Assembly: GCF_000504285.1 (NCBI RefSeq)
Contig: NZ_KI632511.1
Span: forward strand, 307,372 to 371,371
DNA: 64,000 bases
Direction: 5' to 3'
Origin: Actinospica robiniae DSM 44927
GTDB taxonomy: Bacteria > Actinomycetota > Actinomycetes > Streptomycetales > Catenulisporaceae
Shown here: positions 1 through 64,000 of the stretch, in pieces
Numbering within the stretch: position 1 is the first letter of the stretch
Layout of the letters: each line of letters begins with the position of its first letter
Notes under the pieces: generated by a model
What the model was told of the DNA's origin: nothing
Seen by the model: the letters and a program-made list of their open reading frames with translations, nothing else
The model's database searches: none
Position numbers and translations under genes: made by a program

Positions 1-250
1 CCAGGATGGCCGCCCGGATGGCCGCGTCCGCGTTCTGCATCACATTCTGGGCTCCATTGGCGCCGTTCAGCGCCTGCTGAGCCGCGGTCAGGTTCTCCTG
101 CGCGGTCTGGACCGCGTCGTCGGCCTTGAAGTAGGCCAGGAGTTTCGCATCGCACGGGTCGGCCGTACCCGCGTTGGCCACCGCGGCCGGACCGGCCACG
201 GACAACAGCGCTACCGCCGAAACGGCGCACGCGAAGCTGCGCACATGCAT
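1..250 (-). CDS. Secreted protein, N-terminal fragment
   Basis: A reverse-strand frame begins with ATG at 250 and runs off the left edge, giving about 83 residues. It starts MHVRSFACAVSAVALLSVAG, followed by PAAVANAGTADPCD: a typical Sec signal peptide with likely cleavage after the AVANA stretch. The mature part is alanine- and glutamine-rich (AVQTAQENLTAAQQALNGAN) and looks helical or coiled-coil. I do not recognise a family. It lies downstream of and in the same direction as the SARP gene, about 110 bases away. Confidence 0.6.
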   Translation of the reverse strand, partial: MHVRSFACAVSAVALLSVAGPAAVANAGTADPCDAKLLAYFKADDAVQTAQENLTAAQQALNGANGAQNVMQNADAAIRAAIL

Positions 251-361
251 CGCCACAAGCCCTCCACGAAGATCAGTTGGGTCGCCCGCCAGCCTCCCAG
301 CCCGCGCCCGCGGCGCCCGCCCGGACACACGAAGGGCGCGGAGAGATCCACCCGGACAGCC

Positions 362-2167
362 TTACAAGCGAGCCGGATGGAGTACGTCGGAAAGCTGTGC
401 GGCGTAGGCGTGCTGGAGGGCGCGCAGCCGGTACACGCCGATCTCCGGAGACTCGGCCAGATAGTGGTCGACGAGCGCCTCGAGGGAGTCCTCGACCTGC
501 TGAGGCGGGGCGTCGGCCAGGGCGCAGACGGCGTCGAGGCCGAGGTCCTGGGCCGGCATCGAGCCGAGCAGGCGCAGGATCCGCGCGGGTGCGGCCGCGC
601 CGGGGAGGGCGGTGCGTTCCGCCGCGCGCAGACCGGCGTCGAGGACTGCGCGCACGGACACCTCGCCGAGGCGCAACTCGCGCAGCCGGTTCTCCGGGTC
701 GGCCAGGCGCTCCGCGAACTTGGACAAGGCCCAGGCCGGCCGGGAGGCCAGCCGCGCGGTCGCGATGCGCAGGGCGAGCGGCAGACCCCCGCAGGCCTCG
801 ACGATCGCTTCGGCCGCGCAGGGCTCCCGGTCGACGCGGGCGGCGCCGACGGCCATTCGCAGCAGGGCCAGCGAGGCGGCGTCGTCGAGCCCGGTCAGCC
901 CCAGCACGCGCCCGGGCAGGTATGCCAGCGGCGCGGCGCGGCCGGTCACGATCAGGGCACTGGCCCCGCTGCGAGGGATCAGCGGGACCAGCGCCGCACC
1001 GTCGTCGACCTCGTCGAGGACGACCAGGACACGGCGGTGCGCGAGCACGTCGGCGACCAGCCGTTGGCGGTGCGCCGTGTCCCGGGGCATTTCGTAGTCG
1101 GCGAACCCGAGCTGACCCAGCAACAGCCTCGGCACTTCGGCGGCCGGCACCGGCTCGGCGGAGGCCGCGCCGAGGCGTAGGAAGAGCCGTCCGTGCGGGA
1201 ACAGCGTCGCGCACTGCCGCGCCGCCGACACCGCGAGGGCCGTCTTGCCGATGCCGCCGCTGCCGGTGATCACCATGAGCGGCGTGCCGCCGGCGTGCGC
1301 GGCGTGCCCTAGCGCGGCGCAGACGGCGGCCAGTTCCGCCTCGCGGCCGACCCAGTGCGCGGACAGCGGCGGCAGCAGGTCGGGCGCATACCTGCCGGGG
1401 TCCGTTTCCACCACGCGGACCGGCGCGTGGGTCAACGCGCGAAGATGGGCTTGCCGCGCCGCCTCGCCGGGCTCGATGCCGAGCTCTTCGATCATCCGGG
1501 CCCGCAGGCTCCGGTAGACCTCGAGCGCCTCCGCGCGCCGCCCCACTCCGGCGAGGGCGTCGATCAGCTGGGCGTGCGGACGTTCGCGCAGCGGGTGGCG
1601 GTGGACCAGGGCCCGCAGCTCGCCGATGACCTCGGCCTGCCGGCCCAGCGCGAGATCCGCGTCGATCCGGCCTTCGGCGGCGCGCACCCGCAGCTCGTCG
1701 AAGCGGGCGAGGTGGCCGGAACGGGCGGCCAGGCCCTCCACGTCGGCCAGCGGGTCCCCCCGGAACAGGCTCAGCGCCGCGGCGAACCGGCCGGCCGCGG
1801 TCTCCCAGTCGTGCCGGCCCAGCGCCTGGATGCCGACCGCGTGGTGGGCGGCCAGCGCCAGCGTGTCGAGTTCGTCCTCGGCGACGCGCACGGCGTAGCC
1901 GGTGGGGGTGGTCCTGATCCGCGCCCCGGCCTCCGGGCCGAGCGTGCGCCGCAGCCGCATCACGTGGCTCTGCAGCGTGCCGCGCCAGGCCGCGGGCGGC
2001 CGGTCCGACCACACCAGCGCCGCCAGCTCGGCCGGGCGCAGGCTGCGGTTGGGATGCAGCAGCAGCGCGGCGAAGACCTCGCGCTGCCGCAGGGCGCTGA
2101 TGACGATGTCCCGGCCGTCCACGGCGGCGCGGACCGGGCCGAGCAGACCGAACACGACGGACATCAT
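362..2167 (-). CDS. SARP/AfsR-type transcriptional activator with NB-ARC domain
   Basis: About 601 residues. The N-terminus (MMSVVFGLLGPVRAAVDGRD) is the winged-helix DNA-binding domain of SARP regulators, followed by a bacterial transcriptional activation domain (about 95-245). A STAND/NB-ARC ATPase domain follows, with P-loop GSGGIGKT near residue 300 and Walker B VLVVLDEVDD. It is shorter than AfsR because the C-terminal TPR region is missing. I chose the ATG at 2167 because AGGAAG lies just upstream and the family N-terminus starts there; the frame is open further upstream. It is divergent from the condensation-protein gene, so it is the likely pathway-specific activator of the NRPS cluster (inference). 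Confidence 0.88.
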   Translation of the reverse strand: MMSVVFGLLGPVRAAVDGRDIVISALRQREVFAALLLHPNRSLRPAELAALVWSDRPPAAWRGTLQSHVMRLRRTLGPEAGARIRTTPTGYAVRVAEDELDTLALAAHHAVGIQALGRHDWETAAGRFAAALSLFRGDPLADVEGLAARSGHLARFDELRVRAAEGRIDADLALGRQAEVIGELRALVHRHPLRERPHAQLIDALAGVGRRAEALEVYRSLRARMIEELGIEPGEAARQAHLRALTHAPVRVVETDPGRYAPDLLPPLSAHWVGREAELAAVCAALGHAAHAGGTPLMVITGSGGIGKTALAVSAARQCATLFPHGRLFLRLGAASAEPVPAAEVPRLLLGQLGFADYEMPRDTAHRQRLVADVLAHRRVLVVLDEVDDGAALVPLIPRSGASALIVTGRAAPLAYLPGRVLGLTGLDDAASLALLRMAVGAARVDREPCAAEAIVEACGGLPLALRIATARLASRPAWALSKFAERLADPENRLRELRLGEVSVRAVLDAGLRAAERTALPGAAAPARILRLLGSMPAQDLGLDAVCALADAPPQQVEDSLEALVDHYLAESPEIGVYRLRALQHAYAAQLSDVLHPARL

Positions 2168-2309
2168 CGTTTCTTCCTCTTCCCCGTTCGGGCGGTACGG
2201 GTACTGTTTTCCGGTCTCGATCTGCCACCGCTGATGATCTAGACCGTAATCGGGTCCGGACAATACCATCTCGTGGCGCTGGAAGAGACGGTCGAGGAGG
2301 GTCAGGCAG
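2168..2309. promoter_or_regulatory. Divergent promoter region, SARP gene / condensation gene
   Basis: This 142-base space separates divergently transcribed genes and must carry both promoters. It is less GC-rich than its surroundings. A strong ribosome binding site (GAGGAGG at about 2294-2300) precedes the TTG start at 2310. I could not identify convincing SARP heptamer repeats by eye. Confidence 0.5.
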
Positions 2310-3677
2310 TTGAAACAGTATTCTGAAATAACGGTCGAATATGGAGGCCTGGAGAGCTGGTCCGGCCCCGCGACCTGGGGACAGTCCGCCATCTGGGCAC
2401 CCATCGCGTGGTACGCGCCCGATGACCACTATTTCAATCTGGACCGCGTGCTCACTCTCGGTTCCGGTCTGACGCCGGTTGATCTCAGCGCCGTGCTGCG
2501 CGACGCGGTGACGCGTCATCCGGCATTGCGCACTGCTTTCACGCCGCAGCCCGACGGATCTCTCCGGCAGATCCTGCACGGTTCGGGTACCGTCCGGGTG
2601 CGGCATTTCCCGGCCGAGCGCGGGGAGGCGGAAGCCGCCGCACGCTCGCTGCTCGCCGCCGAGCGCCGCGAGAGCTTCGATCTCGCAGCGGGCCCGCCGC
2701 TGCGCGTGATCGCGGTCGGTTCCGCAGACCTCATATACGCCGTCGGGCTGGTCGTCTCGCACCTCGTCACCGACGGTGGCGGCGTGGACATCCTCATCGA
2801 CGACCTGCGCAAACTCGCCGCGTACCGCCGCCGCGATCCCTCGCGACTGCCGCCCAAGCCGGAGGGGCGCAGCCCCCGCGAGCAAGCCGAGTACGAAGCT
2901 GGACCCGCCGCGCAACGCCGCGGCGCTGCGGCGCTTGGGCAGTGGCGCGCGCTGTTGGACGACGCGCCGACCCGTCTCCTGCCGCAGGCCCCGGCTGAGG
3001 CGGACGCGACCGACGCGCCGGATCGCTGGCGGGAGGCGTGGCTGGACGGACCCGCCGTCGACCTGGCCTCGCGCTGGCTCGCGGACCGGTGGCACCGAAG
3101 CCCGGGCGCGGTCGTACTGGCGGCCTTCGTCGCCGGACTCACCGCGTTCACCGGACAGGATCCGGTCGCACTGAAGGTGATCCTGGGCAACCGCGTCTCC
3201 GCGGCGCAGCGCTCTGCGGTCGGCAATTTCGCACAGGACGGCCTCATCTGCCTCCGCTCGGCTGGCCTGCAGTTGGTCGATCTAGCCGCTCAGGCCGACG
3301 CCGCGTTGCTAGCGGCGGCGCGCCACGGCCACTACGACCCCGCCGCCATGCGCGACGCCGTGGCCGAGGTCGGCAAAGAGCGCGGCGACGCGCTTGAGCT
3401 CACCTCCTACTTCAACGACTTCCGGCCACCGGCCGCAGCCCCGGACGAGCAGCAGGTGCGTGGTCTCGAACCGGCCCCGGTGCGCTGGGGCGAGGCGTGG
3501 GCCAAGCAGGATTGGTTGATGTTCCTGAAGGTCTGGCCAGAGGGCGGATCGTCGTACGCCCGGCTGCTCGCGGACACGCGGCGCCTGCCGTGTGAGCAGG
3601 CTGAGGTGCTGCTGAGCGGGATACAAGACCTGCTGCTGAGCGAGGTGAAAGAGACGCTCGTCCCTTCGGCAGCTTAA
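2310..3677 (+). CDS. Free-standing NRPS condensation-domain protein
   Basis: 455 residues. The start is TTG at 2310 with a good ribosome binding site, and no ATG/GTG fits the conserved beginning better. Opening residues (ATWGQSAIW) match the first motif of condensation domains. The active-site motif is SHLVTDGG near residue 150, so the first His of HHxxxDG is Ser while the catalytic second His and the DG are kept. A SYFNDF segment lies where DFGW-type motifs occur. No adenylation or carrier domain is attached. It may condense or transfer an acyl or aminoacyl group in the adjacent pathway. The related protein at 25319 is its closest match in the window. Its TAA stop lies in the terminal bases of the HNH element. 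Confidence 0.85.
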   Translation: MKQYSEITVEYGGLESWSGPATWGQSAIWAPIAWYAPDDHYFNLDRVLTLGSGLTPVDLSAVLRDAVTRHPALRTAFTPQPDGSLRQILHGSGTVRVRHFPAERGEAEAAARSLLAAERRESFDLAAGPPLRVIAVGSADLIYAVGLVVSHLVTDGGGVDILIDDLRKLAAYRRRDPSRLPPKPEGRSPREQAEYEAGPAAQRRGAAALGQWRALLDDAPTRLLPQAPAEADATDAPDRWREAWLDGPAVDLASRWLADRWHRSPGAVVLAAFVAGLTAFTGQDPVALKVILGNRVSAAQRSAVGNFAQDGLICLRSAGLQLVDLAAQADAALLAAARHGHYDPAAMRDAVAEVGKERGDALELTSYFNDFRPPAAAPDEQQVRGLEPAPVRWGEAWAKQDWLMFLKVWPEGGSSYARLLADTRRLPCEQAEVLLSGIQDLLLSEVKETLVPSAA

Positions 3678-4048
3678 TGCTGATTGATGCTCGGGTCGTC
3701 GATCGGCTGGTGTTTGGTTGGGCTTGTGGGCTGGCTCTTCGGTTTGGGTTTTTTGTCTCTCCGAGGGGCCCTTCGCTCGGGGAGGGGGCCGCTGGTGGGT
3801 TGGGGTTTTCCGGGTGGGTGGGTGGGGTGCGGGGTGGTTCCTCTCCTCGCTCGGTCACCGGAGGACATCAGGAACCTGCCGGGGGTGCAAGCGGCGGTGG
3901 TTTGGGCTGGTGGGGTGGTTGTCGTTGCGCCGCTTGCACCCCCGGCAGAACCCTGATCTGGCTGCGCCTGCCCGAGCGAGGAGAGGATCCACCCCTTCCG
4001 GGCCGGGTGTGCGCTGCGCTCGGGCCGGGCGCCGGTGCGGGTTTCTGC
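3675..4048. repeat. Left inverted-repeat arm, HNH element 1
   Basis: Near-perfect inverted copy of 5891-6262. Identity is highest from the GGTTTGGGTTTTTTG block near 3740 through the CCGGGTGTGCGCTGCGCTCG block near 4008-4022. The outermost 60 bases are more diverged. Open frames across it on both strands are repeat-derived and unlikely to encode proteins. Confidence 0.85.
3841..3985. repeat. Nested double stem in left arm of element 1
   Basis: Outer stem: 3841-3854 (CTCTCCTCGCTCGG) pairs perfectly with 3972-3985. Inner stem: 3876-3896 (starting CTGCCGGGGGTGC) pairs perfectly over 21 bases with 3928-3948, enclosing a 31-base G/T-rich loop. As RNA or single-stranded DNA this would fold into a long two-tier hairpin. 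The same two-stem design recurs at 5957-6101, 30365-30515 and 31079-31229. Confidence 0.85.
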
Positions 4049-4288
4049 CGGTCGGTGCTGCTGCGGATGGGTGGCGTGTGCGTGCGGGATTGTGCCGGGG
4101 GTCCGGCCGGGTGGCGCGGGCTCGTTTGTCTTCTGCCTGTAGACGCGTGGCGTGGCTGCCGGGTTGCGGATTATTCGTCCTCTTTCGTGTGGGAACGAGT
4201 GGCCGTATATGCGTCTTTTGTCGGAACCCTGTCTTATACTTGAGGTAGCAGGTTGAACACGGGTGGCTAGGGGGAGTGGGTGGGGTCG

Positions 4289-5887
4289 ATGACGGACATC
4301 GCGGACGCGCTAGAGGTGCCGGATGTGGCAGGGCTCGAGCAGATGGCCGTGGTGCTGCGCGCGAGTGTGGCCCGGCAGCTGGAGGCCTTGGCCGCGGCGG
4401 GGCCGGAGGATCGGGAGGCGGCCGCGGCGAGCCTGGAGCTGGCGGCGGCGATCGGGCGGATCGAGCAGGTCGCGCACGGCCTGCACCTGCAGGCGCTCGC
4501 GCAGGCGGACCGGGTCAAAGCGGCGCGCGGGGGGATCGGGCCCTGGCTCGCGGCACGGCAGGGCTATGCCACCGGTCACGCCCGCGCCCTGGCCCGAGAC
4601 GCCCGGCTCCTCGCCTGCGTCCCGGACCTCGCCCCACACCTGACCGCCGGCGAGCTCACGGCGGACGCCACCCGGCTGCTGGCCCGCACCGTCAAAGCCT
4701 GCAAAGACACCAGCATCGACCCCGCCGCAGCGACCAGCGCGATCCTGCACCTGGTGAAGCAGGACGGGGTCAGCGCCGCGGCCGGACACGTCCGGGCACT
4801 CGAGCACCGGCTCGACCCGGACAAGGCCAAGTCGGATCATGAGCGGCATCGGCAGCGCAGCAAAGCGGAATCGTGGAGGCTCGAGAACGGGCTGTGGCGC
4901 TTCGAGATCCTGCTCGACCCCGCCCGGGCCGCCGTCGTGAAAGCCGCGCTCGAGGCCCTGACCGCGCACTGGATGCGCGTCAACGGCCGCGACGGCATCC
5001 AGATCCTGCCCGAAGACGTGAAAACCACCGAGCAGATCACCGCCCACGCCTTCTACCACCTCGCGAAAGTCTGCCTCAACGCACCACCCCGCCTACGCCA
5101 AGCAGCCTTCACCCCGCCCGTCATCTTCACCGCCCCCCTCCCGGACACAGACACCGACGCGGAACCGACGACCACTTCCGGGCCGATGCATAATCCGGCA
5201 GCGGCCACCGCCGGCACAGCCGCCACCGCAGTGACGCAGGATCCGGTAGCGCCCCCGGCCACCGTTGCGGCCGCCGCGAACGCAGCGGCGGGCACGCATC
5301 ATCACACACCGGCCACTGCCACCCCCGCCACCGCAGTGCTGCCGGATCCGGTATCGGGCACCATGGGCCCCACGATCGCGGTGATGCGGGATCCGGCATC
5401 GGATACGGTCCTCGAGGAGCGCTCCGGCGGCGCTCGTGGCGGCCGGATCCCGGACGGATGCGCGCTGAGCGCCTACGACGACGTCATCCCCCTCGCCGCT
5501 CTCGTCCGCACACCTCCGACCGGCCTGGCACCACTGCGAGATTCCGCACGGCTGCGCGATCGCGCACGGCTGCATGATCCGGCATGGCTGGAGGATCACG
5601 CGCGCCACCGGATCCTGCACCACGACCGCGACCACCGCCCCGTCCTGCTCGACGGGCAGCCGATCGACCAGAACCCGCACGCCCGCCTGGCCAGCGCCGC
5701 CCAGCGCACCGCCCTCGCCGTACGCGACCGCACCTGCACCTACGCCGGGTGCGACCGACCCTTCCCCTGGTCCCTCGAAGCCCACCACCTGACCCCCTAC
5801 TCCGAAGGCGGGGCCACGACCCTGACGAACCTCACCTCCCTCTGCGCCGAACACCACCGCACCCTCCACCACCCCGACCCCCACTGA
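4289..5887 (+). CDS. DUF222 / HNH endonuclease protein (13E12-like)
   Basis: About 532 residues from ATG 4289; a GTG at 4280 in the same frame is an alternative, and the AGGGGGAG ribosome binding site could serve either. The N-terminal 270 residues are helical DUF222-like sequence. Residues about 285-400 are a low-complexity insert rich in Ala/Thr/Pro with repeated DPVA/DPAS units. The C-terminus is an HNH nuclease: CTYAGCDRPF, then the EAHHLTPYSEGG core with the catalytic His pair, then LCAEHHRTLHH. A TATACT at 4235-4240 could be the -10 box. It is presumably the active gene of the element. Its role in mobility is inferred, not shown. Confidence 0.85.
   Translation: MTDIADALEVPDVAGLEQMAVVLRASVARQLEALAAAGPEDREAAAASLELAAAIGRIEQVAHGLHLQALAQADRVKAARGGIGPWLAARQGYATGHARALARDARLLACVPDLAPHLTAGELTADATRLLARTVKACKDTSIDPAAATSAILHLVKQDGVSAAAGHVRALEHRLDPDKAKSDHERHRQRSKAESWRLENGLWRFEILLDPARAAVVKAALEALTAHWMRVNGRDGIQILPEDVKTTEQITAHAFYHLAKVCLNAPPRLRQAAFTPPVIFTAPLPDTDTDAEPTTTSGPMHNPAAATAGTAATAVTQDPVAPPATVAAAANAAAGTHHHTPATATPATAVLPDPVSGTMGPTIAVMRDPASDTVLEERSGGARGGRIPDGCALSAYDDVIPLAALVRTPPTGLAPLRDSARLRDRARLHDPAWLEDHARHRILHHDRDHRPVLLDGQPIDQNPHARLASAAQRTALAVRDRTCTYAGCDRPFPWSLEAHHLTPYSEGGATTLTNLTSLCAEHHRTLHHPDPH
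5185..5400. repeat. Dispersed GGATCC-centred palindromes inside the HNH gene
   Basis: Four imperfect copies of an 18-base palindrome with consensus GATGCrGGATCCrGCATC lie at 5185-5202, 5233-5250, about 5339-5356 and 5383-5400. Weaker versions follow near 5535-5580. They encode the repeated DPVA/DPAS units of the low-complexity insert. The same palindrome recurs in the non-coding element at 30918, 30998 and 31141. Confidence 0.7.
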
Positions 5888-5890
5888 CCC

Positions 5891-6262
5891 GTGCGGAAAC
5901 CCGCACCGGTCGCCCGGCCCGAGCGCAGCGCACACCCGGCCCGGAAGGGGTGGATCCTCTCCTCGCTCGGGCAGGCGCAGCCAGATCAGGGTTCTGCCGG
6001 GGGCGCAAGCGGCGCAACGACAACCACCCCACCAGCCCAAACCACCGCCGCTTGCACCCCCGGCAGGTTCCTGATGTCCTCCGGTGACCGAGCGAGGAGA
6101 GGAACCACCCCGCACCCCACCCACCCACCCGGAAAACCCCAACCCACCAGCAACCCCCTCTCCGAGCGAAGGGCCCCTCGGAGAGACAAAAAACCCAAAC
6201 CGAAACTCCCGCAAGCCAACCGAACATCAGGCGGTCTACCAGCCCAACACCAAGCAGCATTA
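5891..6262. repeat. Right inverted-repeat arm, HNH element 1
   Basis: Inverted copy of 3675-4048 that begins just after the HNH stop codon. It ends in CAGCATTA at about 6255-6262. Differences from the left arm are mostly single substitutions. Confidence 0.85.
5957..6101. repeat. Nested double stem in right arm of element 1
   Basis: Outer stem 5957-5970 pairs with 6088-6101 over 14 bases. Inner stem 5994-6014 pairs with 6046-6066 with one mismatch over 21 bases. Same layout as 3841-3985. Confidence 0.8.
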
Positions 6263-6528
6263 GATGGCGTCTTCGAACTATGACCGGGCCCGCGAGGTCT
6301 GCCTCGCAGCTCGCCGCGTTGACGGATCGGTTATAGGCGAAGCGAGGCGAGGGCGAGTACGCGCCTGACCCGGCGGCTTGCGAGTGCACGCGTCAGACGC
6401 CACGGCCTGATCCGACGCTAGGTTGAAGACGCGGCCTAGACCGGTATAGCGCACCGCTGACAACAGAGGCCAGCGATCGGCCACCGGAGCGCGACACACT
6501 TGCAGCGAGCCGGCGGGGGCCGGAGACG
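6263..6528. promoter_or_regulatory. Leader region upstream of the NRPS operon
   Basis: 266 bases without a convincing gene, between the HNH element and the AMP-ligase start. It contains several short related blocks (GGCGTCTTCGAAC near 6265 and GTTGAAGACGC near 6422) that form an imperfect inverted pair. If the condensation gene is not co-transcribed across the element, the promoter for the 6529-20715 operon should be here. No clear -35/-10 pair was identified. Confidence 0.35.
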
Positions 6529-8244
6529 GTGGCGGAAGAGGGGAACGTGCCAGCACGGGCAATACAGCGTCCGGATTCCCTTCCCCACTTGCTGGACATC
6601 CGGGCGTGGCAGGAGCCGGAGCGGATCGCGGTCCAGGTGCTGGGCGGGGGCTCGCTCAAGTTCGGACGCTGGCGGGCCGGGGCGCGAACCCTTGCCGCGG
6701 CACTGGCGGAACGCGGCGCTCGGCCGGGGGACCGGATCGCGCTGCGCTTCGACGCGCGCGAGTGGGACGAATACGCGCTCTGCTTCCTCGGTGTGCTCGC
6801 GGCCGGCTGCGTGGCCGTCCCGCTCTCGGAGCGGGCGGCGCCGGCCGAGACGGCTTATATGCTCGGGCACTGCGAGCCCGTGGGCGTGCTGCGCGGCGCT
6901 CGCTTGGACGTGCCGGCCGGGCCTTGGTGGGTCGAGAGTGAGCCATTCGGCGGCGTGGGCGACAGTTCCGGCGGGAACGATGGGGTCGCTGACGAGCCGT
7001 TCGGGGTCGCGGGCGAAAGTCCCGACGCGAGCTACGGGGTCGCTAAGGAGCCGTTCGGGGTCGTGGGCGACAGTTCCGACGGACGCCCCGGGGTCGCTGG
7101 CGAGCCGTTCGGGGTCGTGGGCGACGGCTCCGGCGGGCGCGCCGGGGTCGCTGGCGAGCCGTTCGCTTCCTGGGGTCCCGGCCATCCGGCGCAGATCCTG
7201 TACACCTCCGGCACCACCGGCCGTCCCAAGGCCGTGCTCGCCGACCACGCCAATCTGGTGCATGGCTGCGTGCTCGACCCTCGGCGTCAGCCGCTGCGGC
7301 ACTCCGAGCGCTTCCTGCACGCGTTCCCGATCGGCACCAACGCCGGTCAGACCATGCTGGTCAACGCGCTCAACGCGCACGCGGCGGCACTGGTCGCGCC
7401 GCAGTTCCGGGCTCGTTCCTTCGCTCGGGCCGTGGAGGCGCACCAGGTCGGTTCGGTCTTCCTGGTCCCGGCCATGGCCGCTGAGCTGGTCGGGTCGGAC
7501 GCAGCCGACCGGGCCGACCTGACGGGTGTTCGGCTCGTTGGTTCCACCGCCGCACCGCTCCCGCCTGCTCTCGCGGTCGGCCTGGCCAAGATCTTCCCCG
7601 CCGCAACTGTCATCAACACCTACACGTCCACGGAGGCGGCGCCCGCCTTCACCTCGATGATTGTCGACCCGGCTCGCCCCGCGGCCCTCGGCCGCCCGGT
7701 CGACGGAGCGGTTCGGATCCTCGACGAGCACGGCGCGGAGGTCGGGTCGGGCGCCACCGGCGAGGTCTGGCTGCGCTCGCCGGTCTCGCCGCGCTCCTAC
7801 TATCGGGCCGAGGTGACCGATGGGGCAGTTTTCCGCGGCCGCTGGATTCGCATGGGCGACCTCGGCTATTTCGACGACGACGGCTTCCTCTTCCTCGTCG
7901 ACCGAGACGGCGACGTCATCAAGACCGGGGCGTTCAAGGTCTCCACGTTGCAGGTGGAGAACGCCTTGCATGAGCATCCCGCGGTGACCGATGCGGCTGT
8001 GTTCGGCCTCGGCCACCCGGTGCTCGGCATGGTCCCGGCCGCCGCTGTCGTGCTCGGCCCGCAGGTCACCGCCGAGGAGCTGCGTGCGTTCCTGGCGCCG
8101 AAGGTGGCCTCACACGCGGTACCGCAGCGCATCCTGTTCCTGCAGGAACTGCCGCGCAATCCGGCCGGCAAGGTCCTCAAGCGGCTGCTGCGCGAGCAGG
8201 CCGAGCAGTCCGCCACCGTCCGCGCTGATCGCTCCCCCGTATGA
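6529..8244 (+). CDS. AMP-dependent acyl/aminoacyl ligase (free-standing adenylation protein)
   Basis: 571 residues from GTG 6529 (GGAGA upstream). Adenylate-forming enzyme motifs occur in order: ILYTSGTTGRPKA (A3) near residue 223, NTYTSTEAAP (A5), MGDLGYFDDDGF (A7), VIKTGAFKVS (A8) and NPAGKVLKR with the catalytic Lys (A10). It probably activates a carboxylic or amino acid and loads it on a carrier, most simply the free carrier at 11386 (inference). An in-frame four-copy repeat (6940-7155) is inserted between the N-terminal subdomain and A3, which is not normal for the family. The stop overlaps the next ATG by 4 nt. Confidence 0.85.
   Translation: MAEEGNVPARAIQRPDSLPHLLDIRAWQEPERIAVQVLGGGSLKFGRWRAGARTLAAALAERGARPGDRIALRFDAREWDEYALCFLGVLAAGCVAVPLSERAAPAETAYMLGHCEPVGVLRGARLDVPAGPWWVESEPFGGVGDSSGGNDGVADEPFGVAGESPDASYGVAKEPFGVVGDSSDGRPGVAGEPFGVVGDGSGGRAGVAGEPFASWGPGHPAQILYTSGTTGRPKAVLADHANLVHGCVLDPRRQPLRHSERFLHAFPIGTNAGQTMLVNALNAHAAALVAPQFRARSFARAVEAHQVGSVFLVPAMAAELVGSDAADRADLTGVRLVGSTAAPLPPALAVGLAKIFPAATVINTYTSTEAAPAFTSMIVDPARPAALGRPVDGAVRILDEHGAEVGSGATGEVWLRSPVSPRSYYRAEVTDGAVFRGRWIRMGDLGYFDDDGFLFLVDRDGDVIKTGAFKVSTLQVENALHEHPAVTDAAVFGLGHPVLGMVPAAAVVLGPQVTAEELRAFLAPKVASHAVPQRILFLQELPRNPAGKVLKRLLREQAEQSATVRADRSPV
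6940..7155 (+). repeat. 54-bp in-frame tandem repeat in ligase gene
   Basis: Four consecutive 54-base units at 6940-6993, 6994-7047, 7048-7101 and 7102-7155, plus a 15-base partial unit. Each encodes 18 residues beginning EPFG and ending GVAx (for example EPFGVVGDSSDGRPGVAG). Units 3 and 4 are the most alike. Because the unit is a multiple of three, copy-number changes would keep the frame. Confidence 0.92.
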
Positions 8245-11200
8245 GTTCAGGAGTTCCGTTGACCATCGCCACGCCCGCCCAGTACGGGATCTGGCTCACC
8301 GAGCAGAGTTCGGACTGCGGCACGCTCTACCACATGCCGATCATCGTGGATCTGGCCGGGCCGGTGCGCGAGGACGCGCTGCTCGGCGCGTGCCGGGCCG
8401 TGGCTGATGCGCACCCGGCGCTCGCTTCGGTCTTCCGCTCCGACGGCGACGGGCTGCAGGTCGAGGCGGGCCCGCCACCGCCGGTGACACTCGCCGACGT
8501 GTCACCCTCCGATTTGGAAGCGCTTACCGCACGGCTCTTCGACGAGCCCTTCGATCTGGCCGCGGGTCCGCTCGCCCGTTTCCACGTGCTGCGGGTGACG
8601 GCCGAGCGCTACCGGATCGCGTTCGTCGCGCATCACGCCGTGTTCGACGGGATGAGCAAAGACGTGCTCGTCCATGACCTGGCTGGGTGCTACCGCGATG
8701 CCACTGTCGCGTTGAGCCCGATGGGCGCCACGGAGCCCGTGGACGGCGGCGTGCCTGAGCCGGCGTTCCTGCCGACCGATTATCGGAACTGGAAGGAGCG
8801 CCACCCGTCGCTCCCGGGCGGCCCGCGCCCGTCCGTCCTGCCCACGCTCGGGGCTTGCGCCCGCGTCGTCCTCGACGCCGGACTGCGTGACCGGATCGGC
8901 GCCGCAGCGGCGGATCTCGGCCGGACGAAGTTCGAGCTCTACGCTGCGGCGTTGGCCGCGCTGCTGCGCCGATACGGAGCCGTCCGGCCGCAGTTCAGCA
9001 TCCAGCTCTCCACCCGACCGCGCACGGCCGAGCGCGCCGTCGGGCTGTTCGTCAACGAGCTGCCGGTCACCTTCGACCCCGATCCTGCGCTGCCGTTCGC
9101 GAACTGCGCCGAGCACGCGTCGGACCGGCTTCGCGAGGTGTACCGGGTGCGCAACATCCCGCCGGCTCGTCTGCTCGGCAAGCTCTCTCCGCGCAGCGCC
9201 GTGGCCGCGGTCTCGCTGAGCTATCGTGCGGCGGGGGAGGAGCCCGACTTCGGCGACGTCGACGCCCGGGTCGACTGGGCCGTGTTCTGCGGCACTGCGC
9301 GCAACACCTTGAACGTGCAGGTCGTCGACCGCGGCGAGCAGACCGAGCTCATCCTGCAGTATCCGGCCACGGCCTGGGCCGCCGGCCGGATCGACGTGGT
9401 CGCAAGCCACTACGTCGCGCTGCTCGACGGCGGTGTGTCCAGTCTGATCCCGATCGGCGACCTGCCGCTGATCACCGAGGCCGAAAGCGCCGCGCTGCTC
9501 GCCGACGCCGTCGCTCCGGCCCCCGCCGAGCCGCCCTCGCGGACGTTGCCTGAGGCGATGGACCGTCAGGCGCTGGCGACCCCGGACGCGATCGCCGTCA
9601 CCGTTGGATCCAAGGACCTGACGTACCGGCAGCTCTCGGCAGCCTCCGATCTCGCTGCGCGGCGGCTGCGGGCGCTCGGTGTGCGTCCCAGCGATCTCGT
9701 GGCCGTGACGACGCCGCGTACGTCCGAACTGCTGCCGGTCCTGCTCGGCATTCTCAAGGCGGGCGCTGCGTACGTCCCGGTCGACCCGGAGTACCCGGCG
9801 GACCGCATCGCCTTCGTCCTCGAGGACTGCCAGGCGGTGCTGGTTGTGTCCGGCGACGAAGATGACGCGTCTCACGTTCCGGCACGCGTCCTGCTAGAGC
9901 CGGCCCCGCCCGGCACAACCGAAGTCGACGACTTCGCCGCCGCCCTGCCCGCTCCCTCGCTCGACGCGACCGCCTACGTGATCTACACGTCGGGTTCCAC
10001 CGGGCGCCCCAAAGGCGTGCGCGTCGGCCACCGGCCGCTGATCGGCCTGCTCAAGGCGATGGCCGATTTCCTCGAATCCGGCCCGGACGCGGTTTGGCTA
10101 GCCGTCACCTCGCTCTCCTTCGACATCGCAGCCGTCGAGCTATACGTACCGCTCATCACCGGCGGCCGCTGTGTCCTCGCTCCGGACGGCGCGGCGAAGG
10201 ACGGCCCGGGTCTGTGCGGCCTGCTGGCCACCTCGGCGGCCACGCATGCCCAGGCCACCCCGGCCGGCTGGCGGGTGCTGACGGAGTCCGGCTTCGAGGC
10301 GCCGCATCTGACCGCCGCCACCGGCGGCGAGGCGCTCACGCCCGAGCTCGGCCGCGAGCTGTCCGGCCGGGTCAAACGGCTGGTCAACTGCTACGGCCCG
10401 ACCGAGGCGACGATCTGGGCCACCACCGCGCCGGTGGAGGGGAGCGGTGAAGTCGAGCCGATCGGCCGCCCGCTGCCCGGCTACCGCGCCTACGTCCTCG
10501 ACGAGCGCCTGGGGCTGCTGCCCGACGGCGTCGCGGGCGAGCTGTACCTCGGCGGCAGCGGCCTGGCCGAAGGCTACCTGCGCCGGCCCGGCCTGACCGC
10601 GGACCGCTTCGTGCCGGACCCGTTCGGCCCACCTGGAACCCGGCTCTACCGGACTGGGGACCTCGCGCGTCGCCGCGGGGACGGCAGCCTGCTCTTCCTC
10701 GGCCGCGTCGACCACCAGGTGAAGGTAAGCGGATACCGCATCGAGCCCGGGGAGATCGAGACGGCGCTCGCCGGGCACCCGGCCGTCATCCAGGCCATCG
10801 TCTCAGCGGTCGAGCACGAGGGTGGACCGGCTCGGCTCACCGCGCACGTGCTGCGCGCGGAACCAGGGTTCGACGACGCGGCGGAGCTGCGCCGGCACCT
10901 CGGCGCGCTGCTGCCGGCGTACATGGTCCCGTCGGCGTTCGCCTTCCTCGACGCCTGGCCGCTCACGCCCAACGGGAAGGTCGACCGGGCCGCCCTGCCG
11001 GCCGCGGTCATCACCCGCGACGCGCCGCCACCGCCACCGCCACCGCCCGGGCAATCTGAGCAGCAGCTCGGGCAGGCCGACGCGTCCGACCCGGTACTCG
11101 CCGGCCTGCTCGAGATCTGGTGCGAGGTGCTGGGCTTCGACGACCTCGGCCCGGACGAAGACCTGTTCGACCTCGGCGGCCACTCGCTGACGGCCATCCA

Positions 11201-11312
11201 GCTCAGCGCCCGGATCCGCGAGCGCTTCGGCGTCGACATACCGGTCGACGTGTTCTTCGACGAGCCGACCGCAGGCGAGATCGCTCTCCGCGTCGCCCGG
11301 GCGCGCTCATGA
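8241..11312 (+). CDS. NRPS module 1 (C-A-T)
   Basis: 1023 residues. Condensation domain 5-430 with HHAVFDG near residue 131. Adenylation domain about 440-945 with [11 protein letters not shown] near 583, NCYGPTEATIW, YRTGDLARR and the NGKVDR Lys. Carrier domain about 955-1020 with GGHSLTA carrying the phosphopantetheine Ser. A hand-read specificity code is D-I-V-Q-A-T-C-I-W-K, loosely like the glycine code; treat this as weak. A proline run (near residue 930) links A and T. Start and stop both overlap neighbours by 4 nt. It adds one residue in the assembly line. Confidence 0.93.
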   Translation: MSSGVPLTIATPAQYGIWLTEQSSDCGTLYHMPIIVDLAGPVREDALLGACRAVADAHPALASVFRSDGDGLQVEAGPPPPVTLADVSPSDLEALTARLFDEPFDLAAGPLARFHVLRVTAERYRIAFVAHHAVFDGMSKDVLVHDLAGCYRDATVALSPMGATEPVDGGVPEPAFLPTDYRNWKERHPSLPGGPRPSVLPTLGACARVVLDAGLRDRIGAAAADLGRTKFELYAAALAALLRRYGAVRPQFSIQLSTRPRTAERAVGLFVNELPVTFDPDPALPFANCAEHASDRLREVYRVRNIPPARLLGKLSPRSAVAAVSLSYRAAGEEPDFGDVDARVDWAVFCGTARNTLNVQVVDRGEQTELILQYPATAWAAGRIDVVASHYVALLDGGVSSLIPIGDLPLITEAESAALLADAVAPAPAEPPSRTLPEAMDRQALATPDAIAVTVGSKDLTYRQLSAASDLAARRLRALGVRPSDLVAVTTPRTSELLPVLLGILKAGAAYVPVDPEYPADRIAFVLEDCQAVLVVSGDEDDASHVPARVLLEPAPPGTTEVDDFAAALPAPSLDATAYVIYTSGSTGRPKGVRVGHRPLIGLLKAMADFLESGPDAVWLAVTSLSFDIAAVELYVPLITGGRCVLAPDGAAKDGPGLCGLLATSAATHAQATPAGWRVLTESGFEAPHLTAATGGEALTPELGRELSGRVKRLVNCYGPTEATIWATTAPVEGSGEVEPIGRPLPGYRAYVLDERLGLLPDGVAGELYLGGSGLAEGYLRRPGLTADRFVPDPFGPPGTRLYRTGDLARRRGDGSLLFLGRVDHQVKVSGYRIEPGEIETALAGHPAVIQAIVSAVEHEGGPARLTAHVLRAEPGFDDAAELRRHLGALLPAYMVPSAFAFLDAWPLTPNGKVDRAALPAAVITRDAPPPPPPPPGQSEQQLGQADASDPVLAGLLEIWCEVLGFDDLGPDEDLFDLGGHSLTAIQLSARIRERFGVDIPVDVFFDEPTAGEIALRVARARS

Positions 11313-11389
11313 GCGAGCTTGCGAGCGAATCAATGAGCACTGTGCGCTCGCTCATGCGCCTCCCGCGCGCTGGCGAGGTGGTGGCATGA
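11309..11389 (+). CDS. Possible 26-codon ORF bridging NRPS-1 and carrier gene
   Basis: MSELASESMSTVRSLMRLPR followed by AGEVVA. Its ATG overlaps the NRPS-1 stop (ATGA at 11309-11312), and its stop overlaps the carrier ATG (ATGA at 11386-11389), exactly filling the only gap in the overlap chain. The DNA is also palindromic (CGCTCATGAGCG at the start) and contains related GCTCATG/CATGAGC blocks. It could instead be a dispersed repeat whose translation merely keeps ribosomes coupled. No function is assigned. Confidence 0.35.
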   Translation: MSELASESMSTVRSLMRLPRAGEVVA

Positions 11390-11658
11390 GCGCCGCGACC
11401 GCCGCCGAGCTGCGGCAGAAGCTGGCCGAGCTGATCAGCGTGGCCTGCGACGGCGAGGTCTCCGCCGAGCGGATCGCGCGCGACGCGGAGAGCCCGCTGG
11501 CCGTGCTCGGCGTCGGCTCGCTCGCCCGGCTGCGCCTGATCGACGCGATCGAGGACGAGTTCGGTCTGTTCGTCGAGGCCGACGACATCTTCGAGGCCCT
11601 CGAAACCCTGAGCGCGCTGGCCGACTGGCTGGGCGCGCGCCTGGAGGAGACGCAATGA
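11386..11658 (+). CDS. Free-standing acyl/peptidyl carrier protein
   Basis: 90 residues, the usual carrier size. The phosphopantetheine attachment motif is LGVGSLARLRL (Ser near residue 46), followed by IDAIEDEFGLFV, which matches helix III of acyl carrier proteins better than NRPS carrier domains. The upstream GAGG is a good ribosome binding site. It is a likely acceptor for the product of the AMP ligase at 6529, or for an acyl starter (inference). Both ends overlap neighbours by 4 nt. Confidence 0.85.
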   Translation: MSAATAAELRQKLAELISVACDGEVSAERIARDAESPLAVLGVGSLARLRLIDAIEDEFGLFVEADDIFEALETLSALADWLGARLEETQ

Positions 11659-14600
11659 CCACCTTCCCGCAGGACGCGGTCGTGCGCGTCGCCCCGCTGA
11701 CCGTCGGGCAGACGCGGCTGTGGTTCGCCGACCGGATGGACCCGGGCGATCCCGCCTACAACATGCCGATCGTGCGGCGTCTGACCGGCCTGCTCGACGC
11801 CGAGGCGATGCGCCGGGCCTTCGCCGCGTCCGTGCGGCAGCACGAGATCCTGCGCACGGTCTACCAGGACGGACCTGACGGCCCGGTCCAGAACGTGCTG
11901 CCGTATCAGGGTTTCGAGATCAGCCACTCCGACCTGACCGAGGTGCCGGAAGCGCAGCGGATGGAGCAGGCCGACGCGCTCTTGCGTGCCCGTTCCAACC
12001 AGCGGTTCGACCTCGAGCGCGGGCCGGTGCTCGACGTCTGCCTGATCCGGCTGGCTGCGCAGGACCACCTGCTCTGCGTCGTGCTGCACCACATCGCCGG
12101 CGACGGCTGGTCGCTCGGGGTCTTGTTCCGGGAGGCCGAGGAGGCGTACGCCGCGTACGTCGCGGGGCTTGAGCCCCAGCTGCCGCCGCGGAGCCTCCAG
12201 TACGCGGACGTGGCCGAGCGGCAGCTGGATCGGCTGGCCAGCGCGGACGCGAAGGCCGCGGTCGCCTACTGGGCCGAGCGGCTGGGGGACTGCCCGGTCC
12301 TCGAATTGCCGACCGACCGCCCGCGTCCGGCTGTGCGTGGCTCGGCGGGCGCCGCGCTGACCCTCACCCTCGACGCCGCTCTGGCTGCCCGGATTGCCCG
12401 GCTAGCCAAGGACCAGCGGGTCACGCCCTTCATGACCATGCTTACGGCCTTCGAGATCCTGCTTGCGCGGCACAGCGGTCAGCAGGAGGTGACCGTGGGC
12501 TCGCCGGTCGCGGGCCGTGCGAGCGTCGAGTTCGAAGACATGATCGGTTACTTCGTCGACACCGTCGTACTGCGGGCCGATCTGCGCGACGACCCGACCT
12601 TCCGTGTGCTGCTGCGCCGCACCCGCGCCGACGCGCTCGGCGCGTTCACACACGCGGAGGTCCCGTACGAGCGGCTGCTCGAAGAGCTCGAGGTGCCGCG
12701 CGATCTGAGCCGCACCGCGCTCTACCAGGCCATGTTCGCGCTGCACACGCAGGAGAATGTGAAGGCCGCGCTGTTCACCGGATTCTCCGGCCTCCAGAGC
12801 GTCATCCACGACCCCTCATTCGAGCAGAGCAAAGCAGACCTCTTGTTCGATGCGTGGCCGCACGAGCACGGCATCGAATGCCGATTCACTTACAGCACCG
12901 AGCTTTTCGACGCCTCCACGGTCGAGCGGCTCGCCCGCCGCTTCCGGACGCTGCTCGAAGCGGTGACTGAGGACCCTGACTATCCCGTCTCGCAGATCCC
13001 GCTCTCCACCCCCGACGAGGGCCGGCTGATCGAGCGGGCCGCACGAGGCGAGAGCCCGGCCACGCCGGCGCCGCTCGTCCCGGCGGCCATCGCCGCCGCA
13101 GCAGCCCAACATCCGGATCAGTGCGCGCTGTCCTGGGCCGGCGGCAGCCTCAAGTACGCCGAGCTGCTCACCCGAGTCGAAGCGCTGGCCGCGCGGCTCG
13201 CGGCGGCGGGCGCTGGTCCGGAGAAGGTGGTGGCGCTCGCGCTGCCCAAGGGCCCGAACCTGATCATCTCTATGCTCGCCGCGTGGCGCGCGGGCGCTGC
13301 GTACCTGCCGCTCGATCCTGCGGCGCCGACCGTGCGCAACCTGACGATCCTTGCTGCCTGCGCCCCCGCTGTCATCGCTGCGGAACCGAGCTTCCCCGGC
13401 CTCGACCGGCTGGACGAGTACGAGGTCGAATGTAGTGTTCTGATGGTTGGCGATGTGTCGGCGGACACGCCGATCGACGGCTTGTCGCAGCTCCCGGATT
13501 CTCTTGACGCGGACTCCCTCGCGTACGTCATCTACACCTCCGGTTCGACCGGCGCGCCCAAGGGCGTGCTGATCACCCATCGAGCGCTGGCCGCGCGCGT
13601 GGAGTGGATGCGCGAGTCCTACCGGTTGACCCCGCAGGACCGCGTGCTGCAGTTCTCCGCAGTCACTTTCGACACCCACGTCGAAGAGATCTTCCCGACG
13701 CTCGCCTCCGGTGCGACCCTCGTGCTGCCCGGTGAGCAGGGCGCACTGCTGCCCGACTTCCTCGCCACCCCGGATGCCGACGGGCTCACCGTGCTCGACC
13801 TGCCCACCGCGTACTGGCACGAACTGGTGGCCGAGGCGGACGAGATCCGATGGCCCGACACGCTCCGCCTGGTGATCCTCGGTGGCGACCAGGCGTCCGG
13901 CGCCGCGGTCGGAGCTTGGCGCGAGCGTTTCGGCGACCAGATCGAGACCGTCAACACCTACGGCCCGACCGAGGCGGCGGTGATCGCCACCGCAGCCCGG
14001 CTGGGCGCGGCCGACGCCGCAGGGCGGCCGAGCATCGGCGGCCCTATCGGCCGAACCACAGCGCGCGTGCTCGACGCCGCACTCGAACCCGTCCCCGTCG
14101 GCGTCCCCGGCGAGCTGTACCTCGGTGGCGACGGCCTGGCCCGCGGCTATCTCGGCGCGCCGGGAGCGACCGCGGACCGCTTCATCCCCGACCCCTTCGG
14201 GACGCCGGGTTCCCGGCTCTACCGCACCGGCGACCGGGTGGTGCTGCGGTCCGACGGCACGCTCGTCTTCCTCGGCCGTGGTGACCACCAGGTCAAGATC
14301 CGCGGGTTCCGGGTCGAGCCGGCCGAGGTCGAGGCGCGACTGGCCGCACACCGCCGGCTCTCCGGCGCGGTGGTGCTCGTGCGGGGTGAGGCGACTGAGC
14401 GCCATCTGGTCGCCTACGTCGTGCCGAAGCCCGGCGCCGAGCCCACGGCCGAAGAGCTGCGCGACTACATCGGCGCTGCGCTGCCGGCCTACTTCGTACC
14501 CGCGGCGATCATGGTCCTGCCCAAGTTCCCGTTGAACGCACACGGAAAGATCGACACGGCCGCCCTGCCGGTCCCGCCCCGGCCGGACGCAGTGACCGCC

Positions 14601-14906
14601 GAGTACGTGCCCTGCGAGTCGCTTGCCGAGCAGCTGGTCGCCGAGGTCTTCGCCGGACTATTCGAGCTCGATCAGGTCGGCGCGCTCGACGATTTCTTCG
14701 ACCTCGGTGGCCACTCCCTGCTCGCGATGAAAGTGGTCGGCCGGCTGCGGGTGGCGAGCGGCGTCGCGCTGCCGATCAAGGCCCTGTTCGCGGACTCGAC
14801 TGTGCGCGGGATCGCGGCCGAGCTCGAGCGCCTGTTGGAGCAGGAGATCGACGCCCTCACCGACGAGGAAGTACTCGGAGAACTGGCCGGGCAGGAGGGG
14901 CAGTGA
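11655..14906 (+). CDS. NRPS module 2 (C-A-T)
   Basis: 1083 residues. Condensation domain about 5-450 with HHIAGDG near 145. Adenylation domain about 470-985 with YTSGSTGAPKG near 626, NTYGPTEAAV, YRTGDRVVLR and NAHGKID. Carrier domain with GGHSLLAMK near 1018. The hand-read code D-T-E-D-V-L-T-V-I-K has two acidic pocket residues, which suggests a basic amino acid such as Lys, Orn, Arg or diaminobutyrate (inference). The C-terminal tail is acidic and helical. It probably adds the middle residue. Confidence 0.93.
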   Translation: MTTFPQDAVVRVAPLTVGQTRLWFADRMDPGDPAYNMPIVRRLTGLLDAEAMRRAFAASVRQHEILRTVYQDGPDGPVQNVLPYQGFEISHSDLTEVPEAQRMEQADALLRARSNQRFDLERGPVLDVCLIRLAAQDHLLCVVLHHIAGDGWSLGVLFREAEEAYAAYVAGLEPQLPPRSLQYADVAERQLDRLASADAKAAVAYWAERLGDCPVLELPTDRPRPAVRGSAGAALTLTLDAALAARIARLAKDQRVTPFMTMLTAFEILLARHSGQQEVTVGSPVAGRASVEFEDMIGYFVDTVVLRADLRDDPTFRVLLRRTRADALGAFTHAEVPYERLLEELEVPRDLSRTALYQAMFALHTQENVKAALFTGFSGLQSVIHDPSFEQSKADLLFDAWPHEHGIECRFTYSTELFDASTVERLARRFRTLLEAVTEDPDYPVSQIPLSTPDEGRLIERAARGESPATPAPLVPAAIAAAAAQHPDQCALSWAGGSLKYAELLTRVEALAARLAAAGAGPEKVVALALPKGPNLIISMLAAWRAGAAYLPLDPAAPTVRNLTILAACAPAVIAAEPSFPGLDRLDEYEVECSVLMVGDVSADTPIDGLSQLPDSLDADSLAYVIYTSGSTGAPKGVLITHRALAARVEWMRESYRLTPQDRVLQFSAVTFDTHVEEIFPTLASGATLVLPGEQGALLPDFLATPDADGLTVLDLPTAYWHELVAEADEIRWPDTLRLVILGGDQASGAAVGAWRERFGDQIETVNTYGPTEAAVIATAARLGAADAAGRPSIGGPIGRTTARVLDAALEPVPVGVPGELYLGGDGLARGYLGAPGATADRFIPDPFGTPGSRLYRTGDRVVLRSDGTLVFLGRGDHQVKIRGFRVEPAEVEARLAAHRRLSGAVVLVRGEATERHLVAYVVPKPGAEPTAEELRDYIGAALPAYFVPAAIMVLPKFPLNAHGKIDTAALPVPPRPDAVTAEYVPCESLAEQLVAEVFAGLFELDQVGALDDFFDLGGHSLLAMKVVGRLRVASGVALPIKALFADSTVRGIAAELERLLEQEIDALTDEEVLGELAGQEGQ

Positions 14907-17900
14907 ACACGGACACCGCGACTGCCGAGTCCCGGCGCGCCTTGCTCGAAGCCCGCTTGCGTGGCGGCCTCGTGAACGCGGGCGTCGGCGCGGGGACGGC
15001 CTCGCGCGAGCCGATCCCGCCTCATTCCGGACCAGTCGACTGCCCGCCGTTGTCCTTCGCGCAAGAACGGCTCTGGTTCCTCGATCAGCTCACTCCGGAC
15101 AGCGCCGCGTACACGCTGCCGATCGCGGTTCGGATCCGCGGCTGCCTGGACGAGCCAGCGCTGCACCGAGCCCTCGCCGCCGTGGTCGAGCGGCACGAGC
15201 CGGTGCGCACGGTTTTTCCGGCCGACGAGGACGGCGCGCCGAGCGCCCATGTGACCACGTTCCCGGTTACCATCGAGACGGCGGACTTCGACGACCTCGA
15301 CGTCGCATGGCCCTGGCTCACGGAACGTGGCCACCGCCCCTTCGACCTCGCCGCCGGCCCGCTGCTGCGCGCCTACCTCGCCCGCCTCGGCGACAACGAC
15401 CACGTGCTCCTGCTGGCTGTGCACCACATCGTGTGCGACGGATCGTCAGCGGGACTGCTGCTGCGCGATTTATGGGACTACTACCGCTCCGCGACCGGCT
15501 GCGGATCCACGGAACTCAGTACCTTGCCCGTCCGATACGGCGACGTCGCAGCCTGGCAGCGTGACCGGATGGAGAGCGCCCAAGGCCGCGCCGACCTCGC
15601 GGCCTGGTGCACCCGGCTCGCCGGAACACCCGTGCTCGACCTGCCGACCGACCGGCCGCGGCCTGCGGAGATCGACTACGCGGGCGCCTGGCACACCTTC
15701 CAGCTCGGCCGACAGACTGCGCTCGCCGTCGAGGCGCTCGCCCGCGCAACCCGGACCACGCCGTTCATCGTGCTGCTCGCCGCCTACCGCGCGCTGCTCG
15801 GCCGGTGGAGCGGCCAGAGCGACTTCGCCATCGGCTCCCCGGTCGCCGGGCGCGGCCACCCCGACACCGAGCAACTCGTCGGCATGTTCGTCAACACCGT
15901 GGCGCTGCGAGTGGAGTCGAGCGGCGACCCGACTTTCCGCGCGCTGGTCGGACGGACCGCCGCCGTCGCCCTCGAGGCCTACGAGCGCGAACACGTCCCG
16001 TTCGAGCGAATCGTCTCCCAGCTCGCGCTGCCCCGGGACACCAGCCGCACACCCGTCTTCCAGACGACCTTAGCGCTGCAGAATTACGAACGGCCCGTCT
16101 TCGCCGAAATCGGCCTCGCATTCGAGGCCGTACACCTCGGCGGCACGCAGACGCACGCGGACCTCGCCCTTTACGCCGAACGCAACGATGAGGGCCTGAG
16201 CTGCACCTTCACCTACCGCACCGCCCTTTTCGACGAGGCGAGCACGCAGGCGCTCGGACGACGATTCAGCACCTTGATCGAGCAGGTCACGACCGACCCG
16301 GATCTGTCGGTTTCGGAGATCGTGCTCACCAGCCCGCAGGAGCGGCGCATCGAGGTGGCCGAGTCCACCGGCGACCCCGTGCCCGAGGCCCCGGCCCCGA
16401 CCCTGCATGGGCTCGTGGAGGCGCAGATCAGCAGGGTGCCCGACAACGTCGCCGTGGTCTGCAATAGTCGGAGTGCGACGTATGCGCAGCTCGGTGCCGA
16501 CGCGGACCGGATTGCCCGGCGCCTGCGTGCTCTAGGCGCGGGCACGGAAAGCCGCGTCGGCGTGCTGTTGGAGCAGTCCGTCGAACTGGCCGCCGCCGTC
16601 CTCGGCGTGCTGAAGGCCGGCGCCGCCTACGTGCCGCTCGACCCCGAGCAGCCTGCCGAGCGACTCGCCGTCATGACCGAGGACTGCGGCATGGCAGCGC
16701 TCGTGACGACGTCCGACCTGCTCGGCAAGCTCAAGGCCGTCCCCGATGACCTGGTCCTGCTCGACGTCGAGCCTACCGACTTGCCCGCTGACGCCGAAAC
16801 CCACGTCGATCCTGCGAACCTCGCCTACGTGATCTACACGTCCGGATCCACCGGACGTCCCAAAGGCGTCGCGGTGGCGCACCGACAGGCCGTCAACTAC
16901 GTCGCGGCGGTCTCGGCCCGCATCCCGATCGAGCCGGGCGCGCGACACCTGCTGATGCAGTCACTCTCCTTCGACTTCGGCCTGACGCTCTTCTATTCCT
17001 GTCTTGCTGCGGGCGGCGCCCTGCACCTGCTGCCCCCGCGCAGCAGCGGACGCGATGTGGCCGATTACATCCGCGAAAACCGGATCGACTACCTCAAGCT
17101 CACCCCTTCGCACTTCGAAGCCCTCACCGCCGACGCCGGCTTCGGGGAACTGCTGCCCGCCAAGGCGCTGCTCTTCGGCGGCGAGGGTTCGGTCTGGTCC
17201 CGGACCCGGGAACTCGCCGCGACCGGGGTGCGGATCGTCAACCATTACGGACCGACCGAGGCGACGGTGGGCGTCGCCACCCAAATCGTCGATCCCAGCA
17301 TCGAGCCGATCACGACGACGACCCCGATCGGCCGACCGCTGCCCGGCGCGTGCGTATATGTGCTCGATGAAGCGATGGAGCCGGTGCCGCGCGGCGCTGT
17401 CGGCGAGCTCTACCTCGGCGGAGACCGGCTCGCCCGCGGCTACCTGGGACGCCCAGGTCAGACCGCCGACCGCTTCGTCCCCGACCCGTTCGGCCCACCC
17501 GGCGCGCGCATGTACCGCTCGGGCGACCTCGGCCGCCGCCTGCCGGACGGGTCGATCGAGTTCCTCGGGCGGCGCGACCTGCAAGTGAAGATCCGCGGCT
17601 ACCGAGTCGAACCCGGCGAGATCGAAGCCGCGCTCGCCGCCCTGCCCGGAGTCCGGCAGGCCGTGGTGGACGTGCGCGGCACCCGGGCGGAGCCGATGCT
17701 CATCGGGTATCTCGTCCGCGCGGCCGGCCCGGAACCGCTGGCTGACGCGGATCCGTCGGCCGACGAGGCGGCGTTGCGGCGCGCGCTGCGCGACCACCTG
17801 CCCGACTACATGGTGCCCGCCCGCCTGGTCTGGCTGGACGCGCTTCCGCTTGCCGACCATGGCAAAGTCGATCGCAGGGCCCTGCCGGAGCCGCCGGCGC

Positions 17901-20500
17901 GTGCCGCGACCGGCGTCGGCGAGCCGCCGTCCGGACCGGTCGAGGAGCAGATCGCGCGGATCTTCGAAGCCGTACTGGGGCTGGCGAGTGTGGGCGCCGA
18001 CGACGACTTCTTCGAGATCGGCGGCCACTCCCTGCTCGCGGTGCGCGTCGTGGCCAAGCTGCGTGCGCTGGTGCCCGAAGGACAACGGCCGCCGGGGGTC
18101 ATGGATCTGTTCAAGGCCCCGACCGTGCGCACTCTGGCGGCACTGCTGGCCGACCCGTCGCCGGCCGGCGACGACCGTCCGCTGATACACCGGCTCACCC
18201 CCGCCCGCCCGGCCGGCGCGACCGCCGGTACCGTCGTCTGCGCGCCCTACGGTGGCGGCAGTGCACTGATATATAAGCCGCTCGCCGACGTGCTGCCGGA
18301 CGACTGGGCCCTGTACTCGATCGCTGTCCCCGGCCACGAACTCGGGGAACAGGCCCGGCCGATTCCGGAAGTGGCCGCCGACTGCGTGCGCGAGATCCTG
18401 GCCCACGTTCAGGGCCCGCTGGTGCTCTACGGCCACTGCGGGCTCGGCGTGATGCTCACCGTGGAGATCGCGCGGCTGCTCCAGGAGGCCGGACGTCTGA
18501 TCGAGGCCGTGTACCTCGGCGGCATCTTCCCCTTCGCCCGCACCCGTGGCCCGGTCGCGCGACTCGCCGCGCGCATGTCGATCTGGCGTGACGGCCTGCG
18601 CAGCGACAGATGGATGGTCAACGCGCTTGCCGCGGCCGGACTCGACGTCGAGGAGATCGACCCGGAACAGCTCGCCCTGATCGTGCGCAACCGCCGCGAC
18701 GGCACTCGCGAAGCAGAGGCCTACTTCGGCACCGTCTTCACGGACCCTCCGCTCACGCTCGACGCGCCGGTGATCGCGGTGATAGGGGAGCGGGACCCGG
18801 CGGGGGAGTTCTACCAGGAGCGCTACCGCGAATGGCTTGGGATCTCCGCGACCGCCGGCCTGGTCGTGCTGGACGAAGCAGGGCACTTCTTCCTGCGCTA
18901 CCGCGCCGGAGAGCTGGCCGAGATCGTCACCGGCGTCCACCGCGCGATCGCCGAGCCGCAGCCCATTGAGCCGCAGCCCATTGAACCGGCGGCGATCGAG
19001 CCGTCGCCGATCGAGGCGGCTCGGGCAGCGACGGAGCCGCCCGCTGTCCGCGACGATCCCTCCTGGGCCGGCCGCTACCGCCGTATGCCCGGCTCCACCT
19101 GGTGGCTGCACGCCGTCGCCCGGGGCCACGACTCGCGCGAGGCCGACGGAGTCCAGCCGAGCATGGGCCGCTTCCTGTCCGTCGCCGGCGGCCAGACCGT
19201 CTCCATGCTCGGCTCCGCCCTCACCGAGTTCGCCATCCCGATCTGGGTCTTCGCCCGGACCGGCTCGCTCGCCCGCTTCGCCCTGTTCTCCGTGGTCGCG
19301 CTGGTGCCCGGCATCCTCGCCGCTCCGATCGCTGGCACGGTCGCCGACCGGTTCAGCCGCAAGCGCGTCATGCTGCTCGGCGACGGCTGTGCCGGGCTGA
19401 CGCAGGCCGCGCTGGCGGTCCTGTACTTCAGCGGACACCTCCAGCCCTGGCATATATACGTACTGCTGGGCGTGCTCTCGCTGGCACTCACCTTCCAACG
19501 CCTGGCGTACACGTCGTCGGTCGCGCAGTTGGCGCCGAAGCGCTACCTCGGCCAGGCGATCGGCTTCATGCAGACCGGAAACGGACTGGTGCAGTTCTTC
19601 GTTCCGCTGGTCGCCATCGGCGTACTCGCGGCCATCGGCCTGGGCGGGATCCTGGCCTTCGACGTCGTCAGCTATCTGTTCGCCATCGGCGTCACGGCAT
19701 ACGTCCGGTTCCCTGACACGCTCGGCTGGCGTCGGCGCGAGACCGTGGGCGCCGAGATCAGGGAGGGCTTCCGGTTCTCGGCGGGCAACCGCGGGCTGCG
19801 CGCCCTGCTGCTCCTGTTCGCCGCCGCCAACGTCTTCCTCGCCCCGATGCTGGTGATGGTCTCGCCGCTGGTGCTCTCCTTCGCGCCGCTGCACACCGCT
19901 GCGGTCACCGCGACCTTCTCCGGCGCCGGCGTGGCCATCGGCGGCTTCGCGATCCTGGCCTGGGGCGGCCCGCGCGAGCACCGGATGCGCGCGGTGCTCG
20001 CGTTCCTCGCCGCATTCGCCGTGTTCGGCGCGATCGCCGGGGCGCGGCCCTCAGCGGCGCTGGTGGCGGCCGGAGGGTTCGGCATGGCCCTGACGGTGAC
20101 CCTGATGAACGGCGTCTACATGGCGATCGTCCTGGTGAAGGTGCCGTTGCGCTTCCACGGCCGCGTCTTCGCGCTCAACACGCTCGTCGCCTGGTCGACG
20201 ATCCCGCTGGCCAACGGCGTGCTCGGCCCTCTGACAGCACGCTGGCTCGCCCGCGCCGCCGGAGTGAGCGCCGGCCGCGGCATCGGCCTGTCCTACGAGC
20301 TGTTCGCCGCGCTGCTGCTGCTCACGGTTTTGATCGCGAGCCGGATCCCCGCCGTCGCACGATTCGACAGCGTCGCCCCGGACGCCCAGATCGACGACGA
20401 AGTCGGCCTCGCCGCCCTCGCTGCCTCCGCCCGCATCCCGCACCAAACGCAGCACGATTTCTCATCCACGAAGAAAGACAAAACGGAGGTGGCGCCGTGA
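14903..20500 (+). CDS. NRPS module 3 (C-A-T-TE) fused to an MFS exporter
   Basis: 1865 residues. C domain about 50-480 (HHIVCDG near 174). A domain about 500-1005 ([11 protein letters not shown] near 644; hand-read code D-F-T-K-L-F-H-V-G-K, Asp/Asn-like). Carrier GGHSLLAV near 1040. Thioesterase about 1100-1350 with nucleophile elbow GHCGLG (Cys, not Ser, near 1177), an Asp in GERDPA and His in EAGHFF near 1325. A Pro/Glu linker with EPQPI-type repeats leads into a 10-12 helix MFS_3-type transporter (about 1420-1825) with the DRFSRKR loop. One polypeptide would complete, release and export the peptide. The fusion is continuous with no frameshift. Confidence 0.93.
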
Positions 20501-20715
20501 GCGTCGAAGAAGCCCAGATCCCGCAGCCGCGCTTCGCCGTCGTCGTGAACGACGAGGAGCAGTACTCGGTGTGGCCCGAGGGCAAGGAGATGCCTGCGGG
20601 CTGGCGCGAGGAGGGCACTGTCGGCACGCGACCGGAATGTCTCGAGCACATCGAAGCCGTCTGGACCGATCTGCGCCCGCGTTCGCTGCGCGAACAAGCC
20701 GCGACTGCCGGCTGA
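20497..20715 (+). CDS. MbtH-like NRPS accessory protein
   Basis: 72 residues from GTG 20497 with GGAGGT upstream, overlapping the NRPS-3 stop by 4 nt. Family signatures are present: [20 protein letters not shown] and [14 protein letters not shown]. MbtH proteins bind adenylation domains and help them fold or work. As the last gene of the operon it should serve the three modules upstream. Confidence 0.95.
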
Positions 20716-20776
20716 GCCGCGGCCGACGCCGCGCACGGTCGCCGATCTTGTCAGGGGTCTGAATTATGCTCGCCGC

Positions 20777-21094
20777 ATGATGACGGTCGAGCAGGCAGTG
20801 GTGGCGGCGGTCGAGCGGGATGTCGCGGCGAACCGTGCGTGGGGGCGGCGGACCTGGATCGCGCGGTGCGAGCCGTGGATGGACACCACCAGGTCGGACC
20901 GCGTCGTCTTCAGCTACTGGTGGGCTGAGGATGACGAGCCGACAGTGGATTTCGCGCCCTTTTACGACGGCGATGCCGACGATCTGCTGCCGGAGGGCTT
21001 CGTGGACTTCGGTGTGTACATCAACGGAGGTAAGGACAGTTTCACGGTCGTAGAGCCGCCGCCCGCAGGGAATGTGCCTGATGTACCCGTGTAG
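20777..21094 (+). CDS. Hypothetical protein, acidic, 105 aa
   Basis: Starts MMTVEQAVVAAVERDVAANR and has aromatic/acidic stretches (VVFSYWWAEDDEPTVDF, DFGVYINGGKDSF). No signal peptide or membrane segment is seen, and no family is recognised. It is 61 bases after mbtH and 3 bases before the next ORF, so the pair are probably co-transcribed. Whether they belong to the NRPS cluster is unknown. Confidence 0.5.
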   Translation: MMTVEQAVVAAVERDVAANRAWGRRTWIARCEPWMDTTRSDRVVFSYWWAEDDEPTVDFAPFYDGDADDLLPEGFVDFGVYINGGKDSFTVVEPPPAGNVPDVPV

Positions 21095-21097
21095 GGC

Positions 21098-21370
21098 ATG
21101 GTCACCGCGCCGGACGGTACGCCCCTGCGGTTCGTCACCCGGATCGATTCGCTCGAATCGGAGCGGGAGTGGCTCAGCAGGCCTGATGTGTATGTCATCT
21201 GCGATCGTGAAGCCGGCGCAGAGCCCGTGCGGGTCGGCGACCCCGAGGGGCGGTGTGACTGCGGGCTCTTCGACCGGGACGACGACGGCCGTCTCGTCTG
21301 GAGAGAGGAGGACCGAACGCCGTTTCCGCGCGTCTACCTGCCTGTCGAGTTGCCGGAGGCGGAGCTGTGA
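21098..21370 (+). CDS. Hypothetical protein, 90 aa
   Basis: MVTAPDGTPLRFVTRIDSLE at the start, then DVYVICDREAG and GRCDCGLFDRDDDGRLVWRE. The two close Cys could bind metal, but there are too few ligands to claim it. It follows the previous ORF by 3 bases. Function unknown. Confidence 0.45.
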   Translation: MVTAPDGTPLRFVTRIDSLESEREWLSRPDVYVICDREAGAEPVRVGDPEGRCDCGLFDRDDDGRLVWREEDRTPFPRVYLPVELPEAEL

Positions 21371-21705
21371 ACAGCGCGCCGATTCATCCGGCCGAACCAG
21401 GCAGCGAAGACGGCGGCGAGCGTGACTGAGTCGGCCGCGATCGCGAAGCTGATCCGGCTCGGCGGGGAGTGGACGCACGACCGGGCCGGCGCGGAGGCTC
21501 CGGCCGATACCCGGTCTGACGGAGAGTGAGGTTCGGCCGCGTCACGGCCAAGGGCGCCGGCCTGGCCGACGAGAACGCCGCGCGCAGCCTGATCACGACC
21601 GCCATGAACATCGAGAGGTCGCGTTGATGGCGGCGATTGGTTCAGACCACTGACGAGCAAAGGGAATCCGCGGCGGAACGGAAGAACCCTGCGGAACAGC
21701 CCGAT
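21371..21705 (+). other. Gene-poor stretch with two tiny coupled ORFs
   Basis: No substantial gene. Two very short frames overlap by a GTGA: 21422-21529 (35 aa, VTESAAIAKLIRLGGEWTHD onward) and 21526-21627 (33 aa, ending AARSLITTAMNIERSR). Their codon use looks coding-like. They may be remnants of a larger gene or chance frames. Confidence 0.25.
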
Positions 21706-21738
21706 GGCGTGCCGCGGTCTCGGGGTCCGCGGCACGCC
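21706..21738 (-). terminator. Strong hairpin after GH48 gene
   Basis: Perfect 12-bp stem (GGCGTGCCGCGG at 21706-21717 pairing with 21727-21738) and a 9-base loop. It lies 41 bases past the GH48 stop codon. There is no U-tract, as is common for actinobacterial terminators. Confidence 0.8.
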
Positions 21739-21779
21739 ACCGGGTTATCGCTTCCCTGCTATGAGCTCCGGCCGGTCGT

Positions 21780-24700
21780 TTATGACGGCTCGGTGCCGTA
21801 GGCCAGGGTGCCGTTCACGTACACCGTCACCTTGGTCCAGTCGGTGTACGCGGTGTTGGTGCCGTAGCTGTAGTCGTTGGTCTCGCTGAAGCTCGACCAG
21901 TCGGTCTTGTTCAACCGGTTCTGGATCTGGCCGGTCGACGCGCCCGCGGCGAGGCTGCCCGCACCGCTGGTGAAGCCGACCTGCAGGTAGTGGTCCGCGC
22001 CGGTCTTGGGCGTGGCCATGGCCACGACCGAGTGCGTGACGTTGCCCGAACCGACCACGGCGTAGTCGCAGTAGGTGCTGAAGGTGCTCGCACCGCCGTC
22101 GCTGGTGAACCAGTACCGGACGGTCACGGTCGACAGGGCCAGCGCGGCCGTGCCGGTGTTGACCACCTGCAGGCCCGGCTTGATCTGGTTGTCCGTGGGC
22201 GCCGTGTCCAGGTTCGCGTACTGCACCTTGACCGTGCCGGTCCCGGTCCCGCCGCCGGCCGCCGAGGTGGTGGCGCTGACCGCGTTCGACGCGGTCGAGT
22301 TGTTGCCGGCGGCGTCGTTCGCGGTCACCGTGTAGCTGTACGCCGTGGAGGCGGTCAGGCCGGTGTCGGTGTACGTCGTGCTGGTGCTGGTACCGACCTG
22401 CGTGCCGTTGCGGAAGACCTTGTACCCGGTCACCGCGACGTTGTCGGTCGACGCGGTCCACGAGAGCGAGACGGTGGTGCTGGTCTCGCCGGTCGCCTTC
22501 AGGTTGGTCGGCGCCGAGGGCGGCGTGGTGTCGCCGGTGCTGCCGGCGGACGTGGTGGCGCTGACAGTGTTCGACGAGGTCGAGAGGTTCCCGGCGGCGT
22601 CGGTCGCGATCACCGTGTAGCTGTACGCCGTGGAGGCGGTCAGGCCGGTGTCGGTGTACGTCGTGCTGGTGGTGGTGCCGACCTGGGTGCTGTTGCGCAA
22701 GACGTGGTAGCCGGTGACGGCGACGTTGTCGGTCGACGCGGTCCACGAGAGCGAGACGGTGGTGCTGGTCTCGCCGGTCGCCTTCAGGTTGGTCGGCGCC
22801 GAGGGCGGCGTGGTGTCGCCGCCGGTCGTGGTGCCGGCGTTGACGATCAGGTCCGCGTACACGGCGTAGGCCATGGCGATGTCCGCCTGCGCCCAGAACC
22901 GGTGGTAGGTGAAGCTGGGCGCCGCACCGCCGTTGAGGTACGCCTGGACCTTCGGGAAGTCCGGGTCGTTCTTGTACCAGGACCGGATCGAGAGGAACGT
23001 GGCGCCGGGGGCGATCACGTCGCCGTTGGGCATCTTGCCGGACCAGCCGGACGGCACGTAGACGGTGGCGCCGAAGCTGCTGTAGTCGGTCCGGACCTCG
23101 GGCACCGCGATGCCCTTGGAGTCGGCGAAGGTCGACATCGCGTCGAGCAGGCTCTTGGCGAGGGCGCTGTAGGTGGTGTTGCCGGACTTCGCGGCGTAGT
23201 AGGTCAGTGCCTTGACGTACGCGGCGCAGACACCGACGTCGTTGCCGTAGTCGGCGATGCTCACGTGCAGCCCCGTGTTGCTGCCCGGGCTCGACGGGTT
23301 CCAGGTGTCCGGCTGGCCGGACCAGCCGAGCGTGGAGGGGATCGAGAAGTTCGTGGCGGTGACCGTGGTCTCCGAGGCGGCCCACGCCATCCACTTGTCC
23401 AGGATCTTCTTCGCGGTCGCGTTCCCGGTCACGTAGTAGTACTCGGCAAGCCGCTCGACGCCCCACGCCTGCATGCCGAACCAGTTGTTGCTCGGCGGGT
23501 CGTGGTAGACCGGCTCCCAGTCATAGGCCATGCCGTAGAACGTCGAGTCGCCCGACGGCGGAGTGCTGTACGAGCCGTTCCAGCTGTTGGTGCAGCCGCC
23601 GGCGAGCGCGCCCTCGGCGGACTGGAGCCACTGCAGGAACTCCAGCTGCCGGCCCAGGCTGCTCGCCCAGTCGCCCTTCGCGGTCGGCGACATCGGCGTG
23701 AGCGCGGCCACGTTCGACATCGCGTAGGCGGCCAGCGGGTTCTGGTAGCCCTGGTGCGAGGCGCCGTCGCCGATGCGCCACGCCCAGCCGCCGCCGGGCT
23801 CCGCTCCGCCCCAGGCGTAGTACCAGGCCAGCAGGTAGTGCTCGGAGCTGCGCGAGCTGCCGGCGGCGCAGCCGCTGGCGCTGGTGCAGTTGCCGATCTG
23901 CTTGAAGTACTTGTCGAACAGCGAGTAGCGCAGGAAGTCGCCCATCTTGGCGGCCTTGGCCACCGAAGCGGAGACCTGGCTGCCGGAGCCTTGCGCCGCG
24001 GCCCACGTGTACGCCCAGTACGCGGCCTGAACGGCGCGGGCGTCGGCGTCCGGGGCGTTCGTGTACTTCCACTGCTGCGAGTAGGCGCTGGACTGCTTGA
24101 CGAACAGGTCCAGGTAGCCGTTCGTGCCGCCGTACTTGAACAGGTCGGTGCAGGGCTGGGGGATCGTCAGCCACACCGACTCCGCGGAGCCGCGCTGGTA
24201 GCTGTTGATGTAGGACGGTCCGGTCGCTGTCGGGCCGGCCTCCGCCCCGGTGCCGGGGGTGTTGCCGTAGCCGTAGGTGTTGTCGACATCCATCAGCCAG
24301 TGCATGCCGTAGATGTCCGACGTGCCGTACGTCGAGGTCAGCTCGCCGGCGAGCGGGTCCTGGCCGACGGCGACGGAGGAATCGAGCGGGCTCGGGTAGT
24401 CGCTGGGGTCGGGCCACTCCGGCGCGTAGGTGGCCGGCGAGCTCGCGTTGTACGAGCTGTTGCTCGGCTGGTCCACGTGCTGCGGGATGATGTAGTGCTC
24501 CGCGGTGGTCCAGGCGTTGTTGAAGGCCGTCCAGTCGCCGGTCACCCGGCCGTAGGTGGCCTCGAGCCAGAACCAGAAGCTGAACGCCTCGGAGGTGGTC
24601 TGGTGCCCGTGGTCCGGCGCCTCGACGATGAGCGTCTCGACGCAGTGGTACGGGATCCCTTCCGGGCTGAAGTAGCCGTTCGCCGAGTTTTTGATCTTGG

Positions 24701-24869
24701 CGTACTGGGTCAGGAACGCCTGGGTGTAGGCGTCGGTGGCGGCCGCGGCGGGCGTCGCCGCGCCGGCGGTGGCGGCTCGTGCCTTCGCGAGTGTGGGCAG
24801 GCCGCCCACCGCCATCAGCGCGGTGCCGGCCGTGACGGCAAAGCGCCGTCGAGACAGGGATTCAGCCAT
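21780..24869 (-). CDS. Secreted GH48 cellulase with two FN3 domains and a CBM3
   Basis: 1029 residues from ATG 24869 (AAGGAG upstream). Twin-arginine signal peptide (SRRRFAVTAG). The catalytic GH48 domain (about 45-680) has the family hallmark PEGIPYHCVETLIVEAPDHG and the TTSEAFSFWFWLEA segment. Two nearly identical fibronectin type III domains follow (about 683-775 and 778-870), then a family-3 carbohydrate-binding module (about 875-1029, KVQYANLD to VNGTLAYG). GH48 enzymes are processive cellobiohydrolases acting on crystalline cellulose. A LacI-type operator half-palindrome lies about 65 bases upstream, suggesting sugar control. The gene separates the NRPS operon from the second condensation protein. 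Confidence 0.93.
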   Translation of the reverse strand: MAESLSRRRFAVTAGTALMAVGGLPTLAKARAATAGAATPAAAATDAYTQAFLTQYAKIKNSANGYFSPEGIPYHCVETLIVEAPDHGHQTTSEAFSFWFWLEATYGRVTGDWTAFNNAWTTAEHYIIPQHVDQPSNSSYNASSPATYAPEWPDPSDYPSPLDSSVAVGQDPLAGELTSTYGTSDIYGMHWLMDVDNTYGYGNTPGTGAEAGPTATGPSYINSYQRGSAESVWLTIPQPCTDLFKYGGTNGYLDLFVKQSSAYSQQWKYTNAPDADARAVQAAYWAYTWAAAQGSGSQVSASVAKAAKMGDFLRYSLFDKYFKQIGNCTSASGCAAGSSRSSEHYLLAWYYAWGGAEPGGGWAWRIGDGASHQGYQNPLAAYAMSNVAALTPMSPTAKGDWASSLGRQLEFLQWLQSAEGALAGGCTNSWNGSYSTPPSGDSTFYGMAYDWEPVYHDPPSNNWFGMQAWGVERLAEYYYVTGNATAKKILDKWMAWAASETTVTATNFSIPSTLGWSGQPDTWNPSSPGSNTGLHVSIADYGNDVGVCAAYVKALTYYAAKSGNTTYSALAKSLLDAMSTFADSKGIAVPEVRTDYSSFGATVYVPSGWSGKMPNGDVIAPGATFLSIRSWYKNDPDFPKVQAYLNGGAAPSFTYHRFWAQADIAMAYAVYADLIVNAGTTTGGDTTPPSAPTNLKATGETSTTVSLSWTASTDNVAVTGYHVLRNSTQVGTTTSTTYTDTGLTASTAYSYTVIATDAAGNLSTSSNTVSATTSAGSTGDTTPPSAPTNLKATGETSTTVSLSWTASTDNVAVTGYKVFRNGTQVGTSTSTTYTDTGLTASTAYSYTVTANDAAGNNSTASNAVSATTSAAGGGTGTGTVKVQYANLDTAPTDNQIKPGLQVVNTGTAALALSTVTVRYWFTSDGGASTFSTYCDYAVVGSGNVTHSVVAMATPKTGADHYLQVGFTSGAGSLAAGASTGQIQNRLNKTDWSSFSETNDYSYGTNTAYTDWTKVTVYVNGTLAYGTEPS
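22257..22820 (-). repeat. Duplicated FN3 modules in GH48 gene
   Basis: Two FN3-coding units with a 285-base period; for example the TTGGTCGGCGCCGAGGGCGG block recurs at the same phase in each. The near-identity of DNA, not only protein, indicates a recent duplication or gene conversion. Confidence 0.85.
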
Positions 24870-25318
24870 GACAGCCTTTCTCCTTCGGGGCAATCTGGGT
24901 GATCGTGGGAAGGCTAGGCATGGCCCTTCGGGGCCGTAAAGCGCTTACCGCAAAATCCGGGGCGCGGCCGAGCCGGATTTCTTCGGCCGCGGAGCGGCCC
25001 GCGACGGCTCCAGCGCTTGAGAACAACGGCCATGGCCTGCGCCCGAGCCCGCGGAGGCCTCTCGCGCCGCTTCGGGCGGGCGCCGCGCCGGACGGGCCGG
25101 ATTCACCGCCGGTTTTCGTGAAGCTTTCACACCTGGAGCAACGCCGATATCAATGCTCTTAATCTCGTCTTCATCTCCGTGCGCTCCGGCGCGGGAGCGA
25201 AAATTTCGCGGCCTTGACAGCGCCGAACCCGCGGGCGGCGGGCGCGGCCGCGCGGGCGCGGTTGACACCCGGGGCGGCGGTGAGTCAGGTTCCTGATTGT
25301 CGTCGAGAGGGGCGGGCC
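24870..25318. promoter_or_regulatory. Divergent promoter region, GH48 / condensation protein 2
   Basis: About 450 bases without a convincing gene. It holds the GH48 ribosome binding site and a LacI-type operator candidate near 24935-24950. An A/T-richer stretch at about 25120-25210 (CACCTGGAGCAACGCCGATA region) could hold the promoter for the rightward gene. Confidence 0.4.
24935..24950. promoter_or_regulatory. LacI-family operator candidate
   Basis: CGTAAAGCGCTTACCG: a perfect AAGCGCTT core (24939-24946) with nearly symmetrical flanks, typical of LacI/CebR-type operators that control cellulase and sugar genes in actinobacteria. It lies 66-81 bases upstream of the GH48 start. Confidence 0.5.
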
Positions 25319-26764
25319 ATGGCCGTCGCGCGGAGCACGATCTCGATTCGCTTCCAGGGTGCGGGCAGCGGTGCCGGCGAGCTGACCTGGGGCCAGGTGG
25401 AACTCTGGGACGCGATCGTGCGCACCGGCCGCACGTTCAACATCGGCGGCGCGCTGCCGATGCCGCCGGGCACCACCGCCGCGGACGTGGCCGTGATGCT
25501 GCGGTTCTGGATCTGCAGGCATCCCTCGCTGCGGACCCGGCTGCGGTTCGAGCCCGACGAAGCGTCAGCCGGCTCGCCGCGACGGCCGGTCCGTCCGCTG
25601 CAGGAGGTCGCGGCGGCGGGGGAGGTGGCCTTACACGTGGTGGACGTCGACGCCGAGGACGACCCGGCCGCGGCCGCCGAGGAACTGCGGGTGGAGTTCG
25701 AGGTGCCGGCCTTCGACTACGCGAACGAGTGGCCGGTGCGGATGGGCGTCGTGTGCCGCGACGGCGAAGTCACCCATATGGTCGTCCAGTACTGCCATCT
25801 GGCGGTGGACGGCGGCGGAATCGACGCGATGGTGGCGGATCTGGAGTCCCTCGATCGGACCAGCGGTCTCGAGACCGCGCCGCCGAACGGGATCACGCCG
25901 CTGGAGCTGGCCCGGTCCCAGTCCACCCCGGCCGGCCGCCGCGCCAGCGACAAGTCCCTGCGGCACTGGGCCAACGCCCTGCGCGGAGTACCCGCCCGCC
26001 GGTTCGGCCACGCCGGGGAGGGATGCGAGCCGCGCTTCTGGGAGCTGTACTGCTACTCGCCGGCGATGCACCTCGCGCTGCAGCGGATCGCCGACCGCAC
26101 CGAGACGAACACCACCCACGTGCTCTTCGCCGCCTACGCCGTGGCTCTCGCGCGGGTGACCGGTGTCAACCCGAGCCTCGCGCAGACGATCGTCAGCAAC
26201 CGCTTCCGCCCCGGCCTCGGCCCGCTCGTCGGCGCCGTCTCGCAGCCCGGACTGTGCGTCGTCGAGGTCGCGGATAAGACTTTCGACGAGGTCGTCGCCC
26301 TGGCCTGGAAGGCGGTGACCGCGGGCGCCCTGCACGGGTACTACCGCCCGGACGGCCGCAACGAACTGCTCGACCGGCTCAGCGAGGAGCACGACGAGCC
26401 GTTCGACATCTCCTGCTTCGTCAACGACCGCCGCCGCGAAGCCGAGCTGGAGCCCGGGCGTCCGCTGCCGAGCGAGGAGCAGGTGCAAGCGGCGTTGAAG
26501 CAGAGCATGTTCCGATGGGAGCGCAAGGAGTCCACCTTCTCGGGCAGCCTGTTCCTCCAGGTCGACTCGGGCCCTGACCTCACCGCGCCGGAGCGGATCA
26601 CCCCGGAGCAGCTGGCCGTGCCCGCCGTCTATCTCGAAGTGTGGGCCGACACGCGCTACCTGCCGCCTGACGACATGGAGACGTTCGCGCGGACGATGGA
26701 GGAGATCACGGTCCAGGCCGCCTTCGATCCGGCCGTGGCCACCGGCGTCCACGCGGGTAGCTGA
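25319..26764 (+). CDS. Second free-standing condensation-domain protein
   Basis: 481 residues from ATG 25319 (GAGAGGGG upstream). It opens with ISIRFQGAGSGAGELTWGQV, like the protein at 2310. The active-site motif is CHLAVDGGGID near residue 158, again with the first His of HHxxxDG replaced (Cys) and the catalytic His and DG retained. A DISCFVNDRRR segment lies near the end. No A or T domains. The two proteins bracket the NRPS operon and GH48 gene, so this may mark the right edge of the cluster or serve a separate acyl transfer. Confidence 0.82.
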   Translation: MAVARSTISIRFQGAGSGAGELTWGQVELWDAIVRTGRTFNIGGALPMPPGTTAADVAVMLRFWICRHPSLRTRLRFEPDEASAGSPRRPVRPLQEVAAAGEVALHVVDVDAEDDPAAAAEELRVEFEVPAFDYANEWPVRMGVVCRDGEVTHMVVQYCHLAVDGGGIDAMVADLESLDRTSGLETAPPNGITPLELARSQSTPAGRRASDKSLRHWANALRGVPARRFGHAGEGCEPRFWELYCYSPAMHLALQRIADRTETNTTHVLFAAYAVALARVTGVNPSLAQTIVSNRFRPGLGPLVGAVSQPGLCVVEVADKTFDEVVALAWKAVTAGALHGYYRPDGRNELLDRLSEEHDEPFDISCFVNDRRREAELEPGRPLPSEEQVQAALKQSMFRWERKESTFSGSLFLQVDSGPDLTAPERITPEQLAVPAVYLEVWADTRYLPPDDMETFARTMEEITVQAAFDPAVATGVHAGS

Positions 26765-26864
26765 CGCGCCTTCCGCTGGTCCCGCGAAGCCCAGCCAGAG
26801 TCCTGAGGCACGGCCCGCGCGTTCGTTTGGTCCCGCCCCGACGACCCAGGGCAGAATCATCGTC

Positions 26865-27287
26865 ATGACCAGTTCCATTGACTTGCACGGAGACCCGCAC
26901 GTCGCTCGCTACCTCGAGACGGACGGCGAAGACGGATACCACTGGCGCAACGACACGACGATCCTGCTGCTGTTCACCAAGGGCCGGAAGAGCGGCGAAC
27001 AGCGGTCCCACGCCCTGATCTTCCGTCCGTTCGGCGACGCCTACACGGTGGTCGCGTCGAAGGGCGGCGCCGAGCAGCCGCCGGCCTGGTTCCTCAACCT
27101 CCAGGCCGACCCGAACGTCGAGGTCCAGATCAAGGCCGACCGTTTCCGCGCCGTCGCGCGCGTAGCCACGCCGGAGGAGAAGCCGGCGATGTGGGCCTCG
27201 ATGGTGGAGGCCTGGCCGGATTACGACGCTTATCAGACGAAGACGCCGCGCGAGATCCCGGTCGTCGTGCTCGAGCGCGTCAAGTAG
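26865..27287 (+). CDS. DUF385 / deazaflavin-dependent nitroreductase family protein
   Basis: 140 residues. Core motifs: LLLFTKGRKSGEQRSHALIF, DAYTVVASKGG and PAWFLNLQADPNVEVQI, the split-barrel F420-binding fold of the Ddn family. It probably uses F420H2 or binds a related cofactor; substrate unknown. A terminator-like hairpin follows. Confidence 0.88.
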   Translation: MTSSIDLHGDPHVARYLETDGEDGYHWRNDTTILLLFTKGRKSGEQRSHALIFRPFGDAYTVVASKGGAEQPPAWFLNLQADPNVEVQIKADRFRAVARVATPEEKPAMWASMVEAWPDYDAYQTKTPREIPVVVLERVK

Positions 27288-27304
27288 CCGAAGGGCTGTG
27301 CTGT

Positions 27305-27331
27305 GCCCGGCCCGCGCTGCGCGGGCTGGGC
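27305..27331 (+). terminator. Hairpin after DUF385 gene
   Basis: GCCCGGCCCGCG (27305-27316) pairs with 27320-27331 across a 3-base loop with one G-T wobble. It starts 18 bases past the stop codon. The GGGCTCGGTA sequence is repeated twice directly after it. Confidence 0.65.
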
Positions 27332-27426
27332 AGGGCTCGGTAGGGCTCGGTAGGGCCGGGCACCGCCGCGTCGTCATACCCTCCAGGGAATCGCATGACC
27401 GCGCCCGCTTGGGCAGACTCGGCCGC

Positions 27427-27864
27427 ATGAGCATCCCGCAGAACGACAGCGACCTCGAAGCGGTCATCGACGTGTACCTGGCGCAGTGGAACGAGCCAGA
27501 CCCGGAGCATCGCCGTCAGCTGATACGACGAGTGTGGGCGATCGACGCGGTGCACGTGCTGGTGAACGCCACGAGCGACGTCCGCGAGACCGCCGCCCGC
27601 TTCGCCATCCCCTTCCCACCACTCGTGGTGCAGGGCCACGACGGCCTCGACGCGCGGGTCGGGCGCGCCTACGAGATGTACGTCGCCCCGGGGCAATACC
27701 GTTTCGAGCGAGAGAGCGAGCCGGTCCGGCAGGCCGGCGCGGCGGTGTCGTTCACCTGGGTGATGCGCGACCGGACGGACGGCGGCGTGGCCGGGAGCGG
27801 CTTCGACGTGCTGACCTTCGCCGCCGACGGCCGTATCCGCTCCGACCACCAGTTCGTCGCCTGA
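27427..27864 (+). CDS. NTF2/SnoaL-like protein
   Basis: 145 residues: IDVYLAQWNEPDPEHRRQLI near the start and FDVLTFAADGRIRSDHQF at the end, the usual form of SnoaL-like cone-fold proteins. Probably a small-molecule binding protein or enzyme of unknown substrate. The ATG at 27427 fits the family N-terminus; the frame is open upstream through repeat sequence. Confidence 0.8.
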   Translation: MSIPQNDSDLEAVIDVYLAQWNEPDPEHRRQLIRRVWAIDAVHVLVNATSDVRETAARFAIPFPPLVVQGHDGLDARVGRAYEMYVAPGQYRFERESEPVRQAGAAVSFTWVMRDRTDGGVAGSGFDVLTFAADGRIRSDHQFVA

Positions 27865-27914
27865 CCGCGACGCGGTCGCCATCCGTGGAGAAACCTCGAC
27901 TGACGGAGTATCGA

Positions 27915-28328
27915 ATGAGCGCGCTTTACACCTCGGAAGCCACCGCGACGAACGGCCGGGAGGGCAGAGTCTCGAGCCCTGACGGCCAGATCGACTTGGC
28001 CCTCGCGTTCCCGGTGGAGGCCGGCGGCACCGGCAAGGGCACCAACCCCGAGCAGCTGTTCGCCGCCGGCTACTCGGCCTGCTTCGGCAGTGCGCTTGAC
28101 GCGTCGGCCCGTCAGGCGAAGGTGAACATCAGGGGCACTACCGTCACCGGCGAAGTCACCCTGAACAAGGACGACGACGGCTTCGCCATCTCGGTCGTGC
28201 TGCGGGTCGCCCTGCCGGAGGCCGTGAGCAAGGAGGAGGGCCGCAAGCTCGTCGAGGCGGCCCACCAGGTCTGCCCGTACTCCAAGGCGACGCGCGGCAA
28301 CATCGACGTCGAATTCGTGGTGGAGTAG
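27915..28328 (+). CDS. OsmC/Ohr-family organic hydroperoxide resistance protein
   Basis: 137 residues. Starts MSALYTSEATATNGREGRV. The two peroxidatic/resolving cysteines are in GYSACFGSAL and AAHQVCPYSKATRGN, as in Ohr. These enzymes reduce organic hydroperoxides in the cytoplasm. GGAG lies upstream of ATG 27915. It is 50 bases after the NTF2-like gene and probably co-transcribed with it. Confidence 0.9.
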   Translation: MSALYTSEATATNGREGRVSSPDGQIDLALAFPVEAGGTGKGTNPEQLFAAGYSACFGSALDASARQAKVNIRGTTVTGEVTLNKDDDGFAISVVLRVALPEAVSKEEGRKLVEAAHQVCPYSKATRGNIDVEFVVE

Positions 28329-28351
28329 CCGGCTCCCGCGACCCGCGGCGG

Positions 28352-28807
28352 TCAGTCGGCGCAGGCTGAGGCTGTGACTGTGGCCGCGCGGTCGGCTCCG
28401 GTCGGCCGACAGCAGTCGGTCTGGCCTTCGAGGTCGGGGCGGGCATCGGCGAGGACGGTATAGACCTCCCAGCGCTCGCCGCCGGGGCCGGTGACCCAGA
28501 CCTTGTCCTGCACCGCGTAGCAGCAGGTGGTGTTCTCCTGCACGTCGGTGGCCAGACCTTGTGCGGCCAGACGAGTGACGGCGGCGGCGACCTGTTCGGC
28601 CTCCTCGACCTCGACGCCGAGGTGGTCGAGCCGAGCAGGCTCGTCGCCTTCGTCTTCGATCAGGACCAGCTTGAGCGGGGGCTCGGCGATGGCGAAATTG
28701 GCGTAACCGGGGCGGCGCTTGGCCGGTTCGACGCCGAAGAGCTTGCTGTAGAACGCGATCGAGCCGTCGAGGTCGGATACGCGCAGCGCGAGCTGGACGC
28801 GGGACAT
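28352..28807 (-). CDS. ArsI/CadI-family glyoxalase-fold metalloenzyme
   Basis: 151 residues. VQLALRVSDLDGSIAFYSKL opens the vicinal-oxygen-chelate fold. The ENTTCCYAVQDKVWVTGPGG segment carries the adjacent cysteines typical of ArsI C-As lyases and CadI proteins; another Cys pair (TDCCRP) is near the end. It probably cleaves organoarsenicals or handles metals. It is divergent from the ArsR-like gene, with an operator between them. Confidence 0.85.
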   Translation of the reverse strand: MSRVQLALRVSDLDGSIAFYSKLFGVEPAKRRPGYANFAIAEPPLKLVLIEDEGDEPARLDHLGVEVEEAEQVAAAVTRLAAQGLATDVQENTTCCYAVQDKVWVTGPGGERWEVYTVLADARPDLEGQTDCCRPTGADRAATVTASACAD

Positions 28808-28827
28808 GATGACCGCCCTTCCCTGGG

Positions 28828-28843
28828 ATAGACGGATGTCTAT
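28828..28843. promoter_or_regulatory. ArsR operator candidate
   Basis: Inverted repeat ATAGAC-GGAT-GTCTAT, 20 bases upstream of the ArsI/CadI start. A further ATAGAC half-site lies at about 28881-28886 near the arsR start. Typical location for an ArsR/SmtB repressor site. Confidence 0.6.
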
Positions 28844-28888
28844 GCAACCGACCTTGCCCCATGGATCGATGACTGTCAATATAGACGC

Positions 28889-29283
28889 GTGCCGAAGTCT
28901 GCAGGGTCCGAATCGGGGCTGCCGGTGCTTCCTGTGCTTCCGGCCCCGGCCTGCTGCGCCCCGATGGTGCGCGAGCCGCTGTCCGAGGGCGACGCGAAGT
29001 CGCTGGCCGCCTCGTTCAAAGCGCTCTCGGACCCGGTGCGTCTTCGGCTGCTCTCGCTGATCGCCTCCTTCGAGGGCGGCGAGGCATGCTGTGCGACTTG
29101 ACCGGGCCGTTCGACGTCTCGCAGCCCACGATCAGCCACCACCTGAAGGTGTTGCGCGAAGCCGGGCTGATCGACTCCGAGCGGCGCGGGACCTGGGTGT
29201 ACTACTGGGTGCTGCCCGGCGCGCTCGCCCGACTCGGCTCGCTGCTGGCCGTCGACGACGCAGCGGACGCGGGCGCCCGATGA
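28889..29283 (+). pseudogene. ArsR-family metalloregulator, frameshifted
   Basis: The first frame (28889-29101) encodes the N-terminal half through SLAASFKALSDPVRLRLLSL and EGGEAC, then stops. The second frame (29086-29283) continues with the rest of the winged helix: CDLTGPFDVSQPTISHHLKV then LREAGLIDSERRGTWVYYWV. ArsR proteins normally read ACVCDLTG here, so one base is missing near 29087. An N-terminal Cys pair (PACCAP) and ACxC match the metal-binding sites of this subfamily. It is either a real loss of function, a sequencing error or recoding. Confidence 0.8.
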
Positions 29284-29422
29284 GCCGCTCCGCGAGCCGC
29301 TCGGAAAAGTCCTCGGCGACGAGCGACGATGCTGCCGTAGGGCGGGCGCGCTCGGCGAGCCTGTGGTCGACCGCGACGGCCGCCTGACCGATCATCACAC
29401 CGCCGAGCCGAGGAGCCCGCTC

Positions 29423-30073
29423 ATGAGCCCGACCGACCATCAGCGCCGGCCCGTCTGGCCCCTGATCCATGCCGAGCGGGCCGCTCTGGCCGAGGATCTG
29501 GCGCGGCTGACGGAGCGTCAGTGGGGCACTCAGTCGCTGTGCGACCGGTTCACCGTCCGCGAGGTGCTGGCTCACCTGACCGCGGGAGCCAGTCTCGGCC
29601 CGGCGCGATGGATGGCGGGCGCGCTGCGTTGCCGCTTCGACTTCGACCGGATGAACGCCATGCGACTGGCCGAGCACATGGGCGCCGCCCCGGCCGATAC
29701 GCTCGCCGGCTTCCGCGCGGTGGCTCCCGGCACGACCAAGCCCCTCGTACCTGCGCAGGCGATGCTCGGCGAAGCCATCGTGCACGCCGAGGACATCCGC
29801 CATCCGCTGCGCATCGACCGCGACTATCCCATCAGTACTTTGACCACACTGGCCGATTACTATCAGGGCTCGAACGTGCCCGCTCAGACGAAGGCGCGCA
29901 TCCGCGGCCTGCGACTCGCGGCGACGGACGGGCCCTTCACCACCGGCTCAGGGCCGCTCGTCACCGGCGCGACGCTGCCCTTGATCATGGCTATGGCAGG
30001 CCGCGTGGCCTACTTCGACGAACTCGACGGGGACGGCGCGTCCATCCTGCGCGAGCGCAGCGGTCAGCCGTGA
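29423..30073 (+). CDS. Mycothiol-type maleylpyruvate isomerase N-domain protein
   Basis: 216 residues. It has the DinB-like helical bundle of the TIGR03083 family: AERAALAEDLARLTERQWGT, SLCDRFTVREVLAHLTAGAS and GEAIVHAEDIRHPL. The metal-binding His residues of such proteins fit HLTAG and HAEDIRH. A GAGGAG ribosome binding site precedes ATG 29423. It ends 36 bases before HNH element 2. Confidence 0.8.
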   Translation: MSPTDHQRRPVWPLIHAERAALAEDLARLTERQWGTQSLCDRFTVREVLAHLTAGASLGPARWMAGALRCRFDFDRMNAMRLAEHMGAAPADTLAGFRAVAPGTTKPLVPAQAMLGEAIVHAEDIRHPLRIDRDYPISTLTTLADYYQGSNVPAQTKARIRGLRLAATDGPFTTGSGPLVTGATLPLIMAMAGRVAYFDELDGDGASILRERSGQP

Positions 30074-30364
30074 CCAACTGCGCGGGGTGTGCTGCTACTG
30101 GCTTAGGGCGAGTTGATGATCGACTGGGTGTTGGTGGGGTGTGGTGGCCTCTCGAGTCGGGGTGGTCGTCGCGGTGTGGGCGGCCGCTTCGCGTCGCCCT
30201 GTTTGTCTGACCACCCGCCCACCCGTTGCGTTGGCGGGGTGGGCGGGGGTTTCAAGCTTTCGCCTCCGGCGTGGGCCCTTCTCTCGGAGAGTGTGCCGGG
30301 TTCGTGTGGGTGCTGGCGCCGGCGGGGCGGGCTGTTGTTCGAGATGGTGGGGTTGCGGGTGCGT

Positions 30365-30515
30365 GCTCTCTCCTCGGTCGGTCCCCGGAGGCAATCAGGA
30401 ACCTGCCGGGAGGTCAAGCGGCGGTGGTTTCCGTTGGTGGTGGATTGTGTATGGCGCCGCTTGACCTCCCGGCAGAACCCTGATGGGGCTTCGCCTGCCC
30501 GACCGAGGAGAGAGC
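30365..30515. repeat. Nested double stem, left arm of element 2
   Basis: Outer stem 30365-30381 (GCTCTCTCCTCGGTCGG) pairs perfectly over 17 bases with 30499-30515. Inner stem 30403-30423 pairs perfectly over 21 bases with 30455-30475. Confidence 0.85.
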
Positions 30516-30885
30516 CCACCCCCTAGGGAGTGGTGCGAGCTGCGCTCGGGCCGATTCCCGTCCCGTGGCCTGGTCGCGCTCGGTGCGGAAGAATCCTGCA
30601 TCGCCGTTCTGGGCCGCTGTCTTCTCCTCTACTCCTTCAACGCCGGGGAGCACGCCCGAGTGCCCGGAAATCTCCCATATTTTTTCTTTTCCGGTAAAGG
30701 ACGGATACGCGGTTTTTGTCGGTGATGGCGTCTAGCATGGAAGAGTACGGGGATCGGGGCTTGTGACGGGAGGGTGGTGGACGGGGTGGCTGGTCAGATG
30801 GCGTCGGGAGGGTGGCCGAAAGCGGTGCAGGATTTCCCCTCGGCGTGCGACCGCGCCACACGACTCGAGCACCGGCGCCTTCACA

Positions 30886-31022
30886 CGGGTCGAGGTTCGG
30901 GATGCTCGGACCAGGGCGATGCAGGATCGAGCATCAAGCGTGACCGGAGCACCGAGCCCATCGCACGGATCAAGGGTCGGGATGTTCGGATCCGGGTGAT
31001 GCAGAATCCTTCCGCATCGAGC
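30886..31022. repeat. Direct repeats with GGATCC-type palindromes in element 2
   Basis: Two related units of about 50 bases start near 30886 and 30970. Both read GGTCGGGATG/GTTCGGGATG, then CTCGGACC or TTCGGATCC, then a GATGC...GCATC palindrome (30918-30935 and 30998-31018). They match the palindromes inside the HNH gene of element 1. Confidence 0.6.
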
Positions 31023-31078
31023 GCGGTCGGGCCGGGACTCTGCCTGAGCGCAGCTCGCACCGGACCCTCAGGGGGCGC

Positions 31079-31229
31079 GCTCTCTCCTCGGTCCGGCAGG
31101 CGAAGCCCGATCAGGAACCTGCCGGGAGGTCAAGCGGCGCGATGCAAGATCCAGCATCAACGGGAACCGCCGCCGCTTGAGCTCCCGGCAGGTTCCTGAT
31201 TGCCTCTGGTGCCCGGCCGAGGAGAGAGC
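31079..31229. repeat. Nested double stem, right arm of element 2
   Basis: Outer stem 31079-31091 (GCTCTCTCCTCGG) pairs with 31217-31229. The inner stem is 30 bp with one mismatch: 31110-31139 against 31171-31200. Its loop contains another palindrome, GATGCAAGATCCAGCATC (31141-31158). Confidence 0.85.
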
Positions 31230-31452
31230 ACGCCCCCGGCACCCAACCACCCCGAACCTCAGCCCGCCCCGCCAACCACCCCACCCCACAGACTCCGGCA
31301 TTCTCTCCGAGGGAGGGCCCGCGCCGGAGGCGAGATCTTGAAACCGCAGCCCACCCTGCCAACGCAACGGGTGGGCAGGGTGGGCAAGCGAAACCGTGGG
31401 CGGGAGCGAAGCTCCCTCCCACACCGCGCGGTCACCGCCACCCGACAGGCCA

Positions 31453-31887
31453 CTACGCCCCACCAGCATCCAGCTGATCATCAATTCGCAGTAGAGCGGC
31501 GTCAATGCGGGGGAGCACCTTCGGCCAGCCTCCGCCCATACCCTCGAACGCTGCCTTGCCCATAGGGGTCGCGAGGTTGAAACCGCTGTGGTCGAGCAGC
31601 AGCCGGGTGCCCGCGCCCTCGGGCTCCAGCGTCCAGGTGACGGTGGTGTCCAAGACCCCCTCGGCGAAGCGGTAGCTCAGCCGGTGCTCCGGCTCCACCT
31701 CGACGACCTCGCACTGCTGCCGGCCCCACCCGGCCATGTCGAGGGTGAAGCGGTGTCCGACCACCGGCTTGATGTCGCCGGCCGACCACCAGCGGGCCTG
31801 CAGGTCCGGCTCGGTCAACGCGGCCCAGACCCGGGCGGGCGGGTGGTTGAGCAGCTGCTCGCAGTGAATGGTCCGGGTGTCGGACAT
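31453..31887 (-). CDS. SRPBCC/AHSA1-family protein
   Basis: 144 residues. RTIHCEQLLNHPPARVWAAL and TEPDLQARWW, then RFTLDMAGWG and WTLEPEGAGTRLLLDHSGF, are classic for the AHSA1/START-like ligand-binding fold. It forms an operon with the ArsR-family gene just upstream (3-base gap). Its last residues and TAG stop lie inside the right arm of element 2, so the element has probably replaced its original C-terminus. Confidence 0.88.
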   Translation of the reverse strand: MSDTRTIHCEQLLNHPPARVWAALTEPDLQARWWSAGDIKPVVGHRFTLDMAGWGRQQCEVVEVEPEHRLSYRFAEGVLDTTVTWTLEPEGAGTRLLLDHSGFNLATPMGKAAFEGMGGGWPKVLPRIDAALLRIDDQLDAGGA

Positions 31888-31890
31888 GCC

Positions 31891-32235
31891 TTACTCCTTG
31901 GGGGTATCGGGGTGCTCGTCGAGGGCTGACTCCTCGGCGTCGAGGAAGTCGGCCAGGTCCTGGATGCGCTGCTTCCAGAACCGCTCGAACGGCGTGAGCC
32001 AGTCCTCGACCTCGGCCAGCCGGGCCGCTTCGAGGTGGTAGAAGCGGTGCCGGCCGCGCGGCTCCTCGCGCACGAGTCCGGCGGCCTTGAGCACGGCGAG
32101 GTGCTCGGAGACCGCCGGGCGGCCGAGCGCGAACTCGCCGGCCAGATCGGTCGTGGCCCGCGGCCCGTCGCGCAGGTGCTCGAGGATGCGGCGGCGCACC
32201 GGGTTGGACAGCGCCGCGAAGACGTCGGTGGACAC
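31891..32235 (-). CDS. ArsR-family HTH regulator
   Basis: 114 residues from GTG 32235. Winged helix: VFAALSNPVRRRILEHLRDG then ALGRPAVSEHLAVLKAAGLV and RGRHRFYHLEAARL. This subtype is normally paired with an SRPBCC/AHSA1 gene, as here. No metal-binding Cys motif, so it probably senses something other than a metal. A TCGGGA-GT-TCCCGA palindrome lies 15 bases upstream. Confidence 0.9.
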   Translation of the reverse strand: MSTDVFAALSNPVRRRILEHLRDGPRATTDLAGEFALGRPAVSEHLAVLKAAGLVREEPRGRHRFYHLEAARLAEVEDWLTPFERFWKQRIQDLADFLDAEESALDEHPDTPKE

Positions 32236-32249
32236 GGCTCCACATTAGG

Positions 32250-32263
32250 TCGGGAGTTCCCGA
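32250..32263. promoter_or_regulatory. Operator candidate upstream of ArsR/SRPBCC operon
   Basis: Perfect palindrome TCGGGA-GT-TCCCGA. Two ACGCGT palindromes at 32262-32267 and 32281-32286 flank an A/T-rich stretch (AAATTTATTC) that may be the promoter. Confidence 0.5.
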
Positions 32264-32361
32264 CGCGTCAAATTTATTCGACGCGTTTCCCGGGAGCTCC
32301 CGCGCAAGCCGTCCCGGTCAGGCCGCGTCCCGCGCAAGCCATCCCGCTCAAGCCGTACCGG

Positions 32362-32859
32362 TCAGGACGCCGGCTCGGCGAGGTGCCAGCGCACGATGCA
32401 GAAGCCGTGCTTGATCGCGTTCGCCAGCGCCGCCGGTTCGGGACGTCCGTCCGGGCCCTTCGGCAGCCCGATGAACTTGCTGGCGGCCGGGTTCCCGGCG
32501 GCCATGACCCCGAGCAGCCGGACCACCTCGTCCTGGTCCCGCACGAGTTCCGGAACGGCCTGGTGGTCGCGGCCGCGGATGCGCAGGCGGACCGGGGTGG
32601 TCTCGCGGAGGTTGTACTTCCACTTGCCGCCGCCCGGGGTCAGCAGCACCTCGCCGTCCCTGACGTAGCTCAGCGGCTGCTTGTAGAGCCGGCCGGACTT
32701 GCGCCCGATGATGTAGGCGAGCATGAGCCGGCCGCCGAGCGGCGTGGCCACCGGCAGGCCGAGCACGCGCCGCATGCCGATGTTCGCGGTGTTCATCACC
32801 CGCGCCTGGGCGCGTCGCTTGAACGGCACTTTCGCGCCCGCGGCAGTCTGGTTCGACAT
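32362..32859 (-). CDS. DUF385 / F420-family nitroreductase-like protein
   Basis: 165 residues. Key segments: MLAYIIGRKSGRLYKQPLSY and LLTPGGGKWKYNLRE, then PVRLRIRGRDHQAVPELV, a split-barrel F420-type fold related to but distinct from the protein at 26865. Its gene directly follows marR (1-base gap), so MarR probably controls it. A 30-base direct repeat (CGCGCAAGCC at 32301 and 32331) lies just beyond its end. Confidence 0.82.
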   Translation of the reverse strand: MSNQTAAGAKVPFKRRAQARVMNTANIGMRRVLGLPVATPLGGRLMLAYIIGRKSGRLYKQPLSYVRDGEVLLTPGGGKWKYNLRETTPVRLRIRGRDHQAVPELVRDQDEVVRLLGVMAAGNPAASKFIGLPKGPDGRPEPAALANAIKHGFCIVRWHLAEPAS

Positions 32860-32860
32860 G

Positions 32861-33328
32861 TCACTCTCCTTCTGCGAGCCCCTGCCAGGGCACTGCCGTG
32901 TCCGCGCCGCCGACGTTCGCCACGAGGCGGTCGAGCAGAGCCGAGAGAGCAGCCGCGTCGTTCTCGGTCAGGCCCTGGTGCAGCCTGCTGTTGAACGCCA
33001 TCGCGGCCTCTCGCAGCCTCAGGAACGTCTGCCGGCCCTCTTCGGTCAGCTCCACCACGTGCACCCGCCGGTTCCCCGGATCGCGCTGCCTGGTGATCAG
33101 GCCGCGTTTCTCCAGCGCGTTGAGGTGGTGGGTGAGCGTGGCGTCGGTGACGCCGACCGCCTCGGCCAGCGCCCGCTGGTGCGGCAGGCGGTGGATGGTC
33201 AGGTTCAGCAGGATCAGCCAGACCGGAAGCGTCCCGCCCGCTTGCCCGAGCGCCTCGTCGAAGGCGCGGCTCACGGTGCGGGCCGCCTGGCTCAGCTGAA
33301 GCCCGATCGGGGCCTGGAAGCTCGGCAT
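32861..33328 (-). CDS. MarR-family regulator
   Basis: 155 residues from ATG 33328; a GTG at 33337 in frame is an alternative. Winged helix: LPHQRALAEAVGVTDATLTH and HLNALEKRGLITRQRDPGNR, then RVHVVELTEEGRQ with the beta-wing Arg pair. It forms an operon with the DUF385 gene downstream. Confidence 0.9.
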   Translation of the reverse strand: MPSFQAPIGLQLSQAARTVSRAFDEALGQAGGTLPVWLILLNLTIHRLPHQRALAEAVGVTDATLTHHLNALEKRGLITRQRDPGNRRVHVVELTEEGRQTFLRLREAAMAFNSRLHQGLTENDAAALSALLDRLVANVGGADTAVPWQGLAEGE

Positions 33329-33357
33329 GACGGTCACCCTAGCAGGGCTGGTTGATG

Positions 33358-33370
33358 TCTAACGTTTAGA
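33358..33370. promoter_or_regulatory. MarR operator candidate
   Basis: TCTAA-CGT-TTAGA, a perfect palindrome about 30 bases upstream of the marR start, with another TCTAAGCG half-site right after it. Fits autoregulation. Confidence 0.55.
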
Positions 33371-33565
33371 AGTCTAAGCGTTTGTCATCGAAGGAAGCAA
33401 GCTCGGTGGGCGCAGGCAGAAGGACGCCGTCGGCAGTCGGGGAAAAATATCGATGCTGGCTTGTCATGTAATTGCATATGAGCGCAATATCTTCATGGTC
33501 ATCATCTCCCGGCTCCGACCGAGCTGGCGGTTCATCGGAGGTGTCCGCGGCATGGAAATCGCCCT
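33371..33565. other. Intergenic stretch, no gene seen
   Basis: About 195 bases, locally A/T-richer than the surroundings (GCATATGAGCGCAATATC near 33475). Several short frames run across it but none is supported. Confidence 0.4.
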
Positions 33566-33591
33566 GGGACCCATCCAGCTGGATGGGTCCC
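33566..33591 (-). terminator. Perfect palindrome terminator after GH54 gene
   Basis: A 26-base perfect palindrome with half-site GGGACCCATCCAG. It lies 17 bases past the GH54 stop and would fold into a GC-rich hairpin with a minimal loop. Confidence 0.75.
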
Positions 33592-33607
33592 GGGGCGAAT
33601 CGTTCTG

Positions 33608-36094
33608 TCAGGGCACGAGGCTGAACGCCTGCGATGCGGTGCCGTTGCAGGCGTACTGCGCGAGCTGGGCTCCACTGCTGGTCGAGGGAGTGCCTATGCA
33701 GAGGCCTGAATTGTCCGCGTTGAACGTGTAGTAGCCGGAGTACTGGAGGGTCGAGGAGAAGAGCGCGTTGGTGTTGCCGGTGCCGCCGTAGTTCCAGGTC
33801 TGGAGCGTCGCTCCTTGGCCGGTGGCCGCGATTCCGCCGGTGATGTTCCAGCTCTCGCCTTCGGACTGCGAGTTCTCGTTGACCACTTCGTAGTAACCGC
33901 TGACCGACGTCGGGACGAACTGCCACCTCTGGCTCGTGGCCCCGGTACAGGCCGACTGCTGCACGGCGGTGCCGTTGGCGGTCGAGGCGCCGGCGGCGGT
34001 CGCGCACAGACCAGAGCCCTCATTGACGACCTGGTACCACGACGAACTGTTGATGCCCGAGTTGGGCACGAGCTTGAAAGCCTGAGCAGTGCTGCCGTTG
34101 CACGTGTTCTGCACGAGCTGAACCCCACTGCTGGTGGAAGGGGCGCCGATGCACAGACCCGAGTTGTCGGCGGCGAAGGTGTAAGTGCCGGAGCTGCCGA
34201 GCTTCGCGTTGAACAGCGCGTTGGTGTTGCCGGTTCCGCCGTAGTTCCAGGTCTGGAGCGGGACTCCCTGCCCGGTCGCCCCGACCCCGCCGGTGATGTT
34301 CCAGCTCTCGCCTTCGGACTGCGAGTTGTCGTTGACCACTTCGTAGTAGCCGCTGACCGAGGTCGGCACGAACTTCCACAGCTGGCTGGCCGAACCGGTG
34401 CACGCTGACTGGTTCACGGCGGTGCCATTGGCGGTCGAGCCACCCGCGGCGGTCGCGCACATACCAGAGGCCTGGTTGACGACTTCGAACCACGACGAGG
34501 TCACGCCCGACGCGGCGAAGCTCATGTTGTGGACGTTCCAGCCGCCGTTGTCCTCGTCGAGCACCAGCGTCTGGGTGCCTGCGGGCAGCGTGAGCGTGGC
34601 GGTCACCGTGGTCCAGTTCTGCCAGCCCCCGGTGGCCGGGACGTTGATGTTGCCGGTGAGGTTGGTTCCCGACAGGTTGGCTATGTGGAGGCCGTCGGTG
34701 ACGCCGCTGGGCGAGGCCAGGCGCATGCTCACCGTGTAGGTGCCCGCGCCGGCCGCGTCGACGGTGTACCGGAATCGCTGCCCGCTACCCGTCCAGCCGA
34801 GGTCGTACGCGGCGCCCGTACCGGTCGTGCCGGTGGTGTCGCCGGTCGTCTCCAGGTCCACGCCGTCGCTACGGTAGCTGTCGGCCGTGCCGTTGACCGA
34901 GCTGACGCTGTACCCCACGCCCTGTCCGCCGGTGTCGTAGTTGGCGGCCTGGACGGTGCCGGGCACTGCGGGCGCGCCGCCGCCGTAGGCGGCTTCGCCG
35001 GAGGGCGTCAGACTGTAGCCTGCGGCGACGATGTTCGCCTGGACCGCGCTCTGTGTGGCCTGGGACGGGAACCCGGCGACGTCGGCGGCCTCGAAGAACT
35101 CTCCGGTGCCCAGGCTGGTGTTGTCCCCGCCGGTGCCCAGTTCGATGGAGCTCTGGATCTTCATCGGGTTGTACCCGTTCGGCAGGGCGCCCGAATAGGT
35201 CTGGATCAGCCCGCCCGCCTGGGCGTCACCGTACTGCAGGGTCATGTTGGTCGACCCGTTGTTCTCCTCCCAGGCGCTGAGGAACGAGGCGTTCTCGCTC
35301 GGGTAGGCGGACGGGTTCGCCCCGGTGTTGCTGAAGTACATGCCGTTCTCGATGTCAGCGCCCACCCAGGGGCCGGGACCGGTGCAGTTGCCCGTCCAGC
35401 AGTCGGTGCCGTAGTAGATCGCGTTCATGGTCGCGTTGCCGTCATCCGAGTCGTTGGACTCGCCCTGGCCGAAGTCGAAGCAGCAACTGGCATCGGTCAG
35501 GTTCGAGGAGGTGACCATGTACAGCCCGTCCGCGGCGGAGCCGGTCGGCAGGTTGCGAGGAGAGTTGTCGCGGTAGCCGACGCCGAACTTGTCGACTTGG
35601 ATCCCGTACGCGGGCTGGCCTCCGACGTAGATCGGCAGCGCCTGTGCGGGTGCGCCGATGTCCGCGCCGTTGGCGCCGGGGCCCGCGTTCCCGCCGCCAC
35701 AGCCCGAGCAGGCGGTGCCGGGGGAGATCGGCATGTTGTTGGCGTTCGAGGTCTGATCGTAGAGTTCTGTGATGGTGCAGTTCGTGCCGGCGCAGAACGA
35801 GTTCTCCGGCGCCACGTTGACGACCCCGCCGGCCGACTCCAGGCCGACGTTGAGGTAGGTCGAGTCGGAAGCGCGCTGGACCTGGTAGAGCGGCCCGTCA
35901 TAGGCCCCGAACAGCGCCCGGGTGGTGCTGTAGGCGGCTTCGCACGGGGTGCCGCCGGAAGCGTAGATGTCGCAGGCCTCGGACGTGGCCGCGTGCGCGG
36001 TCGTGGCGCCGAACGCGAGGATGGCGCACGCGACCGTCAGCACGAATGCCGCGGCCAGCCCTGCCCATCGTCGGGGGAGGGTTATCGAGAACAT
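33608..36094 (-). CDS. Secreted GH54 alpha-L-arabinofuranosidase with CBM6/35-like and two CBM13 modules
   Basis: 828 residues. Sec signal peptide to about 35 (cleavage near TTAHAAT). GH54 catalytic domain 36-370: CDIYASGGTPCEAAYSTTRA and LFGAYDGPLYQVQR, with many paired Cys. Likely catalytic carboxylates are the Glu in GADIENGMYF and the Asp in TGGDNTSLG (by analogy with fungal AbfB; not aligned here). A beta-sandwich module about 373-525 (AANYDTGGQGVGY) is followed by two near-identical ricin-type CBM13 modules (530-675, 680-828). It releases arabinose from plant polysaccharides. It is 19 bases downstream of the TIM-barrel hydrolase gene, hence an operon. Confidence 0.9.
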   Translation of the reverse strand: MFSITLPRRWAGLAAAFVLTVACAILAFGATTAHAATSEACDIYASGGTPCEAAYSTTRALFGAYDGPLYQVQRASDSTYLNVGLESAGGVVNVAPENSFCAGTNCTITELYDQTSNANNMPISPGTACSGCGGGNAGPGANGADIGAPAQALPIYVGGQPAYGIQVDKFGVGYRDNSPRNLPTGSAADGLYMVTSSNLTDASCCFDFGQGESNDSDDGNATMNAIYYGTDCWTGNCTGPGPWVGADIENGMYFSNTGANPSAYPSENASFLSAWEENNGSTNMTLQYGDAQAGGLIQTYSGALPNGYNPMKIQSSIELGTGGDNTSLGTGEFFEAADVAGFPSQATQSAVQANIVAAGYSLTPSGEAAYGGGAPAVPGTVQAANYDTGGQGVGYSVSSVNGTADSYRSDGVDLETTGDTTGTTGTGAAYDLGWTGSGQRFRYTVDAAGAGTYTVSMRLASPSGVTDGLHIANLSGTNLTGNINVPATGGWQNWTTVTATLTLPAGTQTLVLDEDNGGWNVHNMSFAASGVTSSWFEVVNQASGMCATAAGGSTANGTAVNQSACTGSASQLWKFVPTSVSGYYEVVNDNSQSEGESWNITGGVGATGQGVPLQTWNYGGTGNTNALFNAKLGSSGTYTFAADNSGLCIGAPSTSSGVQLVQNTCNGSTAQAFKLVPNSGINSSSWYQVVNEGSGLCATAAGASTANGTAVQQSACTGATSQRWQFVPTSVSGYYEVVNENSQSEGESWNITGGIAATGQGATLQTWNYGGTGNTNALFSSTLQYSGYYTFNADNSGLCIGTPSTSSGAQLAQYACNGTASQAFSLVP
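33611..34490 (-). repeat. Duplicated CBM13 modules in GH54 gene
   Basis: Two units of about 430 bases, highly similar in DNA. TCTCGCCTTCGGACTGCGAG and the CCGCCGTAGTTCCAGGTCTG block recur with the same spacing at about 33780-33880 and 34230-34330. Confidence 0.8.
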
Positions 36095-36113
36095 GTGTCA
36101 GCCTTCGTGGTCG

Positions 36114-39100
36114 TCAGGGGGCGTAGAGGGAGAATTCCGAGACCTGCGCGCCGTTCTGCACGCTGTTGGCCGTGAAGTTCAGCTGCACGTAGCGCTCGCT
36201 GGTGCCCGACGGCACCGTGATCGTGACGGTGTTGCCGCTGCTGGGGTTGAAGGTGTACGCCGCCGAGGAGACGAGCGTCGTCCACGTGCTGTCGTCGGTA
36301 CTGCCCAGGATCGAGAGTGTCTGGGTTCTGGTTTGCCAGGCGGACGACGGCGGCAGGTTGAGCACGACGGCGCCGATCGCTTGGCTGCTGCCCAGGTCCA
36401 CGGTCAGGGTCGAGGGCCAGGCGCCGTTGGTGCTCTCCCAGTACGTGCTCGTATTTCCGTCGTCTGCGTTGGCGGGCGCGTAGTTCTGGGTCGAGCTGCT
36501 CGCGCTGATCGGCCGGTTCAGCGCCAAATCAGGCTTCGGGCCCCCCGAATCGGCGGCGATGCCCCACACCTGGAACTCCGAGACCTGCGCGCCGTTCTGT
36601 ACGCTGTTGGCCGTGAAGTTCAGCCGCACGTACTGATCGGACGTGCCGGACGGCAGGTTGATGGTGACCGTGTTTCCCGTGCTGGGGTTGAAGGTGTAGG
36701 TCGCCGAGGCGACGATCGTCGTCCAGGTGCTGTTGTTGGTGCTGCCCAGGATCGAGAGCGTCTGGGTCCTGGTTTGCCAGGCGGATGACGGCGGCAGGTC
36801 GAGCACGACGTGGTTCAGCGCGTCGCTCGCGCCGAGGTTCACGGTCAGAGTCGAGGGCCAGGCGCCGTTGGTGCTCTCCCAGTACGTGCTCGTATTTCCG
36901 TCGTCTGCGTTGCCCGGCGCGTAGTTCTGCGTGGAGCTGCTGGCGCTGATCGGCGCATTGAGGGCGAGGTTGACGGACGTGCCGCCGCTGCTGGTTCCGG
37001 TGCCCGATAGAGCGACCGTCAGCGAGGCGTTCGTCGCGTTGCTGGCGACGGTAAGCGTTCCGGAAGCCGAGCCGGCCGCGGTCGGCGTGAAGGTGACATT
37101 CGCCGCGCAGGACGCGCCGGCAGCGAGCGCGCCGCCGCAGGTGTTCGTCGCGGCGAACGGGCCGGACGCGGCGACAGACGAGATCGTCGCCGTGGCGCTA
37201 CCGGTGTTGGTCAGGGTTACGGTCTGCGCGGCCGTGGTCGCGCCGACGCTCTCGCTGCCGAACGCGAGCGAGGTCGGCGACGCGCTCAACGTGGCGGTGC
37301 CGCCGCCGGAGCTCGTCGTCGACATCGTCACGTTGCTGACGATCAGCGGCTGGCTCGGCGCGGTGACCTGCAAGCGCAGATCGGCGCCCATGTTCTGGGC
37401 CTCGTCGAACTGAGCCCCGGTCAGCTGCACGTTCGCCGTGGCCCAGGTGCCGGTGCCCGGGCTGGAGACGGACGGGCCGGACTGGTAGGCGTTGGTCGGC
37501 GTGTCGTACTGCACCGCGAAGCCCTGCCCGGCCGACGCCCAGTAGGTGACCTGCATATTCACCGTCGAGGCGGTGGCCACCGCGCTGAACGGGTCGAGCT
37601 GCAGGTAGACGTTCGCGTCCGAGGAGCCGCTCTGCGCGAGCGTCCAGGTCTCCACCGCCGCCGTGCCGCTCTGGGTGAGCTGGGTCAGGTTGCCGTCAGC
37701 GCCCTGATTGGTCTGGCCGACGCCCAGGAACTGCAGGCCGCCGCTGGAGGATCCGGGCGTCGCGGTCACGTTGGTGGCACCGGTCTTAGAGGCCGGGCAA
37801 CTCGCCGACGCAGTTCCCGCCGGTGCGGCGCCGGCCACCACGTTCCAGAGGGTGAGTGAGGCCGCGGCGATGTTCGCCGACGCGCAGATCAGCCCGCTGG
37901 ACTGGACCGTCTGCGGTACAGCCGCGCCGGTCGCCGCGTTCACCAGGTGGTAGCTGCCGGAGTTGAGCTCGAGCCCGGTCGGGTTGATCGCGATCGGGCT
38001 GTTGTACGCGGTGCCGGAGGTGATGTCGGCCAGTGTGATCGTCGCACTGGTGTGGCTGCTCGCGACGGTCGGGATGGTCTGCAGCACGCCCGCGTTGGCC
38101 AGCAGCGCGTACGCGGGGGCATAAGCGGCCAGCTGGCCCTCCTGGGTGAGCACCTTGCCGCCGCCCGACTGATACGCGGTCAGGTTCGCGTCCACGCCGT
38201 TGAGCGGAAGCACCGCGGTGAACTGCGACAGACTCACCGCGCCGTTCGCGACTTCCTGGCTGGTGACGACCGCGAAGCCGGACTGATAGTTCTGCCACAG
38301 ATTCGTGATCTCGTCCTCGACGTTGTTCAGGTTGCCGCCCGGCGATCCGCCGTAGCCCTGCGAGACGTCGATGTAGACCGCGGCCGGCTGCTGCGGGTAC
38401 GAGCCGGACAGCCCCCGCAGTGTCGAGACCCAGTTGAGGTAGACCGGGAAGCCGACGGTGTCCTTCTGGGTGCCGTCGTGGATGAAGAAGTCCTCGCCGG
38501 CGCCGTTCGGCAGACCCATGGCGTAGCTGGAGAGCCACTGCACCGCCTGCGCCGCGAGCTGGCTGCTGTCGCTCGGCGCGGTCCACTCCTGCGCCAGCTT
38601 CACCCCGTACGCGCGGGCCAGGGAGCCGAGGGTGAGGGTCAGGCCGGGAGACTGCGCCGCGTCGTCGATGACTGCGACGTTGTACTTCTTGGCCAGCGCG
38701 AAGAAGGTGTCCGGGTTGTTCGCGTATGCGGGCGCGTTCGCCAGGTGGCCGCCGAAGTAGTAGTACAGCGGCGTGCTCGCGGTCACGTTCCGGACATCGG
38801 CGGTGAGCTGGTCGTACGTGGTCTGCACGCTCCAGGCGCGGAAAGCCTGGTAGACCGCCGCGAGCGACTGCCCGGGCGCGGCCGAAGGGACCTGGCTGAA
38901 GGACGAGTAGGACGTGCCGTAGTCCGTGTTGAAGGCGGCGATCGTGCCGTAGGTCGCGGGCAGGTACGTGTTGCGGAACTCGGCGACGTCCGCGGCCGCC
39001 CAGCCGCCCGCGCCACCGTTGACGTCCCACTGCGCGTCGAGGAATCCGTAGTCGAGGATCGAGCCGCCGTAGCCGGCCTCGTTCGCGATGTGCTGGACGG

Positions 39101-39569
39101 TGTCGGTCACGTAGGTGAAGTACTCGGACTGCTCGGTGGCGTCCCACCAGGCGGGGGCAGGGCCCTGCGTCCCGCTGCTGGTGGTCTCGAAGTCGGTGAT
39201 CCAGGGCGCGGGAGAGCCGCCCCAGCCCGATTGCCAGAAGATCGGGACCAGCTGGATCCCCGCTGCGGCCGCGTTCGCGAGTTCCTGGTCGATCTCGGTG
39301 AAGTTGAACGTGCCGACGGAGGGCTCGAGGGTGCCCCACGGCATGTTCAGTTCGGCGCTGTTGAGGCCGTCCGCCTTGAGCGCGGCGAAGCTCGCCTCGC
39401 TCCAAGCGGTGCCGTTGTTGTCGAAGTCGAGCTGGGTCGACCAGATCGGCGTCACCGGAGAGGACGCGGCGGTGGCGGGGGCGGCGAGGGCCACGCCGCC
39501 CGCCCCCAGTAAGCCGGCGACACCGGCTACGGCCGCGGCGCGCCGTAAAGATCGGATGTGATGGGACAC
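36114..39569 (-). CDS. Secreted TIM-barrel glycoside hydrolase-like protein with ASH domain and two CBM32 modules
   Basis: 1151 residues from GTG 39569 (AAGGAG upstream). Sec signal peptide (AAAVAGVAGLLGAGGVALAA). The N-terminal domain (about 35-480) resembles beta-galactosidase-type (GH42-like) barrels: LNSAELNMPWGTLEPSVGTF and AAGIQLVPIFWQSGWGG. An obvious Asn-Glu acid/base motif is missing (LDAQWD lies where it might be), so the family call is tentative. A choice-of-anchor/ASH-type Ig domain (about 755-850, SPTSLAFGSESVG) is followed by two nearly identical F5/8-C (CBM32-like) modules (865-1005, 1013-1151). First gene of an operon with the GH54 gene. Confidence 0.82.
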   Translation of the reverse strand: MSHHIRSLRRAAAVAGVAGLLGAGGVALAAPATAASSPVTPIWSTQLDFDNNGTAWSEASFAALKADGLNSAELNMPWGTLEPSVGTFNFTEIDQELANAAAAGIQLVPIFWQSGWGGSPAPWITDFETTSSGTQGPAPAWWDATEQSEYFTYVTDTVQHIANEAGYGGSILDYGFLDAQWDVNGGAGGWAAADVAEFRNTYLPATYGTIAAFNTDYGTSYSSFSQVPSAAPGQSLAAVYQAFRAWSVQTTYDQLTADVRNVTASTPLYYYFGGHLANAPAYANNPDTFFALAKKYNVAVIDDAAQSPGLTLTLGSLARAYGVKLAQEWTAPSDSSQLAAQAVQWLSSYAMGLPNGAGEDFFIHDGTQKDTVGFPVYLNWVSTLRGLSGSYPQQPAAVYIDVSQGYGGSPGGNLNNVEDEITNLWQNYQSGFAVVTSQEVANGAVSLSQFTAVLPLNGVDANLTAYQSGGGKVLTQEGQLAAYAPAYALLANAGVLQTIPTVASSHTSATITLADITSGTAYNSPIAINPTGLELNSGSYHLVNAATGAAVPQTVQSSGLICASANIAAASLTLWNVVAGAAPAGTASASCPASKTGATNVTATPGSSSGGLQFLGVGQTNQGADGNLTQLTQSGTAAVETWTLAQSGSSDANVYLQLDPFSAVATASTVNMQVTYWASAGQGFAVQYDTPTNAYQSGPSVSSPGTGTWATANVQLTGAQFDEAQNMGADLRLQVTAPSQPLIVSNVTMSTTSSGGGTATLSASPTSLAFGSESVGATTAAQTVTLTNTGSATATISSVAASGPFAATNTCGGALAAGASCAANVTFTPTAAGSASGTLTVASNATNASLTVALSGTGTSSGGTSVNLALNAPISASSSTQNYAPGNADDGNTSTYWESTNGAWPSTLTVNLGASDALNHVVLDLPPSSAWQTRTQTLSILGSTNNSTWTTIVASATYTFNPSTGNTVTINLPSGTSDQYVRLNFTANSVQNGAQVSEFQVWGIAADSGGPKPDLALNRPISASSSTQNYAPANADDGNTSTYWESTNGAWPSTLTVDLGSSQAIGAVVLNLPPSSAWQTRTQTLSILGSTDDSTWTTLVSSAAYTFNPSSGNTVTITVPSGTSERYVQLNFTANSVQNGAQVSEFSLYAP
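36116..36975 (-). repeat. Duplicated CBM32 modules
   Basis: Two units of about 430 bases with nearly the same DNA. For example CTCCCAGTACGTGCTCGTAT occurs at about 36436 and 36877 and GACCTGCGCGCCGTTCTG at about 36140 and 36582, a period near 442 bases. Confidence 0.85.
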
Positions 39570-39915
39570 CTCGGGCTCCTTCGCAGGGCACTGGCTGTGG
39601 GTCGCGGTGCACCGTGGAACGTAATCACCCGAGGGGTTTTCTGCAATATGCCGATGAGGACTTTGCCAATCATTGCTAGTGGATGAAAGATCCGCGCGGA
39701 TCAAGCGGGCGGCGTGGCACCCACACCCGGTACCGCGAGGTGGTGAGCGGCTGGAGCTCGAGCGGCTGTCGGTTCCCGAGCGAGGCGAGCATGTCGGTGG
39801 GAGCTCCTGGCGTTGTCTCGACTCTCCGGGCCGGCCTGGGAGCGGGCCGACACGTGCGGGTACCGGAAGTCGATCATGCTGGAGCACCGAGAGGGCGCAT
39901 TTGGCGCCCGCGTGT
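39570..39915. promoter_or_regulatory. Promoter region of the hydrolase operon
   Basis: About 345 bases between the divergent-looking end of the methyltransferase gene and the hydrolase start (both on the minus strand). An A/T-richer segment (TTTTCTGCAATATGCCGATG near 39637) may hold the operon promoter. No gene is supported here. Confidence 0.4.
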
Positions 39916-40662
39916 TCACGACGAGGCGGCGAGCAGAATCGTGTGGAAGCGCTCGGTGACGAGCCCGTCCGGGAACTGATCTGCCAGCAGCCGACGCTCC
40001 CGGGCGATGAAGTCTGGCATGGCGTCGCCGAGCTGTGCGATGTACGACCGGGACGCCACGTAGCGCAGGTACGTCTCCAAGTCGATCGTGCGCTGCCAGG
40101 CGAACGTGAGGGTCTGCGGGCTGAGCCCGGGGGTCTGGCCGTAGTCCTCGGTGATCTCGGTCTCGGAGAAGCGGCGCCAGCCGGGGGCGGCTTCGGCGAT
40201 GCGCTCGGCGTGCGCACGCTCCCAATCCGCCTCGTAGACCGTCTGGTTCCACCAAATCGCGAGCAGTCCGCCCGGTCGCAGGACACGTCGAGCCTCGGCG
40301 ACTGCCCGCGCCTTATCCATCCAGTGCCAGGCCTGCGCGCACGTGACTATGTCCGCGCTGCCGTCGGCGAACGGGAGCGCATGCGCACTGCCCTGGACGG
40401 CGCGGACGCCGGGCGAGCCGGCGGCGAGCTTGGCCAGCATGGCCGCGGAGAGTTCGAGGGCGACGACGTGCGCCCCGCGCTCGGCCAGTTGGCGCGAGGC
40501 GATGCCGGTGCCGGCGGCCACATCGAACACCAGGGCCCCGTCGAGGCGCACGGCCCCGAGGAGCCTGTCGAGGGTCTCGAAGAGCTCGGCAGGGTACTGC
40601 GGCCGGGCCGCGGCGTAGTCGCGCGCGGTGGAAGGGGAGTCGAACTTGGACACATCCGCCAT
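39916..40662 (-). CDS. Class I SAM-dependent methyltransferase
   Basis: 248 residues from ATG 40662 (GGAG upstream); an ATG at 40683 is an alternative. SAM-binding motif I is VFDVAAGTGIASRQLAERGA, followed by VVALELSAAM and the ADIVTCAQAWHWMD segment of UbiE/Tam-like methyltransferases, then RRVLRPGGLLAIWWN. Substrate unknown. Confidence 0.88.
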   Translation of the reverse strand: MADVSKFDSPSTARDYAAARPQYPAELFETLDRLLGAVRLDGALVFDVAAGTGIASRQLAERGAHVVALELSAAMLAKLAAGSPGVRAVQGSAHALPFADGSADIVTCAQAWHWMDKARAVAEARRVLRPGGLLAIWWNQTVYEADWERAHAERIAEAAPGWRRFSETEITEDYGQTPGLSPQTLTFAWQRTIDLETYLRYVASRSYIAQLGDAMPDFIARERRLLADQFPDGLVTERFHTILLAASS

Positions 40663-40815
40663 GCGCTCCACAGTAACGCGCATGAGCGTTCTCCAAAACA
40701 ATCTGTCGCGGGAACGATCCATGGCCTTGACGCCGCCTAGGAATAAGGCCAATACTTTTTAGTCGAACGCAGAGGCCGACGCGCAGCACGACGCAGTGTG
40801 GAGGGAACGACGCTC

Positions 40816-42051
40816 ATGGCGGCAACCGAACCCATCGTGATCATCGGAGCGAGTCTCGCGGGCGTGAAGGCGGCCGAAGCCCTGCGGGAGGCCGGCTACG
40901 CCGGCGCGATCACGCTGATCGGCGACGAGAGTGAGCCGCCCTACGAGCGGCCGCCGCTGTCCAAGCAGTACCTGATGGGCACTCAAGAACGCGGGAAGAT
41001 GTTCGTGCACGACCCGGAGTGGTACCGGGAGCAGCGCGTCGATCTGCTGCTCGGCAGCGCCGTCGAAGCGATCGACCGCGAGCGCGGCGCCGTCGTCCTG
41101 GCCGGCGGCCGTCGCCTCGCCTACGGCGAACTGCTCCTGACCACCGGCGCCCGGCCGCGTCGCCTCTCCGTCCCCGGCGCGGACGTCGAAGGCGTGTATT
41201 ACCTGCGCCACGTCGCAGACTGCGAACAGCTCCGGCACCTGTTCCAGACCGCCTCGCGGGTCGTGCTGGTCGGTGGCGGTTGGATCGGGCTGGAAGTCGC
41301 GGCCGCGGCCCGTGAGGCCGGAGTCGAGGCGACCGTGGTGGAGATGGACGCGCTGCCGCTCGGGCGCGTCCTCGGCCCCGAGATCGCGCGCGTGTTCGCC
41401 GACCTGCACCGTGAGCACGGCGTGGACCTGCGCACGGGCGTGCAGGTCGCTGAGATCCTGGGCGAGGGCGGTCGGGCGAGCGGGGTGCTGCTGGCCGACG
41501 GTACGCGTATCGAGGCTGACGCGGTGATCGTCGGCGTCGGCGCCGTCCCCAACGTCGAGCTGGCCGAAGCGGCCGGGCTCGTAGTCGACAACGGCGTCGT
41601 CGTCGATGCGTCCTTGCGTACATCGGACCCGCACATCTTCGCGGCCGGCGACGTAGCGAACGCCTTCCATCCCTTGCTGGGCAAGCACATCCGGGTCGAG
41701 CACTGGGACAATGCCCGCCGACAGTCGAAGGCTGCTGCGCAGGCCATGCTCGGCGAGGACGTCGCCTACGATCACGTGCCGTACTTCTTCACCGACCAGT
41801 ACGACCTCGGCATGGAGTACTCCGGACATATCGAGCCCGGCGGATACGATGAAGTCGTGGTACGCGGGGACCTGAGTGCCCGTAAGTTCGTCGCGTTCTG
41901 GCTCGACCGAGGACGCGTCAAGGCCGGCATGAACGTCAACATCTGGAACGTGAACAAGCAGATCCAGCGACTGGTGCGTTCCGGTGACGTCGTCGACAAG
42001 GGCAGACTCGCCGACCCGGACGTACCGCTGGACACCCTCAGCGCATCCTGA
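40816..42051 (+). CDS. FAD-dependent ferredoxin reductase-type oxidoreductase
   Basis: 411 residues. FAD Rossmann motif VIIGASLAGVKAAEALREAG, NAD(P)H motif VVLVGGGWIGLEVAAAAREA, FAD-binding IFAAGDVANAF and a C-terminal reductase dimer domain (FWLDRGRVKAGMNVN). Typical of ferredoxin or rubredoxin reductases that feed P450s or dioxygenases, but no ferredoxin or P450 is seen nearby. GGAGGG precedes the ATG. First gene of a likely operon with folE. Confidence 0.92.
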   Translation: MAATEPIVIIGASLAGVKAAEALREAGYAGAITLIGDESEPPYERPPLSKQYLMGTQERGKMFVHDPEWYREQRVDLLLGSAVEAIDRERGAVVLAGGRRLAYGELLLTTGARPRRLSVPGADVEGVYYLRHVADCEQLRHLFQTASRVVLVGGGWIGLEVAAAAREAGVEATVVEMDALPLGRVLGPEIARVFADLHREHGVDLRTGVQVAEILGEGGRASGVLLADGTRIEADAVIVGVGAVPNVELAEAAGLVVDNGVVVDASLRTSDPHIFAAGDVANAFHPLLGKHIRVEHWDNARRQSKAAAQAMLGEDVAYDHVPYFFTDQYDLGMEYSGHIEPGGYDEVVVRGDLSARKFVAFWLDRGRVKAGMNVNIWNVNKQIQRLVRSGDVVDKGRLADPDVPLDTLSAS

Positions 42052-42089
42052 CACGACGGCGCATCCCGACGGAAAGGCGGCTTCTCACG

Positions 42090-42791
42090 GTGAAAGCTCC
42101 GCAGCTGACGGCTCTGGTCAACGGCAAAGCCCTGCCGCGCCCCGACGACGAGGACGCCGCCTGGCCCGGCGTGCACCAGCGGCAGATCGACCCCGAACAG
42201 TGGGAGCGCTACGAAGCGAACCTGCTCGAGATATTCACGGCGCTCGGCATGCCGCCGGGCACCCCGGGCACCGAGGACACGCCGCGCCGATTCCTGCGCG
42301 CGCTCTACGACGCGACCAGCGGCTACGAGGGTGACGAGAAGCTGGTCACCACGTTCCCGACCGAATGCCACAGCGGTTCGGCTTCCCGCCTGAGCCAGAT
42401 CGTCGAAGGCCCGATCCCGTTCTACTCCCTGTGCGAACACCACGCGCTGCCGTTCCACGGCACCGCCTACCTCGGGTACATCGCGCACGAGCGTATTCTG
42501 GGCCTGTCCAAACTCACCCGCCTCGTGCGCCTGTTCGCCCACCGCCTCACGGTCCAGGAACGACTCGGCGAGCAGATCGCCGACGCACTCGAGCACATCC
42601 TGGCCCCGCACGGCGTCGCCATCCACATCGAGGCGGTGCATCTGTGCACCCAGATGCGCGGAGTGCGCGAACTCGACTCCAGCACCCGCACCTCGACCTG
42701 GCGCGGCGCCTACGCCGAAGACCCCAGCCTGCGCGCCGAGTTCTTCCAGCACCTGCAAGCTCCGTCGGGACCGGGCCGTGCCCGATACTGA
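42090..42791 (+). CDS. folE: GTP cyclohydrolase I
   Basis: 233 residues from GTG 42090. It converts GTP to 7,8-dihydroneopterin triphosphate. Zinc ligands are present: Cys and His in YSLCEHHALPF and the second Cys in VHLCTQMRGV. Also seen: EDTPRRFLRAL, GLSKLTRLVRLFAHRLTVQE and the C-terminal STRTSTWRGAY. It lacks the usual folP/folB/folK neighbours and overlaps a RibD-like reductase by 14 bases, so it may be a second copy feeding a specialised pteridine (inference). Confidence 0.95.
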   Translation: MKAPQLTALVNGKALPRPDDEDAAWPGVHQRQIDPEQWERYEANLLEIFTALGMPPGTPGTEDTPRRFLRALYDATSGYEGDEKLVTTFPTECHSGSASRLSQIVEGPIPFYSLCEHHALPFHGTAYLGYIAHERILGLSKLTRLVRLFAHRLTVQERLGEQIADALEHILAPHGVAIHIEAVHLCTQMRGVRELDSSTRTSTWRGAYAEDPSLRAEFFQHLQAPSGPGRARY

Positions 42792-43653
42792 GCTCAAGCT
42801 GGCCGGGCCGGGCACCTCCACCCGGCCACTGGAGATCCTCTACGAGCACCCGGACATAGCCGGCCGGCCCCTGCCCGCAGGCCTCCACGCGCTCTACGGC
42901 GGCGGTTTGGATCTGCCCTCGCCGTGTCTTTACGCGAACTTCGTCGCCTCGATCGACGGTGTGGCCGCGCTCGGGCCGGAGCACCCCTCATCCGGATCGG
43001 CAATCAGCGGCCGGGAGCCCGCCGACCGGTTCGTCATGGGTCTGCTACGCGCCTTCGCGAGCGCAGTCCTGATCGGCGCCGGCACTCTTCGCGCCACTCC
43101 GACACACCATTGGACCCCCGAGCACGTCTACCGTGCGGCAGCACCCGAGTTCGCCGCGCTCCGCGCTTCTCGCGGACTGTCCGCGCAGCCCGAGCTCGTG
43201 ATAGCCACCGCGCGCGGCGATCTGCCCGCCGACCACCCCGCCCTCGAGGCGGGAGCCGTGATCGCCACCACCGAAGCCGGAGCCCGCCGCCTGGCCGGAC
43301 GCATACCCGGAACGTGCACGATCCTGGCCCTCGGCGACTCGCCGACGATCGACCCGGCCGTGCTCATGCAGGCCGTCCGCGCGCGCGGACACGCCGTCGT
43401 CCTCACCGAGGCCGGACCCCGCCTGATCGGCCGACTGGTGGACCGGGGCCTGCTCGACGAGCTGTTCCTCACCATCGCACCCGTCCTCGCCGGCCGCGAC
43501 CGGATCCCGCGCGCCGGGCTGATCGCAGACCTCGAGCTGCTCCCGGGCCGCCGGGAGACCGCCGACCTGGTCGGTCTGCGCCGCCAGGCCTCGGTCCTGT
43601 TCCTGCGCTACCGGCTGTCCTCGCCTCAGCCTCAGCCGAAGGTGAAGGAGTAG
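42778..43653 (+). CDS. RibD C-terminal / dihydrofolate reductase-like reductase
   Basis: 291 residues from GTG 42778. PCLYANFVASIDGVAALGPE is the NADPH-binding start of the RibD_C family; VLIGAGTLRATPTHHWTPEH and VVLTEAGPRLIGRLVDRGLL are the other conserved blocks. No deaminase domain. With FolE upstream, it could reduce a pterin or pyrimidine intermediate. The 3' end overlaps the convergent DipZ-like gene by 22 bases. Confidence 0.9.
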   Translation: MPDTELKLAGPGTSTRPLEILYEHPDIAGRPLPAGLHALYGGGLDLPSPCLYANFVASIDGVAALGPEHPSSGSAISGREPADRFVMGLLRAFASAVLIGAGTLRATPTHHWTPEHVYRAAAPEFAALRASRGLSAQPELVIATARGDLPADHPALEAGAVIATTEAGARRLAGRIPGTCTILALGDSPTIDPAVLMQAVRARGHAVVLTEAGPRLIGRLVDRGLLDELFLTIAPVLAGRDRIPRAGLIADLELLPGRRETADLVGLRRQASVLFLRYRLSSPQPQPKVKE

Positions 43654-45419
43654 GCGCTCAGCCCGGGTGACAGGGTGAGGGTGAGCGTGCCGGACTGCGG
43701 GGTGCTACCGCCGACCACGGTGTAGATGTCCGGCGCGCCGGAGACGTTGTAGACAGTGGTCTTGCCGTCGACAGTGGCGGTGACGGTGCCGGTGCCGCCG
43801 ACGTCCAGGTAGACGTAGTCCGCGTCGAAGTTCAGCTCGATGCCGGCGCCGGCGCCCGAGGTGATCGACTCGTCGGCCACATTCCAGTTGCCGGTGAGCG
43901 CGAACGCGCTGGTGGGCAGCGAAGGCGGATAGCTGTACTTGCTCGTGCCGTCGGTCAGCGAGCCGGCCGAGCTGCCGGCGAAGCTGTCCGCGCGCTCGGC
44001 GCCCAGGTACGTCTCCGGGGTCTGATTCTGATTGGTGGGGGTGGTGTCGCGCACATCCGTCGCGGCGGGGAGCGCGACCGTGGGGTGCGCGGCGGTGAGC
44101 AGCTGCCGGATCAGTGACTCGGTCTGCGAGTAGTCGCCTTCGCCGATCGACACGTGGCGGACCTCGCCGGTCGAGTCCACGAGGTATTCCGCCGGCCAGG
44201 ATTCATTGCCGAAGTCGTTCCAGGTCGTGTAGTTGTTGTCCAGCGCGACCGGGTAGGTGATGTGCAGCCGGGCCACGCCGGCCTGCACGTTCGACGCGAC
44301 GTGCTCGAAGGCGTACTCGGGCGTGTGCACGCCGATCACGACCAGGCCGTCGGCGGCATAGTTCTGATACCAGGCCTCGACGTGCGTGATCGCGCGCTGG
44401 CAGTTGATGCACGAGTAGGCCCAGAAGTCGACGAGGACGACCTTGCCCTTGAGCTGCGCCGGGGTCAGCGCCGCGTCGCCGGGGGTGTTCAGCCACTGCT
44501 GGATCCCGTCGATCTTGGGCTGGGTGCCGCAGTTCTGCAGCGTGGCGGCGGCTTCCTCCGCGCAGGCCTGCAGGTCCTGGGACTGGCCCGAGCTGATCAG
44601 CCCGGCTCCGGCGTGGTCCAACGCCGTGTTCAGCGTGTTGGTGTAGTCCGGGATGGCGCGTTGCAGGGCGTCGGTGACGTTGAAGGTCAAAGCCACGGCG
44701 AGCGCGACGACCATCACTCCGGCCAGCGCCCGCACCTTGCGCTGCCGGTCGCGGAACGCCCGTACCCGCTCGGCGATGCGCCGGCCGGCGAGGGCGAAGA
44801 AGAGCAGCGGAAGCGTGGTGCCCAGGCCGAAGGCGAGGGTCAGTGCGATCGTATGCGCGCCGATCTTCCCGGTGGCGCCGGCGACCGTGATCGCGGCGAG
44901 TACCGGTCCGGCGCACGGGACGTACACGGCGCCGAGCGCGAGTCCGAGGACGAAGCCGCCGTGGTCGCCGGTCACCCGCAGCTGGGGGATCCGCGCGAAC
45001 GGGCGCTCGAGGAGCGCCTCCACGCGCGGGAAGAGCATCCCGATGCCGAGCAGGACGAGGACGACGAGGCCGGCCCAGCGGATGATGTCCTTGGGCAGCG
45101 GCAGGACACTGAGCACGAGGGTGCCCAGCAGGGTTATCAGGCTGAAGCTCAGCGCCAGACCGGCGACGATCAGATAGGGGCGCAGTCGGTCCCGGCGCAG
45201 CTTGCGCATGCGCTCCAGCCGGGCGCGTTCGCGGGCCGCTTTGGTCCCTCCTGCCTTGTTCCCGCCCGTGCCCGATGCGCCCGACGCGCCGGCTGTCCCC
45301 GACGCGGTCGCCGCGCCGCCGGATCCGGACAGGAAGACCACCGGCAACACCGGCAGCACGCACGGGGAGATACCCGTGATCACGCCGCCGAGGAAGCCGA
45401 TCAACACCAAAGCCGGCAC
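43632..45419 (-). CDS. DipZ-like CcdA-thioredoxin fusion protein
   Basis: 595 residues from GTG 45419. The N-terminal CcdA membrane domain of about six helices has both redox cysteines (ITGISPCVLPVLPVVF and YVPCAGPVLAA). An extracytoplasmic thioredoxin domain (about 310-450) has CINC in VDFWAYSCINCQRAITHVEA. The C-terminal beta-sandwich (about 470-595) matches the DipZ carbohydrate-binding-like C-domain. It moves reducing power across the membrane to secreted proteins. An Ala/Gly-rich cytoplasmic loop (about 30-60) is unusually long. Confidence 0.92.
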   Translation of the reverse strand: MPALVLIGFLGGVITGISPCVLPVLPVVFLSGSGGAATASGTAGASGASGTGGNKAGGTKAARERARLERMRKLRRDRLRPYLIVAGLALSFSLITLLGTLVLSVLPLPKDIIRWAGLVVLVLLGIGMLFPRVEALLERPFARIPQLRVTGDHGGFVLGLALGAVYVPCAGPVLAAITVAGATGKIGAHTIALTLAFGLGTTLPLLFFALAGRRIAERVRAFRDRQRKVRALAGVMVVALAVALTFNVTDALQRAIPDYTNTLNTALDHAGAGLISSGQSQDLQACAEEAAATLQNCGTQPKIDGIQQWLNTPGDAALTPAQLKGKVVLVDFWAYSCINCQRAITHVEAWYQNYAADGLVVIGVHTPEYAFEHVASNVQAGVARLHITYPVALDNNYTTWNDFGNESWPAEYLVDSTGEVRHVSIGEGDYSQTESLIRQLLTAAHPTVALPAATDVRDTTPTNQNQTPETYLGAERADSFAGSSAGSLTDGTSKYSYPPSLPTSAFALTGNWNVADESITSGAGAGIELNFDADYVYLDVGGTGTVTATVDGKTTVYNVSGAPDIYTVVGGSTPQSGTLTLTLSPGLSAYSFTFG

Positions 45420-45564
45420 CGCGTGCCTCCGGATCTCGTCGGGGCGCGGATCCCAGCCGTGCCTAGGAACCTTCTACCGCCTCAAGCTGAAGTGAAGGAT
45501 CGGGCCGCAGACCCGTTCCCACGAGGTGCTGACGTGGCGGAGGCGCTGTCGGTTCAATCCGGTC

Positions 45565-46185
45565 TCAGGCGAGCGCGCTGCGCAAGCCGAGGCCGATGAG
45601 TACGCAGCCGGTGATGCGCTTCCACCTCCCCTTCGCGCGTGCCGATGCCAGGAAGCGGTTCGCCCCGGACAGGACGACCGTCCAGCCCGTCAGCCAGGCG
45701 GCGACGAGCAGGCCCTGAGCGGTCGCCAGGGTCAGGATCTGCGGCGCGAGTTCGTGGTGGACGTCGAGGAACTGCGGGACGAGGGTCAGGAAGATGGACG
45801 CGGCCTTCGGGTTCAGCACGTTCGCGAGTACGGCCTGGCCGTACGAGGCGACTGCGCCGCGCGGTTCGCGCTCGGCCGGCGTGCCGTCGCCCGGGGGAGT
45901 GGGGACGGTGCGCCAGCAGTGCACGCCGAGTCCGATCAGGTAGGCGGCTCCGAGCAGCCGGACGATCTCGAAGTCCGTGCTGGAGTGCATGACCAGCGCG
46001 GAAAGGCCGGCGATGGCCAGTGTGGCGTGGACGTAGAGGCCGGTGACGGTGCCGAGGATGATCGGCAGCGCACGGCCGCGGCCGCGCGCGGTGACCTCTC
46101 GGACGACCAGTGTGAGGCTGGCGCCCGGCGTGGCGACCAGCGGGAAGACGGCGGCGAGGAACGCGAGGATGAGTGAAGGCCGCAC
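45565..46185 (-). CDS. LysE/RhtB-family exporter
   Basis: 206 residues from GTG 46185. Six hydrophobic segments, with ATPGASLTLVVREVTARGRG in place of the usual PGP loop and LNPKAASIFLTLVPQFL, typical of amino acid/metabolite exporters. It begins 9 bases after the metallophosphoesterase stop: same operon. Confidence 0.88.
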   Translation of the reverse strand: MRPSLILAFLAAVFPLVATPGASLTLVVREVTARGRGRALPIILGTVTGLYVHATLAIAGLSALVMHSSTDFEIVRLLGAAYLIGLGVHCWRTVPTPPGDGTPAEREPRGAVASYGQAVLANVLNPKAASIFLTLVPQFLDVHHELAPQILTLATAQGLLVAAWLTGWTVVLSGANRFLASARAKGRWKRITGCVLIGLGLRSALA

Positions 46186-46194
46186 GTGGTGCCT

Positions 46195-46974
46195 CTACTC
46201 TCCGCTTGCCGCGGCGCTTGCGACGATGCTTTCCACGGTTCGGAAGTGGGTGATGATCCGGCCGTCGTCGACGAGATGCAGCGCGATGCCCACGGGCGCC
46301 TCGCGGTCGGCGATCTGCTCAGGCCGCGGCGGGACGACGAGGGTCCAGGTGACGGCGGGGGCGAGCAGGACGGGCCGGGAGGCGAAGCTGGACGCGGCGG
46401 CCGTGTGGGCGTGGCCGGTGAGCACGGCGATGATCTGCGGATGCCGGTGCAAAAGCTCGGCGAGGGTGTCGGGGTTGGTCAGGGGCACCGAGTCCGGCAG
46501 GGGATGGCCGACCGGAACGGGCGGGTGGTGCATGGCCAGCAGCGCGGGCCCGGTGTGTTCGGGGTCTGCGAGGGTGTCCTCGATCCAGGCCGTGGTGGCC
46601 TCGTCGAGACGTCCGTCCTCCCGGCCCGGGATGGTGGAGTCGCACATCAGGATGGTCAGATCATTGATACGGCGAGCGGTGTTGACCGGCCTGTCGTGTC
46701 GGCCGTCCTCCGTCTCGCCGAGCAACTCCGCTCGGAGCACGCCGCGGGCGTCGTGATTGCCCGGGCAGAAGAGCACGGGGTAGGGCGCGTCGAGCAGCTT
46801 GCCGGCTTCCCGGTAGGCGGCCGGGTTGCCGCGGTCGGCGATGTCGCCGGTGACCAGGAGCGCGTCGGGCGGGGTCGGCAGGGACCGCAGATAGGCGGCG
46901 GCGCGCTCGAGGCGCTCCGTCGCGCGGGGCGTGCCGTCGAGATGAAGATCACTGATGTGGGCGAGCAGCGTCAT
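46195..46974 (-). CDS. Calcineurin-like metallophosphoesterase
   Basis: 259 residues. Metal-binding motifs in order: HISDLHLDG, VTGDIADRGN, CPGNHDARG, LLAMHHPPV and LTGHAHTA, the Icc/CpdA type. It may hydrolyse cyclic nucleotides or phosphodiesters in the cytoplasm. AAGGGG lies upstream of ATG 46974. Divergent from the CGNR regulator gene. Confidence 0.93.
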   Translation of the reverse strand: MTLLAHISDLHLDGTPRATERLERAAAYLRSLPTPPDALLVTGDIADRGNPAAYREAGKLLDAPYPVLFCPGNHDARGVLRAELLGETEDGRHDRPVNTARRINDLTILMCDSTIPGREDGRLDEATTAWIEDTLADPEHTGPALLAMHHPPVPVGHPLPDSVPLTNPDTLAELLHRHPQIIAVLTGHAHTAAASSFASRPVLLAPAVTWTLVVPPRPEQIADREAPVGIALHLVDDGRIITHFRTVESIVASAAASGE

Positions 46975-47005
46975 GTCGTCCCCCTTCGTAGGCCGCGCGC
47001 GGCTA

Positions 47006-47033
47006 CTAACGGCTAAAATTGATTTGCCGTTAG
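47006..47033. promoter_or_regulatory. Inverted repeat in divergent promoter (CGNR / phosphoesterase)
   Basis: CTAACGGC (47006-47013) and GCCGTTAG (47026-47033) form a perfect 8-bp inverted repeat around TAAAATTGATTT, which contains a TAAAAT -10-like box. Suited to a dimeric regulator, perhaps the adjacent CGNR protein. Confidence 0.55.
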
Positions 47034-47106
47034 GTGACCCTACGGCAGGCGTTGTGGTGGGATCAAGTACGAACACGTCCTCGGCTGTGGTGAGTGGGAG
47101 ATCGGG

Positions 47107-47724
47107 ATGCGGCGGTGGCTGGCGCTGGAGCTGGCGGGCACGATTCGGCACGACGGCAACGGAGGCGTCGCCGACGACCTGCTCACCCCGGCCGACCTGG
47201 CCGGATGGATCCGCGCGCAGGATGAGCTGCTGAGCCCGCAGCGCATCGAGCCGGGTCTCGTGGAGAGCGAACGAGCGCTGAGTGAAGTCCTCGCCGTGCG
47301 CACGGCCGCCCGCGCGCTTTTCGCCCGCGTCGTCGCGCCCGCCCCGCCAAGCCGCGCGGATGCCGGTCGTCTGCCGAACGCGGCGGACGCGCTCGCGGCC
47401 CTCAACTGTGCGGCGGCGCGCGTGCAGACGGCCCTGAGCCTCGAGTGGCCCGTCGAAGGCGAGCCGAGCCTGCGCTTCACGGACGAGTCCGTTGATCCGG
47501 TGGACCGGCTGACGGCGCTTCTGGCGCGCGAAGCGATGCTGTTCCTGGCAGACGCCGACAGCGGCCGTCTCGCCGCGTGCAACGCGCCGCGCTGCGTGCG
47601 GTACTTCCTCAAGGACCACGGTCGGCAGGAGTACTGCAAGCCCTCGTGCAGCAACCGGGCTCGCGCCGCGCGGCACTATCGGCGCCACGAAGGCTCCGCG
47701 GAGGGCGGCAGCGTCACGGCGTAG
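47107..47724 (+). CDS. CGNR zinc-finger (ABATE-domain) regulator
   Basis: 205 residues. An N-terminal ABATE helical domain (WLALELAGTIRHDGNGGVAD, LLTPADLAGWIRAQ) is followed by the CGNR zinc finger CNAPRCVRYFLKDHGRQEYC with four Cys and an HYRRH tail. Presumed DNA-binding regulator. Confidence 0.9.
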   Translation: MRRWLALELAGTIRHDGNGGVADDLLTPADLAGWIRAQDELLSPQRIEPGLVESERALSEVLAVRTAARALFARVVAPAPPSRADAGRLPNAADALAALNCAAARVQTALSLEWPVEGEPSLRFTDESVDPVDRLTALLAREAMLFLADADSGRLAACNAPRCVRYFLKDHGRQEYCKPSCSNRARAARHYRRHEGSAEGGSVTA

Positions 47725-47740
47725 CGGGAGCGGGAGTGGC

Positions 47741-47825
<85 letters not shown>

Positions 47826-47924
47826 CCGGCGCCGGGGCGCGGCGTTTGCTGTGCTCTGCGATAACACATCGCGGGGTTCTGCGAAGCCTTGTCCGGCCGA
47901 AGTGGCCATTGGTACGGTCAACCA

Positions 47925-49997
47925 GTGTTACGTAAACTCACTCTTGGGGGCGCTGTCGTGGCGCTGCTCGGATGCGGGCTCGTCACCCCCGCATCAGCAG
48001 CTTCATCGGGCGCGGCAATCCAAACCATCGACTATCACGGCTATGAGATCCAGGTTCCGGCCTCCTGGCCGGTCTACGATCTCACGGCAGACCCGAGCCG
48101 TTGTGTGCTCTTCGATCAGCACGCTGTCTATCTGGGCACGCCCGGAGCCGACGAGCAGTGCCCGCCGCGTGCCTACGGGCACACCGAGGCGCTGCTGATC
48201 CAGCCGGAAGGCTCTTCCGTCCCGGCCGGAACGAGGGAGCTCGGCTCGGACACCGCGTCCTTCTCGGGCGCGCTGACCGCCACGGAGACGACCGGCCACG
48301 CGGTGCGGTTCACCGCTCCGGGGCCGGGCGTGCAGGTCACCGCGACCTACGGATCCGGTGAGGCGCAGATCCGCTCGATCCTCTCGGGCGCGCGGATGAC
48401 GGCCAAGACCGCCGCCAAGGCTCCGGCCGTCGTCACGCCGAAGGCGGCCACCTCCGCCAAGGCGGCCGGCACGGCCACGAAGGCCGCCACGACGTCGACG
48501 GCGACGGGGCTGTCCGGGGAGCACGCGCAGGGTCTCGGGATCGACACGTGCGCGGTGCCGTCGGCCGCGACCATGAGCTCCTGGCTCTCTTCGCCCTACC
48601 GGATCATCAGCACCTATCTGGGCGGCGCGAACTGGGCCTGCTCCTACGGGGACTTCACCGCCGACTGGGTCAGCCAGGTCGCGGCCGAGGGCTGGCAGTT
48701 CATCCCGATCTGGGTGGGCCCGCAGGCTTCGTGCACGCAGCTGACGAACACGACGGTGATCGACCCGGCCAACGCCGTGGCGCAGGGCACGGCCGAGGCG
48801 GCGAGCGCGGTGGCGGCGGCCCAGCAGTTCGGCTACGGCCAGGGCACGCCGATCTACTACGACATGGAGAGCTACCCCAACTCAAACACCGCGTGCAGCC
48901 AGGCGACTCTGGCGTTCGAGGGTGCCTGGACGGCGGGCCTGCATGCGGCCGGCTACCTTTCCGGGGTGTACTCGAGCGCGGCGACGGGCATCGCCGATCT
49001 CGCTTCGCAGTACACGAACAGCGCATACACGAGCCCGGACGACGTGTGGTTCGCCGACTGGAACGACAACCCGGTCCTGGTCAACCCGTACGCGCCGGCC
49101 ACCGACTGGCCGAACGCGATCATGCACCAGTACTACGGCGACCACAACGAGACCTGGGGCGGGGTGACGCTCGAGCTCGACAGTGACATCGTCGACGCCG
49201 ACGTCGCCGGAATCCCGAGCGCGGCGGTCACCGGGCAGCCCACCGTGACCGACGAACCGGCGCAGGTCGCCGTGACGCCGGGCGTGAAGGGCCGGACCCA
49301 GCTGAAGATCCAGGCCGGCGCGAAGCTCTCGACGATTCACTGGCAGGTCCAGCCGCCCGCCGGCGTCACCGTCTCGCCCTCGTCGGGCATCGCGATCGTG
49401 TCCGGAGGCGGACAGGCGTCCATCTCGCTCACCGTCTCGGCCGCCGCGTCGCTCGCCACCGGGCGGTATGACGTGCCGATCGCGGTGACCGTGAACGGGA
49501 AGCCGAGCACGCAGACGTATCTGCTGGTCAGCAACGGCTCCGCGCTGGCCACCCCGGTGGTGCTCTACGCCGCGGACACCGCGAGCATGGCGATCGCGCA
49601 GGCCGAGGCGCAGCAGCTCGCCCTGCCCGCGAGCAACCTGACCGGCGACTTCGCGACCGCGTGGACCGACGCCTCGAGCGGCTCGGCCCTGGTGATCACG
49701 GTCGGCGTGGCGGCGAGCAACGCGCTGTTCCACAACGCCTGCGGATGGGCGAACCCGGCCAACGAGGCCATCGGCCACACGCCCTTCGGCTTCTTCTCGG
49801 TGCCGAAGCGGACCGCTGTCAGCGGTGGCTTCGAGGCCGCCGACCTGAGCACGGACGCCGCGAACCAGGCGCTCTCCGAGCAGTTCGCGCACTACGCCAT
49901 GGTCGGGACGATCCCGAACGAGAGTGCCGCGCAGCCGCTCGGCTCGCTCACCCCGGCGAACACATGCCTCGGCTCGGCCAGCGTGCCGGTGCCGTAG
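47925..49997 (+). CDS. Secreted DUF1906 (glycoside hydrolase-like) protein
   Basis: About 690 residues from GTG 47925; an upstream start at 47889 is possible. Sec signal LRKLTLGGAVVALLGCGLVT. Residues about 20-130 form an unrecognised N-domain, then an Ala/Lys/Thr-rich linker, then the DUF1906 TIM-barrel (about 195-430): GLGIDTCAVPSAATMSSWLS, GTPIYYDMESYP and WFADWNDNPV, where Asp/Glu of YDMES is the likely functional carboxylate (Rv2525c-type). A beta-sandwich and a C-terminal domain resembling cell-wall-binding repeats (VVLYAADTASMAIAQAEAQQ) follow. Confidence 0.85.
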   Translation: MLRKLTLGGAVVALLGCGLVTPASAASSGAAIQTIDYHGYEIQVPASWPVYDLTADPSRCVLFDQHAVYLGTPGADEQCPPRAYGHTEALLIQPEGSSVPAGTRELGSDTASFSGALTATETTGHAVRFTAPGPGVQVTATYGSGEAQIRSILSGARMTAKTAAKAPAVVTPKAATSAKAAGTATKAATTSTATGLSGEHAQGLGIDTCAVPSAATMSSWLSSPYRIISTYLGGANWACSYGDFTADWVSQVAAEGWQFIPIWVGPQASCTQLTNTTVIDPANAVAQGTAEAASAVAAAQQFGYGQGTPIYYDMESYPNSNTACSQATLAFEGAWTAGLHAAGYLSGVYSSAATGIADLASQYTNSAYTSPDDVWFADWNDNPVLVNPYAPATDWPNAIMHQYYGDHNETWGGVTLELDSDIVDADVAGIPSAAVTGQPTVTDEPAQVAVTPGVKGRTQLKIQAGAKLSTIHWQVQPPAGVTVSPSSGIAIVSGGGQASISLTVSAAASLATGRYDVPIAVTVNGKPSTQTYLLVSNGSALATPVVLYAADTASMAIAQAEAQQLALPASNLTGDFATAWTDASSGSALVITVGVAASNALFHNACGWANPANEAIGHTPFGFFSVPKRTAVSGGFEAADLSTDAANQALSEQFAHYAMVGTIPNESAAQPLGSLTPANTCLGSASVPVP

Positions 49998-50013
49998 TCG
50001 ATCGCGCAGAAAG

Positions 50014-50045
50014 GTGGCCGGCCGGGTGTGAACCCGGCCGGCCAC
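50014..50045. terminator. Bidirectional terminator
   Basis: Perfect 14-bp stem (GTGGCCGGCCGGGT at 50014-50027 pairing with 50032-50045) around GTGA. It lies between the converging DUF1906 and beta-propeller genes. Confidence 0.9.
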
Positions 50046-50074
50046 TGTCGTCATGTTTCTCGCCCGTGTCGGGG

Positions 50075-51223
50075 CTACCCGGCCACGATGCCTTCTCCGC
50101 CGACGGCGTTCGGCACTGTCTGAGCTCCGATCCGAGTAAGACCGCCGCCAGGGCGGATCGCGAACTCGTCGAGGATCCCGTTCGCGCCGGTCTGGACGTA
50201 GAGGAAGCGGCCGTCGCTGGAGGCGGCCGAATCGACCGCGCCCGGATCGGTCGGCGTGGTGCCGACCCTTTGCATCGTGCCGTCCACGCCGGCGTGCAGA
50301 ACGGTGACGGTGGAACTGCCGGCGTTGGACGCGTAGAGCGTGCCGTCGGACTCGGTGATCCAGCACGTGGCCGTGCCACCGGTGGAGGCAGTGCGCTGCC
50401 GCGTGAGTTTGCCGTCCTCGTGGACGGTGAACGAGACCACGGCGTTGGGCCCGGCCTCGGTCAGGTACAGGAACCCGGTGCGCTCGTCGGTGACGAATGA
50501 GAACGGCACCGCGCCCGGCATGTTGTTGACCACGGGCTTGCGCGCGGGCGCGCCGTCGCCGCGCAGCGGGAAGACGTCCACATTGTTCCCGTTGGCCTTG
50601 GTCGTCACGACCAGGTCGTGACCATGGTCGGCGAATCCGACCTGGCCAGGCGTGTTCGTGAACTGCGGTGTGGCGTTCGGGTCCAGCCCGAGCGGCCGGT
50701 TCCAGGTCCGCTGCGCCCGCAGGTAGCCGCCGGCGACCGTATACCCCTGGATCGAGCCGCCGCCGAGAGCGTTGAGGACGTAGACCGCGTCGTCGTGCAC
50801 GGCGACACTCACCGGGAACTCGCCGTGGGAGGCCACGATCTGGCGCAGCCTCAGCAGGCTTCCGTTCACGGCGAAGACCGAGACGGTGTCGCTGCCCGCG
50901 TTCACGGCGTAGAGCAGCTTGTGCCGGGCGTCGTAGGTGAGCGAGCCCTGAGAGGCGAGGTGGTCGACCACGGACCCGTCGAGCACGCCGCCGCGTCCGC
51001 CGGTGGCGTAGACCGCCAGCCGCGTCAGCCGTCCGTCGTCGGCGCGGCGGTAGACGACGACCTGGTTGCCGGTGGTGGCGTCGGTCTGTACGAAGACGAC
51101 CTGGCCGATGCCGCGGCGCGCGGCGTCGCTGCCGCGTGTGGCGGCCGACGCGGCTCCCGCGCAGATGCTCGCCGCGGTGAGAGCCGCCGCGGCGACCGCC
51201 CCGATGCGCATGACCGAGTGCAT
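50075..51223 (-). CDS. Secreted lactonase-type seven-bladed beta-propeller protein
   Basis: 382 residues from ATG 51223 (AGGAGG upstream). Sec signal peptide to about 28. Repeating blades of the form VYVLNALGGGSIQGYTV, FLYLTEAGPNAVVSFTV and LYASNAGSSTVTVLHA match the lactonase/YVTN-like propellers. Exported; enzymatic activity not certain. Confidence 0.85.
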   Translation of the reverse strand: MHSVMRIGAVAAAALTAASICAGAASAATRGSDAARRGIGQVVFVQTDATTGNQVVVYRRADDGRLTRLAVYATGGRGGVLDGSVVDHLASQGSLTYDARHKLLYAVNAGSDTVSVFAVNGSLLRLRQIVASHGEFPVSVAVHDDAVYVLNALGGGSIQGYTVAGGYLRAQRTWNRPLGLDPNATPQFTNTPGQVGFADHGHDLVVTTKANGNNVDVFPLRGDGAPARKPVVNNMPGAVPFSFVTDERTGFLYLTEAGPNAVVSFTVHEDGKLTRQRTASTGGTATCWITESDGTLYASNAGSSTVTVLHAGVDGTMQRVGTTPTDPGAVDSAASSDGRFLYVQTGANGILDEFAIRPGGGLTRIGAQTVPNAVGGEGIVAG

Positions 51224-51392
51224 GAGTTCCTCCTGGGATCTGGATCGGATCTCGGCGCACGTAACGCTAGGAGCGGTTCCGCGGCGATTCGCGCAGACCC
51301 ACCCTGCATCTTCGGGATTTGACCTCGGTTAGTTCAAACAGCGTCTTATATATGAGTCGGATATAACGTCTCGGCTGCCTATGGCTGCCTGC

Positions 51393-52097
51393 CTACCGGA
51401 GTGCTTCGACGAGTTCGTTCAATGAATTGAGATGGACGTCGAATTCGTCCTCGTCCTCGGGGGCGTCCGCGTGCGGGCGGGCCAGGTAGCCGGTGTGAAA
51501 GCCGCTCGCCGCGGCACCGCGCAGGTCCCACGGGTGCGCCGCGACGAACAGGGTGCGGCCCGGGTCGAGGTCGAGCTGCTCGATGGCCAGGGCGTAGACG
51601 GCGGGGGCCGGCTTGTAGGTGCGGGCCAGCGCCGCGGACAGCGTGGCGTGCCAACGCAGGCCGTGCCGGCTGGAGATCTCGGCGACCTGGCAGGTGCTCG
51701 CGTTGGTCAGGGTGCTGACGGTCGTCAGCTCCGCCAGTTCGCTCAGCTGCTCGGCGGCGTCCGGCCAGGCGGCAAGCCGTCGGCCGGTGCTCGCCAGGGC
51801 GTCGAAGGCCTCCGCGGTGAGCCCGATCCCTTCGGCCAGCAGGACCTCCTCGAGCAGAGTTCGGCGCAGCTGCTCCGCCGGCATCCATTCCTCCTCACCA
51901 CTCGCGATCCGCCTGGTGGCCGCGTGGAAGGCCTCGATCCACGCTTCGGCAGCCCGGGTGGAACGGACCTCGTCGATGCCGGCATCGGCGAGCGCGTCGT
52001 GGACCGCGCCGGTGACGGTGCCGACCTCGTCGACAAGCGTGCCGACGAGGTCGAAGACCACGGCGTCGAACTCGGGCAGGCTGTCTGAGAGCGTCAT
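51393..52097 (-). CDS. HAD-superfamily haloacid dehalogenase-like hydrolase
   Basis: 234 residues. Motif I VVFDLVGTLVDEVG has the nucleophile Asp, but the second position is Val-Gly rather than the usual DxD/DxY. Motif II VSTLTNAS, Lys in ARTYKPAPAVY and motif IV FVAAHPWDLRGA match type II dehalogenases. Substrate unknown. Confidence 0.88.
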   Translation of the reverse strand: MTLSDSLPEFDAVVFDLVGTLVDEVGTVTGAVHDALADAGIDEVRSTRAAEAWIEAFHAATRRIASGEEEWMPAEQLRRTLLEEVLLAEGIGLTAEAFDALASTGRRLAAWPDAAEQLSELAELTTVSTLTNASTCQVAEISSRHGLRWHATLSAALARTYKPAPAVYALAIEQLDLDPGRTLFVAAHPWDLRGAAASGFHTGYLARPHADAPEDEDEFDVHLNSLNELVEALR

Positions 52098-52205
52098 GAC
52101 GATCCCGATCCTTACGCGCGTTCGATAGTCGGTCGCGCCCCAGGCCGTCCGGCCCCGGCCGCGGCCCGCCGGTTGCCCGGATACGCCGCGTCCATGCGCC
52201 CGGGC

Positions 52206-53198
52206 TCAGCCGGCGGCGTCCTCGGCGTTCTCGGTGCTCACGACGTGCTTGACGTCCTCGATTTCCTCGACCTTCACGCCGGTGAGTTTCTCCGGGTCGA
52301 GGATGAGGTCGATCTCGCAGATCCGCTCGTGCACGACGGTGAGGCCCGCTACGGCCACGAAGCCGCCCCGGCCGTGTGCGACCATGCCGGCGGCGCCGTT
52401 GACCAGCGCCGGCTTCCACAGGTGGGCGAAGCGCGGGCCCTGCACGGCGGCGTGCTCGGCGACCTCGCGCGCGCCGAGGACCAGGGGTGGAGTAAGCCAG
52501 TTGCCCGGTCCGGTGTCGATGCGCAGCCGTACGTCCGGGTCGAGCAGCTCCAGTAGCGACGTCACGTCGCCGCCGCGGGCCGCGGCCAGGAACGCCTCCG
52601 CGATCCGACGTTGCGTCGGCACGTCGGCGTCCGGCCGGGTCTCGCTGCCGTGCACCCGCCGCCGAGCCCGGCTGGCCAGCTGCCGCGTGGCCGCCGGGGT
52701 CTTCTCCACGATCGGGGCGATCTCCTCGAACGGCACGCCGAACATGTCGTGCAGCACGAACGCCAGCCGTTCGGCCGGGCGCAGACTGTGCAGCACCACC
52801 AGCAGCGCGAGCCCGACCGAGTCGGCCAGCAGGATCTCCTGCTCCGGGTCGGGGGAGTCGGCCGCGCTGATCACCGGCTCGGGCAGCCAGCTGCCGTGCA
52901 GGTCCTCGCGCCGGGCCCGGTCGGTCCGCAGCATGTCGACGCAGACCCGGCCGACGACGGTGATCAGCCAGCCGGACAGGTCCGCGATCGCCGAGCCGTC
53001 GGCGCGGCCCAGCCGCAGCCACGCCTCCTGCACAGCGTCGTCCGCGTCGGCGAGCGAGCCGAGCATCCGGTAGGCGACGGCGCGCAGCCGCGGCCGCTGG
53101 CGTTCGAACTGCTCGGCGTACCAGGCGGAACCGGCTGTGCTCTCGGCTGGGCTGCCGGGCGCGCTGCCAGTTGCGCTGCTGGGCGCGGGGTCAGTCAC
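52206..53198 (-). CDS. ECF41/SigJ-type sigma factor
   Basis: 330 residues from GTG 53198. Sigma region 2: LRAVAYRMLGSLADADDAVQ then EAWLRL. Region 4: LRPAERLAFVLHDMFGVPFE then EIAPIVEKTPAATRQLASRA. A C-terminal SnoaL-like extension of about 120 residues tunes activity in this family; WLPEP lies in the linker between regions. The start overlaps the oxidoreductase gene by 8 bases, so the two are translationally coupled. The partner-gene layout and a matching promoter at about 53945-53972 suggest autoregulation. Confidence 0.92.
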   Translation of the reverse strand: MTDPAPSSATGSAPGSPAESTAGSAWYAEQFERQRPRLRAVAYRMLGSLADADDAVQEAWLRLGRADGSAIADLSGWLITVVGRVCVDMLRTDRARREDLHGSWLPEPVISAADSPDPEQEILLADSVGLALLVVLHSLRPAERLAFVLHDMFGVPFEEIAPIVEKTPAATRQLASRARRRVHGSETRPDADVPTQRRIAEAFLAAARGGDVTSLLELLDPDVRLRIDTGPGNWLTPPLVLGAREVAEHAAVQGPRFAHLWKPALVNGAAGMVAHGRGGFVAVAGLTVVHERICEIDLILDPEKLTGVKVEEIEDVKHVVSTENAEDAAG

Positions 53199-53886
53199 GG
53201 CCGAAGGCCTCGCGCTTGATCACCTGCAGCAGTGTAGGCGCGCCCTGACTGGTGGTCACCTCGACCGTACGGCCGGCGAACCGGTCCTCGCCGACCTGGC
53301 GGACCAGCAGATCGGCCAGATCCGCGCGGCTGGTGAAGACCCCCTCGAGCGGCCCGTCGCTCACCTCGTACGCCGAGACGTCGTCCGCGTCGAAGAGCCC
53401 GGCGGACCGGATGATCGTCCAGTCCACGTTGCTGTCGGCCACGATGCGCTCCATCGCCCGCATGTCTGCGTAGGTGCTCTTGCCGATGGTTTTAGTGATC
53501 ATCGGCTGCATCACCCGGTTGAGTAGGAACCCGCCCTCGCTGTGCGGATGCGGCTCGACCGCGGTCGAGCTGACCACGGCCAGCCGCTTGACCCCGTGCC
53601 GCAGCATCCCGGCGAGGATCGTCGCTGCGGCCGTGCTGTACACGGTGATCGGAGCGCGGGCGAACGGGACGCCGATGCTGGAGAGCACGGCGTCAGCGCC
53701 CTCGACCGCCCGCGCGGTCGCGCCTTCGTCGGCGACGTCGGCAGCGAAGACCGTCAGCCGGCTGTCGCGGATCGGGAACTGCTCCGGCCGCCGCGTCACC
53801 GCGACCACCTCGTGGCCGGCCGCGAGCGCCCGCTGCACCGTCAGCCGTCCGGTAGCCCCGTTCGCCCCGAATATTGTGATCATCAA
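53191..53886 (-). CDS. NAD(P)-binding SDR-like oxidoreductase
   Basis: 231 residues. Rossmann motif ITIFGANGATGRLTVQRALA, then VVAVTRRPEQF, LAVVSSTAVEPHPHSEGG and DWTIIRSAGLFD: the atypical SDR/NmrA-like group. It is the gene partner of the ECF41 sigma factor and its likely target. Confidence 0.9.
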   Translation of the reverse strand: MMITIFGANGATGRLTVQRALAAGHEVVAVTRRPEQFPIRDSRLTVFAADVADEGATARAVEGADAVLSSIGVPFARAPITVYSTAAATILAGMLRHGVKRLAVVSSTAVEPHPHSEGGFLLNRVMQPMITKTIGKSTYADMRAMERIVADSNVDWTIIRSAGLFDADDVSAYEVSDGPLEGVFTSRADLADLLVRQVGEDRFAGRTVEVTTSQGAPTLLQVIKREAFGRD

Positions 53887-53944
53887 CGTCGCCCCTCGCT
53901 CTGCTGCACTCCGTACGACGCTGCCCGCGCCGTCTCACCAAGAG

Positions 53945-53972
53945 GTCGGATTTCGCGGGGTGCGGTGTGACA
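53945..53972 (-). promoter_or_regulatory. ECF41-type promoter candidate
   Basis: On the minus strand TGTCACA (53966-53972) is followed after 17 bases by CGAC, close to the reported ECF41 consensus TGTCACA-N16-CGTC. It is about 60-85 bases upstream of the oxidoreductase-sigma operon, so the sigma factor may drive its own operon. Confidence 0.55.
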
Positions 53973-54019
53973 GCTCACGGGTCACGGGGGGCTATGTCGT
54001 GTGTCACATCCTTCGGCGC

Positions 54020-54739
54020 TTACGCGGTCAGCTGATCGACCAGCTCGCGCGCCTGTTGAGGGGCGCGCACCTCGAGGTGGACCATCGGCCCGTCCAAGTG
54101 CAGAACGAAGGTGAAGAACGGGCAGCACTCCTGCTCGGCCACGCACAGCGCCGCCAGGTCCCCGGCCCGAGCGGCCGGCACGGTCACCTCAAGGCCCTGA
54201 TCTATTTCCCGCCGGCGGCCGTCCGCGAGCAGCTGCTTCTAGCGCGCGGTCCGCTCCTCGAGTTCCGCACGGTTGAGGGCGCAGGCCACCGGCGCCTCAG
54301 GCGCGTCCTCCGCAGCGAGGCCGCTGACGGCCAAGGCAGTACGGTCCGCGGGGAATCCGCACGCGGTATCGCAACGTTCTGAACGCTCCGGCAGCGCGTC
54401 GAGGTGCGCCGACGCCCGCCGCAGCTCACTGATGAACCTGTCTACTTCTGCCCGCCGCTGCTCCGCTTCGGCCAGCGATCGTGCCAGCCGCGGGCGCAGA
54501 TCCGCCTTCACCTCCGCGCAGGCGCCCCTCTCCCAGACGTCGAGCGTTTCCGCTATCTCCTCGAGTGGGAGCCCGAGGTGCTTGGCCGCGCCGATGAACT
54601 CCAGGCGTTCGAGCGACTCACGGCCGTAGAGCCGATAGCCCGCGGCCGATCGCTCCGCCGGGACGAGGCCTGCCGTCTCATAGAAGCGCAGCGTCGTCGC
54701 CGGCACGCCGGAGCGCTCGGCCAACTCTGAGATCCGCAT
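54020..54739 (-). pseudogene. MerR-family regulator interrupted by in-frame TAG
   Basis: The N-terminal part (54241-54739, 166 codons) is a normal MerR regulator: MRISELAERSGVPATTLRFY then ETAGLVPAERSAAGYRLYGR. It stops at TAG (54239-54241) after ELEERTAR. The same frame continues without a break for 73 codons to TAA at 54020: KQLLADGRRREIDQGLEVTV then CVAEQECCPFFTFVLHLDGP, which is the usual C-terminal domain of this MerR subgroup. Trp is common at the interrupted position, so TGG to TAG is the simplest change. Cys residues (ERCDTACGF, EQECC) fit a metal- or redox-sensing type. Confidence 0.8.
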
Positions 54740-54903
54740 CTTGTCCACGCCGTCGACGCTAAACCCTCGACCCGACTCGAAGGTCAAGCACTGACCAGCT
54801 GTGGTACAGAGCATGGCCGTGCCCCCTCCCCAGCGCTACTATCCCGCCGGGGGGCCAGATTTCCGCTCGGCCACTCGTCGGTCACGAGGCGAGGGAGACC
54901 ACT

Positions 54904-55527
54904 GTGTATCTCCGACGACCGCTAAAGATCGGCGCATCGATCGCGCCTGCCCTGGTTCTGATAATGGCTGCGGCGGGCTGCACGTCCTCGGGCTCGAGTG
55001 GGCAGAACACGACCACGGTGACCACATCGATCAGCCCATCCGGATCGCTGCCGGTCGGGAATGCGAACACTGCGACGGCCGCCTCCACCGCGAGCCGTTC
55101 GGGCTCTGGTTCGGGTTCTGGCTCTGGCTCGGGCGGCGGATCGGGAGGGTCGCGGACCACCGCTCCGGCGACGACGCATTCGTCCCCCAGGGCCTCCGCG
55201 TCCCGGACGCCGAGCCCGGCCCCGACCGTGCTGCCCGCAGTCCTGTCGATCACCTACACCACCCCGGGCTGCACCTCGCAGTCCGGCACGAGCACGGTCG
55301 TGATCACCTGGAGCACCCAAAACGCGACTGAGGTCTACCTCGGCGAGTCCACCGTCGCCTTCTACTCCGACCCGCGCACCAGCGGCGGCACCGGCCCGCT
55401 GCCGCCCGACGGCTCGAAGACGATGCCCTTCAACTGCGCGAACCAGTACGACTACTACATGCTCGGCGTCTACAACTCGGTGGGCAAGGGCGGCGAGACG
55501 CAGCAGGTCCCGAACCCGGCGTTCTGA
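54904..55527 (+). CDS. Lipoprotein with Ser-Gly linker
   Basis: 207 residues from GTG 54904 (AGGGAG upstream). Lipobox LIMAAAGC near residues 19-26. A Thr/Ser-rich stretch with (SG)n repeats near 65-80 acts as a cell-wall linker. The C-domain (about 110-207, ITYTTPGCTSQSG, TWSTQNATEVYLGE, FNCANQYDYYMLGVYN) is an Ig-like fold with two Cys. Function unknown. Confidence 0.8.
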   Translation: MYLRRPLKIGASIAPALVLIMAAAGCTSSGSSGQNTTTVTTSISPSGSLPVGNANTATAASTASRSGSGSGSGSGSGGGSGGSRTTAPATTHSSPRASASRTPSPAPTVLPAVLSITYTTPGCTSQSGTSTVVITWSTQNATEVYLGESTVAFYSDPRTSGGTGPLPPDGSKTMPFNCANQYDYYMLGVYNSVGKGGETQQVPNPAF

Positions 55528-55533
55528 GTGCAC

Positions 55534-55675
55534 GTTCACCGGGGCTCCAGAACCGGTGCCGCCACCGGTGCGGCGGCTCGGGCGACTCGACGTCGTAGCG
55601 CTGCAGCGCCATGGTGTCGGGCTGCCCGACCATCGCCGGCAGGGCCAGGAACACCGCGCGGTAGTCGATCTCTGG
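55534..55675 (-). pseudogene. Remnant of a PAS-domain protein
   Basis: The minus-strand frame reads EIDYRAVFLALPAMV, then directly QPDTMALQRYDVESPEPPHR and WRHRFWSPGE. In PAS proteins these two blocks are normally about 50 residues apart, so this looks like an internally deleted fragment. It may still be part of a short open frame (55430-55789) but is unlikely to be functional. Confidence 0.4.
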
Positions 55676-55832
55676 CTCGCCCGGCCGCGACCGTGTCGCG
55701 CGGCGGGGTGACCCGGCGCGCCACGTGCATCCGGACCCTGAAGCAGCGGCGGAGGCCTCGTCGATGCGGGCCGACGTGTCGGCCGCCATCCGATCGACGC
55801 TATCCTCACGCCGATACCGAAAGGGGTTGGTG

Positions 55833-56927
55833 ATGGTGACTGGGCCTCATCCGGGACACCAGGTGGCAGGGCGCATAAGCTCGGCGAAGCAGGTGCGGGA
55901 GGCGGTGTGGCGGCTTCGTCGCGGTGACTGCCTGGTCCTGCCGTGTGCCGCCGATGAGGACTGCTATGCGCAGGTCATGCTCACCCTCCAAGGCGTCTAC
56001 CAGGTTGAGTACCGCGTCGGAAGTCCGGATCAGCACTTTCAGACGCGCTCTTTGTCCGCTGAGGCCGTCGGCACGATCCTCGCGGCTTGGATCGAGTCGC
56101 TTGAGGGCTGGCAGGACGCTTTCTCTTGGAAGAACATCGGAGCGATGTTCGCCGATGCGGCGTCCGGCGAAGCTGCCGGTATCGAGAGCGTGGACGTGGA
56201 CGGCCTGCTCGCATCGGCCACCGTGAGGGGTGCTTTGCCCGACGGGCGCGAGGTCCGGTCGGTGCCGGTAGGCCCGGCGCAGGCCGTCCTCACCTGGCAA
56301 GCGCTACGCGCCGCGCACGACCGCACCGGCCTGTGGCCGTTCCTGGCCGACCCTCCCGCCGAGCGCGCCCGACCCGAAGTCTGGGCACACCTGCTCGACG
56401 ACGTGCGAACCGAGGGGCGGCCGCCGGAAGATCGGGATGACCTGTTCGTCTCCTTGCTCGCGAAGACGATCGGCCCGGACGACGACGACCGCGACGAAGA
56501 GGAGCGCAAAGTGCTGCGCGACGCTCTGCGTTGCGAGCAGCTCGTCCTGCGTCCGCGTCCAGTGAGCCGTGTGCCTTGGGCGCGAGCAACACGGCAGATC
56601 GGGCTGTGCCCGGCAGCGGTGGGAGGGTGGGATATACCGGAGCTGATGGGGTGGGAGGGTGCGGTCAACTTCGCGATCTCCGGCGCCGAGCACTCGGCCG
56701 TCCTGGAGACGTGGCACCGCCGGTACGGAGCCGAGTTGATGGCGCTCACCTTCGACACTGTCGAGCTGTGGGTACCGAACCCGCCGACCGATCCGGGCGA
56801 GGTCGCGTCCGTTGCGCTGGAGCAGGTCGCATACTGTCCGGACGCAGTGTTCCAAGGCGCTGGGAGCGTCACGGCGCTGGCCGAGCAGCAGGTCTACAGC
56901 GACACCTGGTCCTTCTGGTGGGACTGA
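55833..56927 (+). CDS. DUF4253-domain protein
   Basis: 364 residues from ATG 55833 (AAGGGG upstream; the frame is open earlier). An N-terminal region (QVREAVWRLRRGDCLVLPCA, YQVEYRVGSPDQHFQTRSLS) resembles immunity-type domains. The C-terminus is DUF4253: WHRRYGAELMALTFDTVELW then SDTWSFWWD. Possibly an immunity or tag protein; function unproven. Confidence 0.75.
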   Translation: MVTGPHPGHQVAGRISSAKQVREAVWRLRRGDCLVLPCAADEDCYAQVMLTLQGVYQVEYRVGSPDQHFQTRSLSAEAVGTILAAWIESLEGWQDAFSWKNIGAMFADAASGEAAGIESVDVDGLLASATVRGALPDGREVRSVPVGPAQAVLTWQALRAAHDRTGLWPFLADPPAERARPEVWAHLLDDVRTEGRPPEDRDDLFVSLLAKTIGPDDDDRDEEERKVLRDALRCEQLVLRPRPVSRVPWARATRQIGLCPAAVGGWDIPELMGWEGAVNFAISGAEHSAVLETWHRRYGAELMALTFDTVELWVPNPPTDPGEVASVALEQVAYCPDAVFQGAGSVTALAEQQVYSDTWSFWWD

Positions 56928-57070
56928 GGCACCTGATCGCTCGGCTTGCGCGAAGCAAAATCGGCGAGCGAACCTGCCCCTGCCCTATGCGCCATCGCGC
57001 AGCCGCTGCCGGAGGCCTGAGGAATCCGTACCTTTCGGGCGGTATGGGCCCACTGCTCTAGACTGACGCC

Positions 57071-58105
57071 ATGCGTCGTGCACTGATTCTCGGCGGAACC
57101 GGAATGATCGGCCGCGCGACCGCGCGCCACCTCGTGAAGGCCGGCTGGCAGGTGGACGTGACCGGGCGCGATCCCGCGCACATGCCGTCGGACCTGGCCG
57201 ACGCCGGGGCGCGGTTCGTCGCGGCCGACCGGGCGGATGCGGCGGCGCTCCAGCGGGCGCTCGGCGAGGGCGTGGATCTGCTCGTGGACTGCGTCTGCTT
57301 TACCGCCGCCGACGCGCGGACGCTGCTTCCGCTGGCCGCCCACGCGACGTCCACCGCCCTGATCTCCAGCAAGGCCGTCTACGTCGACGCGAAGGGCAAC
57401 CACGCCAACTCCGACACCCCGCCCGACTACGCCGGCGCCATCTCCGAGGACCAGCCCACGCTGCCGCCCGGCGACATGGACTACCAGTCGCGCGAGGGCT
57501 ACGGCCCCAACAAGGTCGCCGCGGAACTCGTGGCCCTCGAAAGCGGCCTGCCGATCAGCGTCCTGCGGCCGTCGCGCGTGCACGGGGTCGGTTCCGAGCG
57601 GCCGCGGGAGTGGGTGTTCGTCAAGCGGGCACTCGACCGCCGAAGCGTGCTGCTTCTCGGCGACGCCGGCGCGGGAGTCGTCCATCCGACGGCCGCCGTG
57701 AACATCGCGGCGCTGATCGAGACCGTGGCAGCCAAACCGGGCAGCCGCATTCTCAACAGCGCCGACCCCGACGCTCCGAGCGCGCTCGAGATCTCCCGCA
57801 TCATCGCCAAGCGGCTCGGCCACACCTGGGACGAGGTGCTGCTCGACGGGAGAGCCCCGGTGGATCTGGGCCGCACCCCCTGGGATTCAAAGCATCCTGT
57901 CGTACTCGACACGTCCGCGAGCGTCGCGCTGAGCTACGTGCCCGTCGGCGACTACGCCGCCACCGTCGCGGACGAGGTCGACTGGCTCGTCAACGCCGGC
58001 CGCACGGGCGATCCCGAGGGCATCCTGCCCGATCCGCAGGATCCGTTCTTCCTGCCCTTCCTCGACTACGCAGCCGAGGACGCCTACCTGGCTGAGCGAA
58101 GCTGA
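57071..58105 (+). CDS. NAD-dependent epimerase/dehydratase-like protein
   Basis: 344 residues. Rossmann motif ALILGGTGMIGRATARHLVK; an SxnYxxxK-like site may be SREGYGPNKVAAE. HPTAAVNIAALIETVA and NSADPDAPSALEISRIIAKR match extended SDRs. Substrate unknown. Confidence 0.85.
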   Translation: MRRALILGGTGMIGRATARHLVKAGWQVDVTGRDPAHMPSDLADAGARFVAADRADAAALQRALGEGVDLLVDCVCFTAADARTLLPLAAHATSTALISSKAVYVDAKGNHANSDTPPDYAGAISEDQPTLPPGDMDYQSREGYGPNKVAAELVALESGLPISVLRPSRVHGVGSERPREWVFVKRALDRRSVLLLGDAGAGVVHPTAAVNIAALIETVAAKPGSRILNSADPDAPSALEISRIIAKRLGHTWDEVLLDGRAPVDLGRTPWDSKHPVVLDTSASVALSYVPVGDYAATVADEVDWLVNAGRTGDPEGILPDPQDPFFLPFLDYAAEDAYLAERS

Positions 58106-58130
58106 TCGCGCGCTTCGGACATCCGGCGTG

Positions 58131-58716
58131 TCACTCGCTGCCGAAAGGCGGCAGGACGCTGATGATCTCGGCGATGCCGATCGCCGGCGCGATCTCGTGC
58201 ATCGTGATCATGTCGCCCGGCGTCAGATGTCGCCACCGACTGGGCGTCAGCGGCGCCAGACGGATCGTGCCCTGCTGCCCAGGTTCGATGGAATGCGCGA
58301 ACTCCACCCAGACGCGTGCGATGGCCAGGTCAGGCGCACCAGCGCTGGTCCGCCGGCCGATGTCCCACATCGGCCGCAGCTCGCCGGCGCCGGGAACGGC
58401 CGACCGGCGACCTCCGGTTTCCGGCGAGTCGAGCACAAGATCCGCCCGGATCATGCCGTGGATGGACTCGTATCTCCGCCAGTGGCACCAGGCGACGTTT
58501 CGTTCGCGGTACAGCAGACCGGCGCCCTCGGCCAGGAGCTCCCAGAAGCGAGCCGGCTGCGGGTGCTCGTCGCTGACGTCAACGAGCATGCCCAGCGCGA
58601 ATTCCCATTCGCCCGTGTCGAGCGCGCCAGACGTCGCCCACGGTCATTCCCGCATCGGTCGTGAAGCCCTCGGTGGCAAGGTCGGCAGCTGCGCTCAGGA
58701 TCTCGACGATGTGCAC
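58131..58716 (-). pseudogene. Hypothetical protein, probably frameshifted near its N-terminus
   Basis: The main frame (58131-58589, 152 aa) encodes RFWELLAEGAGLLYRERNVA through GQQGTIRLAPLTPSRW, a beta-barrel-like end. Upstream, another frame starting at GTG 58716 encodes HIVEILSAAADLATEGFTTD and AGMTVGDVW. Switching frame near 58627 joins it to ALDTGEWEFALGMLVDVSDE without a gap, as if a GC dinucleotide were lost from a CGCGCG run. Either the gene is broken or translation starts at the internal ATG 58589. Confidence 0.5.
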
Positions 58717-59040
58717 GGAACGATTATCGGCCTGCGGCCGCGCCTTGCCGTGCCCCGCTCTTGAGCACGGTCGGGTGGAATATTCGACGCGGTATGCCGA
58801 ATAGGAGCTTGCCGGGCCCACCGGTCTGCCGGTTCGGCCTCGAGGAACAGCAGCTGCCGGTCGGTGAGGAGCATGTATGCCTCACGCGGCGTGAACGCCA
58901 TGACCAGGCCTCCGACCATGGCGACACTGAGGTGATCCCAGCGAGAATCAGTTCTCTCGGCCCCGAGCCACTCGGCGTCGCACCGGTCGCGCAACCACGC
59001 CAGCGTGAGAGCATACTCGCGCAGATGAGCCCGTCGAGGG
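58717..59040 (-). other. Possible gene remnant
   Basis: A minus-strand frame contains protein-like sequence: HLREYALTLAWLRDRCDAEW then HLSVAMVGGLVMAFTPREAY and MLLTDRQLLFLEAEPADRW. The start codon is unclear because the frame runs into the next gene. The tail (after DRWARQ) looks out of frame. Perhaps a decayed gene. Confidence 0.3.
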
Positions 59041-59043
59041 GGG

Positions 59044-59559
59044 TCACTGGCGCTTGCGGAGACGGTCGCCGAGTCTGAGCAGCCGGAGGCGGTTGGAGTC
59101 GTACATTTTCGTCGCGCTCGAAGGGGTGGCCTCTTTGCGCCCATGGCGTCGACGCTTCTGGATGCGCGGGGCGCCTTGGTTCCTGGCTCGCAGGAGCCGC
59201 AGCTCTTGCCCTGCGACGGTTCCGCCTTCGAGAAAGAACATTGCGATCACCCCTCTATATGATCTCGACACCTCCAGGATTTGTTCGATCGCAGACGGGC
59301 CGTCTTCGGTAAGGCGGTACCGATATTCCAGGATGCGCGGGGAATTTCTCTCGAAATCGTGCTCCGGCAGCGTTCTGCCTGTCGGTTCCGCGGTTGCCGC
59401 GCCCGACTCGAGCAGCACCTCCATGGCCTTCTCCGCGGCCCTTGCGGAGCCGGTGGGGAGATGGCGCAGGCGGTACGTGGTCCAATCGCCGTCCGGGTCG
59501 GCCAGAATCTGTTCGAGGGTGCGCCGTACCCCCAGCGCCAGCACCGTCGATTTGGCCAT
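59044..59559 (-). CDS. Small winged-helix-like protein
   Basis: 171 residues from ATG 59559: MAKSTVLALGVRRTLEQILA, DWTTYRLRHLPTGSARAAEK and EYRYRLTEDGPSAIEQIL. The pattern resembles PadR-like transcriptional regulators but is not a firm match. The C-terminus is very basic (RIQKRRRHGRKE). The upstream frame is open but unsupported. Confidence 0.55.
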   Translation of the reverse strand: MAKSTVLALGVRRTLEQILADPDGDWTTYRLRHLPTGSARAAEKAMEVLLESGAATAEPTGRTLPEHDFERNSPRILEYRYRLTEDGPSAIEQILEVSRSYRGVIAMFFLEGGTVAGQELRLLRARNQGAPRIQKRRRHGRKEATPSSATKMYDSNRLRLLRLGDRLRKRQ

Positions 59560-60001
<442 letters not shown>

Positions 60002-60547
60002 ATGGCCTCGCTCGTCCTGAAGATGTCCGTCTCGCTCGACGGCTATATCGCGTCGGCTGACGGGAGTGGTGGCTGGGAGGCTGCCGGGCGCTCCGACGAC
60101 GGCGCGCGCTGGGTGCTCGAGACCGTGGGCAACGCCAAGATGCACCTCGTCGGGGCGAAGACCTATGCGATGTGGGCCGGATTCTGGCCGGGCGCCGCGG
60201 GGCCGTTCGCGCAGCCGATGAACGAGATCCCCAAGGTCGTGTTCTCCGACTCGCTCACCAGCGCCGACTGGGGCCCGGCGACGATCAGCCGTGGGGATGA
60301 CCTGGCCTCAGCGATCGCGCGCCTCAAGAAGGAGAGCCCTGACGGGTACCTGCTCGCCCAGGGCGGCGTGCGCTTCGCCCGCTCGCTGGTCCGGACCGGC
60401 TTGATCGACGAATACCGCCTCGTCGTTCATCCGGTCATCCTGGGTGCGGGTGAGCCGCTCTTCACTTTGCCGCTGGAGATCGAGCCGGTGAGCACCACCG
60501 CCTTCAGCCGCGGGACCGTCGCCCACGTCTTCAGGGCGCAGCAGTGA
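60002..60547 (+). CDS. Dihydrofolate reductase-like (RibD C-domain) protein
   Basis: 181 residues from ATG 60002; family members begin ASLVLKMSVSLDGYIA as here. HLVGAKTYAMWAGFWPG and GYLLAQGGVRFARSLVRTGL then IDEYRLVVHPVILGAGEPLF are conserved NADPH-binding blocks. Common small actinobacterial reductase; substrate unknown. Confidence 0.9.
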   Translation: MASLVLKMSVSLDGYIASADGSGGWEAAGRSDDGARWVLETVGNAKMHLVGAKTYAMWAGFWPGAAGPFAQPMNEIPKVVFSDSLTSADWGPATISRGDDLASAIARLKKESPDGYLLAQGGVRFARSLVRTGLIDEYRLVVHPVILGAGEPLFTLPLEIEPVSTTAFSRGTVAHVFRAQQ

Positions 60548-60771
60548 TCCAAGCGACCGTCTTCGCTCTGAGGCTCACCATCCGAGCCCCCGCCGAACGC
60601 TTCGCCGAACGGTTCACCGACGACGTCCGCCATTCGTGATCGGCTGCGGCCGCCGGGGGAGTAGAGTCGAGGCGTTGCCCGCGATTCGCGCCGATCCCGG
60701 TTGTCCATGGCGGGACGACTCAGTGCGGGTCCGGTCATCGGACCGGCCACTTCCTTCAGGAGATTCCCTTC

Positions 60772-61107
60772 ATGGCACGCAGCAGCGCTCTGCGCGGGAG
60801 CAGGATCGGTTCGGGCCCGCTGGGCGAGCCGGAGCGTGGTGACCTCATCGAGCGCGTCGCCGTCGCCTTCTGGTGCGCGTCCGGCCATGAGACCCGGCCG
60901 CTGTTCGCCGCCTCGGCGGTCGTTCCGGACGTGTGGGAGTGCCACCGCTGCGGCCAGCCCGCCGGCCAGGACCGGGACGACCCGCCGCCCGCTCTCAACG
61001 TCGAGCCCTACAAGACTCACCTCGCCTACCTGCGCGAACGGCGCAGCGACGCGGACGCGGAGATCCTGCTGGCCGAGGCGCTGGCCCGACTGCGCGCGAC
61101 CGCCTGA
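60772..61107 (+). CDS. rbpA: RNA polymerase-binding protein RbpA
   Basis: 111 residues. MARSSALRGSRIGSGPLGEP, WCASGHETRPLFAASAVVPD and VWECHRCGQPAGQD give the zinc-binding core; the C-terminal KTHLAYLRERRSDADAEILL helix binds sigma region 2. Actinobacteria-specific activator of the housekeeping holoenzyme. AGGAG precedes the start. Confidence 0.96.
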   Translation: MARSSALRGSRIGSGPLGEPERGDLIERVAVAFWCASGHETRPLFAASAVVPDVWECHRCGQPAGQDRDDPPPALNVEPYKTHLAYLRERRSDADAEILLAEALARLRATA

Positions 61108-61413
61108 CCCGGCCGGTCGCCGGGCTTCGCGAGCGGCGCATCCGGCGGCGGGGCCGACCGTGCCGTGTTAGGGTTGCGCCATCCGCCTGTTCCGGTGGTG
61201 CTCGCCACCGGCGGTGGTCTCGCCCACTTCGCGCCGGGTCCGAGGATCTCCCTCATCGCAGGGAGCGGACTGATCACCGAGCCGATGGGCGAGCGAGGAA
61301 TGGGCTTCGCCTTCCGCTTGCCGCCCGCCCTGTCCGCAGCCCTGGGAAAGCAGCCGACACCGGCTGCCGCCGCGAGCGCCGGACGGACTCGGTTCCCGGT
61401 GAGGCGGGTTCTG

Positions 61414-62592
61414 ATGGTCGCGTACGGGTTTCTGAGCACGTTCCCGCCCACCCGCTGTGCCGTGGCCACCCACAGCCTCGCCCTGGCCCAGCATCTGCAC
61501 GATCCGGCGAGCGGGGAACGCTGCGGCATCGTGCACGTCGTGGAGCGGCCGCGCCCGGTGCCGAGGCAGGACCCGACGGTCTTCCTGGTCCACGGGCGCC
61601 CCGCGAGCGCGATCAGGACGATCGAGGCGCTCAACCGGTACGACGTGGCGATCGTGCAGCACGACTTCGCGATCTACGGCGGCCCGGACGGCGAAGAGGT
61701 GCTGGGCGTGATCGAAGCCCTCGACGTGCCGGTGATCGCGGTCCTGCACGCGGTACCCGCCATCGAAAGCGGGCACCGACATCAGGTCCTCCAGCGCGTC
61801 GTCGATGCCGCTGCGGCCCTCGTCGTGCTCTGCGCGGCGGACGCCGAGACCTTGCGCGAGCACTACCGCGTCGACGGGGACCGCGTCAGTGTGATCCCAC
61901 GCGGCGCCACCGCCGCCACGCCCACCCACCCCTCGCGCCGCGTCGTCGAGCCGGCCGCGCCCACGATCCTGACGTGGGGTCTGATCGGCCCGGGCAAGGG
62001 AATCGAGCACGCGATCGCCGCGCTCGGCCTTCTGCGCGATCTGGATCCGGCACCCCGCTACCTGATCTGCGGTCAGCCCGACCCCCGCCTCGAGGCCGGC
62101 CAGGCGGACGCGTACCACGACCTGCTGTTGCGTACCGCGGACGAACATGGCGTCGCGGACCTCGTCGCCTTCGATCCGGCCTACCGGGCGCCGGGGCCGC
62201 TCGCCTCGCTCATCAGGCGGGCAGACGTGGTCCTGTTGCCCTATGAGGAGCGGGAGAGGACGAGCTCGGCCGTGCTCACCGAGGCCGTCGCCGCACGGCG
62301 TCCCGTCGTCGCCACTGATTTCCCGCAGGCGCGCGAGCTCCTCGGAAACGGTGTCGGCCTCGTCGTTCCGCAGCGCGACCCCGACGCCCTGGCTCTGGCG
62401 CTGCGCAGGGTGCTGACCGAACCCGGCCTCGCGAAAGTCCTGCAGACCAGGTGCGGGCAGATCGCCGAACAACTCGCCTGGCCCGGCGTCGCCGCCTCCT
62501 TCGGCGGCCTCGCGCGAGCCGTCCTCGCCGGCGACCGGACGCGGCGTATGGCAGGGGTGCGTGCATCCGCGGCCCCGGGTCGTGTGGAATAG
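61414..62592 (+). CDS. GT4-type glycosyltransferase
   Basis: 392 residues from ATG 61414, chosen because GTGAGGCGG lies at a good distance and the family N-terminus (MVAYGFLSTFPPTRCAVATH) starts there; the frame is open to GTG 61165. Donor-binding blocks: ILTWGLIGPGKGIEHAIAAL, VLLPYEERERTSSAVLTEAV and GNGVGLVVPQRDPDALALAL. GT4 enzymes use nucleotide-sugar donors with a retaining mechanism. Acceptor unknown. Confidence 0.85.
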   Translation: MVAYGFLSTFPPTRCAVATHSLALAQHLHDPASGERCGIVHVVERPRPVPRQDPTVFLVHGRPASAIRTIEALNRYDVAIVQHDFAIYGGPDGEEVLGVIEALDVPVIAVLHAVPAIESGHRHQVLQRVVDAAAALVVLCAADAETLREHYRVDGDRVSVIPRGATAATPTHPSRRVVEPAAPTILTWGLIGPGKGIEHAIAALGLLRDLDPAPRYLICGQPDPRLEAGQADAYHDLLLRTADEHGVADLVAFDPAYRAPGPLASLIRRADVVLLPYEERERTSSAVLTEAVAARRPVVATDFPQARELLGNGVGLVVPQRDPDALALALRRVLTEPGLAKVLQTRCGQIAEQLAWPGVAASFGGLARAVLAGDRTRRMAGVRASAAPGRVE

Positions 62593-62596
62593 ACCC

Positions 62597-62920
62597 ATGA
62601 CGATCGATCTGACTCTGCCCGATCCGCTGGTCGCGCTTCTCCACAAGGCGTACGGCGAGGGCAGCCGCATCCCGGGCAGCGAGCCGCTCCGGCTGGAGTT
62701 GGCCAGGGCGGCGCGCCGCCGCTGGAACTCGTTCAGGCACCGGCACCCCGACCCGGCGCCCGACACGCTCTCCGCCCGCGTCGAAGACCTCGCGCGCGGC
62801 CTGCTCGCACGGTGCGCCCGGCACACCGGAGCCATACCGGGCATCGAGATCAGCGAGTGCCGCGAACTGGCCAGGCGGATCGCGGGCGTGCTCGGCGAGC
62901 TTCCGCAGAGCGCCGGGTGA
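62597..62920 (+). CDS. Hypothetical protein, 107 aa
   Basis: MTIDLTLPDPLVALLHKAYG then SARVEDLARGLLARCARHTG and CRELARRIAGVLGELPQ: mostly helical, basic in the middle. It starts 4 bases after the glycosyltransferase stop, so is probably in the same operon. No family recognised. Confidence 0.55.
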   Translation: MTIDLTLPDPLVALLHKAYGEGSRIPGSEPLRLELARAARRRWNSFRHRHPDPAPDTLSARVEDLARGLLARCARHTGAIPGIEISECRELARRIAGVLGELPQSAG

Positions 62921-63018
62921 GGCCAGGTTGACAATTGCTTGAAACGCACACGTGTTCAGCGGAGTTCCGGACGGGGCGCCGCGGAGCCGGATCCTCAACG
63001 AGACGTCAGGATGGTCAT

Positions 63019-63228
63019 ATGGAATCCACGAGCTTCATCATCGCGACCGACCAAGGGGGGTTCTGGGGCCGCTCCTTCGGGGCCGACGGAGTGACCTTCG
63101 TCAGGTCGAACGCCTACAAGTACGACTCCGTCGAGCTTGCGGCCGCCCACATCGCGCAACTCACAGCGTCCGGCGACACCCGGGCTTATCACGTCGAGGC
63201 CCTGCCCCCGGGACGCCGACGCTACTGA
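63019..63228 (+). CDS. Hypothetical protein, 69 aa
   Basis: MESTSFIIATDQGGFWGRSF then GVTFVRSNAYKYDSVELAAA. Small, possibly beta-alpha fold. CAGGATGG is a plausible ribosome binding site. No family recognised. Confidence 0.5.
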   Translation: MESTSFIIATDQGGFWGRSFGADGVTFVRSNAYKYDSVELAAAHIAQLTASGDTRAYHVEALPPGRRRY

Positions 63229-63302
63229 CCGAGCGTCCCGCGAGCACTCCGGACAGGCAAGATCGGGCGCGGTAGGGATCAGGCCCCTAAGATTCAGTTC
63301 CC

Positions 63303-63872
63303 ATGAGCCGTGACACGTCACAAGAGAAGACCGGTCGCATCGCGACCACCCTTTCCTCCGGCAGCCTCGGCACCCGGCGACTCGACCTGCTGCCGTTGCG
63401 GGTCGGGCACGCCGAGGAGATGGCCGCCGTGCTCGCCGACCCTGCGTTGCACGCCTTCATCGGCGGCGCTCCCGACACTCCGGCAGCCCTGCGCTCACGC
63501 TACGAGCGTTTGGCCGCGGGTGCGCCCGATCCGGCCGTGTCCTGGCTCAACTGGGTGATCCGCCTCCGCGACGAAGACTGTCTGACCGGCACGGTCCAAG
63601 CGACGGTAAGTCCTTCCGGCGACGGCCTGGCCGCAGAGATCGCCTGGGTGGTGGGTTCCCCGTGGCAGGGCCGGGGCATCGCCACCGAAGCAGCCCACGC
63701 CCTCGTCGATTGGCTCGTTCAGCAGCAGGTGGGCACCATCAGCGCCCACATCCACCCCGAACATCGGGCATCAGCCGCCGTCGCCACGGCGATCGGCCTC
63801 ACCGCGACCGGCGAATCGCACGACGGCGAGATCCTTTGGCGACGCGGAGAATCGAGAAATGCAGCAGCCTGA
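63303..63872 (+). CDS. GNAT-family acetyltransferase
   Basis: 189 residues. LGTRRLDLLPLRVGHAEEMA at the start, then AEIAWVVGSPWQGRGIATEA, which holds the acetyl-CoA-binding Q/RxxGxG/A motif (QGRGIA), and ISAHIHPEHRASAAVATAIG. RimJ/RimL-like. The 3' end overlaps the next gene by 14 bases. Confidence 0.9.
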   Translation: MSRDTSQEKTGRIATTLSSGSLGTRRLDLLPLRVGHAEEMAAVLADPALHAFIGGAPDTPAALRSRYERLAAGAPDPAVSWLNWVIRLRDEDCLTGTVQATVSPSGDGLAAEIAWVVGSPWQGRGIATEAAHALVDWLVQQQVGTISAHIHPEHRASAAVATAIGLTATGESHDGEILWRRGESRNAAA

Positions 63873-64000
63873 GTTCACGGCCGAGGCGCACGTCGACGAG
63901 TTCGCGGCGCTTTTTCCGGACGCTCCGAGCAAGGCAGCGGTCGCGCTTGCGGCCATGGATGGGCCTGGCATCACGACAGCGATGCGCGGGCAGTGCCCGG
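63859..64000 (+). CDS. Protein cut by the right edge
   Basis: ATG at 63859 opens a frame that runs off the window: MQQPEFTAEAHVDEFAALFP then DAPSKAAVALAAMDGPGITT. It overlaps the GNAT stop, suggesting coupling. Too little is visible to assign a family. Confidence 0.5.
   Translation, partial: MQQPEFTAEAHVDEFAALFPDAPSKAAVALAAMDGPGITTAMRGQCP

Follow-up and report, generated by a model that had tools for sequence, protein, structure and literature searches.

A Cys-type thioesterase fused to an MFS transporter domain in a short NRPS line of Actinospica robiniae

What a thioesterase (TE) does with a finished peptide when its nucleophile is Cys and its own chain runs on into a transporter is the question raised by one NRPS gene of Actinospica robiniae DSM 44927. 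The gene lies in a 64,000-nucleotide stretch of DNA, called the window here, and its features are collected in Table 1. Pfam domains follow one another in the encoded protein as Condensation, AMP-binding, PP-binding, Thioesterase, MFS_1 and MFS_3. An earlier note on this DNA had recorded a Cys in place of the Ser of GxSxG at 18420-18445, completed to a plausible triad by the Asp of GERDPA and the His of EAGHFF, and had pointed to the TEs of the obafluorin and sulfazecin pathways; the continuation of the same protein into an MFS domain was absent from it. The Cys is confirmed at the position given in Table 1. The spacing is not that of GxSxG, the elbow being GxCxxG and one residue longer.

Table 1. 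Features of the gene cluster and of its terminal protein (positions in the window)
Feature	Position	Strand	Basis and remarks
BTAD/NB-ARC transcriptional regulator, divergent	362-2404	-	Pfam BTAD, E 8.4e-35
Lone condensation-like domain, altered motif SHLVTDG	2310-3677	+	Pfam
Stand-alone AMP-forming acid ligase, probable starter loading	6529-8244	+	Pfam AMP-binding; recurrent in family clusters
NRPS module C-A-T, code DIVQAGCIW, read as Gly-like from similarity only	8241-11312	+	Pfam, code; PMC12283262
NRPS module C-A-T, code DTEDIGTVI, acidic pocket, probably basic amino acid	11655-14906	+	Pfam, code; PMC12283262
Terminal NRPS module C-A-T-TE and MFS transporter in one chain	14903-20500	+	1865 aa, GTG start; ORF, Pfam
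Condensation domain, residues 49-481	15047-16345	+	Pfam; HHIVCDG motif intact
Adenylation domain, residues 506-988	16418-17866	+	Pfam; code DFTKLGHVG, Asp-like by similarity
Peptidyl carrier domain, residues 1015-1082	17945-18148	+	Pfam; GGHSL
Cys-type thioesterase domain, about residues 1092-1348	18176-18946	+	Pfam, phmmer, model; edges approximate
Nucleophile elbow GHCGLG	18431-18448	+	Cys1179 codon 18437-18439
Gly1207, position I, counterpart of ObiF1 Gly1173	18521-18523	+	Alignment
Asp1298 (in GERDPA), position II after beta7, counterpart of ObiF1 Asp1254	18794-18796	+	Alignment, model
Post-beta7 motif Y..RY..W, Tyr1304-Trp1311, common to ObiF1 and SulM	18812-18835	+	
Triad His1328 (in EAGHFF)	18884-18886	+	Alignment
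MFS transporter domain, residues 1429-1857	19187-20473	+	Pfam PF07690, PF05977
MbtH-like protein, overlaps the end of the NRPS-MFS gene	20497-20715	+	Pfam, E 2.8e-20

A phmmer search of PDB sequences with the window TE returned ObiF1 first (E 5.3e-24), then BorB (5.4e-12) and RifR (1.4e-10); SulM took rank 8 of 14 (E 5.7e-7), below several type II TEs. With a profile of 62 family members the values were 1.1e-33 for ObiF1, 4.9e-20 for BorB, 7.2e-14 for RifR (two entries) and 4.9e-13 for SulM at rank 5. The ObiF1 alignment and the match of the TE stretch to Pfam Thioesterase (E 2.3e-14) together indicate that GHCGLG is not a chance motif. Structure prediction, a check that the earlier note had proposed, places ObiF1 and then SulM as the top fold matches. 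For the AlphaFold model of the TE (mean pLDDT 81.5), the first five Foldseek matches were all ObiF1 and the SulM TE (E 7.2e-18 and 1.8e-14), and the first three VIA rows belonged to the same two proteins (Z 24.1, 23.0 and 23.0) with RifR at 21.8; VIA rows less than one Z unit apart count as ties, and the gap between SulM and RifR is just over one unit.

The triad suggested from the letters was borne out by alignment with ObiF1, in which Cys1179 pairs with Cys1146, Asp1298 with Asp1254, His1328 with His1284 and Gly1207 with Gly1173. The first three ObiF1 residues are those reported for its triad, and Gly1173 occupies the place usual for Asp (PMC6668435). In the model (TE numbering), Cys1179 stands after strand 89-93 and before helix 96-111, Gly1207 after strand 118-122, Asp1298 after strand 206-211 and His1328 after strand 234-239. 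Asp1298 follows the strand after the lid there, and an Asp-II topology is predicted by the model. According to PMC11298585, ObiF1 and SulM are the only structurally known NRPS TEs with Asp at position II and the only ones showing a composite helix after beta7; these two structurally characterised Cys/position-II NRPS TEs both close four-membered rings.

In the model of the window TE, the region after beta7 contains helices 215-218 and 220-230, a possible counterpart of the alpha-3-10 composite helix, and shares the Y..R[YF]..W motif. Counted from the Asp, this motif has Tyr at +6, Arg at +9, Tyr or Phe at +10 and Trp at +13. The window TE, ObiF1 and SulM carry it in full, whereas only its Arg is present in RifR and BorB. 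The SulM-type Gln-Cys-Asn motif is absent from the window TE, which has His-Cys-Gly. The domain agrees with the ObiF/SulM type of Cys TE in the elbow Cys, the Asp after beta7 and the Gly at position I. That type is also characterised by a beta-OH or beta-N nucleophile on the terminal residue, which the Asp-like code does not indicate. The domain is integrated after a carrier and uses Cys, and so differs from the free-standing Ser enzymes of type II; it also carries Gly1207 at position I, where EntF-like TEs have their Asp (after beta6).

A TE tree was calculated from 43 rows, namely 28 of the 172 family rows described below, 11 unfused TEs and 4 PDB sequences. The fused family formed one group (99/97), which joined ObiF1 and two unfused Cys-type TEs, L031 and L032 (94/74), apart from RifR and BorB and from an unfused WGH[S/C] clade. 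SulM sat on a very long branch and its placement was not resolved, and the program gave a warning that L032 and ObiF1, each on a long branch, come together. This phylogeny with Ser- and Cys-type TEs had likewise been proposed in the earlier note, with a position among hydrolytic TEs named as evidence against its reading. The TE groups with ObiF1 and not with the type II pair, support being moderate and the branches long; a placement with hydrolytic TEs is thus, with moderate confidence, not indicated.

The type II enzymes nevertheless stand behind a rival explanation, in which the Cys-TE is a hydrolase that releases a linear acyl-tripeptide acid, the MFS domain exports this acid, and Cys is merely tolerated where the terminal residue is small and polar. 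After ObiF1, the solved structures closest in sequence are those of BorB and RifR, and no strained ring readily suggests itself for a terminal Asp. Asp at position II also occurs in some type II TEs with a proof-reading role (PMC11298585). We regard this explanation as rather doubtful in view of the conservation of the Cys over a deep tree, the restriction of Ser to members with other terminal codes (both described below) and the behaviour of published mutants, which gain hydrolysis upon exchange of Cys for Ser. In SulM, this exchange leads to rapid hydrolysis of the monobactam (PMC11298585), and in BulbE, it shifts the reaction to hydrolysis (PMC11536411).

The fusion is not peculiar to the window. 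Of 60 related genomes, 8 carry fused TE-MFS homologues, at 10 places besides the window; one of these places lies in the same genome as the window. This second cluster of the family (L021, C1:3504000-3523999) likewise ends in a Cys-type TE fused to an MFS domain, and its terminal code stands for Ser. In a genome collection, relatives are encoded by 391 of 467 pattern-matching stretches, and the best 80 of these 391 were kept. They come from Streptomyces, Kitasatospora, Streptosporangium, Acrocarpospora, Nonomuraea, Microbispora, Herbidospora, Planomonospora, Micromonospora, Catellatospora, Pseudonocardia and other genera. At E 1e-180, a match was present in 52 of 150 sampled genomes from the taxonomic family to which the Planomonospora locus L085 belongs, some genomes having five; at E 1e-150, a phylum-wide sample of 396 genomes, with two candidates per genome scored, gave a match in the window's own genome only. 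Streptomyces clavuligerus carries a family member on three plasmid records (47% identity).

The window and 204 loci gave 205 rows with a TE; once these were reduced to sequences differing by at least one letter, 172 TEs remained, all with an MFS domain. Asp is found at position II in 171 of them, and the triad Asp and His are both kept in the same number, L194 breaking off before the His. Position I is occupied by Gly (118 of 172) or Ala (54 of 172). All four post-beta7 positions are present in 148 of the 172 and three in 23, L194 being unreadable here. The extra residue of the GxCxxG elbow is present in 165 TEs and absent from 7. Six loci with the terminal code DLPKVAEVG (L196, L200, L203, L206, L207 and L208) keep the Cys without the extra residue (GHCVG), as in ObiF1.

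The nucleophile and the terminal adenylation (A) code were read by alignment in the same 172 sequences. Cys was found in 163 and Ser in 9. Cys occurs with the codes DFTK (104), DVWH (40), DLYN/DLWN (7), DLPK (6), DFLK (3) and DVRN (1), two codes being unreadable, and Ser occurs with DTED (8) and DAMS (1). Clustering at 90% identity yielded 100 clusters, 96 of the Cys type and 4 of the Ser type (three DTED, one DAMS), none of them mixed. PMC12283262 gives DVWH[LM]SLVDK as the code for Ser or dehydroalanine, DLYN[LM]SLIWK as that for Cys, DLTKVGHVGK as that for Asp or Asn and DILQLGMIWK as that for Gly; Glu239 and Asp278 are typical of Arg codes there, a pattern shared by DTED, which probably stands for a basic amino acid. 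By similarity, DFTK, DLPK and DFLK appear Asp/Asn-like, although DLPK and DFLK (nine Cys-type rows) are counted so only from Lys278 and would be further exceptions if this were wrong. The readable codes of Cys-type members then stand for Ser (40 of the 172 members), Cys (7 of 172) or an Asp-like residue, with one exception, L164 (DVRNTGIMD). A reading of L164 as Ser-type through an upstream PYGHSLYS was rejected, the alignment making it Cys-type; L183 has, also by alignment, its Cys in an SHCLG setting.

When the nucleophile was masked in the TE tree, the Ser state could be explained by two changes, and the code class needed one more, at L164 (with DLPK and DFLK counted as Asp-like). The Ser-type rows sit inside Cys-type branches, so that the loss of Cys accompanied a change of the terminal code. 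The tracking of the terminal code by the nucleophile is suggestive in these alignments, two independent switches being too few for a test; a Fisher test (p 3e-14) was not used because it ignores relatedness.

Beyond the 172, the comparison covered TEs with an A domain directly upstream. L031, an unfused TE, has Cys with a Ser code and agrees with the rule, as does L245, with Cys and DFWNVGMVH, which we take to be a Thr code. L246, a more distant MFS-fused protein, combines Cys with an Asp-like code. Cys stands with DICHVDAID in L248 and with DMYNFGLIH, read as Thr-like, in L032; neither speaks with certainty for or against the rule. In the neighbouring unfused TE clade the rule is imperfect, DIWQSTADD occurring with Ser in eight TEs and with Cys in two (L234 and L247). 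The Ser codes of L237 (A-T-C-T-TE) and L241 (similar gap) were left out as support, and L249 was left out of the comparison; in all three, the A domain and the TE are separated.

Among 90 loci, the recurring neighbours are an acid ligase, Gly-like and DTED modules, MbtH (23 loci) and a free carrier protein (26 loci). Genes for pyruvate-dehydrogenase-like E1 alpha, E1 beta and E2 are present at 26, 25 and 24 loci, respectively. Such genes occur in L049, L055, L060, L086 and about 20 more loci, often together with the free carrier protein, and perhaps supply the starter acyl group. In the window, the BTAD/NB-ARC gene is, by its position only, a probable pathway regulator; its ORF and that of the lone condensation-like domain overlap by 95 bases as listed, and at least one start is therefore misplaced. 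Inside the cluster, 315-nt inverted repeats (3717-4031 and 5911-6225, 96% complementary) flank a DUF222/HNH-endonuclease gene (4280-5887), which together look like a mobile unit. A GH48 cellulase gene with fn3 and CBM3 domains (21780-24893, minus strand) lies directly downstream of the cluster. Locus L113, partly upstream of the window, contains a ketoacyl synthase gene and an O-methyltransferase gene (10232-11608 and 12877-13923), which suggest a separate polyketide cluster just upstream.

In the whole genome no Sulfotransfer_3 match was found (Pfam, E 0.001), the one sulfotransferase family searched, which was matched in 2 of 14 control genomes. TauD-type oxygenases are encoded at nine places in the genome, none of them in the cluster and the nearest about 490 kb away. 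The Asp_Arg_Hydrox profile left the control genomes silent too, so its result carries no weight on Asp hydroxylation. As far as these searches reach, neither SulM-like sulfation nor evident Asp hydroxylation is encoded beside the window module.

Taken together, these data are best explained by a short NRPS line that would join an acid starter, a Gly-like residue, a basic residue and an Asp-like residue. The finished acyl-peptide would move from the carrier onto Cys1179 of the release (type I) TE as a thioester, with His1328 and Asp1298 at position II activating Cys1179 in the manner of ObiF1 and SulM. This thioester would be shielded from water and react with the side chain of its own terminal residue, and the fused MFS domain would then carry the reactive product out. 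Ser-loading members of the family would produce a beta-lactone and Cys-loading members a beta-thiolactone; for the Asp-type members, as in the window, the simplest product would be a five-membered anhydride of Asp, and a beta-hydroxylated Asp would allow a beta-lactone instead. As a whole, this explanation is tentative and falls somewhat short of an even chance.

The kinship with the obafluorin and sulfazecin TEs claimed in the earlier note stands, with ObiF1 by sequence, with both by fold and through the same Asp position. The strained ring that it had thought possible is not supported in that form at this locus, where an Asp-like terminal code is found and neither Gln-Cys-Asn nor Sulfotransfer_3, so that neither a beta-lactone nor a beta-lactam follows directly. 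To our knowledge, no strained ring is made by a TE from a terminal Asp. The window TE is not classed with beta-lactone or beta-lactam TEs because of its terminal residue, and a cyclic anhydride and plain hydrolysis are both possible outcomes. The Cys alone is not diagnostic either, because the BulbE-TE, which has Cys, makes a macrolactam (PMC11536411).

The 15-membered ring closed by BulbE through its Cys (PMC11536411) suggests another use of the thioester, namely acyl transfer elsewhere: macrocyclisation onto a basic residue or amine, or aminolysis by a separate small molecule. A probable basic residue in the chain (DTED code) would suit such a reaction. The Asp of BulbE is, however, at position I, unlike that of the TE-MFS family (PMC11536411), and acyl transfer elsewhere does not predict that the nucleophile tracks the terminal code. 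Moreover, some members have no DTED module in the fetched stretch; one is L243 of S. clavuligerus (30 kb; elbow YGHCGVG), with starter, Gly-like and Asp-like codes only (NAQFGSVPA, DILQLGVIW and DFTKVGHVG). We consider this explanation distinctly unlikely.

The C-terminal part of the window protein is an MFS transporter by both profile and fold. PF07690 matches it above the family cut-off (Pfam, E 1.7e-14), the NCBIfam match TIGR00900 being below cut-off. The AlphaFold model of 19100-20497 (last 466 residues) is helical (pLDDT 83.7), and in Foldseek the MFS transporter LmrP ranks first among its PDB matches, ahead of further transporters; the listed matches are presumably all of the MFS type. 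A 14-residue loop in this part resembles, in our view, MFS motif A. The match to MFS_3, which we take to be the EntS group, recalls enterobactin synthetase, and the TE might accordingly act iteratively, joining several chains through a Ser, Cys or Asp side chain into an oligomer exported by an EntS-like pump. Ser-terminal members do resemble EntF in module order. Esters of this kind are, however, out of reach for Asp-type members, the triad differs from that of EntF, and the code of the AMP ligase (N..F...P.) appears unlike that for 2,3-dihydroxybenzoate; an iterative TE is very improbable. Under the preferred explanation, with ring closure on the terminal side chain, the fusion of the TE to an exporter suggests product channelling and self-protection.

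A large actinobacterial family with a Cys-type TE fused to an MFS domain may thus have gone unnoticed: in the open-access literature, we came across no account of the fusion, of the extra elbow residue or of natural variation between Cys and Ser; all three are apparently undescribed, although this does not prove their absence. With natural Cys and Ser variants beside Ser, Cys and Asp-like codes in 172 sequences, the reason why such TEs use Cys becomes testable by comparison. Many uncharacterised clusters may make electrophilic peptides, one of them in Streptomyces clavuligerus, a species that is tractable in the laboratory. The widest claim would be a large unrecognised actinobacterial class in which the last NRPS protein both closes and ejects a warhead (Ser beta-lactones, Cys beta-thiolactones, aspartyl anhydrides) and in which natural Cys-to-Ser variants reverted to hydrolysis upon a change of their terminal residue. 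It is speculative and hardly probable in full; if true, it would represent a route, overlooked so far, by which reactive peptides are both made and ejected.

Among the known systems, the BulbE TE (bulbiferamide macrolactam) shares the Cys nucleophile with the window TE, and Ser cannot replace this Cys; it differs in the Asp at position I and in the large ring (PMC11536411). RifR and BorB, type II proof-reading TEs, are the next nearest in sequence and fold and have Asp at the position-II site in the alignments; unlike the window TE, they are free-standing, use Ser, have one motif position of four and form a separate clade. SulM (sulfazecin, beta-lactam) resembles the window TE in the Cys nucleophile, the position-II Asp and the post-beta7 motif and is the second-best fold match. 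Compared with SulM, the window has no Gln-Cys-Asn, no module assigned to diaminopropionate, no Sulfotransfer_3 in the genome and a weaker sequence match. The elbow insertion of the window family is absent from both SulM and ObiF1. ObiF1 (obafluorin, beta-lactone) has the elbow GHCAG and an integrated MbtH domain where the window protein has its MFS domain; the residue that it loads is a beta-hydroxy amino acid (PMC6668435), the window code being Asp-like. With its Cys nucleophile, the Asp after beta7, the Gly at the usual Asp site and the Y..R[YF]..W motif, ObiF1 is the best match of the window TE by both sequence and fold.
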